A DNA stretch of 64,000 nt from Hymenobacter sp. GOD-10R (GTDB lineage: Bacteria > Bacteroidota > Bacteroidia > Cytophagales > Hymenobacteraceae): positions 4,099,001-4,163,000 of the forward strand of contig NZ_CP141184.1 in the NCBI RefSeq assembly GCF_035609205.1. Direction: 5' to 3'. Position 1 is the stretch's first letter. Each line of letters begins with the position of its first letter. Positions 1-64,000 of this stretch are shown here, one piece after another. The notes below the pieces were generated by a model. The model searched no databases. It saw only the letters and a program-made list of their open reading frames with translations, and had not been told where the DNA came from. A program made the position numbers and the translations under genes.

Positions 1-154
1 AAATCAGCAGTTTGAAAAAAGTAGAATTTAGTTCATCTTCTCGCAAGTGAGTTCCGGTGATGCGGCGGAGTGAGGGATAGCAAATGGCCTTTTCCTCGTA
101 AATTGCCCAGTTGCTACTGCTTTTTCTATTCTCTCATTCTTATCAACTCTCTTG

Positions 155-631
155 ATGGAAGCTCCTCACGACGACTTTATGCGCGAAGCCATTCGCCTTT
201 CAATTGAAAAGATGCAGGCCGGTCACGGTGGGCCATTCGGGGCAGTTGTCGTGAAGGATGGCGAAATCATCGCACGTGGCTTCAACCAAGTTACGAGCAC
301 CCACGACCCCACTTGCCACGCTGAAGTTGATGCTATTCGCAAGGCCTGTGCTGCACTTGGCACATTCCAACTAACTGATTGTGACCTATATACATCCTGC
401 GAGCCGTGCCCAATGTGCCTAGGTGCAATTTACTGGGCTCGTCCGCGCCGCGTGTTTTATGGTAACACGAAGCAAGATGCTGCCGCCATTGGCTTCGACG
501 ACCATTTCATCTACGATGAGATTGAAAAGCCTCTTAGCGAGCGGACCATCCCCATGCACGAATTATTGCGTGAAGAAGCCCGCGCCGGATTTCGCGCGTG
601 GGAGGAGCATGAGAGCCGCAAAGAATATTAG
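155..631 (+). CDS. guaD: Guanine deaminase (cytidine/deoxycytidylate deaminase fold)
   Basis: Predicted to deaminate guanine to xanthine in purine salvage, in the cytoplasm. The 158-aa protein has the zinc-deaminase signature: H55-A-E57 (zinc ligand and proton shuttle) and PCPMC at 84-88 (C85 and C88 as zinc ligands). The downstream stretch GAIYWARP and the motif AAAIGFDD match the small Bacillus-type guanine deaminase rather than the tRNA adenosine deaminase TadA. Length fits that family (about 155 aa). An in-frame TTG lies directly before the ATG at 155; the ATG is the natural start. The gene converges with ffh on a shared hairpin terminator. A less likely alternative is another nucleoside deaminase of the same fold. 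Confidence 0.85.
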   Translation: MEAPHDDFMREAIRLSIEKMQAGHGGPFGAVVVKDGEIIARGFNQVTSTHDPTCHAEVDAIRKACAALGTFQLTDCDLYTSCEPCPMCLGAIYWARPRRVFYGNTKQDAAAIGFDDHFIYDEIEKPLSERTIPMHELLREEARAGFRAWEEHESRKEY

Positions 632-680
632 GAGCTAGGCAGCTTAGCTCCCTAGCGAAAAAAATTTTCTCTTACTACCC

Positions 681-729
681 AAAACGAAGGAAGCCCGGAC
701 GCTACTAGCATCCGGGCTTCCTTCGTTTT
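681..729. terminator. Bidirectional terminator between guaD and ffh
   Basis: A perfect 19-bp inverted repeat (681-699 and 711-729) surrounds an 11-nt loop. The arms begin with AAAACGAAGG and end with CCTTCGTTTT, so both strands give a GC-rich stem followed by a T-run. It sits between two convergent genes and can serve both. Confidence 0.85.
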
Positions 730-783
730 GACCTGCCCACAAGATTCGTGCAGTAATTGAACTCAGGCAATTATTTCTTGGAT

Positions 784-2127
784 TTATTTTCCGCGCATGC
801 CCATCATCTTGGCCATTTGCGCCATACCGCCTTTCGTTTGGCTCATTTTGTTCATGGTGCGCATCATTTTGCGCATGTCCTCAAATTGCTTCATCAGGTT
901 GTTCACCTGCTGAATATCCGTGCCGCTACCTTTTGCCAAACGCTTGCGGCGTGAGCCATTCAGCAACTCTGGCTGGGCGCGCTCCTGTGGGGTCATGCTC
1001 TTGATGATGGCCTCGATCGGTTTGAACGCATCATCATCAATATCAATGTCTTTGATGGCTTTGCTCATGCCGGGGATCATGCCTACCAAGTCCTTCAAGT
1101 TACCCATCTTCTTGATCTGCTCTAGCTGCGAGAGGAAGTCGTCAAAGTTGAACTGGTTCTTGCGGATCTTCTGGTTGATGCGCTTGGCCTCGTCTTCGTC
1201 GAACTGCTGCTGCGCACGTTCTACGAGCGAGATGACGTCACCCATACCGAGAATACGCTGGGCCATCCGGTCTGGATAGAACATATCCAGCGCCTCCATC
1301 TTCTCACCCGTCGAGATGAATTTGATGGGCTTCTCTACCACCGCCCGAATGGAGAGGGCCGCACCACCGCGGGAGTCACCATCAAGCTTGGTGAGCACCA
1401 CGCCGTCAAAATTTAGACGGTCGTTGAAGGTCTTGGCCGTGTTCACCGCGTCTTGGCCCGTCATGGAGTCCACCACAAACAGGGTCTCCGACGGGTTAAT
1501 GGCGCGCTTTACCTGCTCAATTTCCGCCATCATCTGCTCATCCACGGCCAAGCGGCCGGCGGTGTCAATGATGACTACTTTCTTGTTGTTTTTGCGCGCG
1601 TACTCAATAGCATTCTGCGAAATCTGAACGGGATTCTTATTATCCGGCTCCGAGTACACCTCCACACCCACTTGCTCGCCGAGCACCTTCAACTGGTCGA
1701 TAGCGGCGGGACGGTACACGTCGCAGGCCACAAGCAGCACGTTGCGGTTTTGCTTCTTGATAAAGCTAGCTAGCTTGCCCGCAAAAGTCGTTTTGCCCGA
1801 ACCTTGCAGACCCGACAACAACACAACGGCCGGCTCGCCTTTGATAATAATATCCTGCTTTTCACCGCCCATGAGCTCGGTGAGCTCATCATAGACGATT
1901 TTAACCATCAACTGGCCGGGCGAAACGGTGGTTAACACGTCGCGGCCCATGGCCTCGTCCTTGATCTTGTCGGTTACTTCTTTGGCAACCTTATAGTTTA
2001 CGTCGGCATCTACCAGCGCGCGGCGGATTTCCTTAATGGTGGCGGCAACGTTGATTTCCGTGATGCTGCCCTGACCTTTCAAGGTCTTAAACGCACGGTC
2101 GAGTTTGGTACTTAAGTTATCGAACAT
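784..2127 (-). CDS. ffh: Signal recognition particle protein Ffh (SRP54)
   Basis: The GTPase of the signal recognition particle. It binds signal peptides and the SRP RNA and delivers ribosomes to FtsY at the membrane. The 447-aa length is standard. Visible parts are an N domain (about 1-95), a G domain with the P-loop GLQGSGKTT at 106-114, a DTAGR motif and TKLDG, and a methionine-rich M domain ending in a run of Met, Lys and Gly residues. The C-terminal motif SRRKRLAKGSG is the RNA-binding region of SRP54 proteins. The RNA partner (ffs) is also in this window, near 26.6 kb on the same strand, but not adjacent. Confidence 0.97.
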   Translation of the reverse strand: MFDNLSTKLDRAFKTLKGQGSITEINVAATIKEIRRALVDADVNYKVAKEVTDKIKDEAMGRDVLTTVSPGQLMVKIVYDELTELMGGEKQDIIIKGEPAVVLLSGLQGSGKTTFAGKLASFIKKQNRNVLLVACDVYRPAAIDQLKVLGEQVGVEVYSEPDNKNPVQISQNAIEYARKNNKKVVIIDTAGRLAVDEQMMAEIEQVKRAINPSETLFVVDSMTGQDAVNTAKTFNDRLNFDGVVLTKLDGDSRGGAALSIRAVVEKPIKFISTGEKMEALDMFYPDRMAQRILGMGDVISLVERAQQQFDEDEAKRINQKIRKNQFNFDDFLSQLEQIKKMGNLKDLVGMIPGMSKAIKDIDIDDDAFKPIEAIIKSMTPQERAQPELLNGSRRKRLAKGSGTDIQQVNNLMKQFEDMRKMMRTMNKMSQTKGGMAQMAKMMGMRGK

Positions 2128-2383
2128 CTGCTGATGTGCTGATTGTGTAGGTTGCTAATGAGCTGAGTAAGCGGCGAAGGAGCCTTGTTCAGCACGATGT
2201 TTCGAGAGCGACGCGGCAAGGTACTGCGTCGTTCATCGTAGGCTGCACCGTTTTATTCCTGGCTATATCGACTAAGAAAACAGCATGAAATAAAGTTTCG
2301 CTCCCAAAATTAACCAGAAAACCCCGAAAGCCGATACTGCTTACCTTCGTGCTTTCCTTGTACCGCCAAACTTCTTTGCTTCT

Positions 2384-3682
2384 ATGCGTCTGCTCGTGAT
2401 TACCTACTACTGGCCACCTTCGGGAGGCGCGGGCGTGCAGCGAAGCTTAAAGTTTGTGAAACACCTGCCCACGCTGGGAGTAGAGTGCACTGTCATCACG
2501 GTCGATCCGGAGAAAGGGGCCTACCCAGTGCTAGATCATTCCTTGGCCGCCGAAATCCCACCTAGCGTGCGTGTCATCCGGACCGACACGTCGGAGCCGT
2601 TTGGTAGCTACAAGAAACTCACTGGGCGCCAACAAATTCCTTACGGCGGCTTTGCTAACGAAAGCAAAACCAGCTTTCAGCAGCGCTTTTTCAAGTTTGT
2701 GCGCGGCAACGTGTTCATCCCCGATCCGCGCCGCGGCTGGAACCGGCACGTCTTGCAGGCGGTAGCCGACTTGCTAGCCCAAGGCGCAACGTTCGACGCC
2801 GTACTAACCAGCTCGCCGCCGCATTCCACCCAGCTCATCGGCCTAGCATTGAAGAAACGTTATGGCTTGCACTGGCTAGCCGATTTGCGCGACCCTTGGA
2901 CCGATATTTATTACCATAAGGAGCTGAATCAAACCCCACCGGCTAGGTGGCTGGATGCTTATTACGAGCGCCAAGTGCTAGAGCAAGCCGACGAAATTCT
3001 CGTGACCAGTCCCGATACGAAGCGCTTATTTTTGGGGAAATCGCCGCGGCTCGTGGCCAGCAAGTTTCACGTGCTGCCTAATGGCTACGATGAAAGCGAC
3101 TTCCGTATCCGTTCTACTTCACCTATTGATTGCCTGCTGATTACACACACGGGTACCATCAGCGAGACGTACCACATTGAGCAGTTCCTGGCGGCTTGTA
3201 CCGAATGCCTCCAACGTCACCCAGATGTGCCGCTACGACTCCGGTTTGTAGGCAAGGCATCGGATGGCGTGCGCCAGCAGATTGAGGAAAACAACCTAGC
3301 TCCTCACGTGGAGTTCATTCCCTTTGTGCCGCACGAAGAGTCGGTGCGCTACCTGCTGCGGGCTACGGTGCTGCTCATGGCCATTCCCGACGTGCCCAAC
3401 AATTTCGGCATTCTGCCCGGCAAAGTCTTTGAGTATCTCGCCTCTAATAAGCCTATTATCTGCATTGGTCCGGTTGGTTCCGACGCCGACCACCTGTTAG
3501 AGGAGTGTGGCGCTGGTCGCGCTTTGGCCTATGATGACTACCCTACCATGGTCGAGCACTTGGAAGGCTTGATAGCCCAATGGCGCAAGAACCCCAACCT
3601 AGACCTGCCGGCCCTGAACAACACGCGCTACTCACGCAAAGCCTTGACCCAGCGATTAGTAAGCTTAATTCAAAATAAATAG
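2384..3682 (+). CDS. GT4-type glycosyltransferase
   Basis: A 432-aa GT-B fold glycosyltransferase. The N-terminus YYWPPSGGAGVQR is the glycine-rich acceptor-side loop typical of this group, and the C-terminal half has PGKVFEYLASNKP followed by acidic residues, the nucleotide-sugar binding region of family GT4. No signal peptide is seen, so it acts at the cytoplasmic face. A near-match to the Bacteroidota -7 box (TACCTTCG) lies at 2342-2349. It heads the surface-sugar locus, which suggests a role in capsule or O-chain assembly; donor and acceptor cannot be told from sequence. The 256 bp upstream, back to ffh, show no gene. Confidence 0.85.
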   Translation: MRLLVITYYWPPSGGAGVQRSLKFVKHLPTLGVECTVITVDPEKGAYPVLDHSLAAEIPPSVRVIRTDTSEPFGSYKKLTGRQQIPYGGFANESKTSFQQRFFKFVRGNVFIPDPRRGWNRHVLQAVADLLAQGATFDAVLTSSPPHSTQLIGLALKKRYGLHWLADLRDPWTDIYYHKELNQTPPARWLDAYYERQVLEQADEILVTSPDTKRLFLGKSPRLVASKFHVLPNGYDESDFRIRSTSPIDCLLITHTGTISETYHIEQFLAACTECLQRHPDVPLRLRFVGKASDGVRQQIEENNLAPHVEFIPFVPHEESVRYLLRATVLLMAIPDVPNNFGILPGKVFEYLASNKPIICIGPVGSDADHLLEECGAGRALAYDDYPTMVEHLEGLIAQWRKNPNLDLPALNNTRYSRKALTQRLVSLIQNK

Positions 3683-3710
3683 AACGCGCGCTACCCGGCC
3701 GCTTTTTGCT

Positions 3711-5546
3711 TTACTTCACCAGCTTTTCCCAGGCGCCGCGCACTTTGCTAGGAACTCGGCTGGCTAGGCGTGCGCGCCAATCGGCCCAGACAGAATGACC
3801 TAGCTGCTGACCTTGCCAAGCTTCGATGGCGGTAGCCACGCCCTGCGCCAACGTACGGTAATGTGCCCGTTGGTAATGACGCAGATTATTGGTTACGTCA
3901 GCGGGGGTTTGCACAAAATCGCGCACGTCGATGAGGAAGCAGTTTTCAGCTTCAGCGACGAATTCTGCTAACGCTTGGTTCAGCAGGATGTGGCGCTGCT
4001 TGGCCCCGGTTTCATTAGAGGTGGGCACCTCAATTTCGGCGCCGTTGAGTAGGAAAATAGGTACGGCGGCGGGTACTTGGGCGCGAAGCCAATGCAGGTT
4101 TGCTTTAAACTCGGCAGGTGTAATCTGGCCAACGCAGTGGAACTCCTCCCTAAAACGACGCAAGAATGCTTCGTCCATGCCCCGGAACCTACGTTGGGCA
4201 TATTTAGCAACTTGCGCGGCAGGGTCAACCTTCGTAAGATCTTGGTAACCACCAAACGGCACGCTTATCCCGGTGCTTTTCTCCTGGTACAGCTCCTGCG
4301 TGTAGTCCATCAGCGGACTGTAGACCAACGCATCAAAGTCCGTGCTCCAGAGCTTAGTTTGAAAGGCCTCTTCGCCGAGGAAAGGCAGACTATGGGCCAG
4401 ACGTTGCTGCTCCGCTACCGCAAGCTCCCGACTTAGCCGCAACAGCGCAGTATGCTCTACGTGAACGGGTATCTGGTTCTCATTGACGTAGTTAAACTCT
4501 TCCTGCACATCTAGTTGAAAGGCTTGCAGAAAGGGTGTCAACTGGCCTAGGTCGCAGCCGCCTTTGAGGAGCACACGCAAATGCGAGCCAGATTGGCTGG
4601 TTGCCACAGGCGCCGAGTTGATTTCAGCAACAACGGTTTCCGCCGTAACCACCGTAATCCAGTTGGGTTGCTCGGTTTGGTTTAGTTCTGTTGCTACTTC
4701 CCCTTGTACTTCGAGTTGGGGGAAACCTAGCCAAGCGTACGTAAACTGCTCAACTCCTAGGTGCAGAATGCGACAGGAGAACACCAGCTGCTCTAAGCGG
4801 TTGTCTGTCAGGTTCAGGCAGTACACCCCCACCAAGCCGTAGTCGCCGAAACGGTCGTGTACGCGCACGGTGCCCCAGCGCCGGTTCGCGTCTGCGAAGC
4901 TAGCCTGCAGCTCGTCTTTCGTCACGCGCTGCTTGGTGAAGTTCAGTTGGTTGGAGCGGTTGATAAGCTCCTCAATCCGACCTAGGTCAGGCAGCACGGC
5001 GGCGCCTTCGCGGAACTGAATGCGCACGTTGGAGTCGCGCAAAAAAGCTAGGTTGTCTTGGTAGGTGGCGCGCGCCTGCTGCTGTCGTTCGAGCAGCTTG
5101 TACTGCTCCAGGCGCGAAAAGCTAGGGTCAGGCTTACCACTAGCACGCAGGAGCGGCGCCAGTTGGGGCAAGTCGGCGGGGTCAGCTATTTGCAGCGCAG
5201 GGTTGTAGAACTGCGCCTCGGCCCGGTTTATAGGGTTATCATCCAAGAATAGCGCGTTGGGCGCCCGCAGCTGCATTTTCTCCAACAAGTTCTTGATAAT
5301 AGGGCCTTTGGGTTGCCAGCTAATCTGCGGAAACACGAATAAGTCGCGGATACCTAGCTCCGTTAACTTGGCTTCGGCGGCGGCAAAGTCATTTTTGCTG
5401 ACGATGGTATGCACGATGCCACGGGCAGCCGTGTCGCGCACCAACGCTAGGTTCTCTTCCAACGCTTCCACGGCCCCCTCCGACAGCGTGCCGCGCCAAA
5501 AGGTATCGTCGAGGTCCCAAATAACAACTTTGACTGGTTCGGGCAT
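3711..5546 (-). CDS. FkbH-like HAD / GNAT-like / SGNH-like protein
   Basis: A 611-aa three-part protein. Residues about 5-140 form a HAD-superfamily phosphatase-like domain with the nucleophile motif DLDDT (D11 and D13). The middle (about 145-305) resembles the acyltransferase-like part of FkbH proteins, and the C-terminal part (about 320-600) looks SGNH-hydrolase-like. FkbH relatives prepare glyceryl or other acyl groups on carrier proteins; in surface-glycan loci they are thought to supply sugar modifications. The frame can start 39 nt upstream at 5585, but that start lies inside an inverted repeat (5557-5699), so the ATG at 5546 is preferred. It is divergent from pseB, and its link to the pseudaminic acid pathway is inference. 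Confidence 0.75.
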   Translation of the reverse strand: MPEPVKVVIWDLDDTFWRGTLSEGAVEALEENLALVRDTAARGIVHTIVSKNDFAAAEAKLTELGIRDLFVFPQISWQPKGPIIKNLLEKMQLRAPNALFLDDNPINRAEAQFYNPALQIADPADLPQLAPLLRASGKPDPSFSRLEQYKLLERQQQARATYQDNLAFLRDSNVRIQFREGAAVLPDLGRIEELINRSNQLNFTKQRVTKDELQASFADANRRWGTVRVHDRFGDYGLVGVYCLNLTDNRLEQLVFSCRILHLGVEQFTYAWLGFPQLEVQGEVATELNQTEQPNWITVVTAETVVAEINSAPVATSQSGSHLRVLLKGGCDLGQLTPFLQAFQLDVQEEFNYVNENQIPVHVEHTALLRLSRELAVAEQQRLAHSLPFLGEEAFQTKLWSTDFDALVYSPLMDYTQELYQEKSTGISVPFGGYQDLTKVDPAAQVAKYAQRRFRGMDEAFLRRFREEFHCVGQITPAEFKANLHWLRAQVPAAVPIFLLNGAEIEVPTSNETGAKQRHILLNQALAEFVAEAENCFLIDVRDFVQTPADVTNNLRHYQRAHYRTLAQGVATAIEAWQGQQLGHSVWADWRARLASRVPSKVRGAWEKLVK

Positions 5547-5556
5547 ATTGGGTAGT

Positions 5557-5699
5557 AGCGCGAACCGAAGGAGGGCATTAGCCAAGCTCCGGCTGCGCGT
5601 GGCGTTGAGCAGTAATCAATCGTTGAAACAAATCAGACGGCAAATGTTCAGCGATGCGCGGAGCCGGAGCTTGGCTAACGCCTTCCTTCGGTTTGCGCG
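5557..5699. repeat. Imperfect inverted repeat, about 41-bp arms, between fkbH-like gene and pseB
   Basis: The left arm (about 5557-5598) and right arm (about 5657-5699) are reverse complements with only a few mismatches or single-base gaps. Both share the core AGCCAAGCTCCGGCT and its complement. The spacer is about 58 bp. It fills the divergent intergenic region, so it may be a hairpin, a duplicated regulatory site, or the remnant of a small element. Confidence 0.75.
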
Positions 5700-5736
5700 G
5701 CAACTACAAAAGTACGTAACCTCGGTTCGGAATGCC

Positions 5737-5744
5737 TATTTTTG
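5737..5744 (+). promoter_or_regulatory. Candidate -7 box for pseB (TATTTTTG)
   Basis: The octamer TATTTTTG matches the Bacteroidota -7 consensus TAnnTTTG and lies 43 bp before the pseB ATG, predicting a leader of about 37 nt. No clear TTTG element is seen at the expected -33 distance. Confidence 0.45.
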
Positions 5745-5787
5745 CCGTCCTTATCCTAGCTGGCACCTGCTAGCCTTTCTCTTTTCT

Positions 5788-6807
5788 ATGGCCCTCGACC
5801 TCAATCATAAATCTATTCTGGTAACCGGTGGCACCGGCTCGTTCGGCAAGAAGTTCGTGCAAACGGTGTTTGAGAAGTATCCGCAGGTAAAACGCTTGGT
5901 GGTGTACTCGCGCGACGAGCTTAAGCAATTCGAAATGTCGCAAGTGTTTCCGCACAGCAACTACCCCGCTATTCGCTACTTCATTGGCGACATTCGCGAT
6001 GGGGAGCGGCTGAAGCGGGCCTGCGAAGGCATTGATGTGATTGTGCACGCTGCCGCTCTGAAGCAAGTGCCCGCGGCCGAGTACAATCCGATGGAGTGCA
6101 TCAAAACGAACATCTTCGGCGCCGAAAACGTGATTAACGCGGCCCTCGACTGCGGCGTGCAAGACGTGGTAGCGCTAAGCACCGATAAGGCCGCCGCGCC
6201 TATCAACCTATACGGCGCAACCAAGCTCTGCTCGGATAAGCTTTTCGTAGCCGCCAACAACATGAAAGGCGCCCGTAATCTGCGCTTCTCAGTAGTGCGG
6301 TATGGCAACGTAATCGGCTCCCGCGGCTCGGTCGTGCCCTTTTTCATGCAGCGTCGGCACACAGGCGTATTGCCCATCACCCACCCCGACATGACGCGCT
6401 TCAACATCTCGCTCGAAGGCGGCGTCGACTTGGTGCTATACGCGCTGGAGAATGCCTGGGGCGGCGAAATCTTCGTGCCCAAAATACCTAGCTACAAAAT
6501 CACGGAAGTGGCCCAGGCAATTGCTCCTGGCTGTCGCCAAGAAATTGTTGGTATTCGCCCCGGCGAGAAGTTGCACGAGGAGATGATCACCGAAACCGAC
6601 GCGCTAAGCACCGTGGAGCTAGATAAATACTACGTAATTCTGCCCTTTACGCCGCAATGGGATGTCGATAAGTTCATCGGGCATTTCAATGGCAAGCGCG
6701 TGCCCGCTGGCTTCCACTACGACTCGGCAAACAACAGCGAATGGCTCAACGCTGAGCAGATCCGCGAGGAAATCCGGGAGCATGTAGACCCCGCGTTTGT
6801 GGCGTAG
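5788..6807 (+). CDS. pseB: UDP-N-acetylglucosamine 4,6-dehydratase (inverting), PseB
   Basis: First enzyme of CMP-pseudaminic acid synthesis: it removes water from UDP-GlcNAc and inverts C5. The 339-aa protein is an extended short-chain dehydrogenase with the NADP-binding loop GGTGSFG (14-20) and catalytic residues in STDKAAAPINLYGATK (D133, K134, Y142, K146), which correspond to the catalytic Asp-Lys-Tyr set known for Helicobacter FlaA1. The open frame extends far upstream (to 5257), but that part is non-coding on this strand and overlaps the FkbH-like gene; the ATG at 5788 begins the Rossmann domain at the normal distance. It is followed by its own terminator, so it seems to be a single-gene unit. 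Confidence 0.93.
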   Translation: MALDLNHKSILVTGGTGSFGKKFVQTVFEKYPQVKRLVVYSRDELKQFEMSQVFPHSNYPAIRYFIGDIRDGERLKRACEGIDVIVHAAALKQVPAAEYNPMECIKTNIFGAENVINAALDCGVQDVVALSTDKAAAPINLYGATKLCSDKLFVAANNMKGARNLRFSVVRYGNVIGSRGSVVPFFMQRRHTGVLPITHPDMTRFNISLEGGVDLVLYALENAWGGEIFVPKIPSYKITEVAQAIAPGCRQEIVGIRPGEKLHEEMITETDALSTVELDKYYVILPFTPQWDVDKFIGHFNGKRVPAGFHYDSANNSEWLNAEQIREEIREHVDPAFVA

Positions 6808-6829
6808 CTCCTCTCTAACTTAGCTATAG

Positions 6830-6863
6830 AAAAGGCTGCTTTCTGCGAAGAAGGCAGCCTTTT
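6830..6863 (+). terminator. Terminator after pseB
   Basis: Stem AAAAGGCTGC (6830-6839) pairs perfectly with GCAGCCTTTT (6854-6863), with more pairing possible inside, and ends in a short T-run. It lies 23 bp after the pseB stop. Confidence 0.75.
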
Positions 6864-6984
6864 GCTTGTAAATCGGAGTGCGGAAATCCATTCCGGCTCT
6901 CAAAACCTAGGTCGATAGCCTTTTTTAATACATCCTTAGCTTAGGACGGCCGCAAGTTGTTTACGGTATAGCCCACCGCTTACC

Positions 6985-6992
6985 TATCTTTG
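6985..6992 (+). promoter_or_regulatory. -7 box for the pseC operon (TATCTTTG)
   Basis: A perfect TAnnTTTG match ends only 7 bp before the pseC ATG at 7000. In this promoter class transcription starts about 7 nt after the box, so the pseC message should be leaderless or nearly so. An upstream TTG occurs near 6957, at a longer spacing than usual. Confidence 0.6.
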
Positions 6993-6999
6993 GCCTGCT

Positions 7000-8181
7000 A
7001 TGACTCCTGCTGTTTCTACCTTCCGCCCTACCCGTCCCATCCCCTACGGTCGCCAGCACATCACGCCCGACGACGTGCAAGCCGTAATCGAAGCGCTTCA
7101 ATCTGACTTCCTAACGCAGGGGCCAAAAGTGGTGGAGTTCGAGCAGAAATTTGCTGACTATATAGGTGTGAAATACGCCGTAGCCGTCAGCAACGGCACT
7201 GCGGCGCTGCACTTAGCGGCCCTAGCCCTGGGCGTGCAGCCGGGCCAACGCGTAATTACGACGCCCATCACATTTGCCGCTTCCGCCAACTGCGTGCGCT
7301 ACTGCGGCGGCGAGGTTTACTTCGTCGACATCGACCCCGTCACGGCGCTGATTGATCTACAACAAGTTAGGAGCTTACTAGAGAGTCACCCGCAAGGCTA
7401 CTTCCATGGGTTTATCCCAGTTGATTTTGCTGGCTTGGCGGTTGATCTGGAAGAAGCCCGTCAGCTCTGCGACGAGTTTGGCCTGTGGCTGATCGAAGAC
7501 GCGGCGCACTCACCGGGCGGTTTTTTCACCGATAGCCAGGGCGCGGAGCAATGGTGCGGCAACGGAAAATTTGCCGACTTATCCATTTTCTCCTTCCATC
7601 CGGTAAAACACATTGCTACCGGTGAAGGCGGCATGATAACGACGAACCGCGAGGATCTGTACGAAAAGCTGCTGCTGCTACGTACCCACGGCATCACCAA
7701 AGACCCCGCGAAGCTGCACAAAAACGACGGCGGCTGGTACTACGAAATGCAGGAGCTAGGCTACAACTATCGCCTGCCAGATATGCTCACGGCCCTCGGT
7801 ATCAGCCAGCTACGCCGCGCCGACGAGGGCCTAGCTCGTCGACGGGCTATTGCGGCGCGCTACGATGCTGCCTTTGCCGACATGTCCGGTGTGCAGCCTC
7901 TCGCCGGAGCGCCCGGTCACGCGTATCACCTCTACGTGATTCAGGTGGCAGACCGCAAGGCCCTTTACGACGCCTTGCGCGAACGGCAGATTTTTACCCA
8001 AGTACACTACATTCCGGTGCACACCATGCCGTATTATCAGGAGCTAGGGTGGAAAAACGGCGATTTTCCGCATGCCGAGGCTTACTATGCGCATTGCTTG
8101 AGCATTCCTATGTTTCCGTCGCTCACCGATGAAGAGCAGGCGTACGTCATTGCCTGCATCCGAGAGCTTCTTAATCAATAG
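7000..8181 (+). CDS. pseC: UDP-4-amino-4,6-dideoxy-N-acetyl-beta-L-altrosamine transaminase, PseC
   Basis: Second enzyme of the pathway: a PLP-dependent aminotransferase that puts an amino group on C4 of the PseB product. The 393-aa protein belongs to the DegT/DnrJ/EryC1 family. It has EDAAHSPGG (the PLP ring-stacking Asp region, about 166) and K203 in HPVKHIATGEGG as the Schiff-base lysine. The C-terminal FTQVHYIPVHTMPYYQ is typical of PseC. The start is the ATG right after a -7 box. It is the first gene of a tight operon, with 6 bp to pseF. Confidence 0.92.
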   Translation: MTPAVSTFRPTRPIPYGRQHITPDDVQAVIEALQSDFLTQGPKVVEFEQKFADYIGVKYAVAVSNGTAALHLAALALGVQPGQRVITTPITFAASANCVRYCGGEVYFVDIDPVTALIDLQQVRSLLESHPQGYFHGFIPVDFAGLAVDLEEARQLCDEFGLWLIEDAAHSPGGFFTDSQGAEQWCGNGKFADLSIFSFHPVKHIATGEGGMITTNREDLYEKLLLLRTHGITKDPAKLHKNDGGWYYEMQELGYNYRLPDMLTALGISQLRRADEGLARRRAIAARYDAAFADMSGVQPLAGAPGHAYHLYVIQVADRKALYDALRERQIFTQVHYIPVHTMPYYQELGWKNGDFPHAEAYYAHCLSIPMFPSLTDEEQAYVIACIRELLNQ

Positions 8182-8187
8182 TAGTCT

Positions 8188-8925
8188 GTGTTCTCCTCTT
8201 CCCCACGCATTGGCGTTATTTCCCAAGCCCGCATGACCAGCACGCGCCTGCCTGGCAAGGTGTTGCTGCCTGTCGCGGGCCAGCCGCTGCTCCACTACCA
8301 CCTAGCTCGTTTGCAGCAAAGTGAGCTGCCCTTGTACCTAGCTATTACCAGTAACGCCACCGACAACCCATTGGCGGATTTCGCCGCCGCGACGTACTTG
8401 CCATGCACGCGTGGCGACGAGCACGACGTGCTGGCCCGCTACCACCAGTGCGCGGCCGAGCATGAGCTAGATCTTATTGTACGCGTCACGTCCGATTGCC
8501 CGCTGCTGGATGGGCAGCTCATTGCTGAAGGAGTACGCACCTACCTGCGCCAAGCCGATCCGCGCCTGTATCTATCCAACGCGCTGGAGCGCACCTTTCC
8601 ACGCGGATTCGATTTTGAGGTCTTCTCCCGGGAGCTGCTGGATGAAGCCTTTTCGCACGCCAAGCTGCCCAGCGACCGGGAACACGTGACGCCTTACATT
8701 CACCAAAACCGCTCGGGTCGGGTCCGTTTTCAGCACATTACGCGTACTCCCGATCGTAGCCAGTACCGGCTCACGGTGGATACCGCCGATGATTTTACCC
8801 TCATCCGCACCCTGATTGAAGACTTCGGCGCTGCCGAGCTATCAGGAGATGAGCTCATTGCGTTGCTGGATGTGCACCCGGAGCTAGTAGCGATAAACCA
8901 GCACGTAGAACAAAAAAAACTATAA
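8188..8925 (+). CDS. pseF: SpsF-type cytidylyltransferase (CMP-pseudaminic acid synthetase role)
   Basis: Predicted to activate pseudaminic acid with CTP, the last step before transfer. The 245-aa protein has the nucleotidyltransferase loop QARMTSTRLPGKVLLP and the acidic metal site DCPLLD, as in Bacillus SpsF, rather than the IPARGGSKR start of the classical PseF/NeuA group. Position between pseC and pseG supports the role by context: the Bacillus sps operon uses SpsF with the PseI- and PseG-like SpsE and SpsG. The start is a GTG, 6 bp after pseC; the next Met lies inside the nucleotide loop, so GTG is needed. Two bases separate it from pseG. Confidence 0.82.
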   Translation: MFSSSPRIGVISQARMTSTRLPGKVLLPVAGQPLLHYHLARLQQSELPLYLAITSNATDNPLADFAAATYLPCTRGDEHDVLARYHQCAAEHELDLIVRVTSDCPLLDGQLIAEGVRTYLRQADPRLYLSNALERTFPRGFDFEVFSRELLDEAFSHAKLPSDREHVTPYIHQNRSGRVRFQHITRTPDRSQYRLTVDTADDFTLIRTLIEDFGAAELSGDELIALLDVHPELVAINQHVEQKKL

Positions 8926-8927
8926 CC

Positions 8928-10454
8928 ATGGCAGAACGCACGCGCCTCATCTTTCGGGCCGATGGCAACCCCCGCATCGGCCTAGGTCACGTCATGCGGC
9001 TGCTGGCGCTGGCGGAGATTCTGCGGGAGCAGTTTGCGTGTGTATTTGCTATTCAGGAACCTAGCCCTGAAGTGCTGGCGCAGTTGCGGGCCGTGTGTGA
9101 GGAAGTAGTGGAGATGGCGCCTCAGCCGGCCGCCGGTGAACCTGCTTGGCTCCGGCAGCATGTGCTACGCCCCACGGATGTGCTCGTACTGGATGGTTAC
9201 GGCTTTGAGCTCAACTATCAAGAAGCCGTGCGCCCGGCAGTGGCCCGGCTAGTTTGCCTAGATGATTTGCACGCTTTTCCTTTCGTAGCTGACCTAGTTC
9301 TGAATCCGGCTGGCGGTGTTACGCAGGAACGGTACGACCTACGTACGCCGGGCGCGCGCCTACTGGCGGGGCCGGCGTATGCCCCCTTGCGCACTGCATT
9401 CCGCGAAGTTGTACACCCCGTGCCTAGCTCCGCTCTGGCGACTACCATACTGGTCTGCCTAGGTGGCGCCGACCCCACGCACCAGACGCAGCAAGTAACC
9501 GCCGCGCTGCTGCAACTACCTGCTACGGAGCATGTGCATGCCGTTGTCGGGAGTGCCTATGCGGGTTGGGAAGGCTTGCAAACCTGGGCGCAGGATCAGG
9601 CGCGGCTTACGCTGCACCGCAACTTGCCTGCGGCGGAACTGTGCCAACTCATGCAAACTTGCGGCGCCGCCGTGTGCTCACCTAGTACCATCAGCTACGA
9701 ATACTGCGCGGCAGGTGGTGGCTTGCTGTTCCTGCTTCCTACGGCCGCTAACCAGCACGACCTAGATTTATTCCTGCGCTTAGCCGGCCTAGCCCTCCCC
9801 TACGCCAGCGCCTCCAACGTGCTGACCTCCCCAGAAGCTGACCGCATCAGCTTGCAGCTCCGCCAGGCCCAGCAGCACTACTTCGATGGCCAAGCGCCCC
9901 AGCGGCTGCGTCAAGAATTTGCGGCGCTGGTGCTACCTAGCTTTTCTTTACAGTTGCGCCCCGTCGCGCCCGCCGATTCCGAGCAGCTTTTTGAGTGGGC
10001 CAATGAGCCAGCCGTCCGGCAACATTCCTTTAATCCTAATCCGATCAGTCTGGCTGAGCACGAGCAGTGGTTTCAGAACCGCTTAAATGATCCTAACTCG
10101 ATTTTATTAATTGCCGAAGATTCGACCACCCGTCAAGCCGCCGGCCTCATCCGGTTTAGTGTAGAGAATACCGAGGCGACGCTGAGCTACTTACTTGGGG
10201 CCAACTATCGGGGCAAAGGGCTAGCTGCGGGGCTTTTGGCAGCCGGTACGTGGCAGCTCTTGCAGCAATTTCCGGCAGTACGACAGGTCGTAGGGCATGT
10301 GCAGGCGACGAACCTAGCTTCCATCCGGGCATTTGAGCGGGCGGGCTTTCAAGAGTTATCTTTTTCCGAGACGGCCAACGCTAACAGTCGCACTTTCTAC
10401 TGGCTATCTTCTGGTATTTATCCTATTTTTAGAGCTTTATTCTATACTACTTAA
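8928..10454 (+). CDS. pseG: PseG-PseH fusion: UDP-sugar hydrolase plus GNAT N-acetyltransferase
   Basis: A 508-aa two-enzyme protein. Residues 1 to about 340 are PseG, a GT-B-like hydrolase that removes UDP from the 2,4-diacetamido sugar; the signature RADGNPRIGLGHVMR is at the N-terminus, and a glycine-rich C-terminal nucleotide site (CSPSTISYEYCAAGGG) is present. Residues about 345-500 are a GNAT domain with RPVAPADSEQLFEWANEP and the acetyl-CoA loop around YRGKGLAAGLL, as in PseH, which acetylates the 4-amino group. PseH normally acts just before PseG, so the fusion joins consecutive steps. No separate pseH is present in the locus. The next gene's ATG follows the stop directly. Confidence 0.9.
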   Translation: MAERTRLIFRADGNPRIGLGHVMRLLALAEILREQFACVFAIQEPSPEVLAQLRAVCEEVVEMAPQPAAGEPAWLRQHVLRPTDVLVLDGYGFELNYQEAVRPAVARLVCLDDLHAFPFVADLVLNPAGGVTQERYDLRTPGARLLAGPAYAPLRTAFREVVHPVPSSALATTILVCLGGADPTHQTQQVTAALLQLPATEHVHAVVGSAYAGWEGLQTWAQDQARLTLHRNLPAAELCQLMQTCGAAVCSPSTISYEYCAAGGGLLFLLPTAANQHDLDLFLRLAGLALPYASASNVLTSPEADRISLQLRQAQQHYFDGQAPQRLRQEFAALVLPSFSLQLRPVAPADSEQLFEWANEPAVRQHSFNPNPISLAEHEQWFQNRLNDPNSILLIAEDSTTRQAAGLIRFSVENTEATLSYLLGANYRGKGLAAGLLAAGTWQLLQQFPAVRQVVGHVQATNLASIRAFERAGFQELSFSETANANSRTFYWLSSGIYPIFRALFYTT

Positions 10455-11141
10455 ATGTCTATTCCTACTCTTCAAAACAATGCTGAGCGGGCTCAGCATA
10501 CGGTTCTGCTATTGTGGCTTTTGATTCCGATTCTTCTTCTCTTTTCAACATCTAATTTTCTGCTTTTGCCGGGAAAAGCAGTCAATGAAAATGAAGTACT
10601 TAGCTGGTTAACGCTTGCTACAGCACTTGCCCTACTAGGGGTGACCCTGGCGGCCGTCATTTACTTTTTTAGTTGGTTTCGAAGGGCTTACGCCAATTTA
10701 CAGCGTGCTGGCTGCCGCACGGAACACTCCAATGGCTGGGCTATCGGGGCCTGGTTTGTCCCAATTCTGAATCTATTTCGCCCTTACTCCATCATGCGGG
10801 AGATATGGGATGATACACACCGGCTGGCGTATGGGACGGAGCCGCCGCGTCCGCTGCTTGGCTGGTGGTGGGCTAGCTTTTTGGTTATGAGCATCATGAG
10901 TCGGGTATCGAATAGCTTGAGCGACCAGGATAAAACCGCGCAACAGCTAGAAAATGCCGCCATCGGCGATGCTATTCATAGCTTATTTGTGGTGGTGTTC
11001 ATTCTGCTGACTATTGCCATTATCAAGCGGGTGGCAGTTGCGGAAGAGCAACTGCTGCTTCGCCAGCAAGTCAATAGCATTGGGGAGCTAGCCCCGGAGC
11101 CTGTCGACCTAGGTGCTACCGAAGAGGAGCACTACTATTGA
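10455..11141 (+). CDS. DUF4328 membrane protein inside the pse operon
   Basis: A 228-aa protein with about four hydrophobic segments: two in residues 15-75, one near 95-110, and two in the C-terminal half. The block SNGWAIGAWFVPILNLFRPY with the following REIWDD is typical of DUF4328 proteins, whose function is unknown. Its ATG abuts the pseGH stop and pseI follows within 50 bp, so it is co-transcribed with pseudaminic acid genes. Whether it helps place or export the sugar, or is a passenger, cannot be said. Confidence 0.75.
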   Translation: MSIPTLQNNAERAQHTVLLLWLLIPILLLFSTSNFLLLPGKAVNENEVLSWLTLATALALLGVTLAAVIYFFSWFRRAYANLQRAGCRTEHSNGWAIGAWFVPILNLFRPYSIMREIWDDTHRLAYGTEPPRPLLGWWWASFLVMSIMSRVSNSLSDQDKTAQQLENAAIGDAIHSLFVVVFILLTIAIIKRVAVAEEQLLLRQQVNSIGELAPEPVDLGATEEEHYY

Positions 11142-11189
11142 ACAAGCTGGCGACGCCTGCTGTTTGTGGGCTGTTCGTTACTTTGCAGC

Positions 11190-12233
11190 ATGTCTACCTT
11201 TTCTATCGGCTCCCGTCTTATCGGTCCCGACCAGCCGCCGTTTATCATTGCGGAACTCAGCGGCAATCATAACCAAGACCTAGAGCGCGGCCTCGCCATC
11301 GTCGATGCCGTGGCAGCAGCCGGCGCCCACGCCATTAAGCTCCAGACCTACACCGCAGATACTATGACGCTGCCCGGTGCTTTCCGCATCGACGACCCCA
11401 ACTCCCTTTGGTATGGCCGCGAGTTGCACGAGCTCTACCAAGAAGCCTACACGCCTTGGGATTGGCACCAGCCGTTGTTTGAGCGGGCTAAGAGTCACGG
11501 CATGCTTGCTTTCAGCTCGCCCTTCGACGAGTCGGCTGTCGATTTTCTAGAGACGCTCGACGTGCCCGCTTATAAGATTGCCTCTTTCGAAAACACCGAC
11601 TGGCCGCTGCTACGCCGGGTAGCCGCGACCGGCAAACCCGTGATTATGAGCACCGGCGCCAGCACCCTAGCTGAGGTTGCCGAAGCCGTGGCCGTACTGC
11701 GCGAAGCCGGATGTAAGGACCTAGTGCTGCTCAAATGCACCAGCACCTACCCCGCCACGCCTCAGAACACCAACCTGCGGACCATTCCGCACTTTGCGCA
11801 GCTTTTCCCCGAGTCGCCCGTCGGCCTCTCCGATCATACGATGGGCGTGGGCGCAGCCGTAGCCGCCGTGGCCCTAGGTGCTTGCGTGATTGAAAAACAC
11901 GTCACCTTGCGCCGCGCCGATGGCGGCGTCGATTCGGCTTTCTCGCTTGAACCCGAAGAAGTTGCCGCCCTGGTCACCGAAACGGAGCGGGCCTGGCAGG
12001 CGCTTGGTCAGATTCAATATGGCGTGCAGCGGGCCGAAGAAAAGAGCCGCCTGTACAAGCGCTCCATCTATGTAGCTCAGGATATTCGAGCTGGGGAGCC
12101 TTTCACGTCGGAGAACATTCGGGTAGTACGCCCCGGTCTAGGGTTGCCGCCGCGTTATTACGAGCCGCTGCTCGGTAAGCCGGCCCGCCAAGATTTGCGC
12201 GCCGGCACGCCGCTCACTTGGGAGATGCTGTAG
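11190..12233 (+). CDS. pseI: Pseudaminic acid synthase, PseI
   Basis: Condenses 2,4-diacetamido-2,4,6-trideoxy-L-altrose with phosphoenolpyruvate to make pseudaminic acid. The 347-aa protein has a NeuB-type TIM barrel (IIAELSGNHNQD near the N-terminus, AHAIKLQTYTADTM, LSDHTMG, EKHVTL) and a C-terminal SAF/antifreeze-like domain (about 285-347). AELSGNHNQ matches the PseI rather than NeuB subgroup. The open frame has an upstream GTG at 11166, but the ATG at 11190 begins the conserved N-terminus. A near -7 box (TTACTTTG, 11178-11185) just upstream might give extra transcription. Confidence 0.92.
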   Translation: MSTFSIGSRLIGPDQPPFIIAELSGNHNQDLERGLAIVDAVAAAGAHAIKLQTYTADTMTLPGAFRIDDPNSLWYGRELHELYQEAYTPWDWHQPLFERAKSHGMLAFSSPFDESAVDFLETLDVPAYKIASFENTDWPLLRRVAATGKPVIMSTGASTLAEVAEAVAVLREAGCKDLVLLKCTSTYPATPQNTNLRTIPHFAQLFPESPVGLSDHTMGVGAAVAAVALGACVIEKHVTLRRADGGVDSAFSLEPEEVAALVTETERAWQALGQIQYGVQRAEEKSRLYKRSIYVAQDIRAGEPFTSENIRVVRPGLGLPPRYYEPLLGKPARQDLRAGTPLTWEML

Positions 12234-12238
12234 GCGTC

Positions 12239-13549
12239 ATGTCGTATTTGGCGGATCTGGTAAGCCGCACCCGCGACATTTTACAACTACGGTTCTCGGA
12301 TCTGTTTGCTTCGCTGCCGCCGCGTAGCCTGACCGCTATTTCACCGGCTAGCGCGGCGCGGCGGCTGCTGAAGGTGCTGGGCTACGCGGGTTTACGGCTG
12401 GTTGGCAACGTGTTTCAGCCGATTCGCAACGCGGATAACCTAGGTGGCGCGGTGTGGCTGTATGTGGTGAGCCAGAATAACTACGAGGCGCTGCACTTTG
12501 TACAAGAAGGCTTGCCGGGTAGTGTTGTCGTAGCTGGGCAAAGCAAACAAATTGGACGCTACAACAAGCAGGTCAACCGGCTTTCGCTGCGGCGTAAGCT
12601 GCTCTACTATTGGCAGTTCCCATTTGTCATAGCCGGGTTGCTTCGCCGGGAAGGTCATCGAGCTTGGCGTTTCTTTGATCTGATTTTCAACGCCATCGGC
12701 TACTATGAAGTATACTGCCGGGCACTCCGCCAGTACCGACCTAGGGCTATCATCTTCGCCAACGACCACAACGACGATGCCCGGGCACTGTTGCTAGCGG
12801 CCCGTCGCTGCGGCGTACCCACCGCTTACGTGCAGCACGCCAGCGTGAGCACCCACTTTCCGCCCCTAGGTTTCGACCTGAGTTTGCTTGAAGGGCAGGA
12901 TGCGCTGGACAAGTACCAGCAGTGTGGCCCGGTGGCTGGCCGCGTAGAACTTGTGGGCATGCCAAAAGCCGATACCTTTCTGAAGCAGCGTAACCTCAAC
13001 CCAACGGTGCAGCACCTAGGTATTGCCGCCAATATCCTCGACGATTCGGCGGCGTTGGCGGAGCTGGCAAGACATCTGCACCAGGAATTTCCGGCGCTTA
13101 CCGTCACGTTCCGCGCCCACCCCGGCGACCCGCGCGACTTTTCATTTCTGCTCCAGCGGCATCCTGGCCTACAGTTTTCCAACGCCCGCGCGCAGAACGT
13201 GTTTGAGTTTCTGCTGCAACAAGACGCGCTGATTGCCGCCGATACATCGACGCACCTGGAAGCGACCTTGCTGAACGTAGCCAGTATTTACTACCGCTTC
13301 AATACGCACACGGGCACGGATGATTACTACGGCTACGTTGCGCACGGGCTGATCCAGCGAGCTGACTCGCTGCAAGAAGTAACCGCTTCGCTACGACGCT
13401 ACCAGGTGCAAAAGCCCACCGATCTATTCCGGCGCGCGGCTTACTACAACGCCACCCTAGGTACTCCCGATGAAGGCCACAGCCAAGAGCGGGCGTTGCG
13501 CATGTTGCGCGAGTGGCTGCCAGCTAGGGCTCACAGCCACTCTCAGTAG
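12239..13549 (+). CDS. Probable glycosyltransferase of the pse operon (GT-B, glycerophosphotransferase-like)
   Basis: A 436-aa protein lacking an obvious signal peptide. Motifs FRAHPGD and, later, ADTSTHLEA resemble the HP and Ser/Thr-Glu sites found in CDP-glycerol glycerophosphotransferases and bacterial sialyltransferase-like GT-B enzymes. Its place 6 bp after pseI, at the end of the pathway operon, makes it a good candidate for the enzyme that transfers pseudaminic acid from CMP, but this is inference. The ATG at 12239 is preferred to a TTG inside pseI. Confidence 0.6.
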   Translation: MSYLADLVSRTRDILQLRFSDLFASLPPRSLTAISPASAARRLLKVLGYAGLRLVGNVFQPIRNADNLGGAVWLYVVSQNNYEALHFVQEGLPGSVVVAGQSKQIGRYNKQVNRLSLRRKLLYYWQFPFVIAGLLRREGHRAWRFFDLIFNAIGYYEVYCRALRQYRPRAIIFANDHNDDARALLLAARRCGVPTAYVQHASVSTHFPPLGFDLSLLEGQDALDKYQQCGPVAGRVELVGMPKADTFLKQRNLNPTVQHLGIAANILDDSAALAELARHLHQEFPALTVTFRAHPGDPRDFSFLLQRHPGLQFSNARAQNVFEFLLQQDALIAADTSTHLEATLLNVASIYYRFNTHTGTDDYYGYVAHGLIQRADSLQEVTASLRRYQVQKPTDLFRRAAYYNATLGTPDEGHSQERALRMLREWLPARAHSHSQ

Positions 13550-13569
13550 GGCACAACCGTAAAAAGAAC

Positions 13570-13676
13570 GTCCTTTCGACCAACGGGAGAAATCTCGCAT
13601 GCAGTGCTAATCACAAGTGGTAGGGTTTACTATCACAACATCAGCACATGAGATTTCTCCCGCTGATCGAAAGGAC
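13570..13676. repeat. Inverted repeat with about 30-bp arms after the pse operon
   Basis: Left arm 13570-13601 begins GTCCTTTCGACCAACGGGAG; right arm 13647-13676 is its reverse complement with two substitutions and a 2-base gap. The loop is about 45 bp. The sequence resembles intergenic palindromes that are frequent in Bacteroidota genomes (from memory, not checked). It could end the pse operon transcript. A fragment similar to one arm end (GGGAAATCTCACAC) occurs near 16727. Confidence 0.7.
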
Positions 13677-13712
13677 AGCCTAATTGGATTGGTGCCTACT
13701 ATATTCGCCAAC

Positions 13713-15077
13713 ATGGCTCCTATTCTGCCCAAGATTTCTGCTACTGCTGTTTCCGCTGAAATGCGGCTAGCGTATGTGTTGCACCATTTTCAGCAAGCCT
13801 ATGCGGGTGCGGCTACGATTTCCATTGGCTACGCCGGGCAACAACCGCAAGTAGAAGTAGCGGATGGCGCCGGTGACTTTTTCGAGCGGCAACTACCTTA
13901 TCCGTCGGCGCCTAACTGGCGTGAGTGGCAAGGTCGACAGCTGCCTTTCTTCTTCGACCTAGCTTCAGATAAGCCCCTACTTGAGCTCCGCCCCGATGGC
14001 CGTGCGATTATCCACGCGGATCTGATTTCGGCGGCATTTTACCTGCTTAGTGGCTGGCAAGAATACTTTTGCGAGGAGCGTGACCGGCACGGCCGTTTCC
14101 CGTTCAGCGCCAGCGTGCAGCACCGCTATGGCTTTGTGGCGGTACCTATCGTGAACTACTACTTCGATATTCTCCGAGCAGCTGTTGAGCATGTCACTAG
14201 CCAAGGCCTGAAGCCGCTTAGATGGGCTGCTGATGCCCCATTTGCGGCTTTCATCACGCACGACGTTGACAATCTATTCAGTGCTTGGAAGGCGCCCGCC
14301 AAAGCCGCGTTGCTCCGCTATGATTGGCGGAATTTCGGACAACGACTGTGGCAGCACTTAACCCAGCGCGACGCCTGGGATAACCTGGCCGAGGTGCAGC
14401 AGATGGTAGCTAGCTATGGCGCGAAGAGCACGTTCTTTTTTCTGCCAGAGCATCGGCGCAGCGCTAACGGTACGCCGAATGCCGATTATAAGCTGCGTAA
14501 AATATGGCCGCAAGCGGCGGTCGACAAATCTGAGGTTGGGTTACACGCGAGCCTAGGTACTGCTGTACACGCCGGCCGTCTGAAGGAAGATTGGCTTAAA
14601 ATTCCGGTGCCTTGCAGCGGCATACGCTTCCATTATCTAAGCTGGGAGCCGCGCATTACCACCACGTTATTACACATCTACAACTTCACGCACGATTCCA
14701 CCCTAGGTTTCGCTGAACACTTCGGTTTTCGGAACTCCTACTGTCTGCCTTTTCAGCCATTTCTTTTCCCTAATGGTACCGCTGCTAGCTTCCTCGAAAT
14801 CCCGCTCAATGTAATGGACGCAACACTTCACCATCCAAACTACTTGCAGCTAACTCCGGATGAAATTCTGCCCGCTCTCACGCCCATGTTCCAGGAAATC
14901 GAGCGGTTTGGCGGCGTGTGCACGGTGCTATGGCACAACGAGAACTTCGACCCAGCTAACACCCACAATGGTCCGCAGCAGTTTCGGGAACTCATGGAGT
15001 ATCTTTGTGGTCGGGGCGCGACATTCGTGACGGGCACGGAAGTAGTGGAAATTCTGCAACCTAGCCCATCCGACTAA
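13713..15077 (+). CDS. Polysaccharide deacetylase family protein
   Basis: A 454-aa protein with an N-terminal domain of the kind that precedes deacetylases in Bacteroidota (residues 1 to about 160) and a NodB-like domain after it. FITHDVDN holds the catalytic and metal Asp residues; the metal His is probably in EVGLHASLGTA; AKSTFFFLPEH is a typical strand. Such enzymes remove N-acetyl groups from sugars of surface or cell-wall glycans. There is no clear signal peptide. The frame is open from 13617, but that stretch runs through the inverted repeat, so the ATG at 13713 is chosen. It lies between the pse operon and a flippase. Confidence 0.78.
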   Translation: MAPILPKISATAVSAEMRLAYVLHHFQQAYAGAATISIGYAGQQPQVEVADGAGDFFERQLPYPSAPNWREWQGRQLPFFFDLASDKPLLELRPDGRAIIHADLISAAFYLLSGWQEYFCEERDRHGRFPFSASVQHRYGFVAVPIVNYYFDILRAAVEHVTSQGLKPLRWAADAPFAAFITHDVDNLFSAWKAPAKAALLRYDWRNFGQRLWQHLTQRDAWDNLAEVQQMVASYGAKSTFFFLPEHRRSANGTPNADYKLRKIWPQAAVDKSEVGLHASLGTAVHAGRLKEDWLKIPVPCSGIRFHYLSWEPRITTTLLHIYNFTHDSTLGFAEHFGFRNSYCLPFQPFLFPNGTAASFLEIPLNVMDATLHHPNYLQLTPDEILPALTPMFQEIERFGGVCTVLWHNENFDPANTHNGPQQFRELMEYLCGRGATFVTGTEVVEILQPSPSD

Positions 15078-15184
15078 GTCCAGCAAAGCATTGTGCGTAG
15101 TCGTTGCGAACGGCAACAGTTAGCCTTGCAGGCAAGCGGCCTAGTAGGCTAAGCCAGACGAGCCTCCGCATGCACTCTGGCATA

Positions 15185-15216
15185 ATCACTCAGTCACTCA
15201 ATCACTCAGTCACTCT
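15185..15216. repeat. Tandem 16-bp repeat before the flippase gene
   Basis: ATCACTCAGTCACTCA is followed directly by a copy differing in one base (15185-15200 and 15201-15216). It is made of CACT-like units. It lies directly upstream of the TTG start proposed for the flippase at 15218. Confidence 0.7.
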
Positions 15217-15217
15217 T

Positions 15218-16705
15218 TTGGGTATCGTTCAGCGGCAGGGGCTGCGTAATACTATTATCTCCTACATCGGCCTGGGGCTAGGTTTCGTGAATACGGCCCT
15301 GGTGCTGCCGAATTTTCTGGAGCCGCAGCAGCTAGGCCTCACGGCCACGCTGAGCACGATTGCCACACTTTACGCTCAGATAGCCGCTTTCGGGTTTGCC
15401 AGTGTTGGCATCCGGTTTTTCCCGTATTTCCGAAATCGCGAAGCTGGCCACCATGGTTTTCTGCCGCTGCTGCTTGGCGTGCCGCTGCTAGGTTTTATAG
15501 TCGTGACGGTGCTCTACTTTGCGGGCGAGCCGCTCATGCTGCATTGGTACGCCGACGATGCGGCGCTGCTCCAACCTTACTACGCTTGGGGAGCCGTGCT
15601 GGCGCTGTTTATCCTGTTGTTCTCGTTGCAGGATGCCTACTTGAAAGGCCTGTATCACACGGCCGTTTCCTCTTTTATTCAGGATGTGGTGCAACGCTTA
15701 CTCATCGTGGTGGGCGCCTTGCTCTATGCGCGGGGTGCATTCCCGTTTAGTGGCTATGTGCTTTGGTACGTGGGCGTCAATGGCACTATTTCCCTGCTGT
15801 TAACCGGCTACTCACTTTATATCAAGGAGTTGCACCTACGCCCAACACGTGCTGCGTTGCGCATCAAGTCTTTGCGCGAAATGCTGAGTGTGGGCGGTTT
15901 TACGCTGCTGGGCAGCCTCTCCGGCAGCATTATCATGTTTGTTGACACGTTGATGGTGGGCGCTCAGGTAAACATAGCCGCCGCGGGCATTTACGGAGTG
16001 GCGGCTAACATCAGTTCGGCGCTGGCTATTCCGGCTCGTTCACTCAACAAGATTGCGTTCCCCCTTTTGGCCGACTACTGGAAGCAACAGGACATGCCCC
16101 GCATGGCCGACTTTTATCGGCGTACCACCTTGCTCAACACGGCAATTGGCTGTTACCTAGCCTTGGGTATCGGCCTGAACATCGATTTCATCTATTCGCT
16201 GATGAAAACGCGCTATGCCGAGGGCACCTTGGTAGTACTGCTGCTGCTGGGCAGCCGTCTTTTCGACGGCATTACGGGCGTGAACGGCCTCATCGTTGTC
16301 ACTTCCCCGCGCTACCGCTACGATCTTATTTTCAACTCTTCCTTATCCGTCTTGACCGTCGCCCTAAACTGGTGGCTCATCCCAAAGCTAGGTATCAGCG
16401 GCGCAGCCGTGGCAGCCGTCATTGCGCAGGTAAGTATCAACCTGGCCCGGACGTGGTTTGTGTGGTATAGCTACCGCCTCCAGCCGTTCACCTGGCGCAT
16501 TCCGCTGGTGCTTGGCATTGCCGCTGCTGCCGCGCTGGCCGCGTGGCTGGTGCCATTGGTCCATTCACTGCTTATTACCATGCTTGTTCGCTCGGTGGTA
16601 CTGACGGCGGTATATGGTGTGCTGCTGCTGCTCACGCGGGCCGTGCCAGAGGTGAATGGCCTAGTGCAAAAGCTAGCTGGTAAGCTAGGTTTTCGTAACA
16701 AGTAG
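15218..16705 (+). CDS. Wzx-like oligosaccharide flippase (MOP superfamily)
   Basis: A 495-aa, strongly hydrophobic protein with about 12-14 membrane segments, of the polysaccharide-biosynthesis (MOP) family that moves lipid-linked sugar units across the inner membrane. The start MGIVQRQGLRNTIISYIGLG, from a TTG at 15218, matches the usual beginning of Bacteroidota flippases. An ATG at 15170 would add 16 residues encoded by a tandem repeat and is less likely. Together with the pse operon, glycosyltransferases and deacetylase it completes a surface-glycan export path, though no polymerase (Wzy) is visible here. Confidence 0.85.
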   Translation: MGIVQRQGLRNTIISYIGLGLGFVNTALVLPNFLEPQQLGLTATLSTIATLYAQIAAFGFASVGIRFFPYFRNREAGHHGFLPLLLGVPLLGFIVVTVLYFAGEPLMLHWYADDAALLQPYYAWGAVLALFILLFSLQDAYLKGLYHTAVSSFIQDVVQRLLIVVGALLYARGAFPFSGYVLWYVGVNGTISLLLTGYSLYIKELHLRPTRAALRIKSLREMLSVGGFTLLGSLSGSIIMFVDTLMVGAQVNIAAAGIYGVAANISSALAIPARSLNKIAFPLLADYWKQQDMPRMADFYRRTTLLNTAIGCYLALGIGLNIDFIYSLMKTRYAEGTLVVLLLLGSRLFDGITGVNGLIVVTSPRYRYDLIFNSSLSVLTVALNWWLIPKLGISGAAVAAVIAQVSINLARTWFVWYSYRLQPFTWRIPLVLGIAAAAALAAWLVPLVHSLLITMLVRSVVLTAVYGVLLLLTRAVPEVNGLVQKLAGKLGFRNK

Positions 16706-16825
16706 TCGTCGTTAGAACCCACGAATGGGAAATCTCACACACCCTGCTTTTGGGTAACAGAAGGATGAGCATGTAAGAACCCTGGCAACAGCTAACCTTA
16801 TACTTGTCTTGTAATCATTTAGCAA

Positions 16826-17680
16826 TCATAACACTGACTCCACTCCACCTGCAGATTCAGTCGCCTGTTGTATCCGTCGGTACGCAACAACAAAAAGCAC
16901 AGTCGCAGCGAGCATCAACAACGTCAGTTGCAATGGCGCAGGCAGTTGCTGAAGCATTTCCTTTCTACTTTCGCTTCCTTGATTGGCAGTTTGCTGCATT
17001 AAGACCCAGGCAACTGTGTTGTTCAAGGCATGCGCAACGATGCACGCACTCAGTGACTGGGTCCGATAATACAGCCATCCTAAAAACAACCCCATCACCA
17101 TGGCTGATACAGCTTGCATGGGATACAAGTGGATTATGCCGAACAGCAAGCTAGACTGGATGATGGCTTTGCGAGGACTATAGTTTTTCAGCAACCCCGA
17201 CAGCAGCAAACCCCGGAAAAACAATTCTTCTAAGATTGGGGCCGAAATGCAGACCACCACAAAGGAAAGCACCGGCCATTGGTGCAACTCGGTTAGAGTT
17301 TTGTTCGTCTAGTCGGGTAAGGGCAGAAAGACGACCAACGTCCGCAACACCAGTTGCGCTAGCACCCGCACTGGCAGCAGCACGTACACGATTGGCAACT
17401 CGCGGGAAGCCAGCAGGCGCAACCGAACACGTCGCACTGCGGGCACCTTCCAAAGCAGAAAAACAAGCGCAAGCACTTTCGACAACTCGCTGACTACTAC
17501 GAGCGTGATCATACGACGCGTTGGCAAGTCATGCAAAAGGAACGGTACGACCAAGATGCCCGCCACGATGGACATCAGGAAAAACCAACCTACAGCGCCC
17601 CAGCTTTCTGCTACGGTTGGGTAAGCGGCAGGTGGGGTTTCTTGCTCTTGTTCTTCAGGCGCGAGTACAGGTTGTTCCAT
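16826..17680 (-). pseudogene. CPBP-family intramembrane protease, interrupted by an in-frame TAG
   Basis: The downstream part (about 154 aa) has the CPBP (Abi, Rce1-like) motifs EELFFRG, an FGIIHL histidine and a late HALNN. The upstream part is membrane-rich and in the same frame. They are separated only by a TAG codon at 17309-17311 (minus strand), in context FLPLPD-stop-TNKTLTEL. Removing it gives about 284 aa from the ATG at 17680 (an upstream ATG at 17749 is also possible), a normal length for the family. This is a point nonsense change, not a frameshift. Either the gene is dead, the base is a sequencing error, or the C-terminal half is made from an internal start. Confidence 0.75.
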
Positions 17681-17749
17681 CAGTTGCAAACAAGTAGTAG
17701 GAGTAGAAACTACAGGCTCTAAAACTACCTGAATGGCAACAGCTTTCAT

Positions 17750-17829
17750 ACGCTTGTTCTGCGCAGCTAAGTTTATAATCTAGTCGTTTGGACCTTTTGA
17801 TGACAAACCTAGCTGCGCAGAACAAGCGT
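17750..17829. repeat. Inverted repeat, 25-bp arms, upstream of the CPBP gene
   Basis: Arms at 17750-17774 and 17805-17829 match at 24 of 25 positions (core TTGTTCTGCGCAGCTA), with a 30-nt loop. It lies between the permease stop and the CPBP start, both on the minus strand, so it may be a terminator-like hairpin, although no T-run follows. Confidence 0.75.
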
Positions 17830-17845
17830 ACGCGCACGTGCTCAG

Positions 17846-19327
17846 CTACTGCACCTGCGTGCCCTGCGGCTCTATGGAAGCATCAGCTTGCTTTCCCAAA
17901 CCTAGCTTGCTGTGCTTTTTGCCGTAGGCGAAATAAATTACTAGGCCAATAGCCAGCCACACAAACAAGCGGATCCAGGTATCTTTTGGCAACGACACCA
18001 TCATCACTAGGCAGGTGAGAATACCGAGGATAGGCACCACCGGCACCCACGGCGTGCGGAACGGCCGCGGCGTATTTGGTTCGCGCTTGCGCAGAATGAG
18101 GATGCCGATACACACCATCACGAAAGCTAGCAACGTACCGATGCTCGTCATTTCGCCTACCACGCTAATCGGTACGAGGCCTGCGAACAAGCTGATAAAC
18201 ACACCCAGTAGCAGATTTGACTTATGCGGCGTCTGGAATCGCGGGTGCAACTGCGAGAACACGCCCGGCAGCAACCCGTCGCGCGACATGGTGAAGAACA
18301 CGCGGCTTTGCCCCAGCAAATCGACCAGAATCACTGATGTATAGCCAATCAGAATGGCCATGATAATCGTGGAGCTAAGCCAGCTGTAGGGCGTTTTTTC
18401 GATGGCAATGGCTACGGGCGCCGCGCTGTTTTTGAACTCGGTGTAGTTGGCTAGCCCCGTCATTACATAGCCGAACAGCACAAACAGCACCGTACACACT
18501 AGCAGCGACCCAATAATGCCGATGGGCATGTTGCGCTGCGGATTCTTGGTTTCCTGCGCCATGGTGGCCACAATATCGAAACCAATAAACACGAAGAATA
18601 CCACCCCTGCACCGCGCAGAATACCGCTCCAGCCAAACTCCCCAAACGTGCCCGTATTAGTTGGAATGTAGGGATGGTAATTGGCTGGGTCGATGTATTT
18701 CCAACCTAGGGCAATAAACACCAGCACCACTAACACCTTCAACGCCACCACAATGGCGTTGAAAACAGCGGAACCTTGCGTGCCACGGATAATGATGGCC
18801 GTGATGGCCAGCACAATTAAAATAGCGGGTAAATTCACAAACCCCGTGACCTGGGCGCCGCTCGCCAACGTAAGCGTCTCGAAAGGCGAAGCCACTAGCT
18901 GCGGCGGAATGTGCAGGTCGTACTTGCTCAGAAAGCGCACCAGGTACTGTGACCAGCTGATGGCCACTGTAGCGGCACCAACGGAGTATTCGAGCACCAA
19001 ATCCCACCCGATAATCCAGGCAAACAGCTCACCTAGGGTAGCATACGCGTAGGTGTACGCCGAACCGGCCACCGGTACCATGGAGGCAAACTCGGCGTAG
19101 CATAGCGCCGAGAAGGCGCAGCCTACCGCCGCCACCACAAACGACAGCGTCACGGCCGGGCCGGCGTGGTTGGCCGCCGCAATGCCCGTCAGCGAGAACA
19201 GCCCTGCACCGATGATTACGCCAATTCCGATGGCAATTAGGTTAAAGCCTCCAAGACTGCGCTTTAAGGTATTCTTACCGGTTTCGGCTGCCTCCTGCTG
19301 GAGCAAGTCGAGTGATTTTTTCAACAT
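17846..19327 (-). CDS. APC-family amino acid permease
   Basis: A 493-aa inner-membrane transporter with about 12-14 hydrophobic segments. The first helix carries the family motif IGIGVIIGAGLFSLTG, and EYSVGAATVAISWSQY follows, as in the cationic amino acid (CAT) branch of the APC superfamily. The chosen ATG at 19327 gives the usual short N-terminal tail (MLKKSLDLLQ); a frame extension to 19417 lacks family character. Substrate is probably an amino acid, with specificity unknown. Confidence 0.85.
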   Translation of the reverse strand: MLKKSLDLLQQEAAETGKNTLKRSLGGFNLIAIGIGVIIGAGLFSLTGIAAANHAGPAVTLSFVVAAVGCAFSALCYAEFASMVPVAGSAYTYAYATLGELFAWIIGWDLVLEYSVGAATVAISWSQYLVRFLSKYDLHIPPQLVASPFETLTLASGAQVTGFVNLPAILIVLAITAIIIRGTQGSAVFNAIVVALKVLVVLVFIALGWKYIDPANYHPYIPTNTGTFGEFGWSGILRGAGVVFFVFIGFDIVATMAQETKNPQRNMPIGIIGSLLVCTVLFVLFGYVMTGLANYTEFKNSAAPVAIAIEKTPYSWLSSTIIMAILIGYTSVILVDLLGQSRVFFTMSRDGLLPGVFSQLHPRFQTPHKSNLLLGVFISLFAGLVPISVVGEMTSIGTLLAFVMVCIGILILRKREPNTPRPFRTPWVPVVPILGILTCLVMMVSLPKDTWIRLFVWLAIGLVIYFAYGKKHSKLGLGKQADASIEPQGTQVQ

Positions 19328-19528
19328 AGTTAGGGTAACAAATAAGTCATCAGCAAGCCTAGCTAGGCGGCGCGTGTACTTTTTACGGCCAGCCGGATGA
19401 GATGGAGTAGCCAGCAACCACGAAGTACCCGCAGTTGTTAGGCAGAATTTTTTTCAGTTTTTGGCGAAACTACTGCCTACTACGCTTTATCCCAACGGAG
19501 GACTGAAGAGCGCACCTAGGTTTTCATC

Positions 19529-20278
19529 CTAGGCCTCAGCAGCTAACAGCTGCTGAGGCGAGGCTTGCTGCAACCGCATACGGTAACAATTCATAGCGGT
19601 GCTACCTAGTTGCTCGATAAGCCGGTAGTTCGCTACGGCCCCCACAGCGGCACCAATTATGGGTACCAGTTGAGCCAGCTTCGCTAGGTCGATGTAGTCG
19701 CGGTACTCTTGCTGGAAGGTGCGCCAGTCGAACTCGTGCACATCGGCGGGCAAGGTGTGGCGGTATGCTTCCCAATCGGCCAGCTGCCGGTACACATCGT
19801 TGCGCGTGTGCTGGCTGCTGAAGGCGAGCTGAAACACGTGCAGCAGATAGAGGCGCTCGGTATAATCTTTTACATCGTAGCCGTAAAGCGCGGCCACATC
19901 GAACAGCAACTTCAACTTCAGGCCAAGCAGCAACGGGAAATCAGCTAGGCCGAACAGAAAGCCGCCGGCGCCCGTCACGGCTCCTTCCGCGGCGGCCATG
20001 GTACGGTAGTCGCGTACATACGAGCGCACGGCCACCTCGCGTTCTTCCAAGCTGGCTAGAACCAGCGGCTTGCGCGTCGTGTGCATAGACCCAAACAGCA
20101 CGCCGCGCACCATCTGCTTGATGGCCGTGGTGATAGCCGCATGTACTTTCTCGGGCAGCAAGGCATTGAGGCGCGCCTGCACCCGCCGCGCCACCCGGTC
20201 TAGTATCGAGGGCCGTTGCTGCATCTTGCGCTGCCAGGTGTGCAGTTCTTCCGTGGCTTGCTGTTCGTAAGGAGTCAT
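19529..20278 (-). CDS. EcsC family protein
   Basis: A 249-aa protein with a glycine-rich central hydrophobic region (AEGAVTGAGGFLFGLADFPLLLGLKLKLL) typical of EcsC proteins. The family is named after the Bacillus ABC-exporter operon; its biochemical role is not established. A perfect hairpin with 11-bp arms (19534-19544 and 19548-19558) overlaps the last codons and may help end the transcript. Confidence 0.75.
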   Translation of the reverse strand: MTPYEQQATEELHTWQRKMQQRPSILDRVARRVQARLNALLPEKVHAAITTAIKQMVRGVLFGSMHTTRKPLVLASLEEREVAVRSYVRDYRTMAAAEGAVTGAGGFLFGLADFPLLLGLKLKLLFDVAALYGYDVKDYTERLYLLHVFQLAFSSQHTRNDVYRQLADWEAYRHTLPADVHEFDWRTFQQEYRDYIDLAKLAQLVPIIGAAVGAVANYRLIEQLGSTAMNCYRMRLQQASPQQLLAAEA

Positions 20279-20311
20279 AAGGCAGAAGATAATGGCGGTA
20301 GTCTGCCTAGG

Positions 20312-21451
20312 TTAGCTGGTTTTCAGCTCGTAAATCCGCTCAATGAGTTCTACCACTTTCAGCCCTTCTAGCGCGTTGGTGGTAGCCGAGCATCGCTCCT
20401 GCACTGTATTCACCACGTTTTCAATTACCTGCACATGATTGGCCGCGCTGCCTTGGTAGGAGCCGTAGTCGTTGGCCGGGTTCGTGGGAGCTAGCTCCGG
20501 CAAGGTGTAGTCGCGCAGGTGGCAGTACTCTACGCGGTCCATGTACTGTCCCCCGATGCGCAGGCTGCCGTGCTCGGCCACGACCGTAAGACTGCTTTCT
20601 AGGTTTCGGTCCCACACGGCAGTGCTGTACTGCAAAGTGCCGCTGCCGCCGCGCACCAAGTCGAAGGTAACGAGGCCACTATCCTCGAACTCGGTGACGC
20701 TCTGGTGGTTGAAGTCGCGAAAACGGGCCGTAATATTGGTGATGTCGCCGAAAACCCAGTACAGCAAATCAACGAAGTGACTGAACTGGGTGAACAGCGT
20801 GCCCCCATCCTGCGCTAGGCTCCCCTTCCAGTTGCTGTGTTGGTAGTAGCGGGAATCCCGATTCCAAAAGCAATTTATCTGCACCAGATAGATCTGCCCT
20901 AGCCTGCCCTCCTCGTAAACCTGCTTGAGCCAAGCGGCCGGTGGCGAATACCGGTTTTGCATCACGCCAAAGGCGCAGCGCCCCGCTTGTTCGGCGGCGG
21001 CTACAATTGCTTGGGCATCAGCAGTACGCAGGGCAATGGGCTTTTCTACGACTACGTGCAACCCATGCTGTAAGCCCGCAATTGCCTGAGGAGCATGCAA
21101 GTAGTTGGGAGTCGCTACGGTAAGCACGTCGGCCGCGGGGCCATATGCCAAGTAGTCATCGAGCGAGAAGAAAAATGGCACCCCATATTCAGCTTCCAGT
21201 GCCGTTTTCAGCTCCGTGCGCGTATCGACCAACGCAACCAACTGAGCACCCGCCTGGCGGGAAACCAGCGTAGCATGGCGGCGCCCAATGTGCCCAACCC
21301 CACAGATAACGAAGCGCACGTTGCCTGTAGGAGCCGGAGTAGTCGGCGTCGGGTGCTCGGCTACTTTTTCGAGACCTAGCTTGGCGGCCGCCACAGCGTC
21401 TTGCAGGGGCTTGAGTTTGGAGAGAGAGATGAACGGAGGCTGCTGGCTCAT
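20312..21451 (-). CDS. Gfo/Idh/MocA family oxidoreductase
   Basis: A 379-aa NAD(P)-dependent dehydrogenase. The Rossmann motif is VICGVGHIGRRHA (about residues 47-59), followed by the family motif VVEKPIALRTADA with the catalytic-type EKP. The first ~45 residues are an extra low-complexity tail. Its ATG overlaps the stop of the DegT aminotransferase gene upstream by 4 bp (ATGA), so the two are coupled. Such pairs (WlbA/WlbC- or WbpB/WbpE-like) make 3-amino sugars of the UDP-GlcNAc3NAcA type; the exact sugar here is inference. Confidence 0.82.
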   Translation of the reverse strand: MSQQPPFISLSKLKPLQDAVAAAKLGLEKVAEHPTPTTPAPTGNVRFVICGVGHIGRRHATLVSRQAGAQLVALVDTRTELKTALEAEYGVPFFFSLDDYLAYGPAADVLTVATPNYLHAPQAIAGLQHGLHVVVEKPIALRTADAQAIVAAAEQAGRCAFGVMQNRYSPPAAWLKQVYEEGRLGQIYLVQINCFWNRDSRYYQHSNWKGSLAQDGGTLFTQFSHFVDLLYWVFGDITNITARFRDFNHQSVTEFEDSGLVTFDLVRGGSGTLQYSTAVWDRNLESSLTVVAEHGSLRIGGQYMDRVEYCHLRDYTLPELAPTNPANDYGSYQGSAANHVQVIENVVNTVQERCSATTNALEGLKVVELIERIYELKTS

Positions 21452-22581
21452 GCGGAAGGGGAAGGTACCACGAAAAATGCGCGAACTACTTCCGCAATGT
21501 AATCAAGTTGCGCTGACGTAAGTGTAGGATGTATCGGCAAGGATAACACGGTAGTACACAGATGTTCGGCCACCGGAAACTGCCCAGCCACATACCCTAG
21601 GTACTGATAGGCAGGCTGCAAGTGCGTGGGCACCGGGTAATACACTACGCTTGGCACGCCATGGTGCTGCAAATGCTGCTGGAGCAAGTTGCGTTGCGAT
21701 GCGTCGGTTAGCGTGAGCGTATATTGGTGAAAAACGTGACTGCTACGCGGGTCACGCGCTGGAATCTGGAGGCCAGCTATGTCTTGTAACACGGCATCGT
21801 AGTGCGCCGCTACCTGCTGGCGAGCAGTGGTCCAGCTGGTTAAGTAGCGCAGCTTCACCCGCAGCAAGGCCGCCTGCAACGTATCCAGGCGGGAGTTGAG
21901 GCCAACATACTCGTGGTAGTATTTGCGGGTTTGACCGTGGTTGGCGAGCTGGCGCAGGTACGTGGCCCGGCTTGCGTCGCGCGTAAGCAATGCGCCGCCG
22001 TCGCCGAGCGCCCCTAGGTTTTTGGAAGGAAAAAATGACGTGGTACCCACCACTCCCACCGTGCCCGCATAGCGCTCGACGCCGTCAGCAAACCGGTAAG
22101 TAGCGCCAATAGCTTGGGCATTATCCTCTAGCAAGGCTACATCATACTTCCTAGCTATTGCTGTTAAACTCTCAAGGTCAACACATTGCCCGAATAGGTG
22201 CACCACGATGATGGCCCCCGTGCGGGGCGTGATGGCCGCTTCCACGGCCGCTGGGTCGAGGCCAAAGGTATCGGGGCGGACATCGACCATCACGGGGCGC
22301 AAACCGAGAATAGCGACAGCCTCGGCGGTGGCAATGTAGGTGAAGGCTGGCACCACCACTTCGCTGCCTGGAGCTAGGTTCAGGCTCATCAGAGCCAGCT
22401 GCAAGGCATCGGTACCATTACCGCAGGGCACCACCTGTACCCCTCCAAGGTACTCTCCTAGCTCTCCTGCAAACTGCTCAACAGCTGCTCCTTGGATATA
22501 AGCGCCTTCAGCTATAACACTTTGGAGTGCGGCGTCAAGTTCGGGCTGAACAGCCGCGTGCTGCGCAGCTAGGTCCAGCAT
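21448..22581 (-). CDS. DegT/DnrJ/EryC1 aminotransferase (WbpE/WlbC-like)
   Basis: A 377-aa PLP-dependent sugar aminotransferase. LEDNAQAIGATY carries the PLP-contacting Asp, and FFPSKNLGALGDGG holds the Schiff-base Lys. The pattern PCGNGTDALQLAL is the phosphate-binding region. The frame is open to 22674, but the ATG at 22581 starts the conserved MLDLAAQHA block. A -7 box lies 62 bp upstream. Together with the following oxidoreductase it probably makes an amino sugar for surface glycan. Confidence 0.85.
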   Translation of the reverse strand: MLDLAAQHAAVQPELDAALQSVIAEGAYIQGAAVEQFAGELGEYLGGVQVVPCGNGTDALQLALMSLNLAPGSEVVVPAFTYIATAEAVAILGLRPVMVDVRPDTFGLDPAAVEAAITPRTGAIIVVHLFGQCVDLESLTAIARKYDVALLEDNAQAIGATYRFADGVERYAGTVGVVGTTSFFPSKNLGALGDGGALLTRDASRATYLRQLANHGQTRKYYHEYVGLNSRLDTLQAALLRVKLRYLTSWTTARQQVAAHYDAVLQDIAGLQIPARDPRSSHVFHQYTLTLTDASQRNLLQQHLQHHGVPSVVYYPVPTHLQPAYQYLGYVAGQFPVAEHLCTTVLSLPIHPTLTSAQLDYIAEVVRAFFVVPSPSA

Positions 22582-22642
22582 TCGGATAGGTAGCGGGGGA
22601 GTTAAGGATATTGCCAAGAGAGCAACGCTAGAGGATGTGTAC

Positions 22643-22650
22643 CAAAGATA
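22643..22650 (-). promoter_or_regulatory. -7 box for the aminotransferase-oxidoreductase operon (TATCTTTG)
   Basis: On the minus strand TATCTTTG matches TAnnTTTG exactly. A TTG lies 21 bp upstream on the same strand, near the usual -33 spacing. It precedes the ATG at 22581 by about 60 bp. Confidence 0.55.
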
Positions 22651-22774
22651 GAAACTGTGCTCTACGTACCTCAATCAAGGTAAACCGCAACCAGGCGGCA
22701 AAAGCTTGCGTTAAGGAAGTCAAAGGTTTAGCCTTCATTATTTCCTAGTCCTGCATTTTTCACACGCTACGACC

Positions 22775-23716
22775 ATGTTAAAAAAGATTCTAACCATTAA
22801 CGCTCTGACGCTCGTGCTGGCAGTTGGCGGTGTTTCTCTTTCTCAGACTAGCTGCTCACAAGCCGACAAAAAAGAAGCTTCCCAGGAAACCGACAAGGCA
22901 TACAACAACTTCAAAACGTTTGTTGACAACACCGAAGCCGGCGCCAAAGACGTAGCCAACGAAACCCAAGAAGAATACGACCAGCAAACGACTAAGCTCA
23001 AAGCAGATTACGATTCGGCAGTAGCTGCTATCGATCAGGACGCTGACAAGTACGACGATGCCCGGCGCGCTGAAATCGAGCAGCTCCGGGCCCGCTATAC
23101 TACTGCCTACGACGCCCGCGAACAAGCGTGGCGCGCTCGGTCTGGTGCAGGTGCCGACACCACCACGCTCAGCACTACAACGACCGCTGCGACCACAACG
23201 GAGAGCAGCGCTCCTGCCAAGCTAGGTAAGTACTACAAACCGAGTACCCCGGCCGCTGCCATGACGGCCGCCAACGCTCGTTCTACTTACGAAGCGTTTG
23301 TGCAACGCGTTAAACAAAACGAAGACCGCTACGACATCGACGACTGGCGCAACGTTAACGCTGAGTGGCGTGCGCTCGATACCAAGTACGATCAGATCAA
23401 GTCCAACGTGAGTGGTTCTGACAAAGCGGAAATCACGAAAGAAAAGCTCAAGTACGCTGCGTTTAAATCGTTCGACAAAGCAGAAGCGCGCGGCTCGCAA
23501 GTAGGTGACCTGGTGACCGGCGATAAAGCGGAAGCAAAAGCCAAAGGCGGTGGCGTAGAGCTAAAGCAGTCGGCCAAGAATACCGGTAAAGACGTCGGCA
23601 ATGCCGCCAAAAATGTGGCCCAAGGCGCCGAGAAGGTCGGTAAGAAAGTTGGTGGCGCCGTAAAGGGTGCCTTCAAGGACGTAAAAGAGGAAGTAAAAGG
23701 CGACAAGAAAGACTAG
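22775..23716 (+). CDS. Secreted or lipoprotein-like protein with lysine-rich amphipathic C-terminus
   Basis: A 313-aa protein of unknown function. The N-terminus has a hydrophobic signal segment ending in SLSQTSC (C27), which resembles a lipobox with an unusual residue at -3. Two related helical segments follow (both with a FKTFVDN/YEAFVQR-like start and many Asp, Glu and Lys), separated by a threonine-rich linker (about 130-150). The C-terminal ~60 residues are Lys/Gly/Ala repeats resembling LEA-like or CsbD-like stress proteins. It is a single gene with a strong terminator. Confidence 0.6.
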   Translation: MLKKILTINALTLVLAVGGVSLSQTSCSQADKKEASQETDKAYNNFKTFVDNTEAGAKDVANETQEEYDQQTTKLKADYDSAVAAIDQDADKYDDARRAEIEQLRARYTTAYDAREQAWRARSGAGADTTTLSTTTTAATTTESSAPAKLGKYYKPSTPAAAMTAANARSTYEAFVQRVKQNEDRYDIDDWRNVNAEWRALDTKYDQIKSNVSGSDKAEITKEKLKYAAFKSFDKAEARGSQVGDLVTGDKAEAKAKGGGVELKQSAKNTGKDVGNAAKNVAQGAEKVGKKVGGAVKGAFKDVKEEVKGDKKD

Positions 23717-23744
23717 CCTAGCTTTCGCCTAGTACCCTTCTGTG

Positions 23745-23787
23745 CAAACAAAAAAGCCCTAGAGCAGCTCTAGGGCTTTTTTGTTTG
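23745..23787. terminator. Strong bidirectional terminator
   Basis: A perfect 21-bp inverted repeat (23745-23765 and 23767-23787) is centred on one base. GC-rich CCCTAGAGC lies in the centre, with A-run and T-run at the edges. It serves the lipoprotein-like gene and the convergent GT2 gene, whose 3' end it overlaps. Confidence 0.9.
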
Positions 23788-24693
23788 TTTATCGGTGGGA
23801 AGTACTAGCTCATTGAGCAGCCAGTACAACTTTAGCTTATCTAATTTGCCAAGCTTGGGAGTGGGTGAGAGCAAGTTTTGCAGCATGTGCGGCTCGCGCA
23901 GACGCAAAGCAAACCGTGTAGCTTGGGCAAGGCCAAGGCGGCGCAACAGCAACGCGGTCCGAACTAGCTTCGTTTTCTTCGACCCTAGTCCTTCATGTTT
24001 GTATAGCCACGCCAGGTTACGAACTCCCTCGTGCGTTTTTTGCAGAAATACTTCGGCTGACTCCAACATGTTGTGCAGCACCGGATTATCGATGTGCGCC
24101 ACGGGTATCTTGGCAGCTTCCAAATCCCAGCCGAAACGTGTGTCCTCGTGGCCGTACCCATTTAGGCGTTCATCTAACGGATATTGTCGGAGAACATCGG
24201 CGCGCAACAACACGTTTTTCAGGTTGAAGCTAGCATATGGGTGTTTTTTCCGAATGATGCCTGGCCGCGCTTCGCGCATGCGGCCGTAGCACCAACGTAG
24301 TATAAAGGGCAGCTGAGTGGGAGCAAAAGGCTCGTAGGTACTCCCCCCGACTACTACGGGCGCCTGGTCGCGGGCGGCGGCGTAGCTAGCGAGGAAGCCT
24401 GCTTCGGGTAGCTGCACGTTGTTATCCAACAACAGCAGCCACGGATACTGTGCCTGCGCTGCCAAGCGGTTGCGGATGGCTGCTCGGCCTATATTGTGGG
24501 CTAACTCTTCGTAGTGCACACCAGCTAGATCCGCTAGCGAACGATTTAGCGCCCGAATATCCTCTTCTGATTCATCATCCAGGCAGATGATTTCCACAGG
24601 CCCATCCCACTCCTGCGCTTGCGCCTGCAATGTCTGCACTAGCTTCCTCACGTCGCGGTTATAGACCGGAATCAGGATAGAGAGACCAGGCAT
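23770..24693 (-). CDS. GT2-family glycosyltransferase
   Basis: A 307-aa protein with a GT-A fold: SILIPVYNRD at the N-terminus, ICLDDESEED as the first acidic nucleotide-binding site, and LLLLDNNVQLPE as the metal-binding acidic motif. GYGHEDTRFGWDLE is the catalytic-base region of the family. It is cytoplasmic, without a membrane anchor. Its target is probably a surface glycan. Its last codons overlap the terminator. Confidence 0.85.
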   Translation of the reverse strand: MPGLSILIPVYNRDVRKLVQTLQAQAQEWDGPVEIICLDDESEEDIRALNRSLADLAGVHYEELAHNIGRAAIRNRLAAQAQYPWLLLLDNNVQLPEAGFLASYAAARDQAPVVVGGSTYEPFAPTQLPFILRWCYGRMREARPGIIRKKHPYASFNLKNVLLRADVLRQYPLDERLNGYGHEDTRFGWDLEAAKIPVAHIDNPVLHNMLESAEVFLQKTHEGVRNLAWLYKHEGLGSKKTKLVRTALLLRRLGLAQATRFALRLREPHMLQNLLSPTPKLGKLDKLKLYWLLNELVLPTDKQTKKP

Positions 24694-24795
24694 GGTTCAG
24701 GTAAATAAGTAGCTGTAAATGATGCGGACAGGATAGCCCCACTGCTGTTCTGGAGCGAAAGCTAAGAAAAGTACAGCTACCGCCCATTCTTCGTA

Positions 24796-25494
24796 TCAAC
24801 TTAATTCTATTCCTACCCGCGCCGAATCGAGCAATTGCCCATCCTTGCACTGTAATACTCGTTTTGGATACTGCTTGATGATTTGGTAGTTATGCGTAGC
24901 CATTAGCACCGCCGTACCCGCATTATTGATTTCGACGAAAAGCCGCATAATACTGTCGGCTACGTCAGGATCTAAATTGCCAGTGGGCTCGTCGGCTAGC
25001 AGCAGCAGCGGCTCGTTCAGCAAGGCACGGGCAATAACGACGCGCTGCTGCTCACCACCAGAAAGCTGGTGCGGCATTTTGGCGGCGGCGCCAGCTAGGC
25101 CCACGCGCATGAGTACTTCCGAAATGCGCTGCTGGATTCTGGCGCGACCTTTCCAACCAGTGGCTCTGAGCACAAACGTCAGGTTCTCAGCCACGCTTCG
25201 GTCAAAGAGCAACTGAAAGTCTTGAAAGATGATACCTAGCTTGCGCCGCAAATACGGAACGTTAGCTATGTCTAGCTTCGACAAGCCATGCCCAACAACG
25301 GTAGCAGCGCCGCTACCCAGGGGCAAATCGGCGTACAGCGTTTTAAGCAGCGAGCTTTTGCCCGAACCCGTTCGCCCTACCAAATAAGCAAACTCGCCTT
25401 TGTCGAGGGAAAAACTCACTTTTTGCAGCACAGTATTCACATCCTGCATCACGTACACGTCGTGAAGCTCAATAACGGGGGCAGAAGGTTGCAT
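24796..25494 (-). CDS. ftsE: Cell division ABC ATP-binding protein FtsE
   Basis: A 232-aa ATPase that with FtsX regulates peptidoglycan hydrolases at the septum. It has Walker [10 protein letters not shown] (about 40-48), signature LSGGEQQR, Walker [13 protein letters not shown] and a switch His in ATHN. The residues around [12 protein letters not shown] are typical of FtsE. ftsX is not next to it here, as is common in Bacteroidota. Confidence 0.9.
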
Positions 25495-25528
25495 ACACAG
25501 TCAAAAAGAACAGCAAAAGAATAGGACG

Positions 25529-25732
25529 CTAAACGTCGAGCTTTTGCAGTTTACCAAATTCCAATCCGCTGATAACACTAGCTAGCTCTACTTCTTTGCC
25601 TTCTAGCCCGTACCGATGCAAATCCTTCAAGGGCCGGTCGGCCCGGAAGTAAGCAATGAGCACAAATGCTTCGTCGCGCAACTGAATGTAATCCGGAATT
25701 TTGGCTTTGCCTTTTACCTTGATGATGTACAT
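25529..25732 (-). CDS. Small conserved-looking hypothetical protein
   Basis: A 67-aa protein starting MYIIKVKGKAKIPDYIQLRD; no family recognised. The frame is open upstream to 25798, but that part overlaps an A/T-rich intergenic stretch, so the ATG at 25732 is chosen. It lies between the aldolase and ftsE, all on the minus strand, and may be in one transcript. Composition is that of a small globular beta protein. Confidence 0.55.
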   Translation of the reverse strand: MYIIKVKGKAKIPDYIQLRDEAFVLIAYFRADRPLKDLHRYGLEGKEVELASVISGLEFGKLQKLDV

Positions 25733-25822
25733 GGGCTGGATGATTAAATGGCTGAAAATCGAAGGGCTAAGCGGAAGGTATTTTAGCAGGCAAAACACTC
25801 AACCATTCAGCCATCCAACCAT

Positions 25823-26479
25823 TTATCCATTTACTTTCTTGTGGTCGGCTAGAAACTGCGCCAGTCCTTTGTCAGTCAGTGGATGGTACAGCAAGCCCGT
25901 GATGACGCTAAGCGGACAGGTAACAACATCTGCTCCGAGTTCGGCGCACTGAATCAGGTGAGGCACGTGACGCACCGACGCCGCCAGCACTTGCGTTGCA
26001 TAGCCATAGTTGCTAAAAATATCAACAATCTGCTGAATAAGCTGTAGGCCATCAGCTCCGATATCATCCAGGCGTCCGACAAACGGCGACACGTAAGTAG
26101 CTCCTGCCTTAGCAGCTAGCAGCGCCTGGCCGGCCGAAAAGATGAGCGTGCAGTTCGTCTTGATACCCTTTTCCGCGAAATACTTAATGGCCTTTACCCC
26201 GTCGCGAGTCATTGGTACTTTCACGACAATATTGGGATGTAGCTCGGCAAACATTTCACCCTCCCGAATAATGTCTTCGTATTCTGTACCAATCACTTCC
26301 GCCGACACATCACCATCCACTAGCTCGCAAATCTGTTGGTAGTGAGCCATGATATTATCCATGCCTTTAATGCCTTCCTTGGCCATTAATGACGGGTTGG
26401 TAGTGACGCCATCCAGTACACCTAGCTCTACGGCTTCCTGAATGTCTTTGAGATTGGCGGTATCGATGAAGAATTTCAT
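25823..26479 (-). CDS. Transaldolase / fructose-6-phosphate aldolase family protein
   Basis: A 218-aa small transaldolase (MipB/FSA type). [13 protein letters not shown] and [13 protein letters not shown] are diagnostic; VVKVPMT carries the Schiff-base Lys. It works in the pentose phosphate pathway or in fructose-6-phosphate cleavage. Upstream lies the SRP RNA with a strong terminator that separates the two. Bacteroidota commonly use this short form as their transaldolase. Confidence 0.9.
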
Positions 26480-26491
26480 TGGGTAACGAGT

Positions 26492-26554
26492 AAAAAAAAG
26501 AACGCCCCAAAGCTAACCTTTTGCCGGCAAAGCGGCAGGAGTTATCCTTGGGGC
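26492..26554 (-). terminator. Terminator between ffs and the aldolase gene
   Basis: On the minus strand, a stem (26541-26554 with 26504-26517, GCCCCAA core, two mismatches) is followed by an eight-T run (26499-26492). It lies downstream of the SRP RNA and stops read-through into the aldolase gene. Confidence 0.7.
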
Positions 26555-26569
26555 ATTTCGGAAAGGGCA

Positions 26570-26665
26570 AAAAAAAGCGAACCAATATCGCACCGCTCAA
26601 CCACCTACCCTTGCTACCTTCCGGTCCTGGGGGAGTTCAGCAGGAGCTGGTCGTACTGATTCGCC
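26570..26665 (-). ncRNA. ffs: Small SRP RNA (4.5S type)
   Basis: The RNA scaffold of the signal recognition particle. The minus strand holds the conserved tip CCCAGGACCGGAAGGTAGCA, the Ffh-binding tetraloop and symmetric loop. The two ends pair over 11 bp (26664-26654 with 26587-26577), allowing G-U pairs, and a T-run follows. Length is about 90-95 nt, a normal bacterial small form. A perfect -7 box precedes it. Confidence 0.92.
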
Positions 26666-26669
26666 GCTG

Positions 26670-26677
26670 CAAAGATA
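26670..26677 (-). promoter_or_regulatory. -7 box of ffs (TATCTTTG)
   Basis: TATCTTTG on the minus strand ends 5-6 bp before the predicted 5' end of the SRP RNA, the expected distance for the Bacteroidota sigma factor. Confidence 0.65.
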
Positions 26678-26696
26678 GGAAAGGCTTCTTACAAAG

Positions 26697-26741
26697 CCAG
26701 CGCAGGTGTTCATTTTTTTCAAAAAACAACGCTTGCGCTGG
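26697..26741. repeat. Inverted repeat upstream of ffs
   Basis: Arms CCAGCGCAGGTGTT (26697-26710) and 26728-26741 pair at 12 of 14 positions. The loop contains a T-run and A-run that can also pair. The GC part is outside and the A/T part inside, the reverse of a normal terminator. Confidence 0.6.
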
Positions 26742-26803
26742 TTTGCTGCGTGCTATCTACTTGTTGTAGAACGAGAAGCCACCATGCAAAATTTGTAGCG
26801 GCC

Positions 26804-27178
26804 TTAGTGCTTCCAGGCCTTCTGCGCTGCTTTGCTACGCTTCTTGAGCTGTTTCTTGTACTTGTTAATTGGGTTAAGGCTGAAAGTAAGTGGCTCAGTA
26901 CCTAGCATCTGTTGTTCGTCTTCGTCGTAGCCGGCGTAGCTCACATGGATCATAGGCTTCTCGGCCGCAGTCCGGATCACGAAGCCTCCAGCAGAATTTG
27001 TACTAACCGCTCCGTTTTTTTCGCCAACTACTGTCACTGAGGCCCCCGCCAATGGCTGGCCCATGTTGTTGAGTACGGTGCCCGTTACTTCGCGAGGCTC
27101 TTGTTGCGCTTGTGCTTTTGTAGTAAGGGCAACCAATGACCAAAGCAAGATGATGAGATGGGAAACAAAGATTTTCAT
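26804..27178 (-). CDS. Secreted carboxypeptidase-like regulatory domain protein
   Basis: A 124-aa protein with a signal peptide (cleavage near ALTTKAQAQ) and one regulatory-type beta-sandwich domain: VTGTVLNNMGQPLAGASVTVVGEKNG is the family start (residues ~30-55), and a glycine-containing IHVSYAGYDEDE follows. This domain also begins SusC-type TonB-dependent receptors, but here it stands alone with a lysine-rich tail (KKQLKKRSKAAQK). It is periplasmic or outer-membrane associated; function unknown. It is the last intact host gene before the prophage. Confidence 0.75.
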   Translation of the reverse strand: MKIFVSHLIILLWSLVALTTKAQAQQEPREVTGTVLNNMGQPLAGASVTVVGEKNGAVSTNSAGGFVIRTAAEKPMIHVSYAGYDEDEQQMLGTEPLTFSLNPINKYKKQLKKRSKAAQKAWKH

Positions 27179-27890
27179 GCTACTAACTATAAAGGAAAGA
27201 ATGGGTAGGAAGACAGACTAAATGAGGAGTAAAACAGGTAAAAGCATCAGCAAGCCAGAGCCGGCACGTCTTACCTATATAAATAAAAACCTATTCTTTA
27301 ACGGAGTCAAAAAACACTTATCAGGTAAGTGTAGCTTGTTGAATAGCAAAAATGTTGCACAAAATGTGAGGACTGAATAACAGCGTGGAAGAAAGTAGAT
27401 AAATGCTATTTGATACTGGATAGAGTAAGTGTTGTGACAGCAATAAACCTAGCTCGTGCCATAAGCCAAACGTCATTTGCCTTTCAGCAAATTTTGCGTG
27501 GCGCCCTGCCCCTGCCTACCTTTGCCCATGCAACGCTGGATGCGCTTTGTTTGCAGAACGCCCACCCTTCCCACAGGCTGGGCGTCGTTATTTCTACTCC
27601 TTTCGTGAACGGTTCCGCCGAGGTACCCCCTCTTTCGGTTACCCAATTCTTTCTTCTGATAGTGCCATTCCGGGACTATCCGCCTCCCTGTGTCCCATGT
27701 TCGGAAAATCCTGTTCCTATTTTGAATCTTACTATTTATATTCTTTTATAGTCTTCATCTTCTCGGCACACTTATTCCCGTGTCGTGGTGCTGGTACCTC
27801 TCCGCTCTCTTCTATCCTCGGCCCTGGGCCCCGCCGCCCAAACCCTGCGGCACGGGACCTATGCGTACACCACGCAACAAAACCATTGTC
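27179..27890. other. Gene-poor host-prophage junction (probable attL region)
   Basis: About 700 bp without a convincing gene lie between the last host gene and the integrase ATG. The region holds a short perfect hairpin ACACTTA-TCAGG-TAAGTGT (27314-27332), a good Bacteroidota promoter (27493-27524) followed by a truncated 26-codon frame (ATG at 27528), and a 7-bp hairpin ACGCCCA/TGGGCGT just after. The left end of the prophage must lie here or slightly further right, but the att core cannot be set without the other end. Confidence 0.45.
27493..27524 (+). promoter_or_regulatory. Complete Bacteroidota promoter without an obvious gene (TTTG-N20-TACCTTTG)
   Basis: TTTG at 27493-27496 and TACCTTTG at 27517-27524, 20 bp apart, match both consensus boxes. 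Transcription would start near 27531, close to an ATG at 27528 whose frame stops after 26 codons. It may be the promoter of a host gene cut by prophage insertion, or of a small RNA. Confidence 0.55.
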
Positions 27891-29111
27891 ATGAAGCTTC
27901 GATTCTGGCTGAAGCTTCACAAAGTAAACAAAGCGGGCACTGCCCCCATCTCGGTTCGTCTCACCATTGCGGGAGCGCGCGCCGAGGTATCCGCGGACCT
28001 CCGCGTCTTTCCCGATGAGTGGGACCAAGCCACGCAAAAGGTAATCGCCACGCGCCGCACGCCGAGTGTCGTCGCCAAGCTCAACGACTACCTGGATGAC
28101 GTGGAAGCCGAAATCCGCACCGCGCGCAAAGACCTGCCCAAGTCCGAACGCACCGCCGCCCGCGTCGCCCAGCAGTACCGGGGCGAAGCGCCACCCGAAC
28201 CGATCTGTTTACTTACCGCCCTAGAAAAAATGCTTGCTGCTCATTACCGCCACGCCAACCAGCATACGCTGCCCAACTTCGAACGGGCTGCCGTGCTCTT
28301 GCGCGAGTGGCATCAGCAGCGTACTACTCGCCCCTCCATCCTAGCCAAACATACCTTTACCGATGACCTTAAGAAAGATTTCACCGCCTATTTGTTACAG
28401 CGTATGTCTCCTGCTGGCGTGCGCACTTATCGAATCGCTCTCTCCGCTATGTGGCACCGCGCGGGTATCTACGCCGCCGATGACAAGCCTTTTGCCGGAC
28501 TCAAACTTCCCAAACACACCGTGAAACAGCGGGCTTCGCTGAGCAAAGACGAGCTCATTTGCTTGCGCAGTAGCCCGCTTCCCTCCTATCAACACCACGC
28601 CCGTAATCTATACATGGCGTGTTTCTACCTGCATGGCTCGCGTATTCTGTCCGTGCTCCAGCTGCGCTGGAAGGACTACGACGGCACCCGCATTCGCTAC
28701 CAAGCGATGAAGGGCGGGCCGCTCAAGTCGGTTGTAGTCGGCGCTGGCTTGCAAGCGATCTTGAATGAGTACACCGACCGCCGCCCCGAGGCGTTTATCT
28801 TCCCGTACCTGCCCGCTGACTACTTCAGTCTAAGCCCGCAGGAGCGGCACAAGAAAGCGAAGTCCGGCGTTACAGCGGTCGGGTTCCATCTACGAAAAGC
28901 CTGTATCGCCTTGGGGTTACCCGATAACATTCACCCCCATACCGCCCGGCACACCATGGCCCGCATGACCGTGGAAGCCAACAACGGCGACATACGGGCG
29001 GCCCAACACGTACTCGGCCACACCAACTACCGGCAGACCGAAGCCTATGTACGGTCGATGCTGACCGAAGAAGTGGATATTGCAGCCAGTAACGTCTACG
29101 ACTCTTTGTAA
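27891..29111 (+). CDS. int: Tyrosine recombinase (phage integrase)
   Basis: A 406-aa site-specific recombinase that integrates and excises the prophage. The N-terminal arm-binding domain (1 to about 75, MKLRFWLKLHKVNKAG) and SAM-like core-binding domain (about 95-190) are of the Bacteroidota type. Catalytic residues are visible: Arg in HGSRILSVLQLRW, HTARH, the His in LGHTNYRQ, and the Tyr in TEAYVRS. The ATG at 27891 starts the conserved arm domain; an in-frame ATG at 27861 is possible. It reads towards the phage genes and ends at a hairpin terminator. Confidence 0.93.
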   Translation: MKLRFWLKLHKVNKAGTAPISVRLTIAGARAEVSADLRVFPDEWDQATQKVIATRRTPSVVAKLNDYLDDVEAEIRTARKDLPKSERTAARVAQQYRGEAPPEPICLLTALEKMLAAHYRHANQHTLPNFERAAVLLREWHQQRTTRPSILAKHTFTDDLKKDFTAYLLQRMSPAGVRTYRIALSAMWHRAGIYAADDKPFAGLKLPKHTVKQRASLSKDELICLRSSPLPSYQHHARNLYMACFYLHGSRILSVLQLRWKDYDGTRIRYQAMKGGPLKSVVVGAGLQAILNEYTDRRPEAFIFPYLPADYFSLSPQERHKKAKSGVTAVGFHLRKACIALGLPDNIHPHTARHTMARMTVEANNGDIRAAQHVLGHTNYRQTEAYVRSMLTEEVDIAASNVYDSL

Positions 29112-29113
29112 AT

Positions 29114-29151
29114 AAGAAAGGCCCGATACGTCACAGCATCGGGCCTTTCTT
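29114..29151. terminator. Bidirectional terminator after int
   Basis: Perfect arms AAGAAAGGCCCGAT (29114-29127) and the reverse complement at 29138-29151, loop 10 nt, with a T-rich end. It starts 3 bp after the int stop and can also stop the opposing lysis transcript. The 200 bp that follow show no gene. Confidence 0.85.
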
Positions 29152-29354
29152 TGGTGTCGATCTTACGGGGCGCACCACATCCCAGCCTTGCGGATGATGA
29201 GGTGAAAACGACGGCCGGTTTAGCACTGGTCGGGCGGTTCAAGACCACTTTCAACCCGGAATTACTTCCGGCCCTATTTCATCTCCACTTAGTCAAACCG
29301 GTCAAAAGTGCGGAGCTCTCAGAGTATGCGTCGTTTTCTGCATCTAATATACGA

Positions 29355-29753
29355 CTACTGCCGAAAATAGTACACAAAACCAATCGATAGACCTAGGGCC
29401 CCGATCCGCACGACCATGCTAAGCCGCTCGGGGTGCTCGGGCCACACGTGGCGCAGCAGATCATCGGTCAAGGCTGAGGTGCCAACCGTGAACGGCGGCA
29501 GCTTCTTGCCTAGGTTCAGGATTACATCAAACATAGCCAGCCGTACCAGCACCGCCAGCACATAGCCCGGCCACCAGCTGCGTACCACAGAGATAGCGAG
29601 CAAGCCATACAGCAGCGGGTACAGGTAGTGCAGGGCGAGGCTCACGCGCTTCTGCTCAAAGGGTGGCACCCATTCGCGCGTGACAAGGTTGAGGCGGGCC
29701 TGCGCCAAGGCTTCCAGGCACACGGCCAGCGGCAGGAGCAGCAGCCAGATCAT
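29355..29753 (-). CDS. Phage membrane protein, unknown
   Basis: A 132-aa protein with about four hydrophobic stretches (near 2-15, 42-60, 65-80 and 113-130). No family recognised. It is the last gene of the lysis end of the prophage and overlaps the gene before it by 4 bp. It could be a second holin, antiholin or a lysogenic conversion protein; none of these is shown. Confidence 0.6.
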   Translation of the reverse strand: MIWLLLLPLAVCLEALAQARLNLVTREWVPPFEQKRVSLALHYLYPLLYGLLAISVVRSWWPGYVLAVLVRLAMFDVILNLGKKLPPFTVGTSALTDDLLRHVWPEHPERLSMVVRIGALGLSIGFVYYFRQ

Positions 29754-30016
29754 GCGTCTGTATCTTTCTCTGCCTGCTTAACGATAGCGCGGGCAGTACG
29801 CGGCGCTATCCACGGATCGGTGTCGGGCTTGAGCGGAATGACCTTCGCTTGCTTCTTATTGGCCCGCCAGCCGAGGAAACCAAAGACCAGAAATACCAAT
29901 AAGCACAGCAGCGCCACGATAACGCGCGGCCAGCCTTCGGGCAGGTGTAGCTGCCACGCTGCGATGAGGATGGCGAGGATAATGAGCACGGGAACAATCA
30001 AACGTGGTCCTTTCAT
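29750..30016 (-). CDS. Phage small membrane protein (two TM segments)
   Basis: An 88-aa protein with two hydrophobic helices (about 5-22 and 30-50) and a charged C-terminal tail. It overlaps the endolysin stop by ATGA and the next start by ATGA. The shape fits a holin- or antiholin-like protein; sequence alone does not decide. Confidence 0.6.
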   Translation of the reverse strand: MKGPRLIVPVLIILAILIAAWQLHLPEGWPRVIVALLCLLVFLVFGFLGWRANKKQAKVIPLKPDTDPWIAPRTARAIVKQAEKDTDA

Positions 30017-30624
30017 ACAGTTAATAAACTAGGGTGTAAAGCATCTTTGAAAGCGTTGTAGTAGCCCGCAATCAGCTCCGCCTTATCTAGGCCGTTGATG
30101 ATGCGGCGGGCGTTGCGCTGATCTTCACGCACACCCACGAAGTAGTCTGCCAGCTTCTTGCCGGTGAACAGCCCACGCACCGAGCCTTCAACCAGAATTT
30201 TCGCGGCCGTTGCTGGCTCCTTTGCCTTCTCGGGGTGGCTCACCAGATCAAGCGTGAGCACCTTGCTAAAGGCGGCGTAGTTGGCCCGGCCTGTCAGCTG
30301 CACGTAGCCCCGGCCATGGTAGCGCACGCCGTCGCCGGGCATTACGTTGCCGAGGTCGGCGGCCACATGCGGCCGCTTGCCCGCCTTGTCGTACATCTCA
30401 AAGAAGTACTTATCCGAGCCGTGCTCATCAATCGGCTGCCACGTCTTCGCGGTTTCGTGGTGCGTCGTGGCGAGCAGGTAGGCTAGCCAATGCTTATCGG
30501 TATAGCGCTTGGCGTAGTAGTCGGTGATGGTTTCCAGGCCCGCGAACTGCCCGGCCTTGATGGAGCCCGCGAACAGCCGCGGCCGGATGGCATCGTAAAA
30601 AGCGTCTTTGTTGAGCTGGAGCAT
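30013..30624 (-). CDS. Endolysin, GH19 chitinase-like muramidase
   Basis: A 203-aa lysozyme-like enzyme of glycoside hydrolase family 19, expected to cut peptidoglycan at the end of the phage cycle. ATTHHETAKTWQPIDEHG contains the catalytic Glu, and GDGVRYHGRGYVQLTG is the second conserved block. There is no signal peptide, so export needs a holin; one lies just upstream. Length is typical for phage GH19 endolysins. Confidence 0.88.
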   Translation of the reverse strand: MLQLNKDAFYDAIRPRLFAGSIKAGQFAGLETITDYYAKRYTDKHWLAYLLATTHHETAKTWQPIDEHGSDKYFFEMYDKAGKRPHVAADLGNVMPGDGVRYHGRGYVQLTGRANYAAFSKVLTLDLVSHPEKAKEPATAAKILVEGSVRGLFTGKKLADYFVGVREDQRNARRIINGLDKAELIAGYYNAFKDALHPSLLTV

Positions 30625-30626
30625 GG

Positions 30627-30806
30627 CTAGGCTTGTTTAGAAAGGCGGATGCGCTTGATGAGCTTTGCAGCAATTGAGGCCGTGTTGTGCCGGTAAAAGG
30701 CACCGTCGTTGATGGGCCACATGCCTTCCAGCACCCGGCCGTTCCACAGTTCGATGTCGTAGTATTGCTTTTCCGTGGTATAAGGGGGTGTGTAGTCTTG
30801 CCACAT
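30627..30806 (-). CDS. Small phage protein between holin and endolysin
   Basis: A 59-aa protein starting MWQDYTPPYTTEKQYYDIEL. No family recognised. The frame is open upstream to 30953 but that part overlaps the holin-like gene; the ATG at 30806 is 4 bp after its stop. The protein is aromatic-rich at the N-terminus and basic at the C-terminus. Confidence 0.55.
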   Translation of the reverse strand: MWQDYTPPYTTEKQYYDIELWNGRVLEGMWPINDGAFYRHNTASIAAKLIKRIRLSKQA

Positions 30807-30810
30807 ACAG

Positions 30811-31095
30811 CTAGGCGGGTGGGTCAGTGGGTGCGCAGTCGGCCTTGCTAGGCACTTTGATCTTTTGGATGGTGTCGGTAATCTTCCCGAGGCCGAGCAG
30901 CGTGACGATGAGGCCGATGTTGGCGAGGATGACTTGGAAGAGCACGAAGGCAATGGTTTCGCTCACCTTCGAATCGAAGAGCTTCAACTCCAGGTAGCCC
31001 GTGAGCGCCACGCAGGCCAGCACGGTGAGCAGCCGGGGTGAGAAGCGTTCGTTCTCGAGCAGGCTATTGAGCAGCAGGGTAAGCAGGCGTTTCAT
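30811..31095 (-). CDS. Probable holin
   Basis: A 94-aa protein with two membrane segments (about 20-37 and 46-68) and short polar ends, the topology of class II holins. It sits two genes before the endolysin. Its ATG overlaps the stop of the 58-aa gene upstream (ATGA). Confidence 0.6.
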   Translation of the reverse strand: MKRLLTLLLNSLLENERFSPRLLTVLACVALTGYLELKLFDSKVSETIAFVLFQVILANIGLIVTLLGLGKITDTIQKIKVPSKADCAPTDPPA

Positions 31096-31268
31096 AGCAT
31101 GCCCGCGATGATAGGTTGGCGTTTCGCGTTTTTGCGCACCAGCTTACTTAGTAGCTTGTATGGCGGGCCAGTCATGGGCTTGCCAGTTAGAAAGCCAGGG
31201 ATTCGAGTATGGTCTAGCGGCTCAATAACTTGCCAATTGCCTGTAGGCTTTGGATAGTACTTGCTCAT
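31092..31268 (-). CDS. 58-aa phage protein of the lysis cassette
   Basis: The frame starts MSKYYPKPTGNWQVIEPLDH and ends with KRQPIIAGML. It is basic and proline-rich, with no clear membrane segment. Both ends are fixed by ATGA overlaps with neighbours (31265-31268 and 31092-31095), which strongly supports translation although it is short. Function unknown. Confidence 0.6.
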   Translation of the reverse strand: MSKYYPKPTGNWQVIEPLDHTRIPGFLTGKPMTGPPYKLLSKLVRKNAKRQPIIAGML

Positions 31269-31387
31269 ATCTTTTTCACAGGTTGGGGCGGTAACTGATA
31301 GTATTTAGGCTTGTAAGGACTGAGCCACCTAGGTCGGTGGGCGCGGCAACTAGTCAAGGCCAGCAGGCAGAGTAGCAGGTATCTCAT
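31265..31387 (-). CDS. 40-aa lipoprotein, Rz1-like (o-spanin candidate)
   Basis: The frame starts MRYLLLCLLALTSC: a short signal peptide and lipobox (LTSC, C14). The mature part of about 27 residues is basic and proline-rich (SPYKPKYYQLPPQPV), like phage Rz1 outer-membrane spanins. ATGA overlaps at both ends tie it to its neighbours. It would help disrupt the outer membrane during lysis. Confidence 0.65.
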   Translation of the reverse strand: MRYLLLCLLALTSCRAHRPRWLSPYKPKYYQLPPQPVKKI

Positions 31388-32109
31388 GCCACCCGCCGCT
31401 TATAGTCTAGGCAGAGCAGGCGGAAGAATCCGAAGCCGAGCAGACCGTCGAGCAGGGCTGCTATCCAGAATTCCCAATGCTCATAAAACTTGGTGGTGAT
31501 GTACACCACGCGCTTATTGGTCTGCTCCGTGATTTCAGCCGGTACCGTAATGTTCTGCTGGGCCTTGACGAGGGTGAAATCGTAGTTGCCATCGGGCCGG
31601 CGCTTCACCTGCATGGTGACCGCTACGCCAAAGCCCACCAGGTTGACCGTGGTATCGGGCAGGCAGCCGCGGCGGTTCAGTTCTTTGAGCAGCTGAATGT
31701 TGAGCCGGGCAATGGCCGCTTTGAGCTGGCTGTTTTCCTGGGCCCCGAGCGCGGCCTGCTTCAGCTCCGACAGCAGCGAGTCGCGCACCACCTTGTTCTC
31801 GATGGTATCGTGCACCACGGGCAGCGTCACGTACACCGTCTTACCGGGCAGCGTGACCGTTTCCGTGCGCGTCACCGTGCGCACCAGTACCTTGCCGGGG
31901 TACTTGTGCTGCAAGGCATCGAGCAGTTCCAGCTCGGGGTTGGGCACGTAGCCGTTGAGTGTGTCCGGTGGTACCGGGGGCTCAGTTTTCAGGCTGTTGG
32001 TATAGCGGCGCAACTCATCTTGCGCGGCTTGCGCCTGGCGCAGGCGCCGGTTGGCAGCGCAGCCCGAGAGCAGCACCAAGGCAAACAAGAATAGTAGGAG
32101 GCGTGGCAT
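31384..32109 (-). CDS. Lipoprotein with C-terminal membrane helix (u-spanin-like layout)
   Basis: A 241-aa protein with an N-terminal lipobox LLSGC (C17), a long polar periplasmic part including a helical stretch (about 105-150), and a C-terminal membrane helix (about 213-232, FWIAALLDGLLGFGFF). A lipid-anchored N-terminus plus an inner-membrane C-terminus is the layout of unimolecular spanins such as phage T1 gp11, though this one is longer. Its place in the lysis cassette fits. A lysis-unrelated envelope protein is the alternative. Confidence 0.55.
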   Translation of the reverse strand: MPRLLLFLFALVLLSGCAANRRLRQAQAAQDELRRYTNSLKTEPPVPPDTLNGYVPNPELELLDALQHKYPGKVLVRTVTRTETVTLPGKTVYVTLPVVHDTIENKVVRDSLLSELKQAALGAQENSQLKAAIARLNIQLLKELNRRGCLPDTTVNLVGFGVAVTMQVKRRPDGNYDFTLVKAQQNITVPAEITEQTNKRVVYITTKFYEHWEFWIAALLDGLLGFGFFRLLCLDYKRRVA

Positions 32110-32113
32110 GGCG

Positions 32114-32416
32114 TTATTTAGTTTGGAGTTTATCCGCTAGCTCGGCGACCTTGCCGTACTGGCGGGCTTGAGCTTCCTCGAAGGCGGCGAGGCGTTGTTG
32201 ACGGCGTATTTCCTCGTTGCGCTTGTCGCCGTGGTACTCGTCTCTTAAGTCCTTGATGCTGGCTTCCAGCTGCGTAATGCGCGTTTCCATCGCACCTTTC
32301 TGCTGGTTAAAGGAGCCCCAGCCCGCCACCAAACCCAGCAGCATACTGGCTAGTGGCATGACCCAGCTAGGCAGCGAGGGCGTTGGCGGCGTATCGGTCG
32401 TGGTTTTAGGGGCCAT
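32114..32416 (-). CDS. Single-TM coiled-coil protein (i-spanin-like)
   Basis: A 100-aa protein with one membrane helix (about 19-36) and then a charged coiled coil (about 43-100). This is the layout of inner-membrane spanins (Rz). With the lipoproteins downstream it forms a plausible spanin set. Sequence is too short to rule out a holin accessory. Confidence 0.5.
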   Translation of the reverse strand: MAPKTTTDTPPTPSLPSWVMPLASMLLGLVAGWGSFNQQKGAMETRITQLEASIKDLRDEYHGDKRNEEIRRQQRLAAFEEAQARQYGKVAELADKLQTK

Positions 32417-32427
32417 AGTGATCTAGC

Positions 32428-32451
32428 ACCCCTCCTTTTCTAAGGAGGGGT
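32428..32451. repeat. Perfect 10-bp-stem hairpin between phage genes
   Basis: ACCCCTCCTT (32428-32437), a 4-nt loop, and AAGGAGGGGT (32442-32451). No T-run follows on the minus strand. It resembles short palindromes scattered in Bacteroidota intergenic DNA (from memory). It separates the fibre genes from the lysis cassette. Confidence 0.7.
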
Positions 32452-32457
32452 TGGGGG

Positions 32458-33519
32458 TTAGTCGTGTAGAGCGGTGATTTCCAGCGTCGCCGCGCCCGCA
32501 GCCAGCTGCAAGCCAAGGGTGTTTTTGATCTTGACCGTGCAGCCTGCAGCCGTGTGCGCCGTCACCTGAGCGGCTAGGCCGAGGATGCTGCCACCTACTA
32601 GCTCGGGCTTATTCATCGTGTAGAGGTTGTCGGTAAAGGGCTTGTCCCACACCACATTGATCGTTGCCTCGGCACCGATAAGCATGGCCGGCGTGCTGAT
32701 GCGCTTGCTGCGGAAGCGGTCAGCCAGGGCCGCGACGGCGGTTTGTGCTGCGGTGGCACTGGTTTGGGCCGCCGTGGCCGTGCTCTGGGCGGCACTAGCG
32801 GCAGTGGCGGCACTAGCGGCGTTGCTGATTGCTGTCGTGGCGGAGGCCTGCGCGGTGTTGGCGGAAGCCTGCGCTGCTTGGGCTGCCGTCAAGGCTTGCT
32901 CGGCTTTGACCTGGGCGGCTTTGGCTAGCACCTCATCCGCATCCGCCTTGGCTTGGGCCGCGTTAGCCGCTGCCTGCGCCGTAGCAATGGCTTGGGTATT
33001 GGCCGTAGCTTGGGCTTTGAGCAAATCCTGTGCGGCAGCAAGAGCGGCTACTTGGCTTTGCGTGGCTTGGGCGTAGGCTCTATCCTGTGCATCAGCTAAG
33101 GTGTTGGCTTCAAGTGCTAGCTGCGTGGCGGTAGCCTTGGCTTCCGTGGCCTGCGCGTAGGCGAGCAGGGCCGCATCGGCTAGGTCATCGGCGGCGGCGC
33201 GGACTTCTAGCGCCTGCGTAGCGAGTTCGTTGGCGTCGGCATCGGCTTGCGCGGCGTCAGCCTTGCGGATGGCCAGCGCGAGCTGCGGAGCTAGGTCAGC
33301 TAGTATCGCTTCGACCACATCCAGACGGCGGGCGCTGCGGTTGTTGGCCATGTTCCAGTTCTGGGGCGGCAAGGTCTGCTGCCCAATGATGCGCCGTGTG
33401 CGCTCATCAAGGTCCGATTGTGTCACGACCGGCATGGGGGTGCCGTCCTCGGTGGTGAGGATGGGAACGACGGCCTGTAGGTTGGCTAGGTTGCGGGCGT
33501 AGGCGTTGTAGAGCTGCAT
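32458..33519 (-). CDS. Alanine-rich coiled-coil tail fibre protein
   Basis: A 353-aa protein. Residues about 85-270 are almost only Ala, Gln, Thr, Ser and Asp in heptad-like order, predicting a long trimeric coiled coil. A ~75-residue C-terminal beta-type domain follows (IGAEATINVVWDKPFTDN onward). This layout is common in tail fibres. It lies after the two spikes. Confidence 0.65.
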   Translation of the reverse strand: MQLYNAYARNLANLQAVVPILTTEDGTPMPVVTQSDLDERTRRIIGQQTLPPQNWNMANNRSARRLDVVEAILADLAPQLALAIRKADAAQADADANELATQALEVRAAADDLADAALLAYAQATEAKATATQLALEANTLADAQDRAYAQATQSQVAALAAAQDLLKAQATANTQAIATAQAAANAAQAKADADEVLAKAAQVKAEQALTAAQAAQASANTAQASATTAISNAASAATAASAAQSTATAAQTSATAAQTAVAALADRFRSKRISTPAMLIGAEATINVVWDKPFTDNLYTMNKPELVGGSILGLAAQVTAHTAAGCTVKIKNTLGLQLAAGAATLEITALHD

Positions 33520-33522
33520 GGC

Positions 33523-35754
33523 TTAGATAATATCCAATCCATCCACGATGCCATACTTGCCGCTGGCGTTGCGAATGGTTAAGGAATGCGTTACGTTCGA
33601 ATCAAACCCATTAAGCACGATGGGGCTGGTATCCGCTGCCGTGGTGGTGTAGACTAGCTGCCCATCCACCAGGATTTCGTTTGAAAACAACGCGTCGGTG
33701 CTTTGCAAGAGACGAATACCACTGCCTTTAAACCCCGCTAATAGGGTTGCCGTGTACTGCGCAGAGTCCGGACAATACCGCAGCGTCGAGCCGCGCAGCA
33801 TGTTGCTGGTTCCAGTCAGCCAGTTGTCGGCGAATCCCCACGCGCCCGGCGTATTATCGTCTATTTGGTCACCCGCCGCCCACGGCGTCGTCCTGCCCGC
33901 CGCTGAACGGTAACTCCACATGAGGAAGGTGCCATTTTCCGCGTAGAAGTCGAATTGAAAAATGTAGGTCTCGCCAATGGGTACCGCGACGCCTTTTAGG
34001 GTACCAGTCAGCAAGTGGTGGTTGGCCTGATTCGGAATGTTGAAAATGAGCGTGCTGTCTGTGGCGTTTTCCAGACTCAGCTGATACGGTCCTGCTGTTA
34101 AGTTACTGAGTGCAATATCGGTTACGCTGCTACCAGTAGCCGTGTAGGACTGATTGCGCCCGTTGTTGCCGTCGAAGGGGATCGGCGAAGAGTAGGCTCG
34201 ATTGACGAAGGCGCTGCTATCTGGTGTTAGAGGGGCGGTGGGTAGCCCCGTGCTACTTCCCGCGTCAGGGTAGTTTAAGCCGATATCACTTGTGCCATCT
34301 ATTGCCGTCAACGATGGGTGTCCTAGTACGTAGTTTCGCTTGAAAATAAGGCCCACTATTGTTCCTCCATCGCGCGTGCTAACAGCGTAGGTTTGCCGGC
34401 CAACGGTGTTGGTAATGTAGTTATCGGAGACAGTGCTATTGAAGACAGGCGGCGCAATGACCGCAAACGGACGGTACACATTGATATCCGAATAGCCAGA
34501 GAGGTCGTACCCGTTGTCGGAAATAGAATTAAAGCGAATCGTTTGATTCGGCATAGCACACTGCACGCCACCGTTGGCATTACGGATAATGGTGCAATTC
34601 CACACCGTGTTATTCGGAGCGTTTAAATCAGCGCCATACGCACTATTATTGGTAATTAACGCCTTTTCAATTCGGTTATACGTGCCATCTCCGCGTCCAA
34701 ATCCACCCTCACAGTAGGTACCAGCAAACTGCGGATAGCCTGGTGCGAGTGGATTGCGGCGGGCGCTGTGATATTTGCCGCCAAAGATGTAGGTATAGGA
34801 GGCGTGTAGCCGAGCGTTATCTGAATAGGCAAAGCCTGCTTCACAATTCAGCACAAGCACGCCATCTGTGCTACGCCCAGGCAGATCTGAGTCGTAGGTG
34901 AGGGTGGCAACGTTGAAGCTACGCAAGGTAGTAGCGCCCGTGCCTGTGGTAACGATATTGCCGTTAATAGAGCTGGTCAGCACGGAGTCACGCAGCACAG
35001 AGTTGCGTACGTTATGAAACCGCGCACCCGCTCCTGCGCAGTCTTTTACCGCGACGTTGTGAATCAGGTGCTCGCTGCCGCCATTGACAAAAATGCCGAT
35101 GCCTTCGACCGTGGTTTGTGTAGAACTCCACCACGGATTGAGGTATGGTTGTGGGGTGTTGGCGGGGGAGCCAGGCGAATTGATCCAGTTCTTTTGATTG
35201 GTCCAGTTGCCATCAATGGTTAAATGTTCTACGCCACTATTGGTAGTGGAGGCGAGCGTGATAGCAGGATAAAACTTACTGTTGGAGGTGTAGCCGGAGT
35301 TGTACTCCGTGCTACTTGGGTCCATGTTGTTCTTAGTGAACGTTACGCCTGAAGGAGCCGCAGCGACTTTGAGCGTGGTGCGATCTGCCCCGCGACCCGC
35401 TAGTACTACGCCACTGGGTAGTTGAATGCCTTTGGGTTGGTAGGTCGCACTGGTCAGGAAAGCAGTGGCAATGAGCACGATGCCAGCAGGTAGAATCACG
35501 AATCGTTTGCCGGACTGCGCGGCCACCTGCGCGGCTTGGTTGATAGCATCCGTGCTGTCCGTCGTGCCGTTGCCCGATGCGCCGTACTGCCCCGCAAACA
35601 CCGCCTCCGGATCGGAGTACCCACCTGCGCTATAGTTGTTCAGAAACTGGGTTGCCTCTGCAACCACAGCAGACATAGCTACCGCGTCGGCTGTAAAGCC
35701 AGGATCACCGGGAACACGGGTAATCGCAACGTAAGGAGTGATATTGTTAGGCAT
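33523..35754 (-). CDS. Tail spike with pectate-lyase-like beta-helix (second spike)
   Basis: A 743-aa protein. YGASGNGTTDSTDAINQA is the start of a Pectate_lyase_3 type right-handed beta-helix; many Asn-rich strand repeats follow (about 60-520). The C-terminal part (about 640-743) has a jelly-roll-like block with GSGIRLLQSTDALF, seen with carbohydrate-active modules. It probably binds or cuts the host capsule. It overlaps the gene upstream by 8 bp. Confidence 0.75.
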   Translation of the reverse strand: MPNNITPYVAITRVPGDPGFTADAVAMSAVVAEATQFLNNYSAGGYSDPEAVFAGQYGASGNGTTDSTDAINQAAQVAAQSGKRFVILPAGIVLIATAFLTSATYQPKGIQLPSGVVLAGRGADRTTLKVAAAPSGVTFTKNNMDPSSTEYNSGYTSNSKFYPAITLASTTNSGVEHLTIDGNWTNQKNWINSPGSPANTPQPYLNPWWSSTQTTVEGIGIFVNGGSEHLIHNVAVKDCAGAGARFHNVRNSVLRDSVLTSSINGNIVTTGTGATTLRSFNVATLTYDSDLPGRSTDGVLVLNCEAGFAYSDNARLHASYTYIFGGKYHSARRNPLAPGYPQFAGTYCEGGFGRGDGTYNRIEKALITNNSAYGADLNAPNNTVWNCTIIRNANGGVQCAMPNQTIRFNSISDNGYDLSGYSDINVYRPFAVIAPPVFNSTVSDNYITNTVGRQTYAVSTRDGGTIVGLIFKRNYVLGHPSLTAIDGTSDIGLNYPDAGSSTGLPTAPLTPDSSAFVNRAYSSPIPFDGNNGRNQSYTATGSSVTDIALSNLTAGPYQLSLENATDSTLIFNIPNQANHHLLTGTLKGVAVPIGETYIFQFDFYAENGTFLMWSYRSAAGRTTPWAAGDQIDDNTPGAWGFADNWLTGTSNMLRGSTLRYCPDSAQYTATLLAGFKGSGIRLLQSTDALFSNEILVDGQLVYTTTAADTSPIVLNGFDSNVTHSLTIRNASGKYGIVDGLDII

Positions 35755-36967
35755 TGGGGTTTTCTTGTAAGGCGTTAATGCGGGTGACTAAGCCAGCGAT
35801 ATCAGCAGAAAGCGTAGTCAAGCGGTCGGTGCGGGCCTGGGTGTCGTAGTTTTCGGTATAGCGGTCGTTGTCGCCGCTGCTGCTGCCACAGGCTAGTCCT
35901 TTGTGCCGGTCGCCCGCGGTAGGAGGAAAGGCGGGTTTCAGCTGGTAGGACAGTTTGTCGCTGGAAAACACGTACATGTAATCTTCCAGGAAGCCGGTTT
36001 TGGCCGGGTCGGTGTCGGCGAGTTCGGCGTTGATGACCCGGTGGGCTTGGATGGAGTCAGCAGCCAGGGGAAGTGGGCCAAACCACTGATTCGGGTCGCC
36101 GGTGGCCGTGAACTCGAACGGCAGCACGCTCGCGGCTGGGGCAGGTGCAGCCTGCTCAAGCGTTGTAATGCGTTGTTCGTGGTCGGCTAGCTCTGCTTCG
36201 TTGAGGTCAAAGCGGGCATCGTTGGCGGCTCTAGCTTGGTCATCGGTGTAAGCCGTTGTTGTACCCCCCGTGAGGGCATTTCCAACCGGGCCCCGCCAGA
36301 TATAGGTTCCGGGCAAGGCCATGAACCCACCAGCGACCCGCTTCAGCCAAAAGGAATCACCTGGATTAACCAGTACATTCGAGTAGGTAGTATCGGTGTA
36401 GGTCAGGAACAGTCCCCCATCGGCTGCGTCCACGTACTGCCCTACTTGCTGCGAGACGGGCACCCGCACGCAGATCACCTGTCCAATCTGGTCTACCTTC
36501 AGTAAGGTGTGGCCAGAGAAGTTGGTCGTACTGCGTAGCTCCACCACGTTCACATCGGGCGCGAACGTGATTGTTTTCTCGTTGTTGTTGGCCCGTACAT
36601 CTGCTTGGTAGTAGCTGAAAAGAGCGACCCCCGCCCCCGAGCTAGCGGCTACGTACTGCTCAATCGTGGTCTGATCTGTCGTCGAGAACGGCAGCAGGCC
36701 CCAGCTAGGAGCGGGTTGCGTGGCATCAAACAGCACGCTCCAGTTGCCGCCCGAGGGGGCCGCGTTGGCGGTCATGTCCTTGCCTGACTGCCACCACTTC
36801 AGCCCGTAGATGAACACGTCGTCTTTCTTGACGGCAGTGTTTTGACCGGGCACGAACACGCCGCGCAGGGGCAAGCCTAGCTTGGCTACAATGTCGGTTA
36901 GTTCTTCTTGGAGGTTGGCAAAACCGGGGCGGCTAGCGGCAACCTCCTGTGGTGGTAGGTTATCCAT
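35747..36967 (-). CDS. Tail fibre or spike-connecting protein
   Basis: A 406-aa phage protein of unknown family. A predicted beta-rich N-terminal half (DDVFIYGLKWWQSGKD region) is followed by a coiled-coil stretch (DEAELADHEQRITTLEQA, about 250-270) and a C-terminal region ending in a second short coil. Being between two spikes, it may be a fibre subunit or connector. Confidence 0.55.
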   Translation of the reverse strand: MDNLPPQEVAASRPGFANLQEELTDIVAKLGLPLRGVFVPGQNTAVKKDDVFIYGLKWWQSGKDMTANAAPSGGNWSVLFDATQPAPSWGLLPFSTTDQTTIEQYVAASSGAGVALFSYYQADVRANNNEKTITFAPDVNVVELRSTTNFSGHTLLKVDQIGQVICVRVPVSQQVGQYVDAADGGLFLTYTDTTYSNVLVNPGDSFWLKRVAGGFMALPGTYIWRGPVGNALTGGTTTAYTDDQARAANDARFDLNEAELADHEQRITTLEQAAPAPAASVLPFEFTATGDPNQWFGPLPLAADSIQAHRVINAELADTDPAKTGFLEDYMYVFSSDKLSYQLKPAFPPTAGDRHKGLACGSSSGDNDRYTENYDTQARTDRLTTLSADIAGLVTRINALQENPNA

Positions 36968-39474
36968 TAGATCGTACGGGCCTCGGTGAAGTCGTTCAGG
37001 CTGGAGCCGATATTCCAGCGGTTGTTTTGCAGGATGAGCTTATTGGCCGCGATGTTCTGAAGCACCGTGCCGCTGATCACCGTGTTGTAGGCCCCGCGGT
37101 TGAGGTTGTAGGCATTCGCGCAGTTGTTGGCCGTGTTGTTCTGGAAGATAGAGCCCAGGATAGCTGGCGTGTTGATGGTGAGCGTGCCGCCGGCCAGCTG
37201 CACAAAGAGGTCGTTGATGTAGCCGTTAGGGAAATCGTCGTCAATCTTGGCCTGGGTGTTAGGCACCAGCGAGTTGATGATGTTATCCCGGCACTCGTAG
37301 TTGATGGCTAGGTTGCCGAATAGCTCGCCCACCACGTACACGTTGGGATGCATAGCGATATTGACGCCCATGCGGCCGGCGGTGTCCGATACCGTGTTGC
37401 GCTTCACCTCAATGTTGTAGCAGGGCAGCATGCCGAAGGTGGTGCTGTTGCTCGTGAGCTGCTTGGGCGTGATGTCGATGCTGCCCGAGTCGGTCAGCAC
37501 GTTGTCGACAATGGTCGCGTCGTCGGTGGCATTGTAGTAGATTTCAATACCGCGCTGATTGCCCACGAACGTATTGCCCCGCACCAGCCAGCCACGCGTG
37601 CCCCACACAAAAATGCCGTAGCGGCTCGTGCCGTCGGGGATGATAGCCCAGGCCGAAGCCAGGGTCAAGGTCGTGCCGCTCCGGCTGACAATGGTGCGCC
37701 ACTGGCCCATGCCTTTGCCGGCCACAATGGCGACCACCACATCGACGGAAGGCTGCAAAAAGCTGTTGCTCCAGCTCTTATTGGCGTCGACTAGCGTGGT
37801 GGCGGTGGCGCTCGTCACCGTGCCGACTTCCGCGTCGGGCTGGTAGTTGGCGCCTTGCTCGGCCACGATGCTTTCGCCGTCGTTGATGTGCAAGGCGCCT
37901 ACGGGGTTGATCAGCTCAAACTTGTTGCGCTGAAAGGTGATGCCCCGCGAAAACTCCATGCTCAGCTGGTGGCTTACCAAATCGCCGTACTGCCCGCCGT
38001 CGGCGGCGTTTTTCCACGTCTTGCTGCCGTCGCGCTGAAAGAGGCTGTCTTCGATGAGCGTGTTGATCGTGCCGCCCCGCTCGCCCGAGAAGTTGAAGGC
38101 CACGCAGCCAGTGGCGTGGTACACCTTGTTGTTGCGCCACACCCCGTTGCGGCTGCCGTCTAGCTGAAACGAGTTGTAGTAGCCTTTCAGCCCGAACGTG
38201 TTGCCCTGGTAGAACTCGCAGCCCTCGATGTAGAAGCGGTCCATGTTGAACATTTCCAGGCGCCGACCTAGGTTGATGTTCCACGACACGTTCTTTAGTA
38301 CCACGTACTTGGTCAGGTTAGAATAGAGCCCGTACTGCCACTCGCCATTCTGCGACTGGTTTTCAATGCTCAAATCCATCAGGCCGAAGACCTGCCCGCC
38401 CCCGTTGGTTTCCCAATCCATGAACGAGCCCGTAGCGTTGTTCACGCCGTAGATGATCTTGGTTTGGGTCTTGCCTGCCCCGCGCAAAATGACATTGCGC
38501 GTGAGCTGGAAATTAGAGTTGATGCGGTAGGTCCCAGGTGGTAGATACACCACCCCGCCGCCGGCGTCGCGGGCCGCGTAGATAGCCGCTTGCAGCGCGT
38601 CGTGGTCGTTGGCTACGCCGTCCCCGACCGCCTTCTGCGTAAGCCGGCTATCGGTTTTGAGGTTGTAGATGTTATTGAGGTACTTAAACTGATGCGACCA
38701 GCCAACCGAAATATCCAGCGGGTTGGCCGTGCTGGCAATGACTTGCAGCGAATACGGCAGCTTTACCTCGCCTTGGTCCGAGCGCAGCCCGTTGTTGTAG
38801 TACACGTCCCAGAAGCCCTGGCCCAGCGAGCTCGGCACGTTGAGTTTCACGTCGTAGGCATCGCCGAAGCTGGTATCAATGCTGGCATTTACCGACGTTG
38901 AGCCCTGCACGAAGCGCACGGCGGGCGTCTTGCCGGTAAAGCGCAGGTTTTTGCCTAGCAGCCGCACCGTGCCGCCGGCGACAACTTCGGGCGAATCGAA
39001 GTGCAGGCCGCGGGCGCGGTTGATGAATTTGGAGGCACTGCGCTGGGTGGTGTTGCCGACCCACACCTCGTACAAGTCCAGCGGGAAGCTGGTCGGAATC
39101 ATGTAGGTGGCCTGCCCGTAGCCGGTGACCTTGCCCACAATGCGCATGCTGCGACTCATGCCCGCCCGGGCGATGTACACATTCGAGCCGTCGGGCACGG
39201 CGCCCTGCACGCTCAGGTTGTCGCCGGCTACCCCGCTTTCGCCGTGGTGGAAGATAGCGAGGTCGGCGCTCAGGGTTTGGCCCGCGCCAATCACTAAATC
39301 GGTAGGCCGCGAGACGCGCGTCACGCCGCCGGCCGCGTTGCCATTGGCAGCGGCTACGCGAATATCAAGCGCATCAGGCAAGCCCGCGGCGAGCCACTCG
39401 GCAGCAGTCAGCTTGATAGCTCCGTTCTCAACGGTAGCACCGGGGCAGAGAGTAGGTAAAGAGGTGTACGCCAT
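36967..39474 (-). CDS. Tail spike with IPT/TIG-like and pectate-lyase domains (first spike)
   Basis: An 835-aa protein. Residues about 155-240 look like an IPT/TIG Ig-like domain (VRLLGKNLRFTG). From about 280, the block VGDGVANDHDALQAAIYAAR and VVYLPPGTYRINSN begins a Pectate_lyase_3 beta-helix that runs with Asn/Gly-rich turns to about 720. Such proteins are receptor-binding spikes or capsule depolymerases. It shares one base with the next gene (TAATG). Confidence 0.8.
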   Translation of the reverse strand: MAYTSLPTLCPGATVENGAIKLTAAEWLAAGLPDALDIRVAAANGNAAGGVTRVSRPTDLVIGAGQTLSADLAIFHHGESGVAGDNLSVQGAVPDGSNVYIARAGMSRSMRIVGKVTGYGQATYMIPTSFPLDLYEVWVGNTTQRSASKFINRARGLHFDSPEVVAGGTVRLLGKNLRFTGKTPAVRFVQGSTSVNASIDTSFGDAYDVKLNVPSSLGQGFWDVYYNNGLRSDQGEVKLPYSLQVIASTANPLDISVGWSHQFKYLNNIYNLKTDSRLTQKAVGDGVANDHDALQAAIYAARDAGGGVVYLPPGTYRINSNFQLTRNVILRGAGKTQTKIIYGVNNATGSFMDWETNGGGQVFGLMDLSIENQSQNGEWQYGLYSNLTKYVVLKNVSWNINLGRRLEMFNMDRFYIEGCEFYQGNTFGLKGYYNSFQLDGSRNGVWRNNKVYHATGCVAFNFSGERGGTINTLIEDSLFQRDGSKTWKNAADGGQYGDLVSHQLSMEFSRGITFQRNKFELINPVGALHINDGESIVAEQGANYQPDAEVGTVTSATATTLVDANKSWSNSFLQPSVDVVVAIVAGKGMGQWRTIVSRSGTTLTLASAWAIIPDGTSRYGIFVWGTRGWLVRGNTFVGNQRGIEIYYNATDDATIVDNVLTDSGSIDITPKQLTSNSTTFGMLPCYNIEVKRNTVSDTAGRMGVNIAMHPNVYVVGELFGNLAINYECRDNIINSLVPNTQAKIDDDFPNGYINDLFVQLAGGTLTINTPAILGSIFQNNTANNCANAYNLNRGAYNTVISGTVLQNIAANKLILQNNRWNIGSSLNDFTEARTI

Positions 39475-39477
39475 GGG

Positions 39478-40719
39478 TCAGACAGTTGCGGCTTCGTACT
39501 GGTCGGGTGTGGAGTAATTGGCGACGAGGGGCACGCTCGTCGTAGTGCCGCTGCTCGTGGCCATGGCTGGTGCGGCGGGCGTGGTACCGGCTGGTGGCGC
39601 GGCGCTGCTGATGGGCTCGGCTTCGTAGGCCGCGGGGCTGCTGTAGCCCGTGACCAACGGCACGCTAGAGGTGGTGCCGCTCTGCGTAGCCGCCCCTGGC
39701 GCAGCGGGTGTGCCTGTGGGCGGGTCTGGGTCGGGGTCTGGGTCAGGCGCTACCGTGCCTAGCAGCAGCACGGCGCGCAGCTTGTCGCCTTCACGGGCGC
39801 CCGTGGCCAGCACGGTGAGCCGGTGCGTGTCGGGGTTGAGCACGTAGTCGTCATCATCCAGCACGCGCCCGCGGGTATTCTTGACGAGTAGCACATCGAA
39901 GGCCGTCTCGGGCACTTCGACCGAAGGATTAGCGGCCGTCCAGGTGAAAGTGAGCTTGGAGACGTTCAGGCCCGTGCTGCCTTCTGCGGTGGCGTTGAGC
40001 TTGAAGCGAACGGCAGCCGACAGCAAGTCTTCGCCGATGCTATTCGGCTTAACATTCAGCTTGAGCGTGCCGGCTAGGTCGTTGACCTCGGGAGCAATCG
40101 TGGCGCTCTCCTGCACGAAGGCGGCAACGGCATCCTGCACCGCCTCGGCGAAATCGGTAATAGCCGAAGACAGGTGCGTGTGAACCTGCTCAGCCTTGCC
40201 GTTGATGATGTTTTGTAGGCCTTGGCTCAGCAGATTTAAACCAATGTTGCGGATGTAAACCGTGTAGATTTCATCTGCCGTGGTAATCGTCAGCTTACCA
40301 CTGGGCTCATCGAACTGCGCCCCGGTCACATCATCCGCGTTCGGGTCGCCACCTGCTGAGGTAGGCAGGTTCAGGCTTTTAGTAGCACCACTACGGCGTG
40401 TTACCAGCAGCGTGCCGCCGTTGATGTCCAGATCAACCACGTCCAAGGGACCGCCTGCGCCCGTGCCGCCTGCTTTAGGCTTTAGCCCAGCATTGGTGAG
40501 GTCTGATCCCCACGCATGATCCACGCACTCACCGCCGATGATGACGCCGACCGTGCGGCCGTTGAAGCGCACGCTCTGCGGCACCGTGGCCACGGCGTCG
40601 GCTATGGAATCATAAGGACCGTACCACGCATCCAGGGGACGCGGGTTTTTGAGTCGGATGCTGATGGGCAGCTCCAGCGCTTCTTTCAGCCATGTCTGAA
40701 TTGTCGAGAGCAGGCCCAT
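39478..40719 (-). CDS. Tail protein with C-terminal duplicated 34-aa repeat
   Basis: A 413-aa protein. The N-terminus (PLDAWYGPYDSIADAVATVP) resembles fibre-base or baseplate adaptors. The last ~80 residues contain two copies of a repeat beginning TPAAP and containing SVPLV and a Tyr-Glu-Ala end. It is acidic and proline-rich between (DPDPDPDPP). It probably anchors the spikes. Confidence 0.6.
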   Translation of the reverse strand: MGLLSTIQTWLKEALELPISIRLKNPRPLDAWYGPYDSIADAVATVPQSVRFNGRTVGVIIGGECVDHAWGSDLTNAGLKPKAGGTGAGGPLDVVDLDINGGTLLVTRRSGATKSLNLPTSAGGDPNADDVTGAQFDEPSGKLTITTADEIYTVYIRNIGLNLLSQGLQNIINGKAEQVHTHLSSAITDFAEAVQDAVAAFVQESATIAPEVNDLAGTLKLNVKPNSIGEDLLSAAVRFKLNATAEGSTGLNVSKLTFTWTAANPSVEVPETAFDVLLVKNTRGRVLDDDDYVLNPDTHRLTVLATGAREGDKLRAVLLLGTVAPDPDPDPDPPTGTPAAPGAATQSGTTSSVPLVTGYSSPAAYEAEPISSAAPPAGTTPAAPAMATSSGTTTSVPLVANYSTPDQYEAATV

Positions 40720-41870
40720 TAGCTAAGCGTGACTTGGTGACGGTGAGAAGCACTGTAGGCCTCGGCAATCGTGAGGCGCCACACTTTGTGCCCGTAGGGT
40801 GTGCTGCCGGCGTCCTGCACCTGCAAGGCGCTAGCGTTGTAGGGCATCGGTGCATTGAAGCCATCCAGATCAATCACGCTTACCGTCAGGTTGTCGGGCG
40901 CTACGATTTCGAACGTCAGCGCTACAGTGCCCGTGTTCAGAATGAACTGGTTGCCGTCGACGGTAAGCCGACTAAAGGGCAGCGCCCGAGCTTTGGCTGA
41001 CGTATCGGAGGGGCCAGCCGTGGGGCCGTAGAACAGTCGAGGCGCACCGCTCACGCTGGCCTGCGCCTGCACGGTGCCGGCACCAATGCGACCGGGGGCG
41101 GGGTTGCCTTGGTCGCTGAGCTTCAGCGGTCCTTGAGCGTATCCGAACGTGGCGTAATAGGTCACGACCTCTTCGCCAATCTTGTAGGTGTCGGTGAAGG
41201 CAGGGTAGGCAATCGGTGCCGTGTTGTCGGAAGCTAGCTGGGTGCCATCACGGCGCAGCTGGTAGCTGGTGAGTGCGCCCGCGTTGCCTTGGTTGAAACC
41301 AGGTGTTAGTACCGGCTTGATAGTGGTGCCACGCTCCACATAGCCCTGCATTGAGCTAGCTAGGCTGGCGCTCGGTTGGTCGTAGCCTGGGAACTGTTCT
41401 TTCACTAGCAAGCGCCGCGCAAATTCCTGCACGGTACCCGTGAAGGTGGCGTTGAAGCGGTCTCGAAATTCGGTGATGTTGGCCAGCGTAATCAGGCCGC
41501 CACCGCCACCGAGGCCGGGCGTGAACTTGCCCGTGGCCACGTCGTAGCTGCCAAAGCTGCCACCTTGCTGGGCGTTACCGAGGTCAGCGTCAGCAGCGTT
41601 GAAGCCCGCAAGCAACCCTAGGTTGTCGCCGTCAGTGAGTTGGTAGAGCTGACCAGGCGCAAGCCCGCCGTCGGCCTGTAGCTGCTGAAGTTCCGCTACC
41701 GACACGGCAATCACTTCCTCGCCTTGCAGCTTGAACGTATCAATCAGATCATCGAAGTGCTTAATGACTTCGGCCGAGCGCGTAATGGTGGTGGCCGCCG
41801 GCCCGCCGCTTTTAACGATGAGGACCTTGCGGCTTTGCGTTTTAAGCTGCGAGCGGGTTTTCTTAGCCAT
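40719..41870 (-). CDS. Tail or baseplate protein, unknown family
   Basis: A 383-aa protein. It has a basic N-terminus (MAKKTRSQLKTQSRK), a glycine loop (PGLGGGGGLI), and a beta-rich C-terminal half. It starts 3 bp after the adaptor-like gene and shares one base with the next. No family recognised; context suggests a tail tip or fibre-related part. Confidence 0.55.
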   Translation of the reverse strand: MAKKTRSQLKTQSRKVLIVKSGGPAATTITRSAEVIKHFDDLIDTFKLQGEEVIAVSVAELQQLQADGGLAPGQLYQLTDGDNLGLLAGFNAADADLGNAQQGGSFGSYDVATGKFTPGLGGGGGLITLANITEFRDRFNATFTGTVQEFARRLLVKEQFPGYDQPSASLASSMQGYVERGTTIKPVLTPGFNQGNAGALTSYQLRRDGTQLASDNTAPIAYPAFTDTYKIGEEVVTYYATFGYAQGPLKLSDQGNPAPGRIGAGTVQAQASVSGAPRLFYGPTAGPSDTSAKARALPFSRLTVDGNQFILNTGTVALTFEIVAPDNLTVSVIDLDGFNAPMPYNASALQVQDAGSTPYGHKVWRLTIAEAYSASHRHQVTLS

Positions 41871-41873
41871 TGC

Positions 41874-42437
41874 CTAGATCGCGTGAAATTGCAGGCCGCC
41901 TTTGCTTTGGCGACCCGTGCGGCGCGGTGGGCAGCCACAGGGAGTAGTGGGTAGAGGCCGGTAGGCTTTGAGCTGCTTCTCGAAAAGGGCGCGGTAGTGA
42001 TTGCGCTTGTCGAGAATATCCTGCTTCATCTCGTTGCGCTGCGCGCTCGGCACGGGTTGGCCGCCTTCGTTGAAGAACTCCACGCCGCGCGGGGTCACGT
42101 GAAAGCCGTGGTAGGTAAAGAGGCGGCGGTAAGTTTCCAGCGCGAACCACGCGCGCACGGCTTCGAATAGCTGATGCTCTTTGAGGGCCTGCTGATCTTC
42201 GGCGGGCAAGAGCGTGATTTCTTCTAGCGTCAATTCCGCGTAGCTAGCGAGCTCGGCTTTGCGCTCGGTATCTAGCTTGGTGTAGGCCACGAGCGTGCGC
42301 TGCTCGGCTTCTAAGAGCGCGGGCTGCACGTCGAAGAGCCACGCGTCTTTGATGTAGGGGTTGACGAGGTGATCGGGCGTATTCTCCGAGAACTGCACGA
42401 ACTCCGGCAAGTCCTTTTTGGAAATCAGGAAGTTCAT
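41874..42437 (-). CDS. Phage protein after portal (possible head-tail connector)
   Basis: A 187-aa mainly alpha-helical protein beginning MNFLISKKDLPEFVQFSEN. It ends with a Cys/Pro-rich tail (TTPCGCPP). It overlaps the portal gene by 4 bp (ATGA). Connector proteins of this size often follow the portal; sequence alone does not prove it. Confidence 0.5.
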   Translation of the reverse strand: MNFLISKKDLPEFVQFSENTPDHLVNPYIKDAWLFDVQPALLEAEQRTLVAYTKLDTERKAELASYAELTLEEITLLPAEDQQALKEHQLFEAVRAWFALETYRRLFTYHGFHVTPRGVEFFNEGGQPVPSAQRNEMKQDILDKRNHYRALFEKQLKAYRPLPTTPCGCPPRRTGRQSKGGLQFHAI

Positions 42438-43873
42438 GCGGCGGGGACTGGTGCAGGTGAGGGTTTGGCTAGAGCGGGCAAAAAGGCGCGCAGCTCTTCG
42501 GCGGTGAGCGTTTGCAGCACGGCGGCGCGCAACTCGTCAGGCAGCGCACGTAAGGCGCGAATGGTGGCCTGCTGCTCATCGGTGAATTCTTCATCTAGTG
42601 GCGGCAAACCACGCAGGGCCCGAATCTCATTATCGGTCATCTTGGCGATGATTGCCGGGTCGATGTAATCGACAGGGTCTAGCTGCGTTACTGTTAGATC
42701 AAGCCCAGGGTAGATTTGCGCAAGCGCCTCCGTGAAGAGCTTGCGGCGCGGCTTTACCACGAGGCCAAACAGCTTGATGCTGTTGACGATCTGCTGATTG
42801 TTGCCTAGTAGGCCTGCTTGGTCAACGCCAATGAGTACCGGTGGCACGCCAATGTGGCGGCACACCTTGCCCACAATGCGGTTCACCATGTCGGTGAGGT
42901 TCTTCGAGTTGGGGCCGTTGTTGAAGAACTCCAGCTTGGGCAGCTCGTCTTCGGAATCAGCCGTCAGCAGGCCGATAGAAGCCCCGTTGGCGCTGCCTTT
43001 CATGCCCTTAAGAATCTTCTTAACCGCCGCTAAGTCTTCGGACTCTACCCAAGGAGCATCGTCTAAGGTTTCGTTTTCCGCTGGCTTAAAGTTTGGGTCT
43101 GGCTCGCCGCTGTACTTCTTGCCGACCACGGTCATAATGGCGTCGGGAAAGAAGCCATCCACGGCGTTTTTCAAGTCGTACTTGGAAATAGCGGCATCAT
43201 TCTCCAAATCCTCCTTACCGGAGTAGAAGGATGGCACCGCGTAGTTCGTACGGCCTGATTTCGCGGTAAACGCGTACAGCAAGTGCCCCCAGTAGCCTGC
43301 TTCGGAGTTAAAAGCAGCAATCACCTCTTCCGAAATCTCGTCTTGGCTGGCGCGGGCGTTGAACGGGAGATATACCCGGTTGTCGCTGGTGGTCATCTTG
43401 CCCTCGGCGAGGCCGTAGTTGATGACATAGCGCCCAAGTCCGTCCTTTTCGCGGCGCAAGCAGCTGGCTTCCTCCAGGAACACCTCGCCTACTTCGCCGC
43501 CGAAGGTGTAGCGCACAATCACGGCCACCCCAAAGCCAAACGCCAAGTCCCAACTAGCCTCTTCCAGCAGCTGGTTGAGCGTTTGGTGCTCGTTGGCCAT
43601 GGTGGTGGCCGTCACTTTGCTGGTAAAGCCTTCGCCGCCGATGAATTGCGCTAAGCGCTCAATGCAGGCTTCCGCCGTGCCCGAGTCGTAGACGATGCGC
43701 AAGACATCCTGGGGCAGCATGTTATTGCCGCCCCAGTTAATGATCTTGATTTTCTCCCCCTTGTCGCCGCTGGGCTCCACGGGTGCGAGCAGGTCAGGGC
43801 GCCAGCCACGGGCGGCGGCAACCGGTTCCATTTCAACACGCGTAGCAGTGGCAGGACGTTGGCGCTTGGCCAT
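42434..43873 (-). CDS. Portal protein
   Basis: A 479-aa protein that forms the ring through which DNA enters the capsid. Typical portal features are seen: NNMLPQDVLRIVYDSGTAEA near the N-terminus, and HIGVPPVLIGVDQAGLLGNN with the following QQIVNSIKLF, the conserved portal stem and helix block. The C-terminal part is charged. It is transcribed after the capsid gene, an unusual order. Confidence 0.8.
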   Translation of the reverse strand: MAKRQRPATATRVEMEPVAAARGWRPDLLAPVEPSGDKGEKIKIINWGGNNMLPQDVLRIVYDSGTAEACIERLAQFIGGEGFTSKVTATTMANEHQTLNQLLEEASWDLAFGFGVAVIVRYTFGGEVGEVFLEEASCLRREKDGLGRYVINYGLAEGKMTTSDNRVYLPFNARASQDEISEEVIAAFNSEAGYWGHLLYAFTAKSGRTNYAVPSFYSGKEDLENDAAISKYDLKNAVDGFFPDAIMTVVGKKYSGEPDPNFKPAENETLDDAPWVESEDLAAVKKILKGMKGSANGASIGLLTADSEDELPKLEFFNNGPNSKNLTDMVNRIVGKVCRHIGVPPVLIGVDQAGLLGNNQQIVNSIKLFGLVVKPRRKLFTEALAQIYPGLDLTVTQLDPVDYIDPAIIAKMTDNEIRALRGLPPLDEEFTDEQQATIRALRALPDELRAAVLQTLTAEELRAFLPALAKPSPAPVPAA

Positions 43874-43910
43874 ACGAATCAGGGATTAAGGGAGAGAAAG
43901 CGGGAAAGGA

Positions 43911-44549
43911 TTACTTCGGGTCGACGTCCGAAGGGCCGGTGCTGTCGCCGGTGGCGTCCGTGGCACCCGTGTCGCTGCTACTGGTGGTATCTTCCGCCTC
44001 GAGCTCAGCTTCGCGTTGCGCCGTTTTGGCTTTGAGCTGCTTGATGGTGAGCTTGGGGTCAGCCTCTTCCCCGAAAGCTGCTTTGTAATCAGCTTGGGCC
44101 TGCTCTTTCTCGGTGAGCTTTGGAGCCTCGGCCTGCTCATCTTTGGCGCCTTCGGTTGCAATGGCTTTGCCATCCTTCAGGAAGGCATGCCCGTAGCCGT
44201 TCTCAATGAAGAACTCGGCGTCTTTATCGGTCAGATTCTCGGCGGATACGACTTTGGCGTGCTGCTCATGCACGAAGGTTTGGTTCTCGAAGCCAGGGGC
44301 GAGGGTGTAGGTTTGCTTTGCCACAGTTTCAGGGTGTAGAATGCGTTGGGCCTGGCGGATGTAGCTAGTGACAGCCGCGTTATAGTCGGAGAATTGGCAC
44401 TGGCGGCAGGAGCCGGCGGCGGTGCCGGTGAGGGCGCTGTAGAGCGCGGCGAGGGTAGCGAGCCCCGCAGGGCTGCGCTTCTCGGTGAGGGGTGTACTGG
44501 CCCAGCTCTCAGCCTGGGCCAGCAATTCCTCGGTGTAGTTGACAGCCAC
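43911..44549 (-). CDS. Phage structural protein, unknown, acidic tail
   Basis: A 212-aa protein. The N-terminal part has a Cys pair (SCRQCQFSDY, about 47-56) and helices; the C-terminal third is very charged and ends in Asp/Ser/Thr/Gly. It lies between the tube-like protein and the portal. A head-tail joining or decoration role is possible. Confidence 0.5.
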   Translation of the reverse strand: MAVNYTEELLAQAESWASTPLTEKRSPAGLATLAALYSALTGTAAGSCRQCQFSDYNAAVTSYIRQAQRILHPETVAKQTYTLAPGFENQTFVHEQHAKVVSAENLTDKDAEFFIENGYGHAFLKDGKAIATEGAKDEQAEAPKLTEKEQAQADYKAAFGEEADPKLTIKQLKAKTAQREAELEAEDTTSSSDTGATDATGDSTGPSDVDPK

Positions 44550-44553
44550 GGGG

Positions 44554-45150
44554 CTAGGCCGGGTCTGCCAGCGTTAGGCTATCCAAGTAGGTAGCCGATG
44601 CTTTTAGCTGATCGGTTTCACCGTCTTCGAGTGCTACCTCGAAGAATAAGGGCAGCTCCGTGTCCTCGCCGGTAATGGTGGCAATAAACTCATCGTTCGG
44701 ATCAAGCAAGCCCGTACCCGTGCCATCGGTGGCGGATCCACCTTCGGAACCGAAGTTCCAGAAGTACACCCGAATGGTGCCCTTGGCCGTCTCTTGGAAA
44801 ACGATCTTGCCGTCGGCGCGCATGAACTCCATCAAGGCTTTTGCCTCTAGGCCAGTCTGGTACTTGAACTGCGAAACAACGGTCTGGGCGTTCACCACGC
44901 CGCCGTTCTCGCCCGTGCTAATGGCCGAAGCACCCGAGCCTTTCTTCGCTTTGCCATTGGCTTTGATGCCTTTTTCACCCGTCTTCAGGGTGAAGCTGGA
45001 AAGAGCACCCGTGTTATTGTAGGTCGCGCCGCCCGCGAGTTGAGGTTTCTGAAAAACCCACTGACGACCTGTCGTGCCGCCTGACGTATTGCAGTAGGCG
45101 CTTGAGACGTTCTTGCTAAGCTTATTGCAGATGGTTTGTAGTCCTGCCAT
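44554..45150 (-). CDS. Possible major tail tube protein
   Basis: A 198-aa protein with a glycine- and threonine-rich, beta-type composition, a length common for siphophage tube proteins. Blocks GRQWVFQKPQLAGGATYNNT and IRVYFWNFGSEGG are typical of soluble structural proteins. It lies directly after the capsid gene. A decoration protein is the alternative. Confidence 0.45.
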   Translation of the reverse strand: MAGLQTICNKLSKNVSSAYCNTSGGTTGRQWVFQKPQLAGGATYNNTGALSSFTLKTGEKGIKANGKAKKGSGASAISTGENGGVVNAQTVVSQFKYQTGLEAKALMEFMRADGKIVFQETAKGTIRVYFWNFGSEGGSATDGTGTGLLDPNDEFIATITGEDTELPLFFEVALEDGETDQLKASATYLDSLTLADPA

Positions 45151-45223
45151 GTCTGTAGTTGGGGTTGAAATGGCCCTAGCACGAGGCTAGGGCGGGTTTC
45201 ACAAGAGATAGAATGGCAGAGAG

Positions 45224-46309
45224 CTAGACCGCGAACGAAACCAAGATGTCGTAGGCGAAGCCAGCACCGAGGCGGAAGAGCACGCGCCACCAGTTGATGC
45301 GGGTGCGGGCCTCGTACTTGAATTCGGCCGTGGTCATGTCGGACTCTAGGTCCGTTGCCCAGATCAAATTCTTGGGCGCCGTGTAGAGGGCTAGGTGCGG
45401 CGAAGCTGTTGGGAAGTCTTTCTTCATGTACTGCTCCCACACGCGCAGCTCCTTGATCTCAACACCATCGTAGTAGTAGGTGCGGCTGTTCTTCTCGTAC
45501 TCCAGCTTGAGCGAGTTCTCGGTGCTTTCGTTCGGCGAGTAGGCGAACTTAAGCAGGCGGAATAGGCTCTTGGTGAGGTAAATTACCTTTTGACCATCGT
45601 CCACGTCCTGCAACTCATCCGAGCAGTTAATCACTAAATCTTCGAGAACAGGGAAGATTTTCTTGGGGTCTGCCTTTAATGCGGCGTAGTCCAAGGCTGC
45701 ACCACGATAGGTGCCAGTAGCACCAGTAGCACCAGCGGTTGGGGCAGCCGTCAGCAGCTTTTTGCGCAGGCCGTTGGTTTGATTGTAATCCTTGTTGGCG
45801 CTGGATTTATCGGCCAGCATCCAGATGCGTAGCGCATCACCATATACCACGGGGGTTACCGTTTCATTAAGGGCTAGATCGAGCAGGTTGGCAAACTCGG
45901 GCTGGTTGCCCACCGGCACCTTGGCGATGCCGCCCTCGGCGTAGGCGCGCACCAGCGTTTCGATCTGCGTACCCGTGAGGTCCGAATCTTCCGCGTGGCC
46001 CGCTTTGAGCATGCCCTGCATGATGGTGTTCAGGAACGTCTCGGCGCAGTCTTCGTCCTGGGCCATCAGCGGATCGACACTGATTTCGTTCGTGACGAAG
46101 GTGGCCAGCGCGCCGGTGCCTTGGAACTCGCCGCAGCCCGTGTCTTTCACGGTTACTTTGTTCTTGGCGAGCAGACCTTGCATGACAACGCTGGTCTTGA
46201 TGTTTTCCACCACGCGGATGCCCAGCTCTTCGAGCGTCGGTATCTTGCGGGCGGGTTGGGTCACAACGGCCACCGGGGGCCGGTAAGAAGGAATATTTTC
46301 GAAAAACAT
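45224..46309 (-). CDS. Major capsid protein (probable)
   Basis: A 361-aa protein. The C-terminal half has the pattern expected for HK97-like coat proteins of Bacteroidota phages (EFKYEARTRINWWRVLFRLG). It follows the protease-scaffold gene after about 60 bp, the usual place for a capsid gene. No cleavage site can be set from sequence. Confidence 0.7.
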   Translation of the reverse strand: MFFENIPSYRPPVAVVTQPARKIPTLEELGIRVVENIKTSVVMQGLLAKNKVTVKDTGCGEFQGTGALATFVTNEISVDPLMAQDEDCAETFLNTIMQGMLKAGHAEDSDLTGTQIETLVRAYAEGGIAKVPVGNQPEFANLLDLALNETVTPVVYGDALRIWMLADKSSANKDYNQTNGLRKKLLTAAPTAGATGATGTYRGAALDYAALKADPKKIFPVLEDLVINCSDELQDVDDGQKVIYLTKSLFRLLKFAYSPNESTENSLKLEYEKNSRTYYYDGVEIKELRVWEQYMKKDFPTASPHLALYTAPKNLIWATDLESDMTTAEFKYEARTRINWWRVLFRLGAGFAYDILVSFAV

Positions 46310-46369
46310 AACAGTGGGGTAGCTTAAAGCGGTGAGGATGAAAAAGAGCCAGCTAGCTAGGGGTTGTGG

Positions 46370-47674
46370 TTATAGCTGCGCGTGATGTTCAGCCTTGGGC
46401 TTTGGCTTCCCATTGCTGTTTTTGGGGTCAGTTTGGGGCGTGGGCTTACCACCGGCGGGCGTAGGCTTAGCGGGCACCGCTTTGCTGAAGGCAGTTACTT
46501 TGCCTTCCATTGAATCCAAGCGCGTCACGATGGGCGCTAGGGCGGCCGTGATGGCAGCGGTCAGCGCTTCAGTGTCAGCAGCAGGAGCAGCAGGATCATC
46601 GCCCTCGCCTTCTGCGGAAGGGGTGTTGATTTCCGTTACCACGCCGCCAGCCACCACGATTTCGCGGCCGTCTTCGGCTTCGTAGGTGGCGTCGTCGGTG
46701 GGCTCAGTGAGGGCCTCATCGTTGAACACGGCTGAATCAACTGCGAGCGCGCCGTCGGTGTAGAGGGTGCCAGCGCCATTTGCTAGCACGGTCGGCTCGG
46801 CAACCGCTTCGGGTGCGTCGCCTTCAGCCGTGATGGTAACGCCCATTTGCTGGGCAAAAGCCTTCACGGCAGCAATGTTGGCCGCTTTAGCAGCGGCCGT
46901 AGTGGTAGGTTTAGCAGGTTTGGTAGCCGGCTTTTTTGCAGTAGTAGCCATCGGGCGTGGGGTTATAGCAGCCCGGCGGGCTACTGGGGTTTTGAGTTTG
47001 GGAAGAGGCTTTTGGCGGGCGGTCAGCGCGTGCTTGGTAGCGCGGGCCACTGCTGGGGCAAGTCGGGGGCGGCGCGCCTCAATCAAGGCAGTCGCGGCAG
47101 CCGGTGTGATCTTGGCGGTTAGCGGCTTAACCGTGCTAGCTAGACCGAATTGCTTTGCTTGGGTAGCCGTGAACCAAGTGTCCTTGGTCATCCACTGCGT
47201 TACGGTGTCGACTGTTTGGCCCGTGCGGGACACCATGTAGTCAAGCAGCAGTTGATTCGTATTGTCAAGCCGGTCGGCTTGCGCGCGCAGGTCTTTGGAG
47301 GTCTCGGCGAAAACGCCACCGTTGAAGCTAGCTGCGTGCAGCATCATCTGCGCCGTGTATTCCATCTCGGGTGCTTGATCAGCGGCGAGCGCCAACGGCA
47401 CGGCCATACTCGCGGCGTACCCTGAGATGTAGGAGCGGATAGGCAACTTGAGCCCACGCAGCCGGTTGATGATGTTGAAGCCCTCTAGGGCATTGCCGCC
47501 ATCACAAGCGCCAATGCTGAGTAGGATGGAATCAGCTTTCTCGCCAATGGCTTCGGCAAACCAAAGCCGCATTTCAATCTCACTCCAAGTAATACCTTCT
47601 ACCCACTCGCAGGTATCCCAATCCATGTAGGATTCACCGATGTAGGAAGGGACGTTGATAACGAGTTCGGGCAT
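46370..47674 (-). CDS. ClpP-type prohead protease fused to a scaffold-like domain
   Basis: A 434-aa protein. Residues about 1-190 are a ClpP-like serine protease: ISGYAASMAVPLALA carries the active Ser, and QMMLHAASF the His. A long Lys/Ala/Thr-rich linker and an acidic, helical part (about 265-434) follow; this looks like a capsid scaffold to be cut by the protease. The ATG at 47674 begins the protease fold; upstream frame to 47779 is not needed. A promoter is seen just upstream on this strand. Confidence 0.82.
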   Translation of the reverse strand: MPELVINVPSYIGESYMDWDTCEWVEGITWSEIEMRLWFAEAIGEKADSILLSIGACDGGNALEGFNIINRLRGLKLPIRSYISGYAASMAVPLALAADQAPEMEYTAQMMLHAASFNGGVFAETSKDLRAQADRLDNTNQLLLDYMVSRTGQTVDTVTQWMTKDTWFTATQAKQFGLASTVKPLTAKITPAAATALIEARRPRLAPAVARATKHALTARQKPLPKLKTPVARRAAITPRPMATTAKKPATKPAKPTTTAAAKAANIAAVKAFAQQMGVTITAEGDAPEAVAEPTVLANGAGTLYTDGALAVDSAVFNDEALTEPTDDATYEAEDGREIVVAGGVVTEINTPSAEGEGDDPAAPAADTEALTAAITAALAPIVTRLDSMEGKVTAFSKAVPAKPTPAGGKPTPQTDPKNSNGKPKPKAEHHAQL

Positions 47675-47703
47675 AGTTGCGCAGCAGGTTGGGTGCTGTG
47701 CAA

Positions 47704-47735
47704 CAAAGCTTTTACCAGTATTGGGATAGTACAAA
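47704..47735 (-). promoter_or_regulatory. Candidate promoter for the head module (TTTG-N20-AAGCTTTG)
   Basis: On the minus strand TTTG (47735-47732) and AAGCTTTG (47711-47704) are 20 bp apart; the -7 box differs from TAnnTTTG in one base. Predicted start near 47697, 23 nt before the protease ATG. It would drive protease, capsid and portal genes separately from the tail module. Confidence 0.5.
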
Positions 47736-47759
47736 TAAGCGAACCACTTTGCGACAGGT

Positions 47760-47776
47760 TTGCAACCATTATGCAA
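47760..47776. promoter_or_regulatory. Palindrome TTGCA-N7-TGCAA, possible operator of the RHH gene
   Basis: A 5+5-bp inverted repeat lies 8 bp before the RHH-like gene's ATG and within 30 bp of the head-module promoter. TTGC-like half-sites repeat nearby (CTTTGCGACAGG). RHH repressors often bind such tandem palindromes. Confidence 0.35.
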
Positions 47777-47784
47777 CAACTCCT

Positions 47785-47943
47785 ATGCACGTTAGCCCAA
47801 AGCCCAACATCACCAAGAAATTAAAAGACATGGCCCAGCAGCAGGGTATTACACTCAACGCCTTGGTGGTGCCATTCCTCAACGACATTGCGGAAGGCCG
47901 TCTTGTCAGAGTACCACACTACCCGAGCCAGCCACAGAAATAG
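47785..47943 (+). CDS. Small RHH-like regulator (Arc/MetJ fold) on the opposite strand
   Basis: A 52-aa protein: NITKKLKDMAQQQGITLNAL fits a ribbon-helix-helix DNA-binding protein. It is encoded opposite to the late genes, divergent from the protease gene, and followed by a bidirectional terminator. The ATG at 47785 starts the fold; the longer frame begins in the divergent gene's leader. It may repress the head-module promoter. Confidence 0.55.
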   Translation: MHVSPKPNITKKLKDMAQQQGITLNALVVPFLNDIAEGRLVRVPHYPSQPQK

Positions 47944-47972
47944 AAAAAGCCCGGCACAACACCGGGCTTTTT
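47944..47972. terminator. Bidirectional terminator in the plus-strand cassette
   Basis: Perfect 11-bp arms AAAAAGCCCGG (47944-47954) and 47962-47972, loop 7 nt, flanked by A- and T-runs. It ends the RHH gene on the plus strand and, read on the minus strand, should stop late transcripts coming from the tape measure gene. Confidence 0.85.
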
Positions 47973-47986
47973 TGTTACTTGGTAGC

Positions 47987-48463
47987 ATGAAAACGCTATA
48001 CGCTCTTGCTATCCTCCTATCATGCTTATTGCCTACGCTCGTCTTCGCACAGGTGCCTTCCGCCACGCCACTCAAGAAGGCCAACGCTATCTTAATTGAA
48101 ACCACTGATAGCGCTACTGTAGCCTACAGAAACATGGGCCGGTTGCTAGTTACGGAAGGCTACACTATCGCAGTCTCTAACGCTGACTTTGCTACCATTT
48201 CAACGGGTGACAAGCCCGGCAAGCATGGTGTTTTGCAAGCCTTCACCGTGCTGGTAACGCCTATGAAAGCAGGATCTCAGATTATACTAACCGGTACTTT
48301 CGCAGATACCAACATGGGTGTTTTATCTCCAGGTGTTGGCTATCAACGCATACCGATTGCTAACTCAGGCATGAAGGGTAGCCCGGTACAAAACACTTGG
48401 GCAAGCCTTGACGCATTAGCCAAAGCGTACCCAGGTGGCAAGGTGCTGTACTTGATCAAGTAG
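47987..48463 (+). CDS. Secreted protein of unknown function (moron candidate)
   Basis: A 158-aa protein with a clear signal peptide (MKTLYALAILLSCLLPTLVFAQ). It is not a phage structural type; the mature part is beta-rich with GDKPGKHGVLQAFTVLVTPM. It stands alone on the plus strand between tape measure and protease genes, so it could be expressed in the lysogen. The stop abuts the tape measure stop (convergent). Confidence 0.6.
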   Translation: MKTLYALAILLSCLLPTLVFAQVPSATPLKKANAILIETTDSATVAYRNMGRLLVTEGYTIAVSNADFATISTGDKPGKHGVLQAFTVLVTPMKAGSQIILTGTFADTNMGVLSPGVGYQRIPIANSGMKGSPVQNTWASLDALAKAYPGGKVLYLIK

Positions 48464-51400
48464 CTACTCCCCAGACCTGCTATCCGTCACTGCCTGCCGG
48501 CGCTGGCTGTCTTGCAGCGTACTTACTCCTACATCTAGCTTCACTCCCTTTAGGGCTTGCGCGGTGGCTTTACCGATCTCGCTGGCCGAAGGCGGTACGT
48601 TACCCCGTAGATACTGCCGCGTGTAGGCATCTGGTATCACAGTACCGTCGGCGAACCTAGGTCGTTGCAAGGTTGGCATGGCAGGCGTCAGCGGCTTGCC
48701 CCCACCTAGCACGTTGAGCATGGAAGCAACGGGCCGTAATGAAGGATTACGCCACACGCCTTTTGCCAGAATGATCTCATCTTTCTCCGCCTCGCCGTAG
48801 TGGTAGCCACTGCGGCTGTAGAGCTGCACGCCGCCTTGCTCGTGCGAGGCGCCACCGAGTACCGTGCCTTGTGCGAATTGCTTGGGCGGCGGCGCGGCAA
48901 GTGCGCCCTTCACAGCACCAAAGGCTGCTTTGATAAGCGCGACTTGCCCAGCGGCAGCCACTAAGTTTAGCGGAAACGGAAGCGACGCAATTGATTTTGC
49001 GGTGGCTTCTACCGTTGCTGTGATGACAGACTTTTCCAACGCGTCTAGCAGAATCACCAACGTCTTTCTGGTAAATTCTTCCAGGCTCAAACCGGTGTCG
49101 CTGAGCAGTTGTCCAAACAGCTCGCCTATTTGCTCACCTACCGTTCGGGCGGTCTCAATTGACTCCAAGCTCTTGGCTGTGATGCGTTCTAGATTGGCAA
49201 TTCGCAGATCGGTGAGTGCCTGATCATCGGCGGCCGTATCCCGATTGAACTGCTCGTTTACGCTACGGCGGGCACTGATGTGGGCTAACTCTTGCTGAAA
49301 CAAGGCATCTTGATATTCCTGCTCCGTAAGCTTGCCACCAGCACGCGCCTTTTCCAACTGGTTCCGCTCTTCTTGAAAGAACGTTTCGGCTGCCTTGAGG
49401 CGTGATTGGTAGACAATTTCTTGTGTCTGCGCCTCAGCATTGGCATTAATAAGCCGCTCCTGCGCGGCCCGTTGCTCGCCTTGGATTCGATCATCAATGG
49501 CCTGTTGCTGCTGTTGACGCTGCTGCTCAATCAACTCCTTTTGCAGGGCAATCTCTTCGTCTGATCCTTTGCGAATTGTGGCCAGCCGAGCCGTGATGTT
49601 GTTTACCTCTTGCTGCACTTCCAGAGCGGCCCGCTGCTTGAAGGTGTCTTCGAGCAGCTTGGTACTGTCGGCATCGTACTTGGCCTGAATCGTTTTGCGC
49701 TGCGCCAACGTCAGGTTTGCTGCGGCGAGTTGGCCATCCCGCTCTAGCTTGAGTTGGCGCTGGCGGATGTTGAGCTCTTCGTCGCTGGCTACCTGCACCT
49801 GTTGCAGTCGCTGGTTGAGGGCAACATTCTCCAAGGCGGCCGCTTGCTGAATGGCCTGCTGCTGAAACGCTAAGCGGGCCTGCTGAATCTCGAAATCTGC
49901 TTTGGCCGTGATGAGCTTGCGCTGGTTGTTGGTGAGCCCTAGCTCGGTGAGGTCGGCCTGGGCCTGGGCCCGAATGCCGCGAATGCGCGCCTCTAGCTCC
50001 GCTCGTGACCCTTTGGCCGCTTCAACCACCTGCTGCTCGTAGTAGGCTTTGGTATCGGCAGCGGCCCGCTCTCTGGCTTCTTTCTCTAACTGAAACCGAT
50101 TCGTGATTAACTCGTTTTGCTTGCCGGCCGCATCCTCCTGAATATCCACGAGCTCATTCTGGGCCTCTTTAAATTCCTTGAGCTGCTCGTTGTTGGCTTT
50201 GTTGAAGCCGCCGCGGCGCTCAATTTCCAGCTGCAAAATATCGACCCGGCGTTTCGCTAGGTCCACGAGTCGGCTTTCCCGCTCCAGTTCAATTTTGTAG
50301 GCATCCTCGTTGGCCTTGCGGCGCGTGGTGAGCGAGTTAAACTCATCATCCCGAATGTTCTTGAGCCGCTCGACCTGATTGAGCAGCTTCTTGTTGGTGT
50401 CGATGTTGTTGATCTGATCGCGCTCTAATCGCTGCCTGGCTTTGCTCAGATCACCAGCGAGCTTGGTCTCGCGCTCAATCTCGTCGCCGACACCCGCAAA
50501 GGACTGCCGCGCCGTTTCAGCCGCGGCCGAGAAGTCCCCGGACAGCGCTTGAAACACGGCTTTGCCGAATGTGCCGATCCGATCGGTGAGCACGTCCACG
50601 ACGGCACCGACCTTGGTCATGGCCGTTTCCACCAGCTGGGTGCCCTCGCGGGTTTTAGCGAGAAACGTCACCAGCGAGCCGAGGATCACCAGGAACGCCC
50701 CGAGCCCCGTAGCAATCAAAGCTAGCCGCAGCGCGCCTAGGGCTAAGGTCTCGCCAGCAGTGGCGGCTCTGGCCAAGGCAGCGGCCTGGCTGTACTTGGC
50801 TTGCAAGTCGCTGACCTTATCAATGGCCCCGCCGAGTACGCCGTTTTGCTTAGCGAGATCAAGCACCGAGACTTTTGCCTCTTTGGTTTCAGCCGTGGAC
50901 TCGCTGAGCGTCTTATTGGCGGCGGCAATCTGAAAGCCAATCTTGCGGTAGCTCTCCGTCATCTCGCCGCCGGTCTCCACAATTTTAGCCTGCTCCTGCT
51001 CCAGCTTAACCAAGTTCTGCACGGCGGGCTGAATCTCTTTTGAGTAGTTCTCAATGGCGTTCGTGGCCTCTTCGTAGCTCTTGCCCTGCTTGGCCGCCGC
51101 CTGCTGCGCCGCGGTCATAAAGCCCGCAATCTTGGCCTGGCTTTCGCCGAACGCGCGGCTGCTTTGATCTAGGTCCTTCTGCTGCTCTTGGAGCTTGACG
51201 AGCTCCTGCACGATGCTTTCAAACGAGCCCTTAAGCTGATTAGCGTAGTCGCCGACGTTGCGGCGGTAGTCGCCAATACTGGCGCCGGCTAGCTTCAACT
51301 CTTCGTTGATGCGCAGGGTCTCGGCTTGCAGCAGCTTGCCCGCCTCGGAGTTTTCCCGCTCGGCTTTACTCAAGGCGTTGTAAGCAGCCGTGTTGGCGGC

Positions 51401-51700
51401 TAGCTGGGCCTTGAGCTGATCGACGGAGCCCTCGGCGAGTTCGGTGCTTTTGTTGAACGCGTCCAGGTTTTTCGAGGCGGCGTTGTACTCTTTTTGCAGC
51501 GCGCCAATGGTGCCCTTTAGCTCGACTTGGCGCTTGGCAAATTCCTCATCGGCAATCGTGCCCGCCTTGCGCATGGCGGTGAGCTCCTGCTGCGCTTTGC
51601 GGTTGGTTTCCAGCTCCAGCGTGAGCCCTTCCATCTTCTTGATTTCCTGCGCTGGGTCAAGCTGGATGCGGATAATAACGGTTTCGTTGGCCTCTGCCAT
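48464..51700 (-). CDS. Tail tape measure protein
   Basis: A 1078-aa protein that sets tail length. It is nearly all coiled coil (about 1-290 and 430-920, with many Gln/Glu/Arg heptads), with a hydrophobic segment (about 320-350, LGALRLALIATGLGAFLVIL) and a C-terminal part with another hydrophobic stretch and the pattern GGASHEQGGVQLYSRSGYHY, seen at the end of many tape measures. Its length would fit a tail of roughly 150 nm if the usual 1.5 Å per residue holds. Confidence 0.88.
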   Translation of the reverse strand: MAEANETVIIRIQLDPAQEIKKMEGLTLELETNRKAQQELTAMRKAGTIADEEFAKRQVELKGTIGALQKEYNAASKNLDAFNKSTELAEGSVDQLKAQLAANTAAYNALSKAERENSEAGKLLQAETLRINEELKLAGASIGDYRRNVGDYANQLKGSFESIVQELVKLQEQQKDLDQSSRAFGESQAKIAGFMTAAQQAAAKQGKSYEEATNAIENYSKEIQPAVQNLVKLEQEQAKIVETGGEMTESYRKIGFQIAAANKTLSESTAETKEAKVSVLDLAKQNGVLGGAIDKVSDLQAKYSQAAALARAATAGETLALGALRLALIATGLGAFLVILGSLVTFLAKTREGTQLVETAMTKVGAVVDVLTDRIGTFGKAVFQALSGDFSAAAETARQSFAGVGDEIERETKLAGDLSKARQRLERDQINNIDTNKKLLNQVERLKNIRDDEFNSLTTRRKANEDAYKIELERESRLVDLAKRRVDILQLEIERRGGFNKANNEQLKEFKEAQNELVDIQEDAAGKQNELITNRFQLEKEARERAAADTKAYYEQQVVEAAKGSRAELEARIRGIRAQAQADLTELGLTNNQRKLITAKADFEIQQARLAFQQQAIQQAAALENVALNQRLQQVQVASDEELNIRQRQLKLERDGQLAAANLTLAQRKTIQAKYDADSTKLLEDTFKQRAALEVQQEVNNITARLATIRKGSDEEIALQKELIEQQRQQQQQAIDDRIQGEQRAAQERLINANAEAQTQEIVYQSRLKAAETFFQEERNQLEKARAGGKLTEQEYQDALFQQELAHISARRSVNEQFNRDTAADDQALTDLRIANLERITAKSLESIETARTVGEQIGELFGQLLSDTGLSLEEFTRKTLVILLDALEKSVITATVEATAKSIASLPFPLNLVAAAGQVALIKAAFGAVKGALAAPPPKQFAQGTVLGGASHEQGGVQLYSRSGYHYGEAEKDEIILAKGVWRNPSLRPVASMLNVLGGGKPLTPAMPTLQRPRFADGTVIPDAYTRQYLRGNVPPSASEIGKATAQALKGVKLDVGVSTLQDSQRRQAVTDSRSGE

Positions 51701-51709
51701 AACTGTAGC

Positions 51710-53899
51710 TTAGTAAAATTCTCCGATGACGGTGGCAAACTCGCCGCTGTACCATTCGTGCCCCTGGTCGGCTAACGGCTGCGGGGGCGGCAGGAAACTC
51801 GGATGCAGGCGGGCTATCTCGCAAAGCGTAGATGTCGCTGGGTCGTGCTCCACAATCTTGTTCACATATGCGTAGCAGCGCAGCACCCCATCCCAGATGG
51901 GCACGCAGAAGTTCGCCCGCAAGCGCTCCACGTCGAGCACCGAGAGCCGGTAGCGCTCTTTCAAAAACCGGGCATCGGTGAGCATGGCCTGCACGTCGCG
52001 CCAGTAATTGGGCAGCACGTAGCGCCCGAGGTGTAGCTCCACATCCCCTACCCGGGTGAAGTAAGGCAGGCGCGTGCTGACAGCTCGCTTGTTGACTACA
52101 TCGGGTTTGCCGTCCTGCTTGATGGTCTCCGAGAGCGTGAGCGCCTGCACAATGTCGCCGCGGAGCGTGAGCCGAGGCTGCGGCTTTTGCAGCGTGTAGG
52201 TATAGTCAAACGGGGTGAGTGCGTCCCCTTGGCGCTTCCAGCTGGTAATGCTCAGCAGCCCCGGGTAGTCTTCGCTGTCGGGCGTAGCGGCAAACGGCAA
52301 CGTGCCGAGGCTTTGCTCAGCGGGCAGGTTGGCATCTGCCACCGTGAGCACCCCGTTCGCGTAGCCCTCATTGGCTTCCTCTTTGCCCGTGCTGGCGAGC
52401 GTGTCCTCTTTCCAGGCCAGCGTATTGCGCTGCCCGTAGCTGCCAAAACGGTAGGCCAGCGTGCGCGGCCGGCCGGCGAAGTCACTGGGTTGGTCCCGCT
52501 TGTCGGTCCAGTCCCAGGCCCGCACCGAATTGCCGAGCACCGTATAGCCAGGGCGTAAGGTGAGCCGGTCTTCGTACAGGTCCTGCGTTACGGTGAGATT
52601 CATCACTAGGCACATGGCCTTGAAGTAGTCGACCTGCTTGATGTTGGGCAGGTAGTCGGCTAGCCGCACCGGGCCGCCCGGCGGTATCTCTTCGAGTACT
52701 TCCACTTGGAAGATGTCGCGCGGTACCTGCGTGTCGCCTTCGAAGTAGATAGCGCTGGTAAAGACGCGAAAGCCCCACTTGTTGATGCCCGACTCGTTTT
52801 TCATCTTGAGCACGGCTGAAAGCTCTTCGCCGGCCCGCACGAGTAGCCGCTCGTGCGTCACACCCGGGGCGAGAAAATCATCTTCCTTGGTTTCGACTTT
52901 GGGGCCCTGCTGCACCTGCGTGCCGTTGATTCTCAGGTTTACCCGCGCCGATACTTTGCCGCCGATGTCGGCCACTTTCATATCGACCACGGTGCGCGCC
53001 GTCACGCGCACGTAGCACGTCTTATCGGCCCGCCACGTTGCGGCATACGGCACGCCGGCCGTGAGCCGACCGGGGGTGAAGTTGCCCGCGCTCGGAATCG
53101 TGAACGGCGCGCCCTCGTAGCTTAAATCCTGGTAGGGAATCGGAAACGCCTTCTCGTCGCGGCTGGCAGTGGCGCGGCTATCAATCTCGGTGCCGCGCTC
53201 CATGCCCGCCAGCAGCATACGCGCTTTGCGGTAGGCTTCCGAGTAGCCCGCCACGGTCGTAGCGGGTAGCTGCAAGCGCTCCCACAGCAGTTCGGGCACG
53301 TCATTGGCGGCGAAGCCCGCTTCGGTGAGTAGCTGCTGCCAAACGAGCTTCGCCGAGATGGTGGGCAGGGCCAGGCCGTAGTCGAGGCTATCCAGGTTCA
53401 CGCGCTGCCCCCGGTCGTAGAGCTCGTAGCCCCAGCCGTTGGCGTCGTAGTAGCTGGCCTGCATCCGATCGGCGACGCCCGAGAGCGTGCGCAAGTGGTC
53501 GAAGCGCGAGAAGTCCAGCTCTTGCAGGGTCTTTTCGCCTAAGCTCGCCAGGAAGGGCCGCGCCCCGCCAGCGAGCTGGCATTGGTAGCGGCCGTTCTCG
53601 TAGCCATCCACGTACAGAATCGCCCGCGGCAGCGTGTCCACGCCGTTGCAGACGAGGCGGGCGGGCAGCTGCACGTAGGGCACGCGCCCGCTGTCGAGGT
53701 CTTCGACGGCATGCTCGAGCAAACTGTCATTGCGCACGGTGGCGGGCAACGAGAAGTTGCTCGAAAAGTCGTTGTCGATGATAGTTTCGGGCTTGGCCAC
53801 GTCGCGCACCTGATAGGTCGGGTACAGCGCCGTGTTGGCCTCGGTGTCCAGGTCGACTTCAACGCCCTTAACGTAGAGTTGATAGCTACTCACGGCCAA
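51710..53899 (-). CDS. Large tail tip or baseplate protein
   Basis: A 729-aa protein lying right before the tape measure gene. The start SSYQLYVKGVEVDLD is typical of Bacteroidota phage tail proteins of the baseplate/distal tail sort. A TTG at 53899 (or a GTG at 53893) is the only start near; both fall within the last codons of a 44-aa gene upstream, suggesting coupling. The exact role is inferred from context. Confidence 0.6.
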   Translation of the reverse strand: MAVSSYQLYVKGVEVDLDTEANTALYPTYQVRDVAKPETIIDNDFSSNFSLPATVRNDSLLEHAVEDLDSGRVPYVQLPARLVCNGVDTLPRAILYVDGYENGRYQCQLAGGARPFLASLGEKTLQELDFSRFDHLRTLSGVADRMQASYYDANGWGYELYDRGQRVNLDSLDYGLALPTISAKLVWQQLLTEAGFAANDVPELLWERLQLPATTVAGYSEAYRKARMLLAGMERGTEIDSRATASRDEKAFPIPYQDLSYEGAPFTIPSAGNFTPGRLTAGVPYAATWRADKTCYVRVTARTVVDMKVADIGGKVSARVNLRINGTQVQQGPKVETKEDDFLAPGVTHERLLVRAGEELSAVLKMKNESGINKWGFRVFTSAIYFEGDTQVPRDIFQVEVLEEIPPGGPVRLADYLPNIKQVDYFKAMCLVMNLTVTQDLYEDRLTLRPGYTVLGNSVRAWDWTDKRDQPSDFAGRPRTLAYRFGSYGQRNTLAWKEDTLASTGKEEANEGYANGVLTVADANLPAEQSLGTLPFAATPDSEDYPGLLSITSWKRQGDALTPFDYTYTLQKPQPRLTLRGDIVQALTLSETIKQDGKPDVVNKRAVSTRLPYFTRVGDVELHLGRYVLPNYWRDVQAMLTDARFLKERYRLSVLDVERLRANFCVPIWDGVLRCYAYVNKIVEHDPATSTLCEIARLHPSFLPPPQPLADQGHEWYSGEFATVIGEFY

Positions 53900-54020
53900 T
53901 GCGGTCTATGCGGTTCCAGTCCTCACGGAAAACCCGTTGAACTTTGATGATTAAGAGCCGGTGAATGAGTTTAATAGGCAGCGTACCACGCTTCACCTTG
54001 AATGAGTTGATCGTTGTCAT
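53886..54020 (-). CDS. 44-aa phage protein
   Basis: The frame starts MTTINSFKVKRGTLPIKLIH and ends RIDRIGRE. It is very basic. Its ATG overlaps the GNAT gene's stop (ATGA, 54017-54020), and its end overlaps the next gene's start region, so it is likely translated. No family recognised. Confidence 0.55.
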   Translation of the reverse strand: MTTINSFKVKRGTLPIKLIHRLLIIKVQRVFREDWNRIDRIGRE

Positions 54021-54343
54021 AACACCTTCACAAATTGAGTGTAGCCATCATGCCCCGGCATGTAAGGCAGAAAACCCAGCCGCTCATATAGTGCTCTAGC
54101 CCGGTGGTTGTCGTGGTGAACAGACAAGCCGACCGTACTCTTGCCTATCTCTCGCAACACGGCGAAGGCTGTTTGCATCAGTTCAGTACCAATACCCTTG
54201 CCTCTTGCCTCTTCTTGCACAAACAGGGACATGATATAGCCATCTATGTCAATGCGTAGAATGCCTTCTACACCAGTGGAGCCGTGCGAAAACAAGTAGA
54301 TCGTAGTGTCTGCATCTACTTTTGAATCAACTCGCTGAATCAT
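54017..54343 (-). CDS. Small GNAT acetyltransferase in the tail module
   Basis: A 108-aa GNAT protein: EEARGKGIGTELM is the acetyl-CoA pyrophosphate loop, and NHRARALYERLGF the C-terminal signature. It is flanked by ATGA overlaps on both sides, so it is co-expressed with tail genes. Possible targets are a structural protein or a host protein; unknown. Confidence 0.75.
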   Translation of the reverse strand: MIQRVDSKVDADTTIYLFSHGSTGVEGILRIDIDGYIMSLFVQEEARGKGIGTELMQTAFAVLREIGKSTVGLSVHHDNHRARALYERLGFLPYMPGHDGYTQFVKVL

Positions 54344-55953
54344 TGCCCCTGCACGGCCACAGCAGCCGCCTCCGTGAAGTTGATACTAAACTCATACTTG
54401 CGCACGCCTTCGCGGTACAACGGAAAGCTGCCACTACCCAGCGTAATCGGCACCCATGGCCCCTCGGGGTCAGGCTGGTACCATGCTTGGGGAGAGAAGC
54501 GTAGCGTGCGCAGGCCCAGCAGCAGCTCTTTGCCGGTGAACAGCCCGCTGCTGGCCTCCACGCGCCGGCGGGAAGGTGCCCGCGAGCTGATGCGTTGCTC
54601 AGCGGTCACAGCTTCGGTGTAGAGCTGGGCCTCGCCTACTTCGTCACTGTACCTAGGTTGGCCCGCAAACACCCAGTAGCCAAAACCTCCTTCGGGCGAG
54701 AGCCACCGCACGGGCAGTGGATTGCTCGGGCAGGGCAAGCCCGATCTAGCCAGGCCGGTTTCGCTTTCCGTGACAGCCTCCAAGGTGCCTTCGCTGGTGC
54801 GGCGGGCTATCTCGTAGTCAAATCCGGGCCACACGGGTAGCACGGCGAAGGGCGTGAGGTATACTGGGATCAATTCATCGGGCACCGCGCTGTTCAAAGC
54901 CAGGCCTGCCTCGTGCAACTTCACCTCGTCGCGCAACTCGTAGCCCACATACTGCTCTTCGGTCAGAGCATTCACGCTATTCAGGTCTAGGCGCCGTTGT
55001 CCGGAGGCCAAGGGACTGCCCAGGAAGGAACGCAGATACGGCCCTAGGTTGAACGTAGCGTACCCATCGGGCCCGACCGTCGCCCGTAGTTGCTGCACGG
55101 GCACCAGCGGGCTACCGGCGCGTAATTCCAGGCTCAGGAACGGGGGCAGCGGGTCGCCCGTGGCTTGCACGCGCACCGGCAACGGTGTCCACGCACTACG
55201 CCACGGCAACGCCGACGGCTCGGGGCTAGGCTCGGGGTCTGGTGGCGGTGGGGGCAGTACGCAGCTGCCATCGTCTTCGGTAGCTAGCGGGTTGTAGTTG
55301 GTGGCCGCTGGGTTCGTGCAGCCCCGTACCGTCTCGGGGGGCGGCGCCTGACAGTCCACCGTGAAGTTCTTCTGATACGTGCGGCCCGTGTTGTCCTGCA
55401 CAATGGTGTAGTAGGCCCCGTTGCCGAGGCCCGTGCGGCTGAACCGGCGCGTAGTACCGGGCTCGGCACTATCGCGGTTGATCAGCCCCGTGGGGCCGTA
55501 GAAGTAGGCTTGCAGGTTCGAGGCGCCGGGGTTGCTGGTGGCGTAGTCGAAGCGTACCTGCCCGCCATCGGCGCCGCAGGCCTGCGTGAAGCCGCGCACC
55601 ACGAAGCCGTTGCCGCCCTCGGGCGGGTCGGCCGGGTTACTGCCGCCATCCCCGCCCGCGGCGCAACTGATTGTAAAGGGAAAGCTGTACTGCTCGCCGC
55701 TGTGGTCAGTTACGCTCGCCGTATAGTCGCCGTCGGGCAAGCCATCTAGGCTAAAGTAAGCCCTTTGCCCATCAGCGGCTTGCCCGATATTGCGCGGGCC
55801 AAACAAGTCTACTTGCAAATACGCTGGCCCCACGGGGCCACCGGGGTACTCTTCCGGCGGGTTGTTGGTGCTGGTAGCGTAGAAGCTAACGGTGCCGTTA
55901 CCGCTGCCCGTGGCAGTGCACGCCGTGCTGAGGCTGTCGATTAGAATACTCAT
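54340..55953 (-). CDS. Tail protein with two Ig-like domains and a GCTNP-type Asp/Asn motif
   Basis: A 537-aa protein. Residues about 1-100 and 115-205 are two similar beta-sandwich-like domains (each with CxA start, YFSLDGLPDGDY / FSRTGLGNGAYYT, and a closing Cys). About 210-232 holds GCTNPAATNYNPLATEDDGS, a motif found in secreted adhesins of Bacteroidota and probably calcium-binding, followed by a Pro/Glu linker. The C-terminal half is a phage-type structural domain. ATGA overlaps at both ends. Confidence 0.65.
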   Translation of the reverse strand: MSILIDSLSTACTATGSGNGTVSFYATSTNNPPEEYPGGPVGPAYLQVDLFGPRNIGQAADGQRAYFSLDGLPDGDYTASVTDHSGEQYSFPFTISCAAGGDGGSNPADPPEGGNGFVVRGFTQACGADGGQVRFDYATSNPGASNLQAYFYGPTGLINRDSAEPGTTRRFSRTGLGNGAYYTIVQDNTGRTYQKNFTVDCQAPPPETVRGCTNPAATNYNPLATEDDGSCVLPPPPPDPEPSPEPSALPWRSAWTPLPVRVQATGDPLPPFLSLELRAGSPLVPVQQLRATVGPDGYATFNLGPYLRSFLGSPLASGQRRLDLNSVNALTEEQYVGYELRDEVKLHEAGLALNSAVPDELIPVYLTPFAVLPVWPGFDYEIARRTSEGTLEAVTESETGLARSGLPCPSNPLPVRWLSPEGGFGYWVFAGQPRYSDEVGEAQLYTEAVTAEQRISSRAPSRRRVEASSGLFTGKELLLGLRTLRFSPQAWYQPDPEGPWVPITLGSGSFPLYREGVRKYEFSINFTEAAAVAVQGQ

Positions 55954-56453
55954 CGGGCGAAGACGCTTTGTAGTTCGGTGGTGATGGCGGTTACCTCGCC
56001 GGCGGCAATGCGGGCCTTGAGCACATCGAGACGCTGCGCACTCAGCACGTCGCTGAACAGCCCCGAGGGTTGCTTGTGACGAAACAACGCTGTGCCTTCC
56101 GCATGGATTTTCTTGGCTAAAGCAAACCCAAAGGACTTGTACTCGTCTTCATCCGCTAGCTGTATACCCTTGTCTTTTGCCCACTGGGCGAGAATGGCAG
56201 CTAGGTTCGGGTTGCCTGCTTCGGCATCGGGGCTAGTCGGCTTGCGGCCGGTAATTAACGCTTGAATGTGTTGCGGCCCGTAGAGCGTCAGACTCGTATC
56301 CGTAGCCTCGGCATGGATAGCCCGTGCGGTCTTGCCACTCGCATAGGCGGGCGCACCATGGGGCGGCTGGGGCCGGTTCTTTAGCGCGTCAATAGCGGCA
56401 GCTACCAGCTCGGGCGCGGATTGCAGGAAGGCGATGCGGGCAGAGGCTAGCAT
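55950..56453 (-). CDS. Tail completion protein (HK97 gp10-like, tentative)
   Basis: A 167-aa protein. The layout of an N-terminal helix, a central YASGKTARAIHAEA followed by a small-beta LTLYGPQH, and a helical C-terminus is similar to gp10-like tail completion proteins. It overlaps the next gene by ATGA. Tentative. Confidence 0.5.
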   Translation of the reverse strand: MLASARIAFLQSAPELVAAAIDALKNRPQPPHGAPAYASGKTARAIHAEATDTSLTLYGPQHIQALITGRKPTSPDAEAGNPNLAAILAQWAKDKGIQLADEDEYKSFGFALAKKIHAEGTALFRHKQPSGLFSDVLSAQRLDVLKARIAAGEVTAITTELQSVFAR

Positions 56454-56860
56454 GCGTTGATACCGATATGGGCAAGCGTGAAACTGATAAAGTACCCCGT
56501 GCCCACGCCCGAGCCTTTGCGCAGCACGGGCGAGCGGTTGATCAGCTCGTCTACCACGTCGATGCTTGGCGTAGCCTCTAGGAGGGCCGCAAACTGCTGG
56601 GTCAGCAAATCCATCTCATTCTGAATCTTGATGCTGTCCTGCGAGCCGTTTTCGTGGTTGTCGTGGCCGTAGAAGGCCATGGCGACTTGCGTCGTCACGT
56701 TACCCGCCTTGAGCTGCGAGGGCATCAGGAAGAGATGGGCCTGCGGAAACTTCGCATCGTAGTTGATGTCGGCCTCGGTCTGCTTGCCATGCCAGAAAGA
56801 GGCCGCACCCGCCCGCAAGGCGAGCATTTCGAGAAGGTCGGTGAGTTCGAGGTGGGTCAT
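56447..56860 (-). CDS. Phage minor tail / tail terminator-type protein (tentative)
   Basis: A 137-aa protein starting MTHLELTDLLEMLALRAGAA. Helix-first and then beta strands (FYGHDNHENGSQDSI and FISFTLAHIGINAC), a size and layout compatible with tail terminators. The frame opens upstream to 57025 but overlaps the signal-peptide protein, so the ATG at 56860 is taken. Confidence 0.5.
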   Translation of the reverse strand: MTHLELTDLLEMLALRAGAASFWHGKQTEADINYDAKFPQAHLFLMPSQLKAGNVTTQVAMAFYGHDNHENGSQDSIKIQNEMDLLTQQFAALLEATPSIDVVDELINRSPVLRKGSGVGTGYFISFTLAHIGINAC

Positions 56861-56861
56861 A

Positions 56862-57257
56862 TCAGCGACTAGCTTTGCGGCCTGCTTTGGCCCGACGGCG
56901 GGCAGCTTTACGGGCCTTGGGTGAGGTAATGGGCTTGGTATATGCGCTGCTGTGCTTGGGCTCAAGCGAGCGGGCGTAGGCAGCCTTAGCGGACACTTCA
57001 GATGGACCCCAAGTGTAGGTATCAACGGGCTTTATGGGGAACGGCTCAGGCTCAGGGAATGCAGCAGCAAAAGCCTCAGGATTGCGCGTGAAGTATAGTT
57101 CCTCACCGCAACGCACATCTACAATCGGCATATCATCCGAACACCCTGGCTGCAACGGCTCCGGTGGGCGCTGTTCATTTAAACACTTGGTTTCCTGCCT
57201 AGTAGACTGGGTTTGTGCCAGGATGAGACTTGAGGCGAGTAATAGGCCGTGTTTCAT
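56862..57257 (-). CDS. Exported phage protein, unknown
   Basis: A 131-aa protein with a short signal-like start (MKHGLLLASSLILAQTQS), two Cys-containing segments (CSDD, VRCGEE) and a basic C-terminus (KARKAARRRAKAGRKASR). Its ATG overlaps the TGA of the -1 frame of the tail chaperone (ATGA at 57254-57257). Function unknown. Confidence 0.55.
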   Translation of the reverse strand: MKHGLLLASSLILAQTQSTRQETKCLNEQRPPEPLQPGCSDDMPIVDVRCGEELYFTRNPEAFAAAFPEPEPFPIKPVDTYTWGPSEVSAKAAYARSLEPKHSSAYTKPITSPKARKAARRRAKAGRKASR

Positions 57258-57538
57258 TTCGTCTGCTTCTTGCTTTGAATCTTGCGGAGTCGGTATTGAT
57301 AGGCTTGCTTGGCGGTTTCGAGTTGCAGCTTGGTGAGCACGGTTTCTGAGTCAAGCTTGAGTATTCCGTCATAGCGCAGCAGGTCGCCGCCGGCCAAGCT
57401 ATCGAGCGTCAGGAAAGCACCGAAGCGATCCCCGAGCGACGCGAGCCCGGCTTCCTCTTCGTCGTCGTCGGGTTCAATGCGGTCGCCGGGGTCGCTTTTG
57501 TGCCTTGTGTAAAGCTGAGAAAGCGACCCCAGATAAAA
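57254..57538 (-). CDS. -1 frame extension of the tail assembly chaperone (gpT-like part)
   Basis: This frame has no usable start codon near its beginning (no ATG, GTG or TTG from the frameshift site back to at least 57560), but is open for 94 codons after the slippery site and ends in TGA overlapping the next ATG. It is acidic near the start (IEPDDDEEEAG) and then helical (LDSETVLTKLQLETAKQA). It should be translated by -1 frameshifting from 57409-58014, giving a 253-aa fusion (159 + 94). Confidence 0.72.
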   Translation of the reverse strand, partial: FYLGSLSQLYTRHKSDPGDRIEPDDDEEEAGLASLGDRFGAFLTLDSLAGGDLLRYDGILKLDSETVLTKLQLETAKQAYQYRLRKIQSKKQTK

Positions 57539-58014
57539 TTTAAATTGGCGTAGGTCTCCGTGATGGAAAGCCCAAGCACGCCTTGGTGTTCGGCTTCAAG
57601 CACTTCCTCTTTCACATCATCAGGCAGGCTGTACAAAGCCAGCATGTACGCTGCGGCCGCAAAGCCATGCGCGTCGTCTTGGATGCTTTCAATGTACTGC
57701 TGGCTGAGCAGCAGCTTGCCGTAGCTAGCGGCACCTACATCAGGCAGGCCGGGCGTCGCCGTGAGCGCGTGCAGCTCGGTTTGATCTTCAGCGAAGGCCA
57801 AGCAGTTGTTGAGGTACACGGCGTCAGTGGCGGCGAGCTTGCCTAGGTCGGCCTCGGTGAGGTCGGTGAGCACGCACAGCACCGGAGTGGTGGTATCCGT
57901 GCCCGCCATCAAGCGCAAGTACTGCGCGGTGGTCACGTCACGCCAGCTGGTGGGCACAGTAAGCTCGGTGTTGGGGCGGCCGTCGGAGTAGGTGAGGGTG
58001 AAGGTTTGGGGCAT
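57409..58014 (-). CDS. Tail assembly chaperone (gpG-like 0 frame)
   Basis: A 201-aa protein starting MPQTFTLTYSDGRPN. VPTSWRDVTTAQYLRLM and the helical rest resemble phage tail assembly chaperones, which keep the tape measure protein soluble. In lambda-like phages this gene and a -1 frameshift extension (gpG/gpGT) are both needed. After residue 159 the 0 frame ends with a basic tail (KRKPGSRRSG). It lies directly after the large terminase, farther from the tape measure gene than usual. Confidence 0.6.
   Translation of the reverse strand: MPQTFTLTYSDGRPNTELTVPTSWRDVTTAQYLRLMAGTDTTTPVLCVLTDLTEADLGKLAATDAVYLNNCLAFAEDQTELHALTATPGLPDVGAASYGKLLLSQQYIESIQDDAHGFAAAAYMLALYSLPDDVKEEVLEAEHQGVLGLSITETYANLNFIWGRFLSFTQGTKATPATALNPTTTKRKPGSRRSGIASVLS
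57488..57544 (-). promoter_or_regulatory. -1 programmed frameshift signal (T_TTA_AAT + 7 nt + 11-bp stem)
   Basis: On the minus strand the heptamer TTTAAAT (57544-57538) is in the 0 frame as X_XXY_YYZ (codons AAT TTA AAT, residues 157-159). A 7-nt spacer (57537-57531) leads to a perfect 11-bp stem, GGGGTCGCTTT (57530-57520) pairing with 57498-57488, with a 21-nt loop. This is the standard layout for stimulating -1 frameshifting. Confidence 0.8.
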
Positions 58015-58016
58015 AG

Positions 58017-59204
58017 CTAGTTGATAAGCGAGGCGGGGGCGGATTTGCGGCGGTCGGTCGCCTTTGGCAAGCGGTTTAGCGCTACATAGCGCAGCGCATC
58101 AATGCAGTGGTTGAAAGCATCCACCGGCTCATTGGTCGCCTTGCCACTGAGGCGGTCAACCTTCCATTTGTAGTTGCTGAGCTCCTTGCGCAGGTTCACG
58201 CTGCCCACGGTCACATTCAGCCGGTAGCGGTGCAACAAGTCTAGGCCTGCGCGTACCGAGTCGGGGCCTTTCTGGGCGGGCTCTACGGAGAGGCGCAGGC
58301 GCTGCAAGTCGGTGATGCTCTTGGGCTCCGCTGAGTCGGCAATGATATCCCAGCGCGTGCCAGCGGGGCGGGCCGTAACCCGGCGCAGGCGCTCGGCGAT
58401 ATCGGTGTTGGTGAGGCCAGTCTCATACAGCACCTCGTCTGCCCACAGCTCGCCAGCACCTAGGTACAAGTCGACGGCCGTTGTAGGGTCGTTGGTGAAA
58501 CCGAAGTCGAGCCCCGTGCCGAGGTACTTGGCGCCGGCGGGTATGCCGGTGGTAGCTAGGTGCCAGTCACGCAGTACCAAGCCTTCAATCTTGCCAGTCA
58601 GGCCCCGCGCGTACACCTTCCAGAGCTCTTCGTCCTTTTGCTTGAGGGCTTCGATCTTCTCGCGCTGCTGGGGCCGCACGAACGGGTTGTGAATGTGATA
58701 GGATATCAGCTGCTCGACATTGGGCTTGCCCAGAAGCTGCTCATGCACCCAGAACTCAGCGTTGGGGTTGTAGTCGATAAAGCTTTGCTCACTACGCATG
58801 TACAGCTCTTCGAACACGCCGTAGGGGATGCCGTTGGCCTCATTCACAAAGAGGTACTTGCGCTTGCCGCTCTTGGCATCCTGGGGGCTGTCGTAGCTCT
58901 TGAACTCCATCACGCACCCATTGTGAAAGGTGAAGGTGTGGTCGCTCTTGTTGTAGCTCTTAATCAGGCGTTGCAGCTCGGGGCTGTTGTGGTAAATCTC
59001 GTTGGCATCCCGAATAGCACCCGCCTTGAGGTTGGGGATATCTTGCCCGCATACCGTGGCCACAGCCCGCTTATCATCGGCGAGCTTAGCAAACAGGGCT
59101 TGCAGGATGGTGTAGGTCTTGCCCGACCACGTGCCGCCTTGATTCACTACCACTTCGGCCGTGCTGTGCAGGTTGGGCTCAAACAGGTCGCCGGTCTTAA
59201 ACAT
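58017..59204 (-). CDS. terL: Terminase large subunit
   Basis: A 395-aa ATPase-nuclease that packages DNA. Walker A is VVNQGGTWSGKTYT (about 19-32), Walker B LFVNEAN, and the C-terminal nuclease has GLDFGFTNDPTT and DSAEPKSI with further acidic residues. It is of the PBSX/Terminase_3 type. The ATG at 59204 gives a normal start and an 8-bp overlap with terS; a frame extension to 59243 overlaps more. Confidence 0.93.
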   Translation of the reverse strand: MFKTGDLFEPNLHSTAEVVVNQGGTWSGKTYTILQALFAKLADDKRAVATVCGQDIPNLKAGAIRDANEIYHNSPELQRLIKSYNKSDHTFTFHNGCVMEFKSYDSPQDAKSGKRKYLFVNEANGIPYGVFEELYMRSEQSFIDYNPNAEFWVHEQLLGKPNVEQLISYHIHNPFVRPQQREKIEALKQKDEELWKVYARGLTGKIEGLVLRDWHLATTGIPAGAKYLGTGLDFGFTNDPTTAVDLYLGAGELWADEVLYETGLTNTDIAERLRRVTARPAGTRWDIIADSAEPKSITDLQRLRLSVEPAQKGPDSVRAGLDLLHRYRLNVTVGSVNLRKELSNYKWKVDRLSGKATNEPVDAFNHCIDALRYVALNRLPKATDRRKSAPASLIN

Positions 59205-59994
59205 TATCGGCGGCCTCCTTCTCGCTACGGGCAATGGGCACACCGGAAGAGATGACTTCTACCTTGGCATTGATGACGGCAGTAGCAGCGGCCTGGGTAT
59301 TGTCCTTCTCAAAGATGCCATGCACGCGGCCCATGTCACGCAAGGCGCCAAGGGCGTCGTACATCTCGACTTTGATACCGAACTCTGAGGGCTGCCACGA
59401 CTTGATGCGGTTGCGTTCTTTGGCCTGGGCTAGCTTCACGAGGTCGAGCTCAGCACGGTCGACCAGCTCGGGTTTGCCATTGACTACCGTGGTGGCATCG
59501 GGGTCACGGTCGAGTTGCATCTGCCAGCGTAGCACCTGTAAGCGCTTCTTGTTGATGTCGTACTGCTTGTCGCTTAGGTAGGCTACTCTCTGTTCACCGA
59601 TAAAGCCAAGGATATCGACAGACCGAGCGGCGTATTCTTCGTCAAATGCAATTTCTTTCTCAAGCAGCGCAATTGCCTCCGCCAGTGGCTGGGCAATCTT
59701 GGGCGTGTGCTCAACCTTTTTAACGACAACGAAGTCATTTACTGAGGTTTGGGCTATCTCTGATATGAGCTTGGTGGTCTCACCTGCACTCAGGCTAAGC
59801 GTCGTTAGGCGCTCATCAATAGCCGCCCGAATATGAGGTTTTCTGAGGTTCTCATAAGCTATTTCAGCCGCTGCGCTGTCGCTATAGCCAGCCCGTATTG
59901 CCGCTTGAGTACCATTCCAGTCCACGCAATACTCTTCGACAAAGCGCTGTTGCTTGTCAGTTAGCTTGGGGGTATTGGGGGCATCGGCGGACAT
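59197..59994 (-). CDS. terS: Terminase small subunit
   Basis: A 265-aa DNA-recognition subunit of the packaging motor. LTDKQQRFVEEYCVDWNGTQAAIRAGYS is the helix-turn-helix start of the Terminase_2 family. A long helical middle and a C-terminal tail follow. It comes first in the late region, with a 37-bp gap to the preceding gene. Confidence 0.9.
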   Translation of the reverse strand: MSADAPNTPKLTDKQQRFVEEYCVDWNGTQAAIRAGYSDSAAAEIAYENLRKPHIRAAIDERLTTLSLSAGETTKLISEIAQTSVNDFVVVKKVEHTPKIAQPLAEAIALLEKEIAFDEEYAARSVDILGFIGEQRVAYLSDKQYDINKKRLQVLRWQMQLDRDPDATTVVNGKPELVDRAELDLVKLAQAKERNRIKSWQPSEFGIKVEMYDALGALRDMGRVHGIFEKDNTQAAATAVINAKVEVISSGVPIARSEKEAADNV

Positions 59995-60031
59995 AGTAGT
60001 AAAGTTGCACCCTGCCTAGGCGGGGCTTGTG

Positions 60032-60409
60032 TTAGGCAATAGACTTTTGTTGCACAGTAGCACAATTGCCAGCCAAGGGCAGTGCCGCCGCCAGTGTATA
60101 CAGATCAAGATGCTCAGTGTGGGGCGTGAGCCGAAACACGATGCGCTTCACGCTCTCGGGCTGATCGGCGAAGAGCAGGGCCGCCCGGTAAGGGGCACGA
60201 AAGCGCAGGCTGCCCCGGTCGTTGCGACCCACCAGATTACAGCAGGATCCCGCCCGCCGGTCCAGCTGCCAGGGTACGTAGCGCGTGGCGGGTGGCAGTA
60301 AATCAACCTGCTGGTGGCGCTCGTGCATCAAGCGCGTGGCTTCGCCGTTGAGGTTGACAAAGCCATCGCGGTACACAGTCAGCAGCGGCACATCGTGGAT
60401 AAGTGGCAT
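60032..60409 (-). CDS. Hypothetical phage protein
   Basis: A 125-aa protein starting MPLIHDVPLLTVYRDGFVNL. It is basic and beta-rich (RYVPWQLDRRAGSC and a Cys pair). No family recognised. It lies between the small early genes and terS, with a GC-rich hairpin upstream. Confidence 0.5.
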   Translation of the reverse strand: MPLIHDVPLLTVYRDGFVNLNGEATRLMHERHQQVDLLPPATRYVPWQLDRRAGSCCNLVGRNDRGSLRFRAPYRAALLFADQPESVKRIVFRLTPHTEHLDLYTLAAALPLAGNCATVQQKSIA

Positions 60410-60425
60410 AGAACGAATAGCTAGG

Positions 60426-60468
60426 TCCCGCCCCGGCTGCCCGGGGACGGGCTACGCGCGGGGCGGGA
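60426..60468. repeat. GC-rich hairpin between early and late phage genes
   Basis: TCCCGCCCCG (60426-60435) pairs perfectly with CGGGGCGGGA (60459-60468) over 10 bp, with extra pairing (CCCGG) in the loop. No T-run follows. It may mark a module border or regulate transcription. Confidence 0.6.
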
Positions 60469-60484
60469 ATGTGGGCGAGGGAGG

Positions 60485-60775
60485 TTAACAGTCGCTTTGG
60501 CCTTGGCTTTCCACCTTGGCTATCTGACTGCCAATATTGCTCGCTGGCACATCATAAGAGCGGGCATCCCGAATAGGCTGCGGCTTCACCGTGTTATGCG
60601 TGCTACAAGCCGGGCACTGCACATAGAAATGCGCACTCAGGTTGATGAACTCATTGCCATCGGAGTGCTTCACGTCGCCTTGTTCGACCTCCAGAATGGA
60701 GTGACAATTCGTGCAGGTAAGGCGAAACGGGTAGATAAATCGGTTGTTGGCGGTGTTGTTTTGGATGATTTTCAT
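60485..60775 (-). CDS. Zinc-ribbon phage protein
   Basis: A 96-aa protein with two Cys pairs: CTNCH (about 20-24) and CPAC (about 54-57), forming a likely zinc ribbon with a HFYVQ strand. The ATG at 60775 overlaps the previous stop (ATGA). Likely a small regulator or nucleic acid binding protein. Confidence 0.6.
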   Translation of the reverse strand: MKIIQNNTANNRFIYPFRLTCTNCHSILEVEQGDVKHSDGNEFINLSAHFYVQCPACSTHNTVKPQPIRDARSYDVPASNIGSQIAKVESQGQSDC

Positions 60776-60966
60776 TTCTGTGCGTCCTGTAGTTGATTCG
60801 TGAAATTCCGCGTGCTGTGCTCTCGCAGGCCGTGCTTGGCACACAGCTGCTTGAACTCTTCGATGAAGGCGGGGCTAATGGCAGGGCTCGGCTGGGCAAT
60901 GCAGCGGGTGCCGACCTCGGCGTGCTGCACGATGCCGTAGGCGCCGGGGTGTGGGTTAGTAGCCAT
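60772..60966 (-). CDS. Hypothetical phage protein, 64 aa
   Basis: Starts MATNPHPGAYGIVQHAEVGT. No family recognised. It overlaps the 104-aa gene upstream and the zinc-ribbon gene downstream, which supports it as part of the early operon. Confidence 0.5.
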   Translation of the reverse strand: MATNPHPGAYGIVQHAEVGTRCIAQPSPAISPAFIEEFKQLCAKHGLREHSTRNFTNQLQDAQK

Positions 60967-61270
60967 TCTTAGCTAGGAACTTATCCAGTTGACAGCAGCC
61001 CCCGCACTTCTTGTAGGTCGGTGGCACCGTGGCCACCAACCTCGCTTTGTAGCTAGGCCAGTCCTCCAGGTACACCACCTCGGGCATGGGTACGGGCTTA
61101 CCGGCCTCGCAGAGCTGCACGTCGCGCAGGGCCTCGGCTTTGGAGTCACGGCCGGCGAAGGTAGCGCCGGTGCGGGTGTGGGCGCCGTAGTAGCGCAGCA
61201 CGCCCAGCGGGCCGGGGAAGGCGTGTACGTGGCCGACGACGGCGTACACCTCGGTTGATTCGGTATTCAT
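60956..61270 (-). CDS. Hypothetical phage protein, 104 aa
   Basis: Starts MNTESTEVYAVVGHVHAFPG. A C-terminal Cys cluster (KKCGGCCQLDKF) may bind metal. The gene overlaps the next by 11 bp. Function unknown. Confidence 0.5.
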   Translation of the reverse strand: MNTESTEVYAVVGHVHAFPGPLGVLRYYGAHTRTGATFAGRDSKAEALRDVQLCEAGKPVPMPEVVYLEDWPSYKARLVATVPPTYKKCGGCCQLDKFLAKNGY

Positions 61271-61272
61271 AG

Positions 61273-61446
61273 CTAGGCGTTGAGGGTGTGCCAGCGTTCG
61301 AGTTGCTGACGGCGAATGATTTCTTCACGAATGCGAGTCTGCTGGTTCGGGTAGAGCTTGAGCAGGCGGTGCAGGTCCGGAGTGGCCTCGCTACGCAGGC
61401 GGGCCGTGATTTTATCGGAGACGAGGGAAGGATGTAGGGTAGTCAT
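61273..61446 (-). CDS. Hypothetical phage protein, 57 aa
   Basis: The ATG at 61446 gives MTTLHPSLVSDKITARLRSE, a charged and mostly helical protein. It starts 5 bp after the 27-aa frame upstream and is followed by the 104-aa gene. The open frame extends to 61614, but that part overlaps the 127-aa gene. Confidence 0.5.
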   Translation of the reverse strand: MTTLHPSLVSDKITARLRSEATPDLHRLLKLYPNQQTRIREEIIRRQQLERWHTLNA

Positions 61447-61451
61447 GGGAG

Positions 61452-61535
61452 TTAGGAGCGAAAGGCGCGCTGCACGCGGTAGCTGTAGAAGCGGCGCAGG
61501 CGACGAAAGCGGGCCGCGGGGAGGTAGTAGGTCAT
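61452..61535 (-). CDS. Tiny basic protein, 27 aa
   Basis: The frame starts MTYYLPAARFRRLRRFYSYR: strongly basic and aromatic. Its ATG overlaps the previous TGA (61532-61535, ATGA) and its stop is 5 bp before the next ATG, the pattern seen throughout this operon. Translation is plausible but unproven. Confidence 0.35.
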   Translation of the reverse strand: MTYYLPAARFRRLRRFYSYRVQRAFRS

Positions 61536-61915
61536 GGAATAGCAACGACAGTAGGCACGGGCTCTTTAGAGTAATGCAGCGCTGGGTAGCTATGCACGTT
61601 ATTGATGCCTTCACGCTGGTTACGCTCGTAGTAGATAGCCTTGTAGATTTCGTAGGCTATTTGCGCCTGCTGCTGCTCGGGCTTATCGTTCCAGCCCACG
61701 CCATAGCTGGCGCCGCGCATGAGCTCGGGAAAGAGCAGCTGCTTGATATGGTCGCAGGCACGGCGCAGCTCTTCGTAATCGCGGTCTTTGTTTTCAGGTC
61801 GCCATTTGATGGCATCGGGCATGTCGATTTGCCCGATGAGCGTGCGCATGAAGAATTCCAAGGCTTCCGCTGTAATGTGCGCTTGTCGCTCGGAGAGGGT
61901 GATTTGAATGTTCAT
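61532..61915 (-). CDS. Hypothetical phage protein, 127 aa
   Basis: The ATG at 61915 gives MNIQITLSERQAHITAEALE. It is mostly helical, with a YEELRRACDHIKQLLFPEL block. No family recognised. It overlaps its neighbours by ATGA at both ends, so it belongs to the replication/early operon. Confidence 0.6.
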   Translation of the reverse strand: MNIQITLSERQAHITAEALEFFMRTLIGQIDMPDAIKWRPENKDRDYEELRRACDHIKQLLFPELMRGASYGVGWNDKPEQQQAQIAYEIYKAIYYERNQREGINNVHSYPALHYSKEPVPTVVAIP

Positions 61916-62484
61916 GCGGCAGGGGCTTCTTGGTCGGGCTCGGGAGTTACTTCCATCGTTTGGCGGGTCTGCTCGGCAGCCCACTCGGCGCGGTAGCGGC
62001 GGTACTCGTCTTCATCGAAGGCTGGCTTCTCGGGCGCAATGGCCTGCTTGAACTTGGCGGCATCTTCGGGCGAGAGGCTGGCGAGCATATCCGGGGCGGG
62101 CTGGGCCTTCTGCTGGCGGTGCTCGGCTTCCAGCTCCACGGCCTTGGCGTCGAAGTACTTGTTCAGCACTTCCATCACGGTCTGCACGGACAGGGCGTTG
62201 TAGAAGGTGGTGCCGTTCCACTTGGCTTCTTTCAGGGCCAGCATCACGTCTTTGAGGCTGTCGTGGCTGTACTTGAGCAGTACCATCTCGGCGCACTCAA
62301 TCAAATCGGCCGCTTCCATGCCCTCTTTCACCTTGAGCGAGTCCTGAAAGGCTTTGAGCGTGAACACGAGCAGCTTCAGGGTTTCTTTCTCGCCGAGGTT
62401 GCGCTTCACCTGAAAGAGCTTCGGGGCGGCGTAGGCAGCTTGGCGCGTGAGGCCTGACTGAATGTCGACGAGCAGCAGCTTCAT
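61912..62484 (-). CDS. Replication-module protein (possible helicase-loader-like)
   Basis: A ~190-aa protein following the initiator gene. Its helical block (ADLIECAEMVLLKYSHDSLK, then ALKEAKWNGTTFYNALS and EVLNKYFDAK) resembles small uncharacterised proteins near replication genes in Bacteroidota phages. A loader or accessory role is inference. The frame is open upstream to 62829 inside the initiator; the ATG at 62484 is the first Met after the initiator stop, while a TTG at 62538 is also possible. Confidence 0.5.
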   Translation of the reverse strand: MKLLLVDIQSGLTRQAAYAAPKLFQVKRNLGEKETLKLLVFTLKAFQDSLKVKEGMEAADLIECAEMVLLKYSHDSLKDVMLALKEAKWNGTTFYNALSVQTVMEVLNKYFDAKAVELEAEHRQQKAQPAPDMLASLSPEDAAKFKQAIAPEKPAFDEDEYRRYRAEWAAEQTRQTMEVTPEPDQEAPAA

Positions 62485-62515
62485 CTTGCCCAGGTCCGTG
62501 GCGCCAGTGGCCAGG

Positions 62516-63562
62516 CTAACTGCCGTACTTTGCTTCAAAGTAGCTATCAACAGCTGCTCCGACGTCGGCGAGGGATTCGGACTTGTGGCCACCACCGTAG
62601 CCGTTGCGTTGCGGGTTTCCATGGGTCGGGTCGAAAGGCGTGCTCTGATTGCGTTTGTAGATTTCGTACTTGGCCGGGGTGTCATCGAAGACCAGGCCGG
62701 TGTAGCCGTTGGTGAGGGCTTTGTCGAAGAGTTGGTGGCAGAATCCCTCGTCGAAGGCGCCGAGCTTGTCAAGCATCTTTTGCAGCGAGGCGGGTTTGAG
62801 CTTGTCGCGCTTGGCTTGGCGGTAGGCAAGCCACTCGGCCCACTCGGCGCGGAACGTGTCCGTAGCCCAGGCCGGGAAGATGAGCGCCGGCGCCGCGCCC
62901 CCCTTGGTGTGCGAAGCCGGAGCGTTGCTTTTAGCTGGCGGGCTAACTTCCTCGGCGAAGTCAGCTGACAAAACTTGTTCAGCCTCGTGCGCCACTTCCG
63001 TAGCGATAGCGGAGGAAGGTTGTGTTTCTGTTTTTACTACAGAACTAGTATTACTATTTAATAAGGCACCGGAATTTTTCCGGTCAACTCCTGCCTTATC
63101 CGGCGTATTACCCGCGAATTGACCGGAAAAATTCCCTTCCATTCCTGGGTAATCCGAGGAAGATTGACCGGAATTTTTCCGGTCAACTTCGGGGCTATAC
63201 AGTTCGGTAGTGGTGTTAATCATCCACACAGCGGCGCGGGTCTTATTGCCGGCTTCGTAGCGAAGCAGGCCCCGGGCTTCTAGTCCCTTGCGGGCCGCGT
63301 CGACCGTCTTATCATCTAGGCTCAGGTCGGCCCCTACTTGCTTGGTGGAGCGCGGCATGCTCTTCTTTTTCCACCACTCCTTATTAAAGCGGTACAGCCA
63401 ATAGATATACAGCTTGTACTGCGCAGGGCTGAACGGCTGTTCAGCTTCCATCTGCATGAAGCGGTCGAGCAGTTGAAAGAAGTCCATGCGCGTAGGTAAA
63501 ACAGGTGGATTATAGCCGCCTTCGGTACTGCGAAAGCGCTGGGCGGTGGCGAGGCTATTCAT
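62516..63562 (-). CDS. Replication initiator-like protein with winged-helix domain; carries iterons
   Basis: A 348-aa protein. Residues about 25-115 look like a winged helix-turn-helix (RSTKQVGADLSLDDKTVDAA, followed by a KGLEARGLLRYEAGN wing). The middle (about 120-200) is low-complexity and encoded by repeats (VDRKNSG twice, and a related NFSGQ). The C-terminal part is helical. A DNA-binding N-terminus plus iterons inside the gene is like lambda O. It overlaps its neighbours (ATGA upstream). Confidence 0.65.
   Translation of the reverse strand: MNSLATAQRFRSTEGGYNPPVLPTRMDFFQLLDRFMQMEAEQPFSPAQYKLYIYWLYRFNKEWWKKKSMPRSTKQVGADLSLDDKTVDAARKGLEARGLLRYEAGNKTRAAVWMINTTTELYSPEVDRKNSGQSSSDYPGMEGNFSGQFAGNTPDKAGVDRKNSGALLNSNTSSVVKTETQPSSAIATEVAHEAEQVLSADFAEEVSPPAKSNAPASHTKGGAAPALIFPAWATDTFRAEWAEWLAYRQAKRDKLKPASLQKMLDKLGAFDEGFCHQLFDKALTNGYTGLVFDDTPAKYEIYKRNQSTPFDPTHGNPQRNGYGGGHKSESLADVGAAVDSYFEAKYGS
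63021..63186. other. Candidate phage replication origin (three iterons and an AT-rich stretch)
   Basis: Three related copies of a 23-bp palindrome lie at 63065-63087, 63119-63141 and 63164-63186. The last is perfect: TTGACCGGAA-TTT-TTCCGGTCAA. The first keeps the full right arm and 7-8 positions of the left; the second keeps the full left arm and TTCC. Directly beside them, about 63023-63066 is rich in A and T, as expected for a DNA-unwinding element. All lie within the initiator gene. Confidence 0.65.
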
Positions 63563-63810
63563 CTTGGCGGCGGTGGGGTGGTGAACAGATTACCCGTGCT
63601 GGCAGGTCGTAGCGCGGGGTACAGCTGGTAGAGGTCCTGTATCAAATCCTCTAGCGTGGCAATGCGCAGCGCAGCCTCTTCGGGCTTGATCTTCTGGCCG
63701 GGCAGGTTGTAGCGCAGATTGTTCTCCCAAATCGGGTAGAAGTGCTTGCGCTTGCCCAGCTCCCGGAGCAACTCAGCTAAGCGCTGGCCCGGGGTGGTTC
63801 TCGCTGCCAT
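63559..63810 (-). CDS. Hypothetical phage protein, 83 aa
   Basis: The ATG at 63810 gives MAARTTPGQRLAELLRELGK. It is helical and basic in the N-terminal half. The ATG shares one base with the sliding clamp stop (TAATG), and the stop overlaps the initiator ATG (ATGA). Function unknown. Confidence 0.55.
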   Translation of the reverse strand: MAARTTPGQRLAELLRELGKRKHFYPIWENNLRYNLPGQKIKPEEAALRIATLEDLIQDLYQLYPALRPASTGNLFTTPPPPR

Positions 63811-64000
63811 TAGTAAGGCGCGTTGTAGTCGTTGATCTTTACTGGCATCAGCAGGCACAGCAGGCCATCCTCGCCATCGGCTGAAGTCAGGATGGCCGCG
63901 CGGCTGTCGGTGCTCATGCTGAAGCGCACGCTCTGGCAGGGCATCTTTTCCAAGAAGTAGCGCAGGAAGTTGGCGTTGAAGCCAATCGTTAACGGCTTGC
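63810..64000 (-). CDS. DnaN-like sliding clamp (C-terminal fragment, cut by the window edge)
   Basis: Only the last ~62 residues are visible, ending in KINDYNAPY. The stretch TIGFNANFLRYFLEK, then SVRFSMSTDSRAAIL and LLCLLMPVKI, matches the C-terminal domain of bacterial DNA polymerase III beta clamps, where a similar region ends with PMR-like residues. It is joined to the next phage gene by TAATG. The rest is beyond the window. Confidence 0.7.
   Translation of the reverse strand, partial: KPLTIGFNANFLRYFLEKMPCQSVRFSMSTDSRAAILTSADGEDGLLCLLMPVKINDYNAPY

Follow-up and report, generated by a model that had tools for sequence, protein, structure and literature searches.

Does the gene that directly follows the terminase in this prophage encode one protein or two, and if two, at which codon would the ribosome change frame? 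The window (the whole 64,000-nt stretch of DNA analysed) comes from a genome of 7.5 Mb, and its G/T locus belongs to a dormant virus (prophage) in a Hymenobacter-like bacterium. Taken as a whole, the reading that we regard as very probable is a programmed -1 frameshift that fuses a G-like part to a T-like part, aided by a downstream stem, with the slip most likely at the heptamer A_AAT_TTT and with products that would serve as tail assembly chaperones. The locus is composed as follows.

58014-57409, minus strand: 0-frame open reading frame, the G-like part, with an ATG start and 201 aa, directly 3' of the terminase large subunit gene

57544-57538, minus strand: in-frame heptamer T_TTA_AAT, the slip site named by a first-pass annotation of this DNA, seen at the junction of none of the relatives examined

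57541-57535, minus strand: in-frame heptamer A_AAT_TTT, overlapping T_TTA_AAT and holding the NNT_TTY core AAT TTT at 57540-57535

57532-57520 (13 bp as folded) or 57530-57520 (11 bp), minus strand: 5' arm of the proposed stimulatory stem

57498-57486 (13 bp as folded) or 57498-57488 (11 bp), minus strand: 3' arm of the same stem

57538-57254, minus strand: -1 frame, the T-like part, 94 codons plus a TGA at 57256-57254

The first-pass annotation had described an open reading frame with T_TTA_AAT, a 7-nt spacer, an 11-bp stem and a 21-nt loop, all of which are present in the letters, and a -1 frame that is open for 94 codons, has no start near the junction and ends in a TGA overlapping the ATG of the next gene (at 57257), which the letters likewise reproduce. 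The slip stretch reads AAT TTA AAT TTT, with its last base at 57535, and the spacer between T_TTA_AAT and the 11-bp stem is TTTATCT. T_TTA_AAT is thus real as a motif, but the overlapping second heptamer, A_AAT_TTT, had been overlooked, and the stem, perfect over its 11 bp, in fact extends to 13 bp on folding and encloses a 5-bp hairpin. Because slippage on either heptamer gives an identical fusion sequence (...ANLNFYLG...), mass spectrometry of a junction peptide would be blind to the heptamer on which the slip takes place.

The stretch from 57537 to 57480 folds at -26.5 kcal/mol (z -5.55, with 0 of 200 shuffles as good), and folding a slightly different stretch around the stem gave a z of -4.65. 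Counted from T_TTA_AAT the 11-bp stem starts after 7 nt and the 13-bp fold after 5 nt, and counted from A_AAT_TTT they start after 4 nt and 2 nt, respectively. A stimulatory structure is expected 4-10 nt past the slip motif (PMC4066793, in excerpt), a spacing that the 11-bp stem satisfies from both heptamers, whereas the 2 nt between A_AAT_TTT and the 13-bp fold would fail it. Folding energy by itself is common in this DNA, 61 of 3501 stretches of 58 nt in the late genes being at least as stable, and the rarity resides instead in the combination of heptamer, long -1 frame and stem. The 109 open reading frames of at least 100 aa in the window hold 61 in-frame heptamers (XXXYYYZ or six identical letters), and seven of these precede a long -1 frame, defined as one that is open for at least 60 codons and extends at least 60 nt beyond the stop. 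The strong stem (-26.5) is found only at the two heptamers of the G/T junction; the other five have folds of -6.1 to -10.3, and the stems at 4104 and 23467 are weak. An A_AAA_AAA at 8913, in a cytidylyltransferase gene whose downstream neighbour, an acetyltransferase-domain gene, starts at an ATG of its own at 8928, was taken as ordinary, as was a heptamer at 27837 that precedes a recombinase-like open reading frame with its own ATG at 27861. The A run at the former joins the genes at 8188-8922 (cytidylyltransferase) and 8928-10451 (acetyltransferase-domain), for which a frameshift is unneeded, and the open reading frame at 27861-29100 resembles a tyrosine recombinase by eye and possibly marks one end of the prophage.

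A search for the G part found relatives (E <= 0.01) in 13 of 120 genomes of the genus, the window's own included. Among the 12 others, eight keep G/T with T in the -1 frame (L002 across a gap of Ns), two have G with no T frame found, and two are fragmentary or interrupted. Further relatives were added from viral contigs and from a family-level search, so that 16 T parts and 17 G parts (two of the latter G-only) were aligned. The comparisons below rest on 15 gap-free clade loci, the window among them; left out were L002, in which Ns break the G/T stretch, L012 and L013 (fragment; stop-interrupted), and L003, L011 and the second L030 copy, which have G with no T frame found, while L062, L063, L064, L066 and L073 form more distant groups that were treated apart from the clade. 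The slip region of the window is matched exactly in its own genome and with 2 mismatches in 11 other genomes of the 120, and has no exact match among the viral contigs. The second L030 copy (7818-8282, seen also in L036) is G-only and shares its viral contig with the G/T copy, which lies about 2.8 kb upstream, and G-only proteins of this kind look common, by eye, among the search matches.

The T frame is the -1 frame of G in all 15 gap-free clade loci, and alignment places it there in L002 as well, a locus whose G/T stretch contains Ns. The conserved T domain is 93 residues long, with 12 residues invariant across the 16 T sequences. Three independent close pairs (L007/L008, L029/L031 and L009/L040) were compared for the positions at which they differ: over the 300 nt of G that end at the junction the differences number 44/25/101 on G-frame positions 1/2/3, in the G/T overlap past the junction 13/7/30 on T-frame positions 1/2/3, and past the G stop 14/8/39 on T-frame positions 1/2/3. 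Three more pairs with overlapping membership lean likewise, less so, the weakest giving 12/8/14 past the G stop. The third-position bias moves from the G frame to the T frame, so selection switches frame at the junction, and this substitution pattern indicates that the -1 frame is coding. Computation on the aligned sequences thus yields the conservation of the -1 frame and the selection on it, just as it yields the frames, the motifs and the predicted stem.

One might suppose that the two frames are a single gene decayed by a frameshift mutation, or the product of a sequencing error, given that distant relatives with one frame exist (L021 and L063, each with a run of T10, and by eye L064, L067, L076 and L078); the recurrence of one and the same -1 offset in all 15 gap-free clade loci, together with third-position-biased change in the -1 frame, makes this extremely unlikely. 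It is also very unlikely that there is no frameshift and that the T-like part is made separately, from an internal or non-standard start. An ATG, GTG or TTG is present in the T frame before +98 nt in ten of the 15 clade loci, and the -1 frame of the window holds a CTG at 57532 and an ATT at 57478, but from the upstream stop to 57397 the window has no ATG, GTG or TTG and only CTG/ATT, and the possible start at 57397, the first standard one in its T frame, falls well inside the conserved T domain. Five loci in all (the window, L004, L026, L029 and L031) are without ATG, GTG or TTG near or before the junction, and in the last four there is no standard start from the upstream stop until +98 nt or beyond. 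A separate start would, in addition, leave a conserved motif at the junction, NNT_TTY, unexplained.

That motif bears on where the slip would occur. In all 15 gap-free clade loci the codon just before the junction Phe codon (TTT or TTC) has T as its last base. Across these genes 255 of 2278 codons (11%) end in T, and of the 38 other Phe codons 5 follow an NNT; the NNT_TTY counts are uncorrected for relatedness. The preceding codon itself varies (AAT, CAT, CTT, GCT, GTT or TAT), and the junction of L002, the locus with Ns, reads ACT TTT TTT by eye. Since at these junctions T_TTA_AAT stands in the window alone and NNT_TTY occurs in 15 of 15 loci, the common core is T_TTY, which permits tRNA-Phe to re-pair one base back and which in the window takes the form AAT_TTT, inside A_AAT_TTT. 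The core by itself does not imply a T frame, for it is retained in G-only L003 (TTT TTT) and in the G-only L030 copy (TAT TTC), both of which are without one; G-only L011 reads CAC TTC and has no slip core. The comparison with relatives that the first-pass annotation had proposed, with absence of the heptamer or of the -1 frame as its own refuting outcome, goes against the heptamer and not against the frame. The designation of T_TTA_AAT as the slip signal is not supported, that heptamer being absent from every relative's junction and the conserved NNT_TTY lying one codon downstream of it.

Slippage rules worked out in E. coli are of some help in weighing the two heptamers. Among tetramers, U_UUC and U_UUU rank next after A_AAG, heptamers of the form R_RR.U_UU.Y are notably shifty, and ZZN codons made up wholly of purines or of pyrimidines slip better than mixed ones such as AAU (excerpts of PMC4066793). 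The same source, as excerpted, has lone tetramers far weaker than the best heptamers and, with a strong stimulator, 61 of 64 tested heptamers at least 2-fold above control; it names three exceptions, to which T_TTA_AAT does not belong (PMC4066793). The E. coli slip rules favour A_AAT_TTT; spacer length favours T_TTA_AAT. On balance we lean towards A_AAT_TTT as the main slip site, with joint use of T_TTA_AAT possible. The converse arrangement, in which T_TTA_AAT is the main slip site, tRNA-Leu and tRNA-Asn slip together and A_AAT_TTT is incidental, seems rather unlikely to us. It has in its favour that T_TTA_AAT is in frame with a 7-nt spacer to the 11-bp stem, that ten late genes use TTA sparingly (4.9 per 1000 codons), that this heptamer is not among the three that fail with a strong stimulator in the excerpted E. 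coli data (PMC4066793), and that the window's stem sits 2-4 nt closer to TTT than does the stem of six of the nine stem-bearing relatives, an offset that looks as if slip site and stem had shifted together. These points have to be set against its absence from the junction of any relative, against the mixed ZZN codon AAU, which belongs to the poorer class in E. coli (PMC4066793, in excerpt), and against the circumstance that the final A of TTA is required for A_AAT_TTT in any case.

Slippage at A_AAT_TTT, as we prefer to read the junction, would be stem-aided in the window, and stems recur in part of the clade. Nine relatives (L005-L010, L035, L040 and L042), picked because a stem had already been noticed in them, gave z values of -4.2 to -5.3 in L006, L007, L008, L010 and L035, of -2.8 in L005 and -2.9 in L042, and of -1.6 in L009 and -1.8 in L040. 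Between TTY and the main stem lie 6 nt in L005, L007, L008, L009, L010 and L040, about 5 nt in L006 and L035, and 3 nt in L042; because the L042 stem follows TTT by only 3 nt, a short spacer is not peculiar to the window. On a 62-nt stretch the same nine relatives gave weaker z values (-0.5 to -4.6), and on that stretch no convincing stem was found in six other clade relatives (L002 1.5, L004 1.0, L026 0.3, L027 -1.4, L029 0.4 and L031 -0.1). Fixed-register covariation across six relatives gave 88.3% paired, with 47 of 500 shuffles as high and with the register shifted by a bulge in L006/L035, and between L009 and L040 one stem pair is changed on both sides, by eye.

Long T runs mark the junction in more distant Bacteroidota relatives. 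A run of T9 stands there, with T in the -1 frame, in L018, L019, L020, L022, L025, L062, L069 and L073, and a run of T7, again with T in the -1 frame, in L079-L083. In L021 and L063 the run is T10 and both parts are in one frame, their sister copies having T9, and L063 comes from the same genome as L073 (T9); the T10 is possibly a homopolymer length error and possibly a real change. By eye, L064, L067, L076 and L078 have both parts in a single open reading frame without a T run, and two of these, L076 and L078, are in the window's own genome (C1 near 614669 and 4705309) with a degenerate T-like end, also by eye. Runs of T9 in several relatives, and of T10 in two, are candidates for slippage of RNA polymerase instead of the ribosome, which would yield a fusion mRNA. 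This is highly improbable as an account of the window, where the longest T run at the junction is no more than T4, beside AAA, and several relatives combine T4-T5 with a stem.

T-run length correlates with stem z over 32 loci (Spearman 0.59, p 3e-4), a set that includes the one-frame loci L021 and L063 as well as L066, in which a stop interrupts the -1 frame; for the 16 clade loci alone the value is 0.28 (p 0.29). A trade-off between homopolymer and stem was consequently rejected and is kept merely as a lead, the correlation existing only between groups and being confounded by relatedness. It is possible, if less than probable, that in this Bacteroidota phage lineage the junction moves among three answers to one dosing problem: a T7-T9 run without a stem, a minimal NNT_TTY tetramer or heptamer with a stem, and an in-frame fusion. 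The window would then be a stem-dependent form, in which all three tRNAs on TTA-AAT-TTT can re-pair at -1, a combined picture that we put forward tentatively.

What the two products would do is suggested by their architecture and by the genes around them.

59197-59994, minus strand: terminase small subunit (PHROG matches)

58017-59243, minus strand: terminase large subunit, TerL (PHROG and Pfam matches)

56447-56860, minus strand: syntenic gene after G/T in relatives, read from the ATG at 56860

55950-56453, minus strand: syntenic gene whose match in phage BS-TP3 bears an annotation note mentioning HK97

48464-51700, minus strand: probable tape measure protein of 1078 aa (phrog_167, tail length tape measure, E 9e-5)

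All 14 clade relatives whose sequence reaches far enough upstream (L002 is too short there to count) have a large terminase gene immediately before G/T, so that a position after the terminase, which had been singled out as unusual, is rather the rule. Ten of these terminases are like the window's TerL by similarity, and in the other four (L026, L027, L029 and L031) the gene has been swapped for a terminase of a different family with the downstream order kept. Downstream, most loci that extend far enough carry homologues of the window's genes at 56860, 56453, 55953 and 53899, in unchanged order. In the window G/T is followed by six open reading frames and then by the probable tape measure gene, to which it is not adjacent; among the relatives the tape measure match is reached in L026 only, the other loci ending sooner. 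Among the window's tail genes, a small open reading frame at 54017-54343 resembles a GNAT acetyltransferase by eye.

In three annotated Bacteroidota phages a gene of 178-195 codons adjoins TerL, with a clear T-like match only in the Elizabethkingia phage TCUEAP1, whose single 180-aa gene after the terminase matches the T profile at 1.5e-6; the match is weak in MT836763 (0.012) and not significant in BS-TP3 (0.94). The family phrog_28240 is common to BS-TP3, MT836763 and L064. Searches of annotated phages with the window's G, with the T of one relative and with the distant G-like L079 gave no match, and sequence searches of the PDB gave nothing credible. Neither G nor T matched a named tail chaperone in Pfam or PHROGs, nor did the T part in NCBIfam; T matches phrog_2757, which has no function assigned, at 8e-4 in 4 of 9 sequences, and 1 of 10 G sequences hits phrog_166 ('tail protein') at 0.044. 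As no named chaperone family is matched, it is from architecture and gene order that we infer a role as tail assembly chaperones. The lambda-type tail chaperone frameshift that the first-pass annotation had put forward is in this sense retained, as a -1 G/T frameshift with probable chaperone products by architecture and gene order, but protein families do not bear it out.

The mechanism that we infer, including the slippage itself, its rate and its exact codon, would run as follows. Most ribosomes on the post-terminase gene would complete the 201-residue G-like protein, and a minority, aided by the stem-loop just downstream, would slip back one base at TTA-AAT-TTT and read 94 further codons to give a 253-residue G-T fusion. 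The slip would most likely consist in tRNA-Phe leaving TTT for the TTT that overlaps it, T_TTA_AAT either contributing or serving as an alternative, and the two products may act as tail assembly chaperones, as their gene position and the analogy with lambda gpG/gpGT suggest.

Tail-chaperone frameshifting has long been known in phages, and departures from XXXYYYZ have already been noted (PMC10885494, in part). PRFect lists phage slip motifs other than XXXYYYZ, with chaperone sites often departing from that pattern; it was built on SEA-PHAGES genomes, and 'Bacteroid' is absent from the text of the paper (PMC10885494). In the literature searched on the subject there was no report of such frameshifting for Bacteroidota phages, and both the protein family and the slip site that the relatives share look undescribed. 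The present locus would extend frameshifting of the tail-chaperone type to a family of Bacteroidota phages without a named chaperone match. Its relatives form a natural series, with T runs from T4 to T10, a stem or none, and parts split or fused, from which one might learn how frameshift sites are gained or lost and whether the slip rules of E. coli apply in Bacteroidota.

In lambda the slip motif is G_GGA_AAG, and in lambda-type phages G binds the tape measure and T the tail tube protein. As in lambda gpG/gpGT, the open reading frames here overlap, T is in the -1 frame and the slip is near the end of G, and, again as in lambda, the window's T is without a standard start and G/T lies upstream of a probable tape measure gene. 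Unlike in lambda, the window's G/T directly follows TerL and is separated from the tape measure by several genes, its clade has the core NNT_TTY in place of G_GGA_AAG, and neither part resembles a named chaperone family in the libraries covered. The G-T frameshift is found in long-tailed dsDNA phages, including lambda with its gpG/gpGT tail assembly chaperones (PMC5009743, in excerpt, which cites Xu, Hendrix and Duda 2004), and Z_ZZN tetramers serve as frameshift sites in IS elements, T_TTT and T_TTC ranking among the top three tetramers for activity in E. coli (PMC4066793, in excerpt). L005-L008 are like such Z_ZZN sites, with CTT TTT or CTT TTC, a 3' stem and a junction without an XXXYYYZ heptamer. 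Unlike the IS sites, they lie in a chaperone-like phage gene, and the window has full heptamers.
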